IMG/VR virus record: IMGVR_UViG_3300036852_000069 | Location: 1 to 24,861 of that record | DNA length: 24,861 bases | Source: a virus | Direction: 5' to 3' (one strand) | Shown here: piece after piece, positions 1 through 24,861 of the stretch | How the letters are laid out: every line of letters starts with the position of its first letter | Position numbering within the stretch: position 1 is the stretch's first letter | Notes under the pieces: generated by a model | What the model saw: only the letters and a program-made list of their open reading frames with translations | Database searches by the model: none | What the model was told of the DNA's origin: nothing | Position numbers and translations under genes: made by a program

Positions 1-1
1 G

Positions 2-88
2 GCAAGTGAGCAAGCAGGGGGAAAGTTCACTGAGTACCCGCTGGGGCGACGGGTAGTGACTTTCCTCAAACCGTCACGGCATCGTTGA
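2..88 (+). CDS. C-terminal end of an upstream gene (partial)
   Basis: One frame is open from the window edge to a TGA at 86-88 and encodes 28 residues with a basic end (…FLKPSRHR). It lies 24 bases before the next start on the same strand, as expected for the last codons of a preceding gene. Nothing in the fragment identifies a family. A second frame is also open for part of this stretch, so the choice of frame is tentative. Confidence 0.35.
   Translation, partial: ASEQAGGKFTEYPLGRRVVTFLKPSRHR
27..59. repeat. Inverted repeat / hairpin at window start
   Basis: TACCCG (35-40) is perfectly complementary to CGGGTA (50-55) around a 9-base loop. TCAC (27-30) and GTGA (56-59) extend the stem past a 4-base bulge. 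No T-run follows, so it does not look like an intrinsic terminator. It overlaps the putative upstream coding end. Confidence 0.4.
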
Positions 89-112
89 GAGAGGACATGC
101 ATACGAAAGCTA

Positions 113-397
113 ATGAACTTCCCCCAATTTATAGCCGCGGATCTCCCGCAAACTATTGCTGCAATTGCTCTAGCTTTATTTGCCGCAGCTGTCACGGTAT
201 TGATGGCGGTCCTGAGTTGGTTTCTAACTGATTTGCGAAGCCGTTTTGATAAATTGGAAGGGCGAATAGACGCCACAACGCAGGATGCCGTTGAGAAGCG
301 TCATGACTTTCGCCGAGAAGTCACCTCGCAGCTTTCAGAGTACTATTTGAGGATCGAACGACAGATTGCCGAACTGAGAACAGACATCAAAAGATGA
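113..397 (+). CDS. Small membrane protein with coiled coil (holin- or spanin-like topology)
   Basis: The 94-residue protein has one strongly hydrophobic segment at about residues 12-38, then a charged stretch (about 42-94) with heptad-like spacing typical of a coiled coil, ending in basic residues. The topology is a single membrane anchor with a soluble helical tail. Small phage membrane proteins of this shape include holin-like proteins, haemolysin XhlA-like proteins and spanins, but no specific family is recognised. It is followed closely by other very small genes and then by the terminase genes. The ATG at 113 is used; GAGAGAGGA lies about 17 bases upstream, further than ideal. No lysin is seen nearby, so a lysis role is only a suggestion. 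Confidence 0.7.
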   Translation: MNFPQFIAADLPQTIAAIALALFAAAVTVLMAVLSWFLTDLRSRFDKLEGRIDATTQDAVEKRHDFRREVTSQLSEYYLRIERQIAELRTDIKR

Positions 398-432
398 TTT
401 GAGGAATTTGAAAGCAGAGGAGAACGTGAACA

Positions 433-579
433 ATGGAAGATCCGAAAGACAAGCCAGAACATCCCGAACATCCCGACACGCCAGTCGAGCCACCGATAGA
501 ACCCGCAGACGGCGACGATCCCGGAGTTCCAGAGGACCCAGGAAAGAGCAATCCTCCCCCGGATCCGGATGCTCCGTAA
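433..579 (+). CDS. Proline-rich acidic 48-residue protein
   Basis: This short frame begins with ATG at 433 behind a good Shine-Dalgarno (GAGGAG at 417-422). It ends with TAA at 577-579, which overlaps the ATG of the next gene (TAATG). The product is about one third proline and rich in Asp/Glu, with a short duplicated EHP unit and an ending of the PPPDPDAP type. It is probably disordered. The competing frame over the same bases would give an implausibly Arg-rich peptide starting at a TTG, which supports this frame. Function unknown; it could be a linker-like or spanin-like protein. The tight TAATG overlap suggests translational coupling with the next gene. Confidence 0.6.
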   Translation: MEDPKDKPEHPEHPDTPVEPPIEPADGDDPGVPEDPGKSNPPPDPDAP

Positions 580-1007
580 TGTGGGAAGTTAGAAATCTTT
601 GGCTAGTAACCCAACGCAAACCGTTGGAGTCGGTAGAACCGAATCCGTGGCTTCGTTGGTTGCTGCGCCGGTACTTTCGGTGGCGCGGATTTGCAGCTCG
701 TGATCATGACGGGAAGAGTTACGCCTCAATCGAATATCGGGGAGTATTCGATGATGAAGGTGAAGCCAGATGGGCAGCAAAGTGTGACGGGGGCGCAGTA
801 AAGCCAATTCCTTTCAATTGTGCGTTACCCGAGGAGACTGTTCAGTATCAAAGTAATGATGTACCCATGTCGGAGGCGGCAGCGTGGTATCGCAGAGGGG
901 TGATGCTTCCATTTGTAGCCGTACCTCGCAGCGGCATCGATCGGTTACGAGAAAAGATCCATGAAACCGATCCTATTGTTGAGAGGTTCAGAGCAAAGAC
1001 CGCATGA
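579..1007 (+). CDS. Hypothetical protein, 142 residues
   Basis: Starts at the ATG in the TAATG overlap with the proline-rich gene. The product begins MWEVRNLWLVTQ and contains a basic aromatic patch (WLRWLLRRYFRW) near residues 25-36, then a mixed alpha/beta stretch with no membrane segment. The open frame extends upstream to a TTG at 399, but that part is Arg-rich and antiphase to the proline-rich gene, so the ATG at 579 is preferred. No family is recognised. It sits in the group of small genes ahead of the terminase. Confidence 0.6.
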   Translation: MWEVRNLWLVTQRKPLESVEPNPWLRWLLRRYFRWRGFAARDHDGKSYASIEYRGVFDDEGEARWAAKCDGGAVKPIPFNCALPEETVQYQSNDVPMSEAAAWYRRGVMLPFVAVPRSGIDRLREKIHETDPIVERFRAKTA

Positions 1008-1013
1008 GAAATA

Positions 1014-1388
1014 ATGCAAGAAACCCCCACAGCCTCCTCTCGTGCACTGATTGACGTTCTGTATCTTTTAGCAATAGGTGTTGCTGGTGGAATAGGTTCT
1101 TTGATTACATGGTTTCTGAATCGACAGAAAGTTAAGCCTGAGATATTGATCCTTGAGGCTAGCGCAGAGAAGACGCGGGCAGAGGCAAGAAGGTTAGACG
1201 GTGAGACAGTCAACCTCGCATGGGATCGCATTGACGAATTAACAGAGATCAACTTCGAGCTAAGAAAGCAACTTGATTTGTGTGAAATACGAGGTCGTCA
1301 CCACGAAGCGCAGGAACGGAGGATGCTGGCGATTATGGAATTACATGGCATCAAGTACAGCGAACTCGACAAACCAAGGGAGGACTGA
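1014..1388 (+). CDS. Membrane-anchored coiled-coil protein, 124 residues
   Basis: Has a hydrophobic segment at about residues 12-34 (LYLLAIGVAGGIGSLITWFL), then a long charged helix rich in Glu, Arg and Ala that reads as a coiled coil up to about residue 95. The layout matches the gene at 113 (N-terminal anchor, soluble helical tail), so the two may be functionally related, for example a pair of lysis or membrane-associated proteins. Start ATG 1014 is 7 bases after the previous stop. The next gene starts 3 bases after its TGA. No enzymatic motif is visible and no family name can be given. Confidence 0.7.
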   Translation: MQETPTASSRALIDVLYLLAIGVAGGIGSLITWFLNRQKVKPEILILEASAEKTRAEARRLDGETVNLAWDRIDELTEINFELRKQLDLCEIRGRHHEAQERRMLAIMELHGIKYSELDKPRED

Positions 1389-1390
1389 AA

Positions 1391-1519
1391 ATGCTATCAG
1401 CTAAATACATTTGTTTACTTTTAGCTCTAGTTTGTTTTGCGCTGGCTACCTTTGGGGTTCCTAAGGCTAGCTGGAGAGACGCTGGATTTGGGTTTGTCGT
1501 GTTGAGTTTGTTGGTATGA
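1391..1519 (+). CDS. Very small membrane protein, 42 residues
   Basis: ATG at 1391 lies two bases after the preceding stop, with GGGAGGAC just upstream as a Shine-Dalgarno. The product is almost entirely hydrophobic: an N-terminal segment (about 5-22), a short polar turn with a Gly-Val-Pro motif followed by KASWRD, and a second hydrophobic segment to the end. Small two-segment membrane proteins with a central GVP are common near phage structural genes, but their role is unknown to me. It lies immediately upstream of the small terminase gene. Confidence 0.6.
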   Translation: MLSAKYICLLLALVCFALATFGVPKASWRDAGFGFVVLSLLV

Positions 1520-1560
1520 GGAATGGTGAAAAAGGCCAGCCAAAATGACAGGTCGCCTAG

Positions 1561-2037
1561 ATGAAGCTAAGTCTGAAACAAACGTTGTTCGTAGAGCAGT
1601 ATTTAATTACGCGAAACGGGCGCGAAGCGGCTAAATTGGCGGGCTATAAGGGCAATGATGCAACTCTTCGTCAGGTTGCGGCTGAAAACCTTGCAAAACC
1701 TTATATAAGGGCTGCGATTGATCAGCGGCTTCGCTCAACAATACTTTCAGCCAATCAAGTGCTCGCAGAACTCTCAGATGTAGCGTTTGCCGATTGGCGA
1801 GAGTTTATAGAAATCATTACCGACAAAGACGGAAACACCGTAGACGTTAAACTCAGACTAGGCGATAAATTGAAAGCCCTGGAATTGGTTGGCAAATATC
1901 ACAAGCTGTTTGTTGACAAACTTGAGATTGCACAGCCGGAGGATTTAGATGCAGCCCTTGAGCGAGAACTGGCGCGAGTGGCCGGAGCCGATCAAGAGGC
2001 AGGCACTAGCCAAACTCCGAGCGAAACAGTTCACTAA
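1561..2037 (+). CDS. terS: Phage terminase small subunit (TerS)
   Basis: TerS recognises phage DNA and hands it to the large subunit for packaging. The N-terminal half matches the Terminase_2 pattern: LSLKQTLFVEQYL followed by N-x-REAAKLAGYKG and LAKPYIRAAID, forming a helix-turn-helix-like DNA-binding unit (residues 3-55). The middle (about 75-120) resembles the usual oligomerisation region, with LGDKLKALELVGKYHKLF. Length (158 residues) is normal. ATG 1561 follows an in-frame TAG directly, so no longer start is possible; no strong Shine-Dalgarno is visible. Its 3' end overlaps the large subunit gene by 89 bases. Confidence 0.9.
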   Translation: MKLSLKQTLFVEQYLITRNGREAAKLAGYKGNDATLRQVAAENLAKPYIRAAIDQRLRSTILSANQVLAELSDVAFADWREFIEIITDKDGNTVDVKLRLGDKLKALELVGKYHKLFVDKLEIAQPEDLDAALERELARVAGADQEAGTSQTPSETVH

Positions 2038-3505
2038 TCCACTTAATAAATACCAGCATAATCCCCAAGGATACGCTCACGACATCCTCGGCGTTTCTCT
2101 CACTCCTGATCAGGACAGGATGCTGCAAAGCATCTGTGATAATCGCTACACGTTAGTTAAAGCCTCTCATGCTGTAGGGAAAACCTTCACAGCCGCGGTT
2201 GCTGAATCATGGTGGTATGACTGCTGGAGTCAGCACATTGGATACATCACAGCTCCAACCTGGGACCAGTCCTTCGGGCTGACATTCAAACAATTAAAGA
2301 CGCTGCGTAGGGCGAAGAACCTTTCAGGTATTGTGTTGGAGAGGATTATTAAGGACGCCGAAAAGGCCAGAGAAGGCGATCACTTTGTAAAAGCGCTGAA
2401 CGCAGAAAAGGGCGAGGGATTTCAGGGTGAGCACTCAGCGCCGATCCTGATTGTTATCGAGGAGGGTGTGGGCGTTCCGAAGTACATATGGGACGCGGCG
2501 GGCGGTTTGATGACACACCCCGATTGTCGAGTATTCGCTATCGGAAACCCAACGGACGAGGCTACAGAGTTTGGCTTAGCCTCAGAGTCAAATCTTTACA
2601 ACACAATGTCTATCTCAGCGTTAGAACACCCAAACATTCTGGCAGAACTTAAAGGGGAAGATCCCCCGTTTCCTGACGCCGTTCGCTTGTTGTGGTTATA
2701 CGAAATGCTGGAAAAGGAATGCGAGGTCGTTGATAAATTAGTTGAGGATGCCTTCGAGTTTTATGCTTTACCGCAAATAAAGAACGCTTTGGAAGGAAGA
2801 GCGGTAGAAGACGAAAGGTGGATTTATATGCCGACTGCTTACTTTCAAGGTCGTGTTCTTGGTGAATTTCCAACACAAGCCGATCAGCAAGTGATCCCGA
2901 AAGCGTGGTTAAGATCGCAACCGAGACTGGAACCTTTAGAGATTGATAAGTTTGAAATCGGGTGTGACATAGCAAGGTTCGGTGATGATCGAACAACGAT
3001 CTTTACAAGGCGCGGTTCCTGCGCGTTAGATGCTAAAGAACTCCGCAAAATGGATAACATAGAGGTTGAAACAGCTCTGAAAGACGCTGCTCGATTGTGC
3101 GCGGGAGAGAACGCTAAGGACATACAAATAAAGATTGATGTGACCGGAGGGTTAGGGTCAGGGCCGTATGATCATTTGAAGGCTGAGGGTTATACGGTGA
3201 CGCCAGTTAACTCATCCTCAAAAGCCCATAACGAAGAACAGTATAAAAACAAACGATCTGAATTGTGGTTTGATACGCGAGACAGGGCTAAGGAGAAGAG
3301 GCTGGATCTATCGAGGTTACGGAAAGACATAAGAGAACGATTAGAGCGTGAGTTATCGGCTCCGAAGTACAAATCTCCCGGTCAAAAAATTGTTGAGGAT
3401 AAGGCGCAAATGAAAGCACGGCTAGGGTATTCACCCGATCTCGCTGACGGACTGAACCTAGCGTTTTATCCCGGTGAGGAGCCATTAAGGTTTTATAGTC
3501 TATGA
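1949..3505 (+). CDS. terL: Phage terminase large subunit (TerL)
   Basis: ATP-driven packaging motor with a nuclease domain, 518 residues. The ATPase half shows Walker A ASHAVGKT (72-79), Walker B ILIVIEE (166-172) and the coupling motif FAIGNPT (196-202). The C-terminal RNase H-like nuclease half shows the acidic residues expected for metal binding: Asp340 in GCDIARFGDDRT, Asp397 in IKIDVTGGLG, and Asp497/Asp500 in SPDLADGLNLAF. The ATG at 1949 lies inside terS but has a clear GGAGG six bases upstream (1938-1942). No later in-frame ATG precedes Walker A. The gene ends in an ATGA overlap with the portal gene, indicating coupled translation. Confidence 0.95.
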   Translation: MQPLSENWREWPEPIKRQALAKLRAKQFTNPLNKYQHNPQGYAHDILGVSLTPDQDRMLQSICDNRYTLVKASHAVGKTFTAAVAESWWYDCWSQHIGYITAPTWDQSFGLTFKQLKTLRRAKNLSGIVLERIIKDAEKAREGDHFVKALNAEKGEGFQGEHSAPILIVIEEGVGVPKYIWDAAGGLMTHPDCRVFAIGNPTDEATEFGLASESNLYNTMSISALEHPNILAELKGEDPPFPDAVRLLWLYEMLEKECEVVDKLVEDAFEFYALPQIKNALEGRAVEDERWIYMPTAYFQGRVLGEFPTQADQQVIPKAWLRSQPRLEPLEIDKFEIGCDIARFGDDRTTIFTRRGSCALDAKELRKMDNIEVETALKDAARLCAGENAKDIQIKIDVTGGLGSGPYDHLKAEGYTVTPVNSSSKAHNEEQYKNKRSELWFDTRDRAKEKRLDLSRLRKDIRERLERELSAPKYKSPGQKIVEDKAQMKARLGYSPDLADGLNLAFYPGEEPLRFYSL

Positions 3506-4926
3506 CATTCTTTTCTTCAATCAGAGCAGCGATCTCCAGGTTAATGAGGTTTCCTCAGACCTATGGGTATGGAGGTTTTGGATCATGGATCGACTTCTTT
3601 CGTGGTACGCGCTCGGAAATTAACTATGCCGCCGAAGTCGGAGACATTCAGAAACTAAGACAATCCTCTTTGGTGATGACTGCGGTTAACTGGGTTGGCC
3701 GCAGATTTCCTGAGGCTCCTGTAGGTGTGTTTGATATTGATAAAGACGGGAAGGCGACGGAGGTATTAGGACATCCGATTACTAAAGCATTAAAGAGACC
3801 TAACCCATTTTATTCAGGGAAAACGATGGCTAAAGCTATTGGATTGAACTGGATTATCTCAGGGAATGTTTACTGGAGAGTGTTTGCTAATTCTGCTGGT
3901 GAGCCTTTAGCAATCTGGCCAATACCTTTCTGGATGATGGAACCCAGATGGGATAGCCCAACTCAATTCATAGGCTGGTACGACTACATTGTTGATGGTA
4001 CTCCAATACCTTTGGACGTTGAGGAGGTTATTCACTTTCGAGATGGGATAGACCCGTGGAATTCTCGCAAGGGCATGTCACCTTTAGGTGCATTACTAAG
4101 AGAAATTTATACAGACAATGAGATAGGAAACTTCTCTGCTGCGTTGATGACTAATTCGGGTATCCCTGAATTTATGTTGATTCCTAAAGAGGGCGCGACC
4201 GGGATGACCTCAGAGGAACGGAAGTTTCTGAAAGAAGAGTTTGACGCGATGCGCTCAGGCGCGAATCGAGGGAAAGCGATACTTGCCACGAAAGGTCTGG
4301 AGGTTCAACCTCTCACATTCGAACCAAAGAAGTTGGATCTGACCGTACTTCGAGACATTCCTGAATCACGCTTAGCTTCTGTGATTGGTATTCCTGCTTC
4401 TGCTTTAGGTCTCAATATTGGGATTAAGAACAACACATACACCAACGCCAAGGAGTTAGGGGAAGACGCTACTGAGGGCTATCTGGTTCCATTATGGGAC
4501 TACTTCTCTGAAGAGCTAACATTCTATTTTCAAGAGCGTGGAGTCTTAAAAGAGAATCAGGAGATTCGCTATAAAAAGAACGAGGTTCGAGCGTTGCAGG
4601 AAGACAAAACCGATCAATTTAAGCGCAATTCAATAGCCTTTCAAGCGGGGTGGATGAAACGCTCCGAGGCCCGCGTGGACGCTAATTTACCTGTTGATGA
4701 GACGATTGATGACGTTTACATCACCGATATCAAGGCCGAACAACAAAAGGTACAGGCTGAAATGTTGGCTGATCGGGTCAATAAAGACGGCGATCCGCTA
4801 ATGAAGTATTTAATGGATGGCACCCCTACAGATGAAGAGAAGGTAGCCATGAGGGAGAGCTGGATTGCTCGAGTGCCAAGGGAAGCGCGAGGGTTGTATC
4901 GAAGTAATGGTCACGCCCAAACGTAA
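3502..4926 (+). CDS. Phage portal protein, HK97 type
   Basis: Forms the ring at the capsid vertex through which DNA enters. The 474-residue protein has the order and motifs of the HK97-type portal family: an early SSLVMTAVNWVGRRFPEAP segment, NPFYSGKTMAKAIGLNWIISGNVYW, AIWPIPFWMMEP, a VIHFRDGIDPWNSRKGMSPL block, and the RLASVIGIPASALGLNIG segment near the crown/stem. Length is typical. It begins at ATG 3502 in a 4-base overlap with terL. The sugar cassette follows directly rather than the head-morphogenesis gene that usually comes next, suggesting insertion of those genes. Confidence 0.93.
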   Translation: MTFFSSIRAAISRLMRFPQTYGYGGFGSWIDFFRGTRSEINYAAEVGDIQKLRQSSLVMTAVNWVGRRFPEAPVGVFDIDKDGKATEVLGHPITKALKRPNPFYSGKTMAKAIGLNWIISGNVYWRVFANSAGEPLAIWPIPFWMMEPRWDSPTQFIGWYDYIVDGTPIPLDVEEVIHFRDGIDPWNSRKGMSPLGALLREIYTDNEIGNFSAALMTNSGIPEFMLIPKEGATGMTSEERKFLKEEFDAMRSGANRGKAILATKGLEVQPLTFEPKKLDLTVLRDIPESRLASVIGIPASALGLNIGIKNNTYTNAKELGEDATEGYLVPLWDYFSEELTFYFQERGVLKENQEIRYKKNEVRALQEDKTDQFKRNSIAFQAGWMKRSEARVDANLPVDETIDDVYITDIKAEQQKVQAEMLADRVNKDGDPLMKYLMDGTPTDEEKVAMRESWIARVPREARGLYRSNGHAQT

Positions 4927-4938
4927 TCTCTACAGATA

Positions 4939-6015
4939 GTGGGGAACCGCCGAAAAGTGATTAAAGCTCTCATCACTGGAATCTCTGGCCAAGACGGCTC
5001 TTACCTTGCCGAACTACTTCTCTCCAAAGACTACACCGTCCACGGTCTTATCCGCCGTTCAAGTACAAACAATCTCTGGCGCATTGAACACCTGATCGCC
5101 AACCCAAAACTAACCCTTCACTACGGAGACATGTCAGATGGTCTCAGTCTCTCAAACATCATTCGTAAAACCCAACCTGATGAGATTTACAACCTTGCTG
5201 CTTTAAGCCAAGTAAGGATTAGTTATGACGTACCCGCCAGCACGGCTGATATCACCGCTGTCGGGTTTGCGCGGTTACTTGAGGCAGTAAGATTACATGT
5301 ACCTGATGCGCGAGTGTATCAAGCCTCATCGAGTGAAATGTTTGGAAAAGTCCAGACTGTACCTCAGAATGAGCAAACACCCTTCTACCCTCGTAGTCCT
5401 TATGGATGCTCAAAGACATTCGCTTTCTATTTGGGTCGTGCGTATCGAGAGGGTTATGGATTGAACGTATCGAATGGAATTCTGTTCAATCACGAAAGCC
5501 CACGACGTGGTGATACATTTCTGAGCATGAAAGTGGTTCAAGGTGCGGTCGCGATTAAGCAGGGTCGACAGTCAAAACTCCATTTAGGGAATTTAGAAGC
5601 TCAGCGAGACTGGGGCTCGGCCAAGGAATATGTCGAGTGGATCTGGAAGATCCTCCAACATCCCGAATCTGATGATTTCGTAATCGCGACAGGGGAGACA
5701 CATTCAGTGCAGGAGTTTGTCGAAGAAACATTTAATTATCTGGGGATGGATTGGCGGGACCATGTTGAAGTTGATCAATCATTTATGCGACCAGCTGAGG
5801 TCGATCTCCTGTTAGGTGATTATGCAAAAGCTAAAAGGGTTTTAGGCTTCGAACCTAAAGTAAGGTTTAAGAATTTGATTGCATGGATGGTTGATAGCGA
5901 GTTAATGGAAGAGCGGAATTATGAACAGATCCGATGTGTGCTCTGTAGATCGATAATCAAGAAGGGCCGTTATTGTGCCGACTGTACTCACTCTGAATAT
6001 ACATTTCCTGTTTGA
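4939..6015 (+). CDS. gmd: GDP-mannose 4,6-dehydratase with zinc-ribbon-like tail
   Basis: Converts GDP-D-mannose to GDP-4-keto-6-deoxymannose, the precursor of fucose, rhamnose, perosamine and related sugars. It is an extended short-chain dehydrogenase: NAD(P)-binding GISGQDG (14-20), then QASSSEMFG with Ser131 (usually Thr) and Glu133, and YPRSPYGCSK with catalytic Tyr155 and Lys159. The family signature NGILFNHESPRRG follows. Start is GTG 4939; GTG 4957 is also in frame and fits the usual family N-terminus better. Neither has a strong Shine-Dalgarno. Oddity: the last ~30 residues carry CxxC-x9-CxxC (Cys333, 336, 346, 349), a zinc-ribbon-like tail that I do not expect in this family. It is followed by a sugar-type cupin. 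Confidence 0.9.
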   Translation: MGNRRKVIKALITGISGQDGSYLAELLLSKDYTVHGLIRRSSTNNLWRIEHLIANPKLTLHYGDMSDGLSLSNIIRKTQPDEIYNLAALSQVRISYDVPASTADITAVGFARLLEAVRLHVPDARVYQASSSEMFGKVQTVPQNEQTPFYPRSPYGCSKTFAFYLGRAYREGYGLNVSNGILFNHESPRRGDTFLSMKVVQGAVAIKQGRQSKLHLGNLEAQRDWGSAKEYVEWIWKILQHPESDDFVIATGETHSVQEFVEETFNYLGMDWRDHVEVDQSFMRPAEVDLLLGDYAKAKRVLGFEPKVRFKNLIAWMVDSELMEERNYEQIRCVLCRSIIKKGRYCADCTHSEYTFPV

Positions 6016-6026
6016 GGGAAATTCGA

Positions 6027-6347
6027 ATGCTCATCAACGAAGATGATCGCCGTACTTTAATCGAGTGGATCTCGGATGAGCCATTTTGCATGACCAAGGC
6101 GGTCATTATAAAAACCCATTCAGTGATTGGAAACCATTATCATAGAGAGAAGAACGAGAAGTTCCTGTTATTAACAGGTCGAGCGCAGAGAGTGATTATT
6201 GGAGATATAGAACAATGGAATGTTGCCGCCCCTGCGTTGTTTGATGTGCCAAAGGGAGCGTTTCATAGCTTTGAGTGTGAAGCGGGAAGCATTTTGTTAG
6301 GGGTCGCGGATAAGCCGCACGATCCGGAAGATGAAATAAAAAAGTGA
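6027..6347 (+). CDS. Cupin-fold metal-binding protein (sugar-modifying type)
   Basis: Small single-domain cupin of 106 residues. Motif 1 is visible as GNHYHREKNEKFLLLTG with the metal-binding His-x-His and Glu, and motif 2 as VPKGAFHSFE with the second His. Cupins of this size next to nucleotide-sugar dehydratases are often ketoisomerases or epimerases of 4-keto-6-deoxy sugars, so it may act on the product of the upstream dehydratase; this is inference from context. ATG 6027 is chosen because GAGGG lies about 8 bases upstream, although the frame is open back to a TTG at 6012 overlapping the gmd stop. The 3' end overlaps the next gene by 4 bases. Confidence 0.8.
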   Translation: MLINEDDRRTLIEWISDEPFCMTKAVIIKTHSVIGNHYHREKNEKFLLLTGRAQRVIIGDIEQWNVAAPALFDVPKGAFHSFECEAGSILLGVADKPHDPEDEIKK

Positions 6348-6553
6348 GTGAACTCAAACCTCTTTCCGATCCCCTTGAGGCTTTGAGCATCATCGAGTCT
6401 TTGGCAGTAAAGAGTTTTAATAGCGATTATGAGACATGGTGCTGGTGCGGACGTACTGATGAACAACTTCCGCATATCTGGAATTGCATAAGAGCCAAGA
6501 AACTTCTACAGAAGACACGGGGCACATGGAAGCCGTGGATAGGTAAATTGTGA
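6344..6553 (+). CDS. Small Cys/His protein, 69 residues
   Basis: Starts with GTG at 6344, overlapping the cupin stop by 4 bases, so it is probably translated by coupling. The centre holds CWCGRTDEQLPHIWNC, a compact CxC…H…C arrangement suited to one zinc ion. The ends are charged and helical. No known family is recognised. Its position makes it part of the sugar cassette transcript. It is one of several small Cys/His proteins in the window, and may be related to the Cys-rich tail of the upstream dehydratase. Confidence 0.6.
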   Translation: MSELKPLSDPLEALSIIESLAVKSFNSDYETWCWCGRTDEQLPHIWNCIRAKKLLQKTRGTWKPWIGKL

Positions 6554-6566
6554 GGAACCGAATAAA

Positions 6567-6638
6567 ATGATTAATAAATTGCCTGAGCCTTTGATTGTAG
6601 ATACGATTAGGACCACCACAAACTCACTGAGACGATGA
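6567..6638 (+). CDS. Possible 23-residue peptide
   Basis: A short frame with GAGGA about 10 bases upstream of ATG 6567, ending TGA at 6636-6638. It falls in the 113-base interval between the Cys/His gene and the head-morphogenesis-like gene. No recognisable features; it may only keep ribosomes loaded toward the next gene. Weak call. Confidence 0.25.
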   Translation: MINKLPEPLIVDTIRTTTNSLRR

Positions 6639-6666
6639 GAGTCTTAGAGCAAAATGCCTCTCGGAA

Positions 6667-7455
6667 ATGAAATGGAATTCCCAAAAAAGAAGATATGAAG
6701 ACGGCAGTGGTAAGCCAATCCCTCCCGCTAAAGTAAGACTATGGTTAGAAGACTACATTTCAGCAAACAAAGATGACATTCAAGTTGAATCTGATTCCCT
6801 GATTGAGCGCGGAGCGAAGGTAGTAATGATCGGTTCGTTCTTTGAGTTCATGCGTCAGAAGGTTCAGGAGATGCACGGAACCTCTGGGGTCATAGCTTAT
6901 GGCGGCGAAGATCAGATGTCTCCTGAGCGCTGGGAACGTGTAGGAGAGAAGATCGTCAAACAGTTAGGATACCTGGATGGCTTCGAGCGGGCCGTAAGAG
7001 AATCAAGACACGCCACTGACGATCTAATAGGTTCAATAGCAAGTGCAGCTCCGAGTATTCCTCATTCAGCGATCGAAAAAGCGATACTAACTAACTCTCC
7101 AAGTGAAGTATCCGCAGTCGTACAGAGTTTAAGTCCCGTCAACGCTGATTCCGTGGCTGGAGTAATAGCAGGTCAAGGGAGCAGGCTGGATACATTGATT
7201 TGGGGGCAGGTAGGGTCGAGGGGCAGGCTCTATGCAGATGCTACGTGGGCCACTCATGAATTGAGCATCAAAGCCCGTGAAATGGACGCTGGGGTCTTAC
7301 GCGGACGAAGAGTTACGGAGGGCGATGATCGCGTCTGTGCAGGCTGTGAGGCCGCGGCAAGCGACGAATACATGCCCTTTGATGAGATACCGGATATAGG
7401 AGATCAAGAATGTCAAGCGTCGGATCGTTGCACTATCGAGTTTGATTATCAATAA
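6667..7455 (+). CDS. Head-morphogenesis-like minor capsid protein
   Basis: The 262-residue protein opens with KWNSQKRRYEDGSGKPIPPAKVRLWLEDYI, a pattern I associate with phage proteins encoded after the portal. A helical middle follows. The C-terminal part reads LRGRRVTEGDDRVCAGCEAAASDEYMP, with CxxC and then a later Cys pair (QECQASDRC). This R…D..VC..C…IP..G…C…C arrangement resembles the end of SPP1 gp7/Mu F-type head proteins, which connect portal and capsid. Position between portal and protease supports a minor head role. ATG 6667 is part of an ATGA overlap with an 11-codon frame; no strong Shine-Dalgarno. The family assignment is moderate, as the central fold is not diagnostic. Confidence 0.65.
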   Translation: MKWNSQKRRYEDGSGKPIPPAKVRLWLEDYISANKDDIQVESDSLIERGAKVVMIGSFFEFMRQKVQEMHGTSGVIAYGGEDQMSPERWERVGEKIVKQLGYLDGFERAVRESRHATDDLIGSIASAAPSIPHSAIEKAILTNSPSEVSAVVQSLSPVNADSVAGVIAGQGSRLDTLIWGQVGSRGRLYADATWATHELSIKAREMDAGVLRGRRVTEGDDRVCAGCEAAASDEYMPFDEIPDIGDQECQASDRCTIEFDYQ

Positions 7456-7824
7456 ATGTTCTTCCGTAAAGCAAAACTAATCCAACTCCTGAGAGCAGAG
7501 ATACAGTATCTCCGTGAACTCTTAGCCCGCACAGAAGGGGAAAGAGACAATCTAAAGCAGGGTTATGAGGGAATGAGAGAGATTGCGGCGAAGGCGTTGG
7601 AAGTGGCGAAGGAGCGCTGCTCAACTGTCGGCGGGCCACTCAATGCTAAGTGTGAGAGAGAGGCGGGACATGATGGTTTACATATGTCTAGTAGAACCTA
7701 TCTTGCTGACTACGTCGCTCCCGAAGTAAAGAATTGCCCTGAATGCTCTGTGAGTGTAAGGTCTGAGACTTGGCCGATGGAGTGTCCAGCATGTCATTGC
7801 ACATTTGGGTTTGAGAAAGATTGA
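7456..7824 (+). CDS. Coiled-coil protein with C-terminal zinc ribbon
   Basis: 122 residues starting directly at the stop of the previous gene. Residues about 5-55 are highly charged and helical (coiled coil). The C-terminal third has a Cys/His-containing stretch (KCEREAGHDGLH) and then CPEC…CPACHC, a zinc-ribbon pattern. No enzyme motif. It is the last gene before a terminator, so it closes the packaging/sugar/head transcript. Function unknown. It may be a DNA- or protein-binding accessory factor, or a minor virion protein. Confidence 0.65.
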   Translation: MFFRKAKLIQLLRAEIQYLRELLARTEGERDNLKQGYEGMREIAAKALEVAKERCSTVGGPLNAKCEREAGHDGLHMSSRTYLADYVAPEVKNCPECSVSVRSETWPMECPACHCTFGFEKD

Positions 7825-7884
7825 GCCTAAAGCCCCGTTGTCCCCACCTAAAACGTAAATAAACAAATTGTGTTAGTGCTATGT

Positions 7885-7919
7885 CCCGTCTGGAGGAATC
7901 TAGACGGGCTTTTCTTTTT
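7885..7919 (+). terminator. Intrinsic (rho-independent) terminator
   Basis: CCCGTCT (7885-7891) pairs perfectly with AGACGGG (7902-7908) around a 10-base loop. It is followed by C and a T-rich tract (TTTTCTTTTT). It lies after the coiled-coil/zinc-ribbon gene and separates the packaging block from the protease/capsid block, so the capsid genes would need read-through or their own promoter. No convincing promoter was found between it and 7955. Confidence 0.8.
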
Positions 7920-7921
7920 CC

Positions 7922-7958
7922 AAGGAGCCACTTGGATTCAGAGCACAACATAAGATGA
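7922..7958 (+). promoter_or_regulatory. Ribosome-binding site and 8-residue leader frame before the protease gene
   Basis: AAGGAGCCA (7922-7930) is a strong Shine-Dalgarno but lies about 27 bases before the protease ATG. A TTG at 7932 is correctly spaced from it and opens an 8-residue frame (MDSEHNIR). This ends with TGA at 7956-7958, overlapping the protease ATG (7955) as ATGA. This is the geometry of a translationally coupled leader peptide. Whether the TTG is used is not known. Confidence 0.4.
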
Positions 7959-9361
7959 ATAACGACACCCTGATTTACTTTGGCGACCCAGTCAAAGCCC
8001 TCGATGAGAAAGGCCGCGTAGGTGGTTATCTGGTCAGATTCTCTGATGATGGCTCCCAAAAGGATCTGACTGGCGAATGGTTTACCTCAAAAACCTATCT
8101 TGGACCTAAAGACGGCGACGGTGCTGAGGCTTTATTCGAGCATGGTTTCCCAGTTCTACCCAAATCAGCCAAAGACGTTGACGAAAAGACCCTGAAAGCT
8201 ATTGAAGCGTTCGCAGATCGAACTTTTCGGCCTCTCAAGACTAAGCGAGATGCGGTAGGGATATTTGCCGAGACCGTACTTGACATCGAGGATGAGTACG
8301 AAAAGTTCCTTTTTGGCAGGGTCAAAGCTGGAAAAATCGGCTGGTCAAGCGGCGCGGCGGGTCACAGAGTAGTCAAAAACAAAGATGGTGAGATAGTTCG
8401 CTGGCCGATAGCCGAAGGATCGTTGACTCCCCGTCCGGCAGAGCCTTTGAATAAAGCCATTTCCCTGAAATCTTACCTGAAATCATTTGAGGATGACGAA
8501 GATATTCCAATTGTCAAACAGGGATCGCTTTGTAAGACATTAAACCAGCGCATTGCTGACATGGAAGACAACGGGCGGTCGAAGGAAGACATTGTTAAGA
8601 AGTTAGCCCGCGAAGCGATGTTAGATCCTGGTATGGTCGTTAAGTCATTAGTCGGGGAATACCGTCCCACCTCAACAGAATTGAAAGCCTATGCGCGTGT
8701 GTTAGGAGTTGAGTACGACACGCTTAAGAATTTGAGCGTAGGTGGAAAGACGATTAAGGATCTGTTTGAAGAGGCTTTATCCGAACAGGAGTATTCTCGC
8801 TGGAATCTGGATAGCGTGTATTGCGGTATCGTTTGCAAGTTAGTGATGGCCGCGTCCGCATCGAAACTAACGGGAACAGAGTTTGATTTAGAAGGAAAGA
8901 TAAAGGAAGCGACGGACGGTTACGCCGAACGTCTCAAGGAACTCGCAATCTCACGGGCTCAGGACTATTTAGATTCCGGGTCTGATGAGCATTTCTATCT
9001 TCGCGCTATGGTTGATCCGAGCGCGGAGGACTTCGTCAACGCTAAAAACGTTGAAACCGAAGATCATATCGCATTGGTGGTGTCCGCCCTGCGAAGTCTC
9101 ACAACGCGTTTTGTCAAGAATGATGAAGCGCGGCAGAAGCAGGCGGGCAGACGACTCTCCGAAACAAATCGTCAAAGACTAAGTGACTTTCGTAAGCAGG
9201 CACTCGATCAGCTCGAAGTATGCCTAAAGCTGTACGAAGCTACTATGCCTAAAGCGAGTCAGGAAGAGATGCGTCTTGCTCAAACCGTTCATGCGCGCCA
9301 GCAGTGGCGCTTGCAACGAGGAGCAGACATAGATGCGAACGCAACAGCAAGTACAGGCTGA
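7955..9361 (+). CDS. Prohead protease with HTH-like insert and scaffold-like C-terminus
   Basis: Probably cleaves capsid and scaffold segments during head maturation. Residues about 1-170 match a prohead-protease-like domain: GYLVRFSDDGSQKDLTGEWF, ALFEHG with candidate catalytic His63, GWSSGAAGH with candidate Ser131/132, and the ending WPIAEGSLTPRPAEP. Residues about 196-260 resemble an XRE-type helix-turn-helix (LAREAMLDPGMVVKSLVGEY…ELKAYARVLGVEYDTLKNL), unusual in a protease. The remainder (about 300-468) is helical and charged, suitable for a scaffold. The 468-residue length fits a protease-scaffold fusion. The major capsid gene follows with a 29-base overlap. The catalytic assignment rests on motif context. 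Confidence 0.75.
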   Translation: MNNDTLIYFGDPVKALDEKGRVGGYLVRFSDDGSQKDLTGEWFTSKTYLGPKDGDGAEALFEHGFPVLPKSAKDVDEKTLKAIEAFADRTFRPLKTKRDAVGIFAETVLDIEDEYEKFLFGRVKAGKIGWSSGAAGHRVVKNKDGEIVRWPIAEGSLTPRPAEPLNKAISLKSYLKSFEDDEDIPIVKQGSLCKTLNQRIADMEDNGRSKEDIVKKLAREAMLDPGMVVKSLVGEYRPTSTELKAYARVLGVEYDTLKNLSVGGKTIKDLFEEALSEQEYSRWNLDSVYCGIVCKLVMAASASKLTGTEFDLEGKIKEATDGYAERLKELAISRAQDYLDSGSDEHFYLRAMVDPSAEDFVNAKNVETEDHIALVVSALRSLTTRFVKNDEARQKQAGRRLSETNRQRLSDFRKQALDQLEVCLKLYEATMPKASQEEMRLAQTVHARQQWRLQRGADIDANATASTG

Positions 9362-10757
9362 CATAGCCACCAAATCACGTCGCATCGACGAGCTTTTCGC
9401 ACTTGCGGATTCCCGAGACGACAAAGCCAACACCACTGAAGAATTGACAGAGATTAAAACTCTGAGTGGCGAGGTTACAGCGCTCGAAACGGAATCTGCG
9501 GAAGTCAAGTCCGTCGACGACATCAAAGAATCAAACAAGAAAAGAGTTGAGGGATTCAAAGAGCCTACTAACAGGATGGTTCACCCTAACAGCGATCCGA
9601 CTAAGGCGGTCGTCGAGTTCCCTTATGTTACCAACCTTAAGCACTTCACCGGAGCCACGAAGCAGGAAGCGATGACTAAAGCGTATCGCTTTGGTCAGTG
9701 GTTTATGGGGGCGGTAATGCACGAGGCAATGCCGACAAAATCCATGTTCGTCAAAGCCCAGCAATGGTGCAAAGCAAACGGGATACCTATTGAAACCACC
9801 ACGGAAATCAAGGCTGCTTCCGAAGGGGTTGACGCCGATGGCGGCGCATTGGTTCCGCCCGAGTTCGACAACACTATCATTGACCTGAAAGAGAAGTTTG
9901 GAACGTTTCGCCCGAACTCGAAGGTTGTCCCAATGGCTCGTGAGACAAAGACAGTTCCACGTCGTACCGGAGGATTGACAGCTTACTTCGTTGGTGAGGG
10001 CGCAACAATAACCGACTCAACGAAGCAGTGGGATAACGTCAATCTCGTAGCCAAGAAGATGGCCGCACTTGCGATCTTTTCTTCTGAGCTACAAGAAGAC
10101 GCGATCATCAATATCGCTGACGATCTGGCGTTCGAGATTGCTTACGCATTCGCGAACAAGGAAGACGAATGCGGGTTCAATGGTGATGGTACGTCAACCT
10201 ATGGCGGGATCACCGGAGTTATTCAAAAACTTCTTGGGTTGTCGTCAACCATCGGAGACATTGCCGGATTGGTAGTAGGTACCGGCAATACCTACGTAGA
10301 ACTCACGCTTGCCGACTTCAACGCGGTTGTGGGCCGGTTGCCTCAATACGCGGACACGGCGAACGCGAAGTGGTTTATGCATAAAACCTTCTACCATCAG
10401 GTAGCCGAGAAACTGGCGCTGGCGGCGGGTGGTGTGACCTCTTCAGAGGTTAGTGCAGGGATGAGAACGTTTCGGTTCTTAGGCTATCCAGTGCAGTTTG
10501 CTCAGGTATTGCCGAAGGCAGAAGCCAACTCTCAGGTTTGCGCGCTATTGGGCGATCTGGCGCTGGCGTCGAAGTTTGGCGATCGTCGACAGACGACAGT
10601 CTTTCTCGATCCATACTCGAAGACGGCTACCGATCAACTTCAGATCAGAGGCACGCAGCGGATCGATATAAACGTCCACGACGTAGGCAACGCAAGCGCG
10701 ACTGCCAGCGCGCGGCAAGCTGGTCCGGTGGTTGGCCTGATTACTGCCGCTTCGTAA
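9333..10757 (+). CDS. Major capsid protein, HK97 fold
   Basis: Builds the icosahedral shell. The 474-residue protein has an N-terminal helical delta region (about 1-65, with linker to about 110), the part normally removed by the prohead protease. The HK97 body follows: ASEGVDADGGALVPPEF, FGTFRPNSKVVPM, AYFVGEGATITDS, KKMAALAIFSSELQED, NGDGTSTYGGITGV, and a late RTFRFLGYPVQFAQVLP with LGDLALASKFGDRR. This order is that of the phage capsid family. ATG 9333 lies inside the 3' end of the protease gene, with GAGGAG at 9319-9324. Its position directly after the protease is typical. Confidence 0.93.
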   Translation: MRTQQQVQADIATKSRRIDELFALADSRDDKANTTEELTEIKTLSGEVTALETESAEVKSVDDIKESNKKRVEGFKEPTNRMVHPNSDPTKAVVEFPYVTNLKHFTGATKQEAMTKAYRFGQWFMGAVMHEAMPTKSMFVKAQQWCKANGIPIETTTEIKAASEGVDADGGALVPPEFDNTIIDLKEKFGTFRPNSKVVPMARETKTVPRRTGGLTAYFVGEGATITDSTKQWDNVNLVAKKMAALAIFSSELQEDAIINIADDLAFEIAYAFANKEDECGFNGDGTSTYGGITGVIQKLLGLSSTIGDIAGLVVGTGNTYVELTLADFNAVVGRLPQYADTANAKWFMHKTFYHQVAEKLALAAGGVTSSEVSAGMRTFRFLGYPVQFAQVLPKAEANSQVCALLGDLALASKFGDRRQTTVFLDPYSKTATDQLQIRGTQRIDINVHDVGNASATASARQAGPVVGLITAAS

Positions 10758-10767
10758 GGAGAGAACT

Positions 10768-11232
10768 ATGAACAATGCACAAAATGAAGCAATTCTGACT
10801 CTGGGCGGAGCGAGCTATTCGTCAGCCGGAACTTCTGTGACTACGTTTGACACACGTGGATTCAGGTATGCAGTGGTAGATGTTACGTTTGGCACTTTGG
10901 CGACGAATGGCGGCGTTCCCTCTGTCTTTCGTATCACGGAAAGCGATGCAACCGTGATTTCCAATTTCACCACCATCACCGGGGGATCGGCTACGTTGGC
11001 TGCGGCTAACCTGGCTCATTCAACGGTGAGGTTTCAGATCGATCTCAGAAACCGGAAGCGGTATCTGAATCTCGACATCACCAACGGCACATCGTCTCTG
11101 GTTATCAGTGCTGTAGCCAGACTGTCACGCCCTGAGACTTCAAAACTCACAGCGGCACAACAGTCGGTAACAAACATGGCCTCAGGTGCCAGCACGAACG
11201 CGAGCGTGAACCAGATCGTTCGTATTACCTAA
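10768..11232 (+). CDS. Probable capsid decoration or small structural protein
   Basis: 154 residues starting at ATG 10768 behind AAGGAG, 10 bases after the capsid gene. The sequence is rich in Thr, Ser and Ala with alternating hydrophobic residues, so a mostly beta fold is expected. It includes DTRGFRYAVVDVTFG, FRITESDATVISNF and VRFQIDLRNRKRYLNLDIT. Proteins like this commonly follow the major capsid gene in phage genomes and are candidates for head decoration. No specific family name is recognised. The Ser/Thr-rich surface would make it a possible glycan acceptor for the transferases encoded next; that is inference. Confidence 0.6.
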   Translation: MNNAQNEAILTLGGASYSSAGTSVTTFDTRGFRYAVVDVTFGTLATNGGVPSVFRITESDATVISNFTTITGGSATLAAANLAHSTVRFQIDLRNRKRYLNLDITNGTSSLVISAVARLSRPETSKLTAAQQSVTNMASGASTNASVNQIVRIT

Positions 11233-11246
11233 AACCTTCACCGGAT

Positions 11247-11255
11247 AAGGAGCCA
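11247..11255 (+). promoter_or_regulatory. AAGGAGCCA ribosome-binding motif
   Basis: One of four exact copies in the window, each just upstream of a start. Here it lies 6 bases before the GTG start at 11262 of the methyltransferase-glycosyltransferase and decides that start. Confidence 0.65.
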
Positions 11256-11261
11256 CAATCG

Positions 11262-12482
11262 GTGAAATTGAATCTCGGGAGTGGGGGAGAAGTCGAGGGG
11301 TATGTCTCGATTGACCGCAAGCAAGGCAAGGAAGCATACCCACTCGATTATCCCGACAACTCGGTTAATGAAGTTCGGGCCAGTCACATACTGGAACACT
11401 TCAACCGGGGCGAAGTAGAAAAGGTTTTGAAGGACTGGGTACGGGTACTAAAGCCCGGTGGATGTTTGAAAATTGCTGTACCGGATTTTGACTGGATCAT
11501 TGATAACCGCAAAGATCCAAAGATCCAAGGCTACCTGTTTGGTGGACAGATTGATGAGAACGACTTTCACCGGGTAGCGTTCGACGCAGACTTACTTGAA
11601 CGTCTTCTCAGGTCAGCAGGGTTAATAGATATAGGGCCGTGGACAGATGAAATTGATGATTGTTCACGATTACCCGTAAGCCTTAATCGGCTGGGGTATA
11701 AACCTTCTAATTCGTTTGGCCTCGACGAGAAGTTGGAACGAGTAAAGGACGACGAGCAGATCAAGATCGTTGGGGTTATGAGTTGTCCGAGGCTGGGGTG
11801 GACAGACACGTTTGGATCAATCACGTCAGCCTTCATGCCGCTGGGGATTGAAGTCTTTCGTCACTCAGGAGTGTTTTGGGGGCAGGGATTAACCAGACTG
11901 ATGGAAACGGCCCTGAAGAAGGGAGCGGACTACATCATCACCATTGACTACGATTCAGTATTTGAACGAAAGCATATTCACAGAATGTGCCAACTGGCGA
12001 TCGAGAATGATGATGTTGACGTGATAGTTCCGGTTCAGGTCAGGCGTGAGAATGACTATTCGATGTTCACCATGCGCGACGGAAACGGCGATCTAAGAAC
12101 GAGGGTTGCACAAACTGAATTCAGGAAACCGTTAACGAAGATCACTACCGGACACTTTGGCTTGACGCTAATTAAGTCGAGTTCATTGAAAAGGCTTTCT
12201 AAGCCCTGGTTTTTAGCCATACCCGACAAGAGCGGGGAGTGGAACGAGGGCCACGTGGATGAGGACATTTACTTCTGGCACAACTGCGAACGATCAGGTC
12301 TGAACGTGCAGATGGCGAATGAGGTAAGGATCGGGCACTTACAAAACATGATCGCATGGCCCGATCAGAGTTTTGCCCCCACTCATCAGTACGTTGGCGA
12401 GTACAACGAGAAGGGCCAGCCCAAAGATGCGGGTGGAGATTTAGAGGTTGAAGTAAAAGAAGATGAAATTAAAACTAATTAA
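11262..12482 (+). CDS. Methyltransferase-glycosyltransferase fusion protein
   Basis: Bifunctional 406-residue protein. Residues about 1-130 are a class I SAM methyltransferase: KLNLGSGG (motif I), SHILEHF, RVLKPGGCLKIAVPD, and the FGGQ…FHRVAF segment of predicted sugar/glycan methyltransferases. Residues about 168-365 are a GT-A-like glycosyltransferase: TIDYDS with a DxD-type metal site (Asp229/Asp231), KPWF (314-317), HVDEDIYFWHNCERSGL and GHL. The C-terminus is acidic and probably disordered. GTG 11262 is used, behind AAGGAG. It presumably transfers and methylates a sugar; acceptor unknown. The gene at 18462 carries the same two domains in reverse order. Neighbours are capsid and small structural genes. 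Confidence 0.85.
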   Translation: MKLNLGSGGEVEGYVSIDRKQGKEAYPLDYPDNSVNEVRASHILEHFNRGEVEKVLKDWVRVLKPGGCLKIAVPDFDWIIDNRKDPKIQGYLFGGQIDENDFHRVAFDADLLERLLRSAGLIDIGPWTDEIDDCSRLPVSLNRLGYKPSNSFGLDEKLERVKDDEQIKIVGVMSCPRLGWTDTFGSITSAFMPLGIEVFRHSGVFWGQGLTRLMETALKKGADYIITIDYDSVFERKHIHRMCQLAIENDDVDVIVPVQVRRENDYSMFTMRDGNGDLRTRVAQTEFRKPLTKITTGHFGLTLIKSSSLKRLSKPWFLAIPDKSGEWNEGHVDEDIYFWHNCERSGLNVQMANEVRIGHLQNMIAWPDQSFAPTHQYVGEYNEKGQPKDAGGDLEVEVKEDEIKTN

Positions 12483-12636
12483 GCCGTATTCGATGTTCCC
12501 CGCAGGTCAGATCGTGGATTTCGGAAGGGGTGTGGCCGAGTTATTGATACAGCGAAAGGTTGCCGAGCCCTTGAATGAAGAGAAGAAAAAGACGCCCCTG
12601 AGAGTTACTTTAGCAAAGGAGAAAGATGCCGTTTAG
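12463..12636 (+). CDS. Small phage protein, 57 residues
   Basis: Short frame with ATG 12463 overlapping the end of the fusion gene by 20 bases. The product begins KLKLIKPYSMFPAGQIVDF and continues GRGVAELLIQRKVAEPL. This is a pattern I recognise from small proteins encoded near phage capsid genes: basic start, a Gly-Gln-x-Val-Asp turn, then a helix ending in K/GxAEP. The C-terminal third is Lys/Glu-rich. No function is assigned to such proteins; they may be minor head components. Overlap with the next gene by 11 bases supports an operon. Confidence 0.65.
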   Translation: MKLKLIKPYSMFPAGQIVDFGRGVAELLIQRKVAEPLNEEKKKTPLRVTLAKEKDAV

Positions 12637-12742
12637 TCGCGAATGGGATGATTTTCCCGGCAAGGTAAACATTACCGACGACAGCATTACGTTTCCCGAT
12701 GGTACGTCAATGTTTTCGGCCCCTTCGGGTAATACCGGCTAG
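12626..12742 (+). CDS. Short structural-protein N-terminus (38 residues), possibly frameshifted to the next frame
   Basis: ATG 12626 has an excellent Shine-Dalgarno (AAGGAG at 12615-12620). The product contains VNITDDSITFPDGTSMFSAPSG, which resembles the N-terminal linker of phage fibre-like proteins (…ITFPDGT…). It ends at TAG 12742, while the overlapping frame at 12699 continues for 116 codons and lacks a Shine-Dalgarno. The two may be one gene joined by a +1 frameshift (programmed, mutational or a sequence error), or two coupled genes. Confidence 0.5.
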   Translation: MPFSREWDDFPGKVNITDDSITFPDGTSMFSAPSGNTG

Positions 12743-13049
12743 TTACATACGCACCACGGACGGAGCGCAAACACTATTAGCGGCCAAAGGATATCCACGG
12801 CATGTAATCATTCTCGTCAAAGTCGTGACCACGTTTGCCGCGGGCGATGGCGCGGCTCCGATATTTGATTTCGGAGAGACTAACTCCCCTGAAAGATTCA
12901 AGGCGGATCTGACTACGGGAACCGCAGGAGACTTTCTAATCTATGGTGGCATGTTATCGGCGTTCAAAGCCCTCATAGTTACGGCAACAGCCGCCACAGG
13001 CACAACGAGTACAGGGGCAATAGACGTAACGGCCTTAGTGTTACCTTAA
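12699..13049 (+). CDS. Probable structural beta protein, 116 residues (or C-terminal part of a frameshifted gene)
   Basis: ATG 12699 is the first in-frame start but has no Shine-Dalgarno. The first ~14 residues are read from bases that also encode the preceding small frame. From SYIRTTDGAQTLLAAKG onward the protein is rich in Thr, Ala and Gly with alternating hydrophobic residues, and ends in a Thr/Ala-rich stretch (VTATAATGTTSTGAIDV). A beta-rich virion protein is likely. No family is recognised. The absence of a ribosome-binding site, together with the well-initiated frame upstream, suggests expression depends on translation of that frame. Confidence 0.55.
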   Translation: MVRQCFRPLRVIPASYIRTTDGAQTLLAAKGYPRHVIILVKVVTTFAAGDGAAPIFDFGETNSPERFKADLTTGTAGDFLIYGGMLSAFKALIVTATAATGTTSTGAIDVTALVLP

Positions 13050-13061
13050 AGGAAAAGGTCA

Positions 13062-13286
13062 ATGGTGAAAGCTAAAGAAGAAAAAGCCAAGGAAGAGGCC
13101 AACTGGGAAGTGAAAGTATTTTTAACTCTGGGTGGGGCGGTAATCTTTGGCCCATTCAAGAAATCAGCCGCACAGAATCAGGCAAAATTCATCATTGCTA
13201 ACGGCTGCGATAAAGACGACACCTACTATCCCGCATCAGCAATTGCGAAAGTAAAAGTTTATCAAGTTGCACCAATAGGAGCCTAA
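13062..13286 (+). CDS. Small hypothetical protein, 74 residues
   Basis: ATG 13062 is preceded by AAAGGAAAAGG. The first ~14 residues are a Lys/Glu/Ala helix. The rest (WEVKVFLTLGGAVIFGPF…) looks like a small alpha/beta domain ending in VKVYQVAPIG. It lies in a run of small genes spaced 5-13 bases apart between the capsid block and the tail-like gene. No known function; possibly a minor structural or assembly protein. Confidence 0.55.
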   Translation: MVKAKEEKAKEEANWEVKVFLTLGGAVIFGPFKKSAAQNQAKFIIANGCDKDDTYYPASAIAKVKVYQVAPIGA

Positions 13287-13290
13287 AACA

Positions 13291-13479
13291 ATGTTCGGTG
13301 ATTCAATGCCAGCTCAGGAAGACACATTTAAGATGAATCTTGAATGCGGATTTTGTGGGCAACCGAATCCATCGAAGTACCACACTTGCGAGGAAAAAAG
13401 AAAATGGGAAAGGCAAAACGCCAGTCAACCACTACAGAACTCGACGACTTCATCCACCTTAGAGGATGTATCGAGTTAG
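13291..13479 (+). CDS. Small zinc-knuckle protein, 62 residues
   Basis: ATG 13291 follows TAGGAG by about 11 bases. The middle reads LECGFCGQPNPSKYHTCEEKRKW: CxxC, then His-x-Cys, one probable zinc site of the kind found in many small phage proteins. The C-terminal third is Ser/Thr/Gln-rich and overlaps the start of the next gene (13404) in another frame, so that part may be compositionally shaped by the overlap. Function unknown. Confidence 0.55.
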   Translation: MFGDSMPAQEDTFKMNLECGFCGQPNPSKYHTCEEKRKWERQNASQPLQNSTTSSTLEDVSS

Positions 13480-13916
13480 GAGTCTACAACGCTCAGAATG
13501 GAGAGATGGTTGACTATCGCAGGATAGACAACACCATCGTCACCGCTGGTCGTCGCTGGGTCTTGGAAAAGATTGGCTCCTTCAGCAATCAAACCAACTC
13601 CATCAACGCCATCGCAGTAGGTACGTCTACCACTGCCCCGGCTACCGGAGACACTGCCCTCGGTTCTGAGATCACTGCCACAGTAGGACGCTTGACGATC
13701 GGAACGTTTACCACAACGAACCTTACCTCGAGTACTCCAAGCTGGCGTGCAGAAGTTCAGTTCGCCACTGATCAGGCAACCGGAACTTTGGGGGAGGCAG
13801 GATTGTTTAACACATCGGCAGCGACAGCGGGGACTTGTCTTAGCCACGTAACTTTCTCGACAATCTCGAAAGCCACAAGTAACACGCTTTCAATAAGTTA
13901 CACAATTTCAAATTGA
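13404..13916 (+). CDS. Probable tail or fibre-associated structural protein, 170 residues
   Basis: ATG 13404 is chosen because GAGGAAAA lies about 10 bases upstream; the frame opens further back to 13344 but only as a shadow of the zinc-knuckle gene. The body is Thr/Ala/Ser-rich and beta-like. The C-terminal part contains TLGEAGLFNTSAATAGTCLS, followed by HVTFSTISK and LSISYTISN. This 'GEAGLFN…THVTF…I.K…D.L.I.YTI' pattern recurs in phage structural proteins usually labelled tail proteins. The 5' end overlaps the preceding gene by 76 bases. The 3' end converges with and overlaps the - strand gene by 19 bases. Confidence 0.65.
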   Translation: MGKAKRQSTTTELDDFIHLRGCIELGVYNAQNGEMVDYRRIDNTIVTAGRRWVLEKIGSFSNQTNSINAIAVGTSTTAPATGDTALGSEITATVGRLTIGTFTTTNLTSSTPSWRAEVQFATDQATGTLGEAGLFNTSAATAGTCLSHVTFSTISKATSNTLSISYTISN

Positions 13917-15130
13917 TCTGCTCCTTTGCTCGGAGTGATCGTAGCGTGTTTAACACCCGGATGTCTCAAGCCATTCTTGATCCTTGAAATAGTGGATTTG
14001 CCAACTCCGTATTGCCTAGCGAGTGTAGCGCCTCGAACGCCATTCGCTAGGCTTTCTTTTATCTCGCTAATCTGCAAGTCGGTTAGTTTTACGTTGGGGT
14101 TGTCTTCCCCGCAAAACTCTGCGCCGTGCTTCTTCATCCAGTGATTATCACCTCTCGCTAATTTTTCCGGATGCGTCCGTGCGCCGTTCTTATCACCTCT
14201 GGCCAGCGTCTTTGGGTTACGTCTTGCAGAACTGAGGTCGCCCCTGAGCATTAGCCCCTTTGCTGCCGCCCGTTTCTTATTTACATCTTGCGGGCAATAT
14301 CCAAGATTATCGGCAGCGTTATTCCACTTGCGTCCGTCGAGATGATCTACCTCTTGACTTTTAGGACATGGGCCAATGAATGCCTCGCTTACCAATTTGT
14401 GAACGTGCTTGCCATATCGCTTTTCCCCGCCCTTGACAAGGATGACCAGCGGATAACGGTTCGGCTTATTTGACGGTATTAGTATCTTCCCGACGTATGT
14501 GCGAGGTCGTTCGGCAACGTTGCGGACCCTTCCCAAATCTGAGATTTCATATAAACCCTCAAAGCCCTGTATCGGTCGCCACTCTTCGGTCCAGAGTCTT
14601 GTTTTTATATTCATGGCAAGGGGATGCCACCAACATCGCCGCCAGTCGGCAGCGTGCTTGAATCCGCCCTTGTGTGGGTATGCCTTGCATCGAATCTCTG
14701 CATTACCTAGCGAGCACCATAAAAACTCCGAGCCATTCAGGAATTCTGGCGATACTTTTCGTACTAGCGGCTCAATACGAATCCATGAGCCCGCCTTTTG
14801 AGATTGATCAATTGTGGCATCGATTAAGTATGTCCCGTTGACTACGAGTGCTAAGTGGCCCTTCCACATACCGGGCGCGGCGGCAGGTTGTCGAGAGCCG
14901 TCTCCGAAAGATCCGAGAACCACGGCTTGATTGGGATACCTATCTGACCTGATTACGGTTTCTAGTCTGAGGGGAAATACATCACATCGCCATGACTCAA
15001 AACAATGAATTAAGGCGGCTGTAGTGAGAATGCATGTACTGCGCCCACCGTCGTATTTTAATGCCTCGTGGCTTGCTACAAATGCGATGTGACGAAGGTC
15101 TTGCTCGGTGGTAGTATTCGGAAAGGTCAT
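13898..15130 (-). CDS. Transglutaminase-like domain fused to NUMOD4/HNH homing endonuclease
   Basis: Against the direction of its neighbours. Residues about 1-170 resemble a papain/transglutaminase-like fold: GGRSTCILTT with Cys33, GHLALVVNG with His92, YLIDATIDQS with Asp104 as a possible triad. Residues about 180-225 are NUMOD4 (EEWRPIQGFEGLYEISDLGRVRNV), 235-285 an HNH nuclease (KLVSEAFIGPCP…VDHLDGRKWNNAADNL). Then come repeated LARGDxN units and a C-terminal helix-turn-helix (LARQYGVGKSTISRIKNG), all typical of phage homing endonucleases. Met173 (14614) could be an internal start for a free endonuclease, but no Shine-Dalgarno is seen there. The start at 15130 has AAAGGAG. Reads as a homing endonuclease fused in frame to a host gene. 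Confidence 0.85.
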   Translation of the reverse strand: MTFPNTTTEQDLRHIAFVASHEALKYDGGRSTCILTTAALIHCFESWRCDVFPLRLETVIRSDRYPNQAVVLGSFGDGSRQPAAAPGMWKGHLALVVNGTYLIDATIDQSQKAGSWIRIEPLVRKVSPEFLNGSEFLWCSLGNAEIRCKAYPHKGGFKHAADWRRCWWHPLAMNIKTRLWTEEWRPIQGFEGLYEISDLGRVRNVAERPRTYVGKILIPSNKPNRYPLVILVKGGEKRYGKHVHKLVSEAFIGPCPKSQEVDHLDGRKWNNAADNLGYCPQDVNKKRAAAKGLMLRGDLSSARRNPKTLARGDKNGARTHPEKLARGDNHWMKKHGAEFCGEDNPNVKLTDLQISEIKESLANGVRGATLARQYGVGKSTISRIKNGLRHPGVKHATITPSKGADQFEIV

Positions 15131-15168
15131 GGCGTCAACTCCTTTGGCTAGTTGCGTTGTGGCTTAGA

Positions 15169-15199
15169 GCCGTTGGAGTGTTTCACGCACTCTGGCGGC
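15169..15199 (-). promoter_or_regulatory. Hairpin in the leader of the - strand gene
   Basis: GAGTG (15176-15180) pairs with CACTC (15188-15192), and GCCG (15169-15172) pairs with CGGC (15196-15199) across 3-base internal loops. It lies between the candidate -10 box and the ribosome-binding site of the gene starting at 15130, so it would form at the very 5' end of its transcript. Confidence 0.4.
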
Positions 15200-15205
15200 T
15201 TGCTT

Positions 15206-15235
15206 ATTATACCCTCTTGCCCGCCTCAAAACCTA
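15206..15235 (-). promoter_or_regulatory. Candidate sigma70-type promoter of the - strand gene
   Basis: On the - strand a perfect TATAAT (+ coordinates 15206-15211) lies about 75 bases before the start at 15130. A good -35 is lacking; the best hexamers at 16-18 bases (GGTTTT, AGGTTT, TAGGTT) match poorly. The Shine-Dalgarno AAAGGAG is at 15139-15145. A private promoter would let this gene be expressed independently of the + strand structural operon. Confidence 0.5.
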
Positions 15236-15265
15236 ACCTTCTAAGAACAGTTAAACTCTAAATTC

Positions 15266-15592
15266 ATGGAATGGATTCTTTTCGCAATCTCCATAGTTTT
15301 GGGGTGGATATGGATTGGGCTGATATTTCGTCCCTGGTGCGCGAATACCGTGATCGTCGAGAAGATCCAAGCCTCAGACACGGTTTCAACACACTGGGCC
15401 GCAGATCAGGAAAACATCACGATCAATTGCAGTGACGCGCTCAACATGGCAGATCCATTTGAGTTGGGTGGGGCGCGTTTTATTTGTCCTGATTGCAAGC
15501 GGGAATGGGACACAACTGCTCCTAATTCGGGCGCTGAATTCAAGCAACACTTAGAGACTCCTCATACAACCCAGATTGAAGGCGTGATGTAA
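15266..15592 (+). CDS. Membrane-anchored zinc-finger protein, 108 residues
   Basis: An N-terminal hydrophobic segment (about residues 3-22, WILFAISIVLGWIWIGLIF) is followed by a soluble region. Near the C-terminus is a C2H2-like zinc finger, FICPDCKREW…FKQHLETPH (CxxC and HxxxxH). A membrane anchor plus one zinc finger is an unusual pair. No family is recognised. ATG 15266 lacks a clear Shine-Dalgarno. The gene is the first + strand gene after the - strand fusion gene, so it may have its own transcription signals. The next gene starts immediately at its stop. Confidence 0.6.
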   Translation: MEWILFAISIVLGWIWIGLIFRPWCANTVIVEKIQASDTVSTHWAADQENITINCSDALNMADPFELGGARFICPDCKREWDTTAPNSGAEFKQHLETPHTTQIEGVM

Positions 15593-15769
15593 ATGTCTGC
15601 TCCTGAGCCTAAGAAAGAAGAAAAGTCAGAGTACGAGCGGTACTTCATGAGTCCTTCGGTGGTCTCTGTCCGTAGGGTTGAGGACAGGTGGGAAGTCAAA
15701 GGGCCGTGGGAAGATCCATTTTATGTTGATGATGAAAGTTTCAAGAAGAAGTTTTCTGTTCTTTACTAA
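15593..15769 (+). CDS. Small hypothetical protein, 58 residues
   Basis: ATG 15593 directly follows the upstream TAA. The product starts with a Lys/Glu-rich segment (SAPEPKKEEKSEYERYF), then SVVSVRRVEDRWEVKGPWEDPFYV and a basic end. WEVKGPWEDPFY reads as a beta-hairpin with a Trp/Pro turn. No membrane segment, no metal motif. Only 3 bases separate it from the next gene, so it probably belongs to the same transcript. Function unknown. Confidence 0.55.
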   Translation: MSAPEPKKEEKSEYERYFMSPSVVSVRRVEDRWEVKGPWEDPFYVDDESFKKKFSVLY

Positions 15770-15772
15770 CTT

Positions 15773-16390
15773 ATGAGTTGGCAAATCACAGCGGCGGATG
15801 ACATTGATGCTGATGGAACGGGATCGGCTACTACAGGGTTTGTGCCGGGCGGGGGTGCATCTCTTAATAAAGGCTTCAACTTCCGCGACACATTAGCCTT
15901 CGTCACGGATGGCGCTAATCAAATCTTTGTGAATGGTACTGATGTTTACCCCGTTACCAGTGGTGGCGTTACATTTGGGTGGAGTTCAACGGCGGCGGAA
16001 GTAGACAGGAGCAGTTCTGTCGATCCCCGATTCGCTGGTGTTCATTATCAATCCAATACGGGCACCAGGAATAGCTTCAGGGTTGATCTATCAGCCGGGA
16101 CTTACACTATACATTTAGCTATTGGAGATCAAGGGGCTAGTCATACCGATCAGTATGTAGAGGTCTTAGATAACACCACCAGTCGCGCCATTATTGACAT
16201 AGTTGGCGGCGTGACAGCGGACAACTTTCTTGATGCTACTGGTGTGTCGAGAACAAGGGCTAACTGGCCGACACAAAACGTTTCAATTAGCGTCAACGTT
16301 TCGTCTGGAATCCTGATCGTAAAAATTGGGACTCTTACCGATCCGGGCAACTCATCGGTTACGGTGTTGGCCCATATGTTTATTGACTAG
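15773..16390 (+). CDS. Beta-sandwich (malectin-like) probable carbohydrate-binding structural protein
   Basis: The 205-residue protein is almost wholly beta-like. Its order is that of malectin/jelly-roll domains found in phage and bacterial surface proteins: FNFRDTLAFVTDGANQIFVNG, then YPVTSGGVTFGWSS, VDPRFAGVHYQSNTGTRNSF, RVDLSAGTYTIHLAIGDQGA, and VSSGILIVKIGTL near the end. Such domains typically bind glycans. With the beta-helix protein downstream, it likely forms part of a fibre or spike. ATG 15773 has no strong Shine-Dalgarno and lies 3 bases after the previous stop. Its stop overlaps the end of a convergent - strand gene by 4 bases. Confidence 0.65.
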   Translation: MSWQITAADDIDADGTGSATTGFVPGGGASLNKGFNFRDTLAFVTDGANQIFVNGTDVYPVTSGGVTFGWSSTAAEVDRSSSVDPRFAGVHYQSNTGTRNSFRVDLSAGTYTIHLAIGDQGASHTDQYVEVLDNTTSRAIIDIVGGVTADNFLDATGVSRTRANWPTQNVSISVNVSSGILIVKIGTLTDPGNSSVTVLAHMFID

Positions 16391-16536
16391 CTTTTGAGCC
16401 ACGCACGCAGGCGGGCAAAGATGCTTTGAGACACACGCCGTCGGTAATAGACGGAGCAGAAATGGTTTTGACAAGCACAAGTCGAGGGTTCAGTGCAGTG
16501 GCTATGGCGTTTTCGCTGGCAAGCTGAGCAGATCAT
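16387..16536 (-). CDS. Cys-rich zinc-finger protein, 49 residues (- strand)
   Basis: In what otherwise looks like a 300-base gap, the - strand encodes a short protein starting MICSACQRKRHSHC and continuing to CACQNHFC. The C..C….H..C…..C.C..H pattern is the one I recognise from many small zinc-finger proteins of phages. The C-terminal half is Arg-rich. An AAAGGA Shine-Dalgarno precedes the start (+ coordinates 16546-16551). It is the second of two adjacent - strand genes. Role unknown, perhaps nucleic-acid binding. Confidence 0.6.
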   Translation of the reverse strand: MICSACQRKRHSHCTEPSTCACQNHFCSVYYRRRVSQSIFARLRAWLKS

Positions 16537-16556
16537 GTTGAGCGTTCCTTTAAAAG

Positions 16557-16676
16557 TTAATCTTGCTTGGGTTTACGAAACGCAAACAGGGCAAGAATTG
16601 CTATAAGAAAGAAGATGGGGAATACGATTTTAAGCAAGTCAGGGCGATCAATAAACCATTGAAGGTACCACTTCAT
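16557..16676 (-). CDS. Single-pass small membrane protein, 39 residues (- strand)
   Basis: Encoded 20 bases upstream of the Cys-rich - strand gene and in the same direction. It starts MKWYLQWFIDRPDLLK, has one hydrophobic segment (about 17-33, IVFPIFFLIAILALFAF) and ends in a basic RKPKQD tail, as expected for a membrane protein with its C-terminus on the cytoplasmic side. No Shine-Dalgarno is obvious. A weak promoter-like pair (TTGCAA … TAAGAT, about 18 bases apart) lies just upstream, inside the + strand beta-helix gene start. Function unknown. Confidence 0.5.
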   Translation of the reverse strand: MKWYLQWFIDRPDLLKIVFPIFFLIAILALFAFRKPKQD

Positions 16677-16692
16677 ACGGGAATCTTAGAAG

Positions 16693-18210
16693 ATGTCTGA
16701 CTTCGTTTGCAACACATCTGGGGACTTCTCGACCGCCTTAACAGGTTCGGTTGGCGGTGACACGATTACTCTTACCGCAGGAACTACCTTTACCGGTCCA
16801 TTCACGCTTCCCGTCCACTCAGGCAGTGGATATGTAACCATCCGCAGCTCTGATCTGGCAAGCCTCGCAGAAGGCGTTCGCGTTGCCCCAGCAGATGTCT
16901 CGCACATGCCGAAGATTGTCACCGCGACGGACAACACAAGCGCGATCCTTACTGCCGTTAGCGCCGCCCACTGGAAGCTTTTGGGATTAGAAATTACTAC
17001 TTCCACGGGTTCAGTGTCGATCAATGATCTGGTCTCTCTTGGTGATGGCTCAAGTGCTCAGGATCAACTCTCTGAAGTGCCGGATGACATCGTTATCGAC
17101 CGATGCTATATCCACGCTGCAACTACTTCTCAATCACTCAAGCGCGGTATCTCTCTGCAAAGTTCCAATACAACGATCACGAATAGCTATATTTCAGACT
17201 TCAAAGTCGTTGGCCAAGACTCGCAGGCGATAGCGGGATGGAATGGGCCGGGTCCATTCACGATCACCAATAACCGACTAATTGCTGCTGGGGAAAACAT
17301 TATCTTCGGCGGTGCCGCTCCCTCAATCACTAACCTGATCCCTTCCGACATTACGTTTAATCTCAACCATTGTTCTAAGCCTTTAACATGGAAGACTAAC
17401 GATCCTTCATATGCAGGAATTCACTGGTCGGTTAAGAACATCTTTGAAATCAAGAACGCTCGTCGTGTGCAAATCTGGGGCAACTTGTTCGAGTACAACT
17501 GGCAAGACTCTCAAGCTGGCTATGCAGTGTTGTTTACTTGCATCGACGACTCAAGTAGTTGGGCCAGAATTGATGATGTGGTGTTTGCGAATAATATCAT
17601 TCGCCATTCAGGATCAGGAATAAACATTAGAGGTCGAGATGATATTGGGGCGTCGATGACCAACCTCACGATCAAGAACAACCTGTTAGAGGATATCAGT
17701 ACAACATGGAACTCTGGCGGGTCTGCCGCTGGGACGTGGCTACAGATTCTTCGTGGCCCAACTAATCCAACCATTAACCATAACACCGCATTTGCCGACG
17801 GCACAACCGCGGTAGGATTTGACGGAGAAACAGGAACAGGATTGGTAATCACCAACAACATTTTCTTCCACAATACCTACGGTGTGAAAGGTACTGGAGG
17901 AGGCGTGGGAACCTCGACCCTAAATCTCTTCTATCCCTCGTCTTATACGTTTTCAAAGAACGTGCTTCAAGGCGGATCATCTGGCGACTATCCGGCTAAT
18001 AATTTCTTCCCCGCGAATGTGAGTGATATTCAATTCGTCAACTATGCCGGGGGCGATTATCACTTAGGATCAGGAAGTCCATACAAGAATGCTGCGCTAG
18101 ACGGAACAGATATCGGCGCAAACATCGACAACTTGTTAACGCTGAACGATCCGAATGTGACTGGCAATGTCACGACTTCCAACGTTCGTCTTTTCATTCA
18201 AGTAATATGA
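16693..18210 (+). CDS. Right-handed parallel beta-helix protein (tailspike/depolymerase-like)
   Basis: The 505-residue protein has the repeating short beta-strand rhythm of a right-handed parallel beta-helix, with many Asn-rich turns: TITNSYISD, FTITNNRLIAAGENIIFGG, VVFANNIIRHSGSGINIRG, LTIKNNLLEDIS, LVITNNIFFHNTYGV. The N-terminus (GDTITLTAGTTFTGPFTLP) and the C-terminal GGDYHLGSGSPYKNAALDGTDIGA are typical of secreted or virion beta-helix proteins. The fold is used by phage tailspikes that bind or cut surface polysaccharide; catalytic residues cannot be named from sequence alone. Located after the malectin-like gene and before glycan-enzyme genes. Overlaps the next gene by 4 bases (ATGA). 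Confidence 0.75.
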   Translation: MSDFVCNTSGDFSTALTGSVGGDTITLTAGTTFTGPFTLPVHSGSGYVTIRSSDLASLAEGVRVAPADVSHMPKIVTATDNTSAILTAVSAAHWKLLGLEITTSTGSVSINDLVSLGDGSSAQDQLSEVPDDIVIDRCYIHAATTSQSLKRGISLQSSNTTITNSYISDFKVVGQDSQAIAGWNGPGPFTITNNRLIAAGENIIFGGAAPSITNLIPSDITFNLNHCSKPLTWKTNDPSYAGIHWSVKNIFEIKNARRVQIWGNLFEYNWQDSQAGYAVLFTCIDDSSSWARIDDVVFANNIIRHSGSGINIRGRDDIGASMTNLTIKNNLLEDISTTWNSGGSAAGTWLQILRGPTNPTINHNTAFADGTTAVGFDGETGTGLVITNNIFFHNTYGVKGTGGGVGTSTLNLFYPSSYTFSKNVLQGGSSGDYPANNFFPANVSDIQFVNYAGGDYHLGSGSPYKNAALDGTDIGANIDNLLTLNDPNVTGNVTTSNVRLFIQVI

Positions 18211-18452
18211 AACCTCGCGCAGTAAATCTTTCAGCTAATTTAACCCCAGCGGCGTTGGGTTATCCGGCAAAGTTTACCCTGAAGAAACCTGACGCTTCAT
18301 TAGTTACAAAATCTATTCTCACAGATACACAAGGTAAGGCAGTTGCTCAGTTTTCATTAGGACAGAGATACCCTCACGGAACTTATGTAGGAAAAGTTGA
18401 GATAGTAGTAGACGGAAAAACAATTTCAGATAGTCAATCAGTCGTACTTTGA
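18207..18452 (+). CDS. Small Ig-like beta-sandwich protein (copy 1)
   Basis: 81 residues, beginning at the ATGA overlap with the beta-helix gene. Contains GYPAKFTLKKPDASL, ILTDTQGKAVAQFSLG and PHGTYVGKVEIVVDG. This is the pattern of a small Ig-like or macroglobulin-type beta-sandwich, with the conserved DTQGKA…F turn and a G-x-Y strand. It is a paralogue of the gene at 20973. Probably a fibre accessory or linker domain. The following glycosyltransferase gene starts 9 bases after its stop. Confidence 0.65.
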   Translation: MKPRAVNLSANLTPAALGYPAKFTLKKPDASLVTKSILTDTQGKAVAQFSLGQRYPHGTYVGKVEIVVDGKTISDSQSVVL

Positions 18453-18460
18453 AGGAGCCA
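18452..18460 (+). promoter_or_regulatory. AAGGAGCCA ribosome-binding motif
   Basis: Exact copy of the recurrent motif, one base before ATG 18462 of the intein-containing glycosyltransferase gene, so the core GGAG is 4 bases from the start. Confidence 0.65.
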
Positions 18461-18461
18461 G

Positions 18462-20945
18462 ATGTCAGAAAACATTCCAGCCTTAAAGCCCGGTTATCAC
18501 CCTATGCGAACGGGACTGCTAACCGGAATCCCCCTGAGCGGTAGACCGCTGCATCCCCAATTCACATTTAGTTACGCAGCTCTCCATCCACCCATGTGCT
18601 ACAACATGAACGTCATGACGGTGTGGATGAAGCCTGTCGACGTAGCGCGAAATGAAATAGCGGAAAAAGCAGTAGAAATGGGCGCGCGTTTTATTTTCTT
18701 TATTGACGAAGATGTAACTCCACCCGGTCACGCATTAAGACAATTGATTTACCAAGCCGAGCATCATCCTGAGGGAGCAATATTCGGCGGGATCTACTGT
18801 CATAAATCTCCTCCAGCTATGCCAATGATATTCAAGAATGGGTTGGGCGCGGGGCCGTATTGGGATTGGAAGGTTGGAGAGTTTTTTGAAGTTGATGGCA
18901 TTAGCATGGGATGCACGCTCGTGAGAGTCGATGCACTTGCGAGTATTCCTAAACCTTGGTTCAAGTGCTACTCAGCCGACACAGAGGTTTTAACAAAACG
19001 TGGCTGGCTGGCATGGCCGGACGTGAAAGACAGTGATGAGTTTGCCACCAGAAATGTGGACGGCTGGCTTGAGTGGCAATTTGCTTCTAGTCTGACGAAT
19101 CTGCCTCACAACGGCGAGATGGTATCTTTCAAAGGTGAGGCTTCGGATCTCTTAGTCACTGAGAATCACCGTATGTATGGGTTTGAATGGAAATACGATT
19201 GCACAAAAAGGGAGGGCCATAAGGGGCCACTACAATTCATTGCGGCCAAAGATGTAGCGTCCCGTTTCTCAAAACGTGGACCAGGACAACGAGGATTCAG
19301 AGTGCCAAGCACCGTCAGTTGGCTCGGCACTTTACCGCCTGAGGGGGATATCTTTCAACTGACATCTGTCTTTGACGGACCGGGACCAAAGCCAATTAAA
19401 AGATCCATTGACCTCTCCGACTGGGTAGCGTTTTTAGGTTTGTACCTCGCCGAAGGTTCTTGTGAGGGCACATTCAAGCAATATGGAATTACGAAGAACG
19501 CCGTTGATGATCCTCGCTCGCATTATGAGCAGGCGATGGCATTTGTTGCTTCCGGTATGCCTGCCAACTATCCGTCACATCCGTCTACAAATAGAAGCAA
19601 CGCGACGAGGGTGGCCATTACCCAAGCTGCCAAGAGTCGGTATTACGCAGAAATAAATAGTCTTCTCGAAAAGCTTCCTTGGCGATTTAGGCCGACCGTC
19701 CATGGCTTTGTAGTCAACGACAAAGGACTGCACCATGAACTATTTCGGCTAGGCAATAAATACATCAAGCACGTGCCCCAATGGGTCAAGGATCTCCCGG
19801 CTTCTTATCTGGAGATCTTTCTGACTTGGTTTAACAAAGGGGATGGCTCGATTCGCAAAAATGGCGACAGGGTTTACTTCACAACTAGCAAGCAGCTCGC
19901 AGATGATTTACAGGAAATCATCTTGAAGATCGGACGGTCAGCCACCATCAGGAAGTACGCAGGCCGAGCAGCAACTGTAGGGGATCGTGTTATAGATAAA
20001 TCTCGGACGGCAGCGGGTTATTTTCTTTATGAGCGTAAAGCTAATTATGTAACGCTCGGTTCTGCCTCGACCGAAAACTATGAAGGTCGAGTCTATTGCG
20101 CTACCGTGCCGAATGAAGTGCTATACGTGCGACGTAACGGGAAACCAATGTGGTGCGGGAACACCGTAGATGATGCCTCTGCCTATTGGGATGGTGTTCC
20201 TAAAGCAGAAATGTGGACAGAAGATCTATGGCTATGCGATCGTGCAATTAAAGCAGGGTGGAAAGTCTATGCCGATGCCTCAGTGTTATGTGAGCATTGG
20301 TCCATCGAAACAATGAGTCCTACGGTCTTACCTCCTGACTGTTTGCCTCGACGCAGGGCAGGATGGACCAAAGGAACGAAGAAGATTGTTGATCTTGGCT
20401 GTGGCGAGAACCCTTACACGACTGATGAGGGCGATGTCCTAACGGTTGATATTCGAGAGAATGTGAACCCTGACTATCGTTGTGACCTGAGAAAACTTCC
20501 TTTTGCGACCGGAGAATTTAATATTGTCTACTCCAGTCATGTGCTCGAACATTTCCCGCGTAATGCTGTCCCCGAGATCCTTGATGAGTGGATTCGAATA
20601 CTGAAGGACGACGGCGAGTTTCGGTTGATAGTGCCTAATATTGAATGGGCCGCAAAGGAGATCGTAAAAGGCACGATCAATAACGATGTGATGAACGTTC
20701 TATATGGTGCGCAGAGCTATGGCGAGAATTTTCATCAAATGGGTTTCACTCCTAAGGTGCTCACGGAGATGCTGACGGAGCGCGGATTCAAACGCATTGA
20801 CGTGGAATTGATGCACTACAATCTATGTATGAGGGCATGGCGCAAGGTCCCTAAGAACGCTCCCAAACCACTAGGCGAGATAGTGCAGGCAAAAAAGAAT
20901 GGACACAAGAAAACTAAGCAACCAGTAATGAAACGAGGTAAGTAA
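18462..20945 (+). CDS. Glycosyltransferase-methyltransferase fusion interrupted by an intein
   Basis: 827 codons. Residues 1-168 and 568-~620 together form a GT-A-like glycosyltransferase: MCYNMNVMTVWMKPVDVARNEI, FFIDEDVTPP (DxD-like, Asp82/Asp84), EVDGISMGCTLVRV, IPKPWFK, then MWTEDLWLCDRAIKAGWKVYADASVLCEH. Residues 169-567 are an intein. Residues about 638-790 are a SAM methyltransferase: KIVDLGCGENP, SSHVLEHF, RILKDDGEFRLIVPN, LYGAQSYGENFHQMGF. The C-terminus is Lys-rich. Spliced product would be 428 residues, close to the 406 of the paralogue at 11262, which has the two domains in opposite order. ATG 18462 is set by AAGGAG. It probably decorates a glycan; acceptor unknown. Confidence 0.88.
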   Translation: MSENIPALKPGYHPMRTGLLTGIPLSGRPLHPQFTFSYAALHPPMCYNMNVMTVWMKPVDVARNEIAEKAVEMGARFIFFIDEDVTPPGHALRQLIYQAEHHPEGAIFGGIYCHKSPPAMPMIFKNGLGAGPYWDWKVGEFFEVDGISMGCTLVRVDALASIPKPWFKCYSADTEVLTKRGWLAWPDVKDSDEFATRNVDGWLEWQFASSLTNLPHNGEMVSFKGEASDLLVTENHRMYGFEWKYDCTKREGHKGPLQFIAAKDVASRFSKRGPGQRGFRVPSTVSWLGTLPPEGDIFQLTSVFDGPGPKPIKRSIDLSDWVAFLGLYLAEGSCEGTFKQYGITKNAVDDPRSHYEQAMAFVASGMPANYPSHPSTNRSNATRVAITQAAKSRYYAEINSLLEKLPWRFRPTVHGFVVNDKGLHHELFRLGNKYIKHVPQWVKDLPASYLEIFLTWFNKGDGSIRKNGDRVYFTTSKQLADDLQEIILKIGRSATIRKYAGRAATVGDRVIDKSRTAAGYFLYERKANYVTLGSASTENYEGRVYCATVPNEVLYVRRNGKPMWCGNTVDDASAYWDGVPKAEMWTEDLWLCDRAIKAGWKVYADASVLCEHWSIETMSPTVLPPDCLPRRRAGWTKGTKKIVDLGCGENPYTTDEGDVLTVDIRENVNPDYRCDLRKLPFATGEFNIVYSSHVLEHFPRNAVPEILDEWIRILKDDGEFRLIVPNIEWAAKEIVKGTINNDVMNVLYGAQSYGENFHQMGFTPKVLTEMLTERGFKRIDVELMHYNLCMRAWRKVPKNAPKPLGEIVQAKKNGHKKTKQPVMKRGK
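18966..20162 (+). other. Intein with LAGLIDADG homing endonuclease (399 residues)
   Basis: Starts at Cys169 (CYSADTEVLTKRGW, block A) and ends at Asn567 (WCGN), with Thr568 as the +1 residue. Block B is LLVTENHRMYG with TxxH. Two LAGLIDADG-type helices are visible: FLGLYLAEGSCEG (acidic Glu331) and FLTWFNKGDGSI (acidic Asp461). Block F is RVYCATVPNEVLYVRRNGK, with Cys in place of the usual Asp. The penultimate residue is Gly rather than His. The insertion point lies between PWFK and T, beside the catalytic TEDLW segment. The element should self-splice and may spread by homing. Confidence 0.9.
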
Positions 20946-20949
20946 ACGA

Positions 20950-20996
20950 ATAGGCGAGTAATTCTCAAAGGGTTGATATCTCTCCCGCTTGCCTAT
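20950..20996 (+). repeat. Long-loop inverted repeat around the start of copy 2
   Basis: ATAGGCGAG (20950-20958) can pair with CTTGCCTAT (20988-20996), nine pairs including one G-T, around a 29-base loop. The loop holds AAAGGG and the TTG start at 20973. No T-run follows. It might affect access to the start; weak. Confidence 0.3.
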
Positions 20997-21233
20997 TTGT
21001 TCGCTCGCACGATTGTTCAAATGTCCGCTTTCATCACTCCACAACGAGCAGGAGTAGCGGCGGCATTTATTTTGATTGATCCTAACGGTCTGATAGCCAG
21101 CGCATTAAGCGTTACTGATGATATCGGGAAAGCTGAAGCGCAGTTTATAATCAAGAGACGCGCACCACGAGGGGAGTACAAAGGTAGAGTTACGGTGCAG
21201 ACAGTATTTGATGAGGCGACGGTGTTGGTATGA
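20973..21233 (+). CDS. Small Ig-like beta-sandwich protein (copy 2)
   Basis: Paralogue of the protein at 18207: GVAAAFILIDPNGL, SVTDDIGKAEAQFIIK and PRGEYKGRVTV align with the same positions of copy 1 (A.F.L..P...L…TD..GKA.AQF….P.G.Y.G.V). The frame opens with TTG 20973. TTG 20994 or ATG 21021 are other possible starts; alignment with copy 1 fits a start near 20994. The extra N-terminal residues (MISLPLAYLFA) are hydrophobic. With copy 1 it flanks the intein-containing gene. Ribosome-binding site unclear. Confidence 0.6.
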   Translation: MISLPLAYLFARTIVQMSAFITPQRAGVAAAFILIDPNGLIASALSVTDDIGKAEAQFIIKRRAPRGEYKGRVTVQTVFDEATVLV

Positions 21234-21236
21234 ATG

Positions 21237-21245
21237 AAGGAGCCA
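21237..21245 (+). promoter_or_regulatory. AAGGAGCCA ribosome-binding motif
   Basis: Exact copy of the recurrent motif, 6 bases before ATG 21252 of the small zinc-knuckle gene, and overlapping the region just after the stop of the Ig-like gene. Confidence 0.6.
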
Positions 21246-21251
21246 AGGAAA

Positions 21252-21404
21252 ATGATGAGTGAAACGAGTCAGGAAGATGTGGTTGACGTTTGCGCCTGTA
21301 CCCATACTCTAAAAAGCCACAAATCATCTCCACTTGAGACTGATCTACCTTGCGAACTTTGTGACTGTAAGAACTATTGGTGGAAAGTTCCGTCGCATGA
21401 CTGA
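21252..21404 (+). CDS. Small zinc-knuckle protein, 50 residues
   Basis: ATG 21252 (a second ATG follows at 21255) sits behind AAGGAGCCAAGGA. The product contains CACTHTLKSH and later CELCDCKNYWW: CxC.H….H … CxxCxC, a typical pattern of small phage zinc-binding proteins. The N-terminus is acidic. It ends at TGA 21404, overlapping the next start (21397) by 8 bases. Function unknown; possibly nucleic-acid or protein binding. Confidence 0.65.
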   Translation: MMSETSQEDVVDVCACTHTLKSHKSSPLETDLPCELCDCKNYWWKVPSHD

Positions 21405-21609
21405 AATCACGCTCAATCTTTCAGATCGGATTGTGACGCTTACGGATGGGGCGCCACGGGTTATTAGTTTGCCTAAAACTACAACATGGTCACACGCGAT
21501 TGTGGCCCCGACACGTTCTGAATTTCTCAAGAGTCATCGACTATTACTTGCTCAGTCTTTGGCTTTAACTGGAAACTGGATCAATCAGGAATTTATAAGG
21601 GCTGGCTAA
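21397..21609 (+). CDS. Small hypothetical protein, 70 residues
   Basis: ATG 21397 overlaps the zinc-knuckle gene by 8 bases; the frame opens upstream to a TTG at 21334, but that part runs through the zinc-knuckle gene in another frame. The protein begins TEITLNLSDRIVTLTDGAPRVISLPKT (beta-like) and ends in a helical segment with Leu and Trp. The opening resembles short phage proteins describing an antitoxin- or tail-chaperone-sized domain, but no family can be named. A terminator overlaps its stop codon. Confidence 0.5.
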   Translation: MTEITLNLSDRIVTLTDGAPRVISLPKTTTWSHAIVAPTRSEFLKSHRLLLAQSLALTGNWINQEFIRAG

Positions 21610-21636
21610 CTCTGTTTTAGTCGGCCTTTTGTTTTT
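21600..21636 (+). terminator. Intrinsic terminator abutting the next start codon
   Basis: GGCTGGCT (21600-21607) pairs with AGTCGGCC (21619-21626), eight pairs including two G-T, around an 11-base loop, followed directly by TTTTGTTTTT. The T-tract ends at the base before ATG 21637. The 5' arm includes the first base of the stop of the upstream gene. Confidence 0.65.
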
Positions 21637-22992
21637 ATGGGCACACAACGAAATTACCTGATCAATACCACGACGATCTCGACGACGGCGAGCGGGACAA
21701 CTATTGCTTCAGGTAATACTCAAAACGCCACGTTTGAACTGGCCCGCACTTTAGTACGAACGGGAATAGGCGCAGCGGAGTTTGCCAGTGGGTCACAGAC
21801 GTGGGCCGTTCACTACGTAGTCTCGGCAATGACCACGCCGTATGAAATGCGTCTGAAAGTTCAGCGGCGCAACTCAAGCGGCACTATGCAGGCCGAGACG
21901 GGCTACGGGACAACCAGATCAGCAACGGGAACTTATGACGATAACCTCAGTGCTGACCTGGGAACATGGGCCGCAAACGATCAATTAGCGCTGGTTTGGG
22001 AGCATCGCAGACCGTCGGGCTCAGGAAATAAGACCGGAACCATTGATGCTAACGGCTCGTCCTACATCGACGCGCCCACGTCCGTCTCCGATCTACCGGA
22101 AACACTTTCAGACAATCACAATACTCTCGCTGATGCGGCACCGACGATTGTTATTGGCATTCCCAAGAGCTTTAGCGAGTCGATCAATAATCTTGCCGAT
22201 GCCCATACGGAAGTTTTAGGGCTGCGCTTAACGTTCACGGATGATGCGAACCTCTTAGCTGATTACTTTGTTTATGGTAAACGGCCTCGATGGCAGGATA
22301 GTTTTACTAAGACCGTTGATTCAGGCCCGGCGCTTGGCCTCGCTCTCAGCGATAACATAAATAATCTTGCCGATGCTTACGCTCAAGTTGGGCCAGTATC
22401 AATTACCTGTACCGATTCCCTGCCCGCGCTATCTGACACAGTTTGGTATTCGAACAAACCACGTTGGCGAGACTCATACGCTCAGATTGAAGATCAAAGG
22501 CTCTCATTTGCCGAATCGATCAACAACCTTGCTGACGCCTACTCACAAGTTGAAGGGCAACTAAAGACCTTCAGTGAAGACATAAACATCCTTGCAGATA
22601 GTCTCACTAAGACTGAGGGGCAGTTAGTTCCCTGCTCTGATTCTGTCAATGCCTGGTTGGATGCTTGCTCATTAGGAGAGGGTCAGATAGTTCCATGTAG
22701 CGACTCGATTTTCCTGACAGATAGCTACGGAGCAATCGAGTCGGGATTCTTACCGTTAAGTGACTCATTTAATCTTGATGACAACATTGAGGTAGCTCTG
22801 GGGGCCAGTGGTGGAGAAATACTAGCCGACTCGTTCACGCTCACGGATGCGTTTCAGTTTAGTCTTGGTCTGCCCGTAGTGTTAAGCGATGATCTTAATA
22901 ATTGGCAGGATGTTTTAAGTCTTAACGTTCCTCATCCTTCAATAATCATTCGAGTAAGACGAGACGATCGGAGTGTGACAGTAGAACCATGA
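21637..22992 (+). CDS. Ser/Asp-repeat structural protein 1
   Basis: 451 residues. The first ~150 form a beta-rich domain (NYLINTTTISTTASGTTIAS…QTWAVHYVVSA…LALVWEHRRPSGSG). The rest consists of repeats of the type (S/T)(D/E)SINNLADAY and SDSFxLxD, with interspersed (K)PRWxDSY units (RPRWQDSF, KPRWRDSY). Such repeats suggest an extended stalk. No known enzymatic motif. The start has no Shine-Dalgarno because a hairpin plus T-tract ends immediately before ATG. The stop overlaps the next gene as ATGA. Probably a fibre or surface structural protein built with the next gene product. Confidence 0.65.
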   Translation: MGTQRNYLINTTTISTTASGTTIASGNTQNATFELARTLVRTGIGAAEFASGSQTWAVHYVVSAMTTPYEMRLKVQRRNSSGTMQAETGYGTTRSATGTYDDNLSADLGTWAANDQLALVWEHRRPSGSGNKTGTIDANGSSYIDAPTSVSDLPETLSDNHNTLADAAPTIVIGIPKSFSESINNLADAHTEVLGLRLTFTDDANLLADYFVYGKRPRWQDSFTKTVDSGPALGLALSDNINNLADAYAQVGPVSITCTDSLPALSDTVWYSNKPRWRDSYAQIEDQRLSFAESINNLADAYSQVEGQLKTFSEDINILADSLTKTEGQLVPCSDSVNAWLDACSLGEGQIVPCSDSIFLTDSYGAIESGFLPLSDSFNLDDNIEVALGASGGEILADSFTLTDAFQFSLGLPVVLSDDLNNWQDVLSLNVPHPSIIIRVRRDDRSVTVEP

Positions 22993-24520
22993 AGCAGGGA
23001 CGTAAAATCAAAGTACCACCCGAGGATCGGAGAATTACTTCGATTGCGCCATCTGCTGTGGTGTCACAGTTGAAGTTTGCTACCGTCTCAGACAATCTAA
23101 ATAATTTCGACGATGACTTTCAGTATAGCTTCGGGATCGCGGTTGATCTTACCCTGGACCTTTCGGACTCTTTCTCGCTTTCTGATTCTCTATCCCTCTC
23201 CATAGGTATATCGGCGGATGTTGCTGACGCCTTTCTGTTTCTCGATTCCTTCACTATTGATCGGGGAATAGGAGTAGGTCTCAGCGATACTTTTACTCTT
23301 ACGGATAGCGTCTCACTCGGGCAGGGAATGTCCGTCGCGGACGCTTTAACCCAAACAGACGCGATTGAATTAAGTCTCCAATACTTATCCGAATTATCAG
23401 ACCTCATGAGCCTGACTGACGGCCTGGAGGTTGGGTTCGGACTGGCCACTGAAGATCAGTTTACCCTCACGGATTATCTGGAAATCGGGCCGAGCCAGTC
23501 TGTCAGCGATTCTTTCAGCCTTTCGGACGCTCTAACCCTGACCATTGGCTATCCCCTTGAGGCTGCTGACGCGCTTGGGCTGTCAGACGGGCTTGGAATA
23601 GGCTTTGGGTTGTCTACGTCCGATCAGATCGCTCTGGCGGACTCTATCGCTACGTTTGGGCAGATCTTCCTGACTATTGAGGACTCAATTTATAACTGGG
23701 ATGAATTCTTTATTGCCATCCCCCAAGGCGTTGACTTTGCCATACAAAGATCAGACTCCTTCAGCCTCGACGATTCAATTACGTTGTTCTCGGCAGGCTT
23801 TAAGTCTTTCGCAGAGGCTTTAACCCTCTCTGACGCTTACGCGCAACGCGGAGACGGATTAATCGCATTCTCCGATCAGTTCACCCTTACCGACTCGGTA
23901 ACAAAGACGATTGATTGCCGACTGTCGTTTACGGAGAGCATAAACAATCTTAGTGACAATGTTGCTTTGCTGGGTAACGGGCTGATTGTTAAAGCCGAAT
24001 CAATAAATAACCTTGCTGATGCTTATGCCCAAAGAGCCAATGGCCTTAAGTCTTTCACGGAACAACTAACCCAAACAGACGCTTTCTCGATGATTGAAGG
24101 AGAGCGTGAGATCCTTTCGGATAGTTCGATTCAGCCTGCAGATGGTACAGCTCGATCTGGATCGATCTGGGATATAGGGGTCACAGGAGAACAGTTAACC
24201 CAATCTGACGCTATAGCCGTAAATCTTGATTCTGTCCTGCGTCAAGTCGTTGTCAGTGATTCATTCACACTCACAGATAGTTGCGCCACCCAACGAGGCC
24301 CATCGCGTTGGCGTGACGCGATTGTGGTACAGACCTCAGTCTCCTCTGCGCTTACTCAAAACTTGAGCGATTCACTGCCAGCAATGGCCGATGCTTTTGT
24401 GCAGAAGAAACCACGCTGGCGTGATGCAATCTCCGTAGTCAAAGCCAACACCTCTGGATTGACACTAAGTTTAAGCGACACCAACTCATCCATGAGTGAT
24501 GCCGTCTCGACTGACAGAGT
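22084..24520 (+). repeat. Degenerate coding repeats (SINNLADAY / SDSFxLxD)
   Basis: Across two adjacent genes, units of about 18-20 residues built on S-D-x-F-x-L-x-D and S-I-N-N-L-A-D-A-Y recur many times. At DNA level the units are similar (for example around 22188, 22359, 22519 and 23999, AA(T/C)AA(T/C)CTTGC(C/T)GA) but not identical. They are ancient and diverged, unlike a CRISPR or recent tandem array. Confidence 0.75.
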
Positions 24521-24861
24521 TCAGATTGGGACTCCGATTTCTGATATTTCCGTAGGGCTATGGTCAGCTACTCCCCTGTTCCAGAAGATTGATGAGTTCA
24601 CCGCCTCAGACGCAGATCTGATTGTCTCCGCAACCAACCCCGCAAGCGATACGTGTGAGGTTGGATTGACTACAACCACCACCGATCCAGTGAGTTCGTC
24701 AAATCATATTGTCAGCTATCGCTACAAGAAGACTGCAAGTGGAGGAAGGCAGATCGATTTGACAGTCAGACTGATGCAGGGAACAACAATCATTGCCACT
24801 TTCACGCATACAAATATCTCGAACGTGATTGCTCAGGCCGATCAAGCATTAAGCGGAGCAC
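22989..24861 (+). CDS. Ser/Asp-repeat structural protein 2 (3' partial)
   Basis: Open from ATG 22989 to the window end (624 codons, no stop), overlapping the previous stop by 4 bases. After a basic N-terminus (MKQGRKIKVPPEDRR), residues about 28-510 are a long run of degenerate repeats such as LSDSFSLSDSLSL, LSDTFTLTDSVSL and VSDSFSLSDALTL, with PSRWRDAI and KPRWRDAI units late in the array. The final part (from about residue 518) changes to a beta-sandwich-like domain: GLWSATPLFQKIDE, HIVSYRYKKTASGGRQIDL and VRLMQGTTIIATF. Probably a long fibre or stalk ending in a globular domain. It shares repeat type with the preceding gene, suggesting duplication. Confidence 0.7.
   Translation, partial: MKQGRKIKVPPEDRRITSIAPSAVVSQLKFATVSDNLNNFDDDFQYSFGIAVDLTLDLSDSFSLSDSLSLSIGISADVADAFLFLDSFTIDRGIGVGLSDTFTLTDSVSLGQGMSVADALTQTDAIELSLQYLSELSDLMSLTDGLEVGFGLATEDQFTLTDYLEIGPSQSVSDSFSLSDALTLTIGYPLEAADALGLSDGLGIGFGLSTSDQIALADSIATFGQIFLTIEDSIYNWDEFFIAIPQGVDFAIQRSDSFSLDDSITLFSAGFKSFAEALTLSDAYAQRGDGLIAFSDQFTLTDSVTKTIDCRLSFTESINNLSDNVALLGNGLIVKAESINNLADAYAQRANGLKSFTEQLTQTDAFSMIEGEREILSDSSIQPADGTARSGSIWDIGVTGEQLTQSDAIAVNLDSVLRQVVVSDSFTLTDSCATQRGPSRWRDAIVVQTSVSSALTQNLSDSLPAMADAFVQKKPRWRDAISVVKANTSGLTLSLSDTNSSMSDAVSTDRVQIGTPISDISVGLWSATPLFQKIDEFTASDADLIVSATNPASDTCEVGLTTTTTDPVSSSNHIVSYRYKKTASGGRQIDLTVRLMQGTTIIATFTHTNISNVIAQADQALSGA

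Follow-up and report, generated by a model that had tools for sequence, protein, structure and literature searches.

Opposite-order fusions of glycosyltransferase and methyltransferase domains in an uncultured tailed phage, one interrupted by a predicted intein, and their probable role in virion decoration

Enzymes that combine the transfer of a sugar with its methylation are known from both viruses and bacteria. In the algal virus PBCV-1, protein A064R consists of glycosyltransferase (GT) domains followed by a class I methyltransferase (MT), which methylates the sugar that the protein itself adds to the capsid glycan (PMC9614988). One of the two phage enzymes analyzed here, encoded by gene 18462, resembles A064R in being a virus-encoded GT followed by a C-terminal class I MT, and PBCV-1, like the present phage, also encodes a GDP-mannose 4,6-dehydratase (GMD; A118R, with A061L listed alongside; PMC9614988). 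The likeness is one of description. A064R contains two GT domains (GT-GT-MT) of other GT families; this architecture was not encountered here, where each protein has a single GT domain, and the description of A064R mentions no intein (PMC9614988). The reverse order, found in gene 11262, has a counterpart in WsaE of Geobacillus stearothermophilus, a soluble protein with an N-terminal MT followed by GT domains, which 2-O-methylates rhamnose (PMC2943079). WsaE, again likened by description rather than by sequence, differs in having three domains (MT-GT-GT) and in capping a bacterial S-layer glycan chain.

Among viral GTs, the closest is A197 of STIV (PDB 2c0n), a small GT-A enzyme that matches both phage GTs and has the glycosylated major coat protein as its presumed substrate (PMC10551542), yet it comes from an archaeal virus and is a GT domain alone, with no MT. 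Separate genes for the two steps have also been described. PMC11600133, citing Freeman 2023, reports that cluster O mycobacteriophages modify their capsid and tail tube by means of three GT genes and one for an O-methyltransferase; these genes, likened by description and not by sequence, are unfused, unlike those of the present phage. In the Caudoviricetes genome MW202573 (Manatee Spring), an MT gene overlaps a GT gene annotated as "A197", two genes behind the coat gene, but here too the two genes are unfused and the sequences are distant.

The window, i.e. the whole stretch of DNA analyzed (24,861 bases of IMGVR_UViG_3300036852_000069), carries terminase, portal and HK97-type capsid genes (Pfam, PHROG), and an Rfam scan of it gave no matches. 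A sibling contig (L004) matches it at 99.4% or more and encodes an identical protein of gene 18462. The two fusion genes and their parts are as follows.

11262..12482, + strand: MT-GT fusion gene, 406 aa, GTG start, AAGGAG at 11247-11252
11262..11711, + strand: methyltransferase domain MT1 (LGSGG, HILEHF, FGGQ); Methyltransf_11; phrog_6636 methyltransferase 4.9e-8
11760..12416, + strand: GT-A glycosyltransferase domain GT1; Glycos_transf_2 2.2e-4; phrog_1574; Foldseek
18462..20945, + strand: GT-[intein]-MT gene, 827-aa precursor; predicted spliced product 428 aa
18462..18965, + strand: N-terminal part of glycosyltransferase domain GT2 (DED at residue 82, PWFK at 165-168), collinear with intein-free L005 and L006
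18966..20162, + strand: predicted intein, 399 aa (residues 169-567); Cys1, TENH, Gly-Asn end, Thr+1, empty site
19440..19961, + strand: LAGLIDADG homing-endonuclease region (LYLAEG, NKGDG); PF14528 LAGLIDADG_3 1.5e-5 / 2.6e-6
20163..20345, + strand: C-terminal part of GT2; phrog_1574 at residues 574-618; TED at precursor 586-588 / extein 187-189
20373..20861, + strand: methyltransferase domain MT2 (LGCGE, HVLEHF, YGAQ); Methyltransf_11 3.1e-8; Methyltransf_23 5.9e-7

The initial annotation had read gene 11262 as MT followed by GT and gene 18462 as GT followed by MT, and both genes are indeed open at these coordinates, with the domains in that order by Pfam and hhalign. Methyltransf_11 matches gene 11262 at residues 25-69 (E 1.1e-5; 26.4 bits against a gathering cutoff of 21.2) and gene 18462 at residues 658-720 (34.6 bits against 21.2), and the model of MT2 has class I methyltransferases among its Foldseek matches. 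The GT domains score lower in Pfam: Glycos_transf_2 covers residues 182-310 of gene 11262 (E 2.2e-4) slightly below its gathering score, and the N-terminal match of gene 18462 is marginal (0.059) because its GT domain is split by the intein. PHROG also assigned "thymidylate synthase" and "ribonucleotide reductase" to gene 18462; these matches arise because those families carry inteins, and they were rejected, as they cover the insert and neither the GT nor the MT.

The relationship between the two enzymes was assessed by building family alignments from relatives of each domain and comparing them pairwise by hhalign. GT1 and GT2 align collinearly over 219 columns (probability 98.9%, E 1.5e-16) and MT1 and MT2 over 159 columns (99.6%, E 5.6e-23), whereas the controls (GT1 against MT2, MT1 against GT2, and column-reversed profiles) reach at most 3.6%. 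By these profiles the two GTs are homologous to each other beyond chance, as are the two MTs. The earlier claim that both genes share the same two domain families is thus borne out, and profile and structure comparison revealed neither unrelated families nor a missing domain. The motifs quoted for the pair are also present: HILEHF at residue 42 and HVLEHF at 693, FGGQ at 93 and YGAQ at 748, and PWF at 315 and 165 of genes 11262 and 18462, respectively. The longer PWF...ED segment is shared only by the predicted spliced protein; in the precursor of gene 18462 its two halves lie about 420 residues apart, separated by the intein. With the intein overlooked, the second enzyme had been taken to be about twice the size of its mature form of 428 residues.

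Both GTs combine a GT-A fold, their models matching 2c0n, with a DxD-like motif and a downstream acidic motif (in GT1, DYD at residue 229 and DED at 333). The family profile of GT2 matches STIV A197 directly (E 4.7e-4). That of GT1 alone finds no match in the PDB, and GT1 is linked to A197 through its profile alignment with GT2. The model of gene 11262, of modest confidence (mean pLDDT 60), matches GalNAc-T, ColGalT1 and STIV A197 in Foldseek (2c0n TM 0.63 by target length). A single Foldseek search with the precursor model of gene 18462 (mean pLDDT 68) yields homing-endonuclease inteins, STIV A197 (0.58 for 2c0n) and methyltransferases. By profile and predicted fold, GT1 and GT2 are A197-like viral GT-A glycosyltransferases. 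This resemblance bears on the target of the enzymes. Some phage GTs are known to act on DNA bases (PMC12838424), and the pair might by analogy glycosylate and methylate bases of the phage DNA as protection against restriction. Such a role is quite improbable, given that A197 is a proposed coat-protein glycosylator, that the model of gene 11262 resembles the protein-glycosylating GalNAc-Ts and ColGalT1, and that no genes for hypermodified-base biosynthesis were recognized in the window.

The insert in gene 18462 accounts for 399 residues of the 827-residue precursor and lies at KPWFK^TVD, between the two acidic motifs of GT2 (DED and TED). Its boundaries are defined by two relatives (L005 and L006, 65% identity), which align to the protein of gene 18462 from end to end except for residues 169-567 and in which KPWFK is joined directly to TVD, forming an exact empty site. 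A degenerate DNA pattern for this junction retrieved 19 viral contigs, all 19 of which encode a GT2-type GT; a clear MT follows the GT in 15 of them and the start of one at the contig end in another, while the remaining three show no MT match behind the GT. The insert has Cys1, a block B TENH at intein residue 65, Asn399, Thr at +1 and two LAGLIDADG-type motifs, and thus possesses the position-1 nucleophile, TxxH-type block B, terminal Asn and +1 Thr of a class 1 intein. Its best Foldseek matches in the precursor model are the TliVMA and PI-SceI inteins; the intein sequence by itself retrieved nothing from the PDB, but the fold search did find inteins. Judged by these motifs, it is a class 1 intein with a LAGLIDADG endonuclease, for which both splicing and DNA cleavage are predicted.

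The penultimate residue of the intein is Gly rather than the usual His. This substitution, together with the break of GT2 between DED and TED, could mean that the insert no longer splices and that gene 18462 is decaying, so that activity would be confined to gene 11262 and the free GT. Yet Cys1, the TxNH block B, the terminal Asn and Thr+1 are all retained, the reading frame is intact and the sibling contig holds the identical protein. Moreover, the relatives of this intein at 14 other viral loci end without exception in Gly-Asn, followed by Ser, Thr or Cys at +1, and a class 1 intein of a mycobacteriophage RDF, likened by its penultimate Gly and not by sequence, splices with this residue (PMC5050341). 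A penultimate Gly is thus normal for this group and compatible with splicing, and decay of the gene is improbable. The relatives at the 14 loci occupy unrelated host proteins, one of which is a family-4-like glycosyltransferase (L037, a weak Pfam match of 0.0012), and the intein sequence also matches inteins of annotated phages, in a mycobacteriophage nucleotidyltransferase and in the thymidylate synthase of corynephage P1201. The hosts of phage LAGLIDADG inteins are mainly proteins of DNA metabolism, as opposed to the glycosyltransferase found here. As the intein parts DED (residue 82) from TED (586), GT2 should need splicing in order to work. It is a speculation of very low probability that splicing is conditional and thereby switches or times the glycan coat of the phage, with constant activity of the free GT and of the MT-GT enzyme, which lacks an intein.

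The two domain orders differ in their distribution. Protein and alignment searches found ten intein-free relatives with the GT-MT order in viral contigs, one of them ended by the contig edge, and a scan of genome collections added a further GT-MT fusion on a Gemmatimonadaceae MAG contig (L046), as well as two free MTs, matches too few to point to a host. Among uncultured phages, GT-MT fusions are thus common. For the MT-GT order there is a single full-length relative (L029:4512-5702, 49% identical). The GT1-type domain is otherwise found alone, in four contigs (L025, L027, L028 and L030) and once more in the sibling contig, as the third GT of this phage. A search of a phage collection with the MT-GT protein gave no match, and the L029 protein matched only the MT segment of Pseudomonas phages and of one uncultured phage in that collection.

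The initial annotation had called the two enzymes permuted, a term that implies rearrangement of one gene. One fusion might have given rise to the other inside the phage, through circular permutation or shuffling of domains, and the presence of both families in either order within one genome would suit such an origin. GT1, however, is 57-58% identical to the free GTs and only 17% identical to GT2 in the profile alignment, and it stands with the free GTs, apart from GT2, in the GT tree; in the MT tree the partners of MT1 are free bacterial MTs (97/96) rather than MT2. Although both trees have few taxa and long branches, they disfavor permutation of a single ancestral gene, which is accordingly considered very unlikely. 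The simpler reading of these sequences, and the favored one, is that members of both families were fused twice, separately.

The features in the surroundings of the fusion genes that bear on their function are listed below.

4939..6015, + strand: GDP-mannose 4,6-dehydratase (GMD) gene; TIGR01472 gmd; PF16363 2e-122
6012..6347, + strand: small cupin of the polysaccharide-biosynthesis type; PF14667 3.1e-7; weak WbuC-family match
9333..10757, + strand: HK97-type major capsid protein gene; PF05065 7.3e-35
13344..13916, + strand: tail-fibre-like protein gene; phrog_4176 tail fiber protein 1.7e-12

Both fusion genes are located among head and tail genes, as had been noted initially: they lie behind the capsid gene, which is two genes upstream of the MT-GT gene, and amid fibre-like genes. 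Relatives of the tail-fibre-like gene occur near a GT-MT gene in eight other loci (tblastn), in the sibling contig a third GT adjoins the gene for the major tail protein, and in annotated phages a related GT, or a neighboring MT plus GT, is found directly behind the coat gene. The GMD gene, which shares 4 bases at its end with the cupin gene, scores 422 bits against the NCBIfam equivalog cutoff of 415 for TIGR01472, and it is therefore likely that the phage can channel GDP-mannose into the route to a 6-deoxy sugar; GMD yields a 4-keto intermediate and not the finished sugar, and no dedicated reductase for this product was recognized in the 24,861 bases. The GMD gene lies more than 5 kb from both fusion genes, and none turned up in the flanks searched around relatives of the fusion genes; the GTs may instead use sugar nucleotides of the host as donors.

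The GMD, the structural-gene context and the position of the third GT next to the gene for the major tail protein together favor decoration of the virion with methylated sugars, which is the probable function, although adjacency to structural genes does not itself identify the acceptor. Likewise, the GT-A fold is uninformative on donor and acceptor, as is Methyltransf_11 on the acceptor of the methyl group. O-antigen-modifying glycosyltransferases are commonly encoded by phages, and GT and MT domains alone would be compatible with acceptors of that kind, whereby the enzymes would alter a surface glycan of the host during infection or lysogeny (seroconversion, superinfection exclusion) and not the virion. 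This is unlikely, since the genes stand amid late structural genes, the third GT is next to the major tail protein gene, and neither fusion protein has a transmembrane segment by hydropathy, unlike the membrane enzymes of the GtrB/GtrC type; both the MT-GT and the GT-MT enzyme appear to be soluble.

The overall explanation, in which separately fused soluble GT/MT enzymes decorate the virion and the second of them is intein-spliced, is given a probability of roughly 0.6. While the domains, their order and homology, the intein boundaries, empty site and motifs, and the neighboring genes come from sequence and structure comparison, we infer the splicing itself, the donor sugar, the acceptor protein and the methylation of the transferred sugar. 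Each gene would produce a soluble bifunctional enzyme, an A197-like GT-A domain tethered to a class I SAM-dependent methyltransferase. In the case of the 827-residue precursor, the LAGLIDADG intein would excise and join KPWFK to TVD, giving the 428-residue enzyme. The GT would then move a sugar, possibly a 6-deoxyhexose supplied through the phage GMD, onto a structural protein of the virion or onto sugars already there, and the tethered MT would methylate the newly added sugar. The dedicated system that transfers a sugar and methylates it, proposed when the genes were first noticed, is thus plausible in view of the GMD and the third GT beside the tail gene.

The arrangement had also been thought undescribed. 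In principle it is not, as A064R, WsaE and the cluster O genes demonstrate; new, within the literature that could be searched, are the fusion of A197-type GTs to MTs and the presence of both orders in one phage. The papers searched, largely from outside the subscription journals, report no earlier intein in a glycosyltransferase, and within that coverage a phage glycan GT that carries an intein is new as well. It adds glycosyltransferases to the range of phage intein hosts. According to PMC11600133, virion glycans influence the recognition of phages by antibodies. Should the proposed function hold, single-polypeptide enzymes that add a sugar and then a methyl group to the phage's own particles are frequent in uncultured tailed phages, and the principle proven in PBCV-1 would extend to the viruses of prokaryotes. 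That these families appear to have been fused twice, independently, suggests that linking the two steps is favored.

Beyond the two bifunctional genes, several further features of this phage, of its sibling contig (L004) and of two other contigs (L037 and L040) are of note:

Window 5900-6015: additional C-terminal tail of the GDP-mannose dehydratase, with four cysteines (CVLC...CADC)
Window 13898-15130, minus strand: 410-aa ORF, about 175 residues without known function plus a NUMOD4/HNH endonuclease
L004:18986-19753: third glycosyltransferase, without any methyltransferase, immediately upstream of the gene for the major tail protein
L037:2557-4896: viral glycosyltransferase, family-4-like by a weak Pfam match (0.0012), carrying an intein
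L040:2734-6939: ORF with apparently two successive inteins

The dehydratase tail is possibly a small zinc-binding addition. The 410-aa ORF has the look of a different gene invaded by a homing endonuclease; for its roughly 175 residues outside the endonuclease there is one match, weak and distant, to an uncultured phage of 595 kb. The third glycosyltransferase belongs to the same phage type as the window. The L037 gene is a second viral glycosyltransferase with an intein, of the same family as that in gene 18462, to which both L040 inteins also seem to belong.

Between positions 8462 and 23926 the window differs from L004 at one site, versus 91 sites in 23927-24861, within a repetitive fibre-like ORF. 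The differences in these last 935 bases are mostly synonymous (70 synonymous versus 17 nonsynonymous codons). This pattern points to a recombination event involving a related phage, and not to the action of a diversity-generating element.
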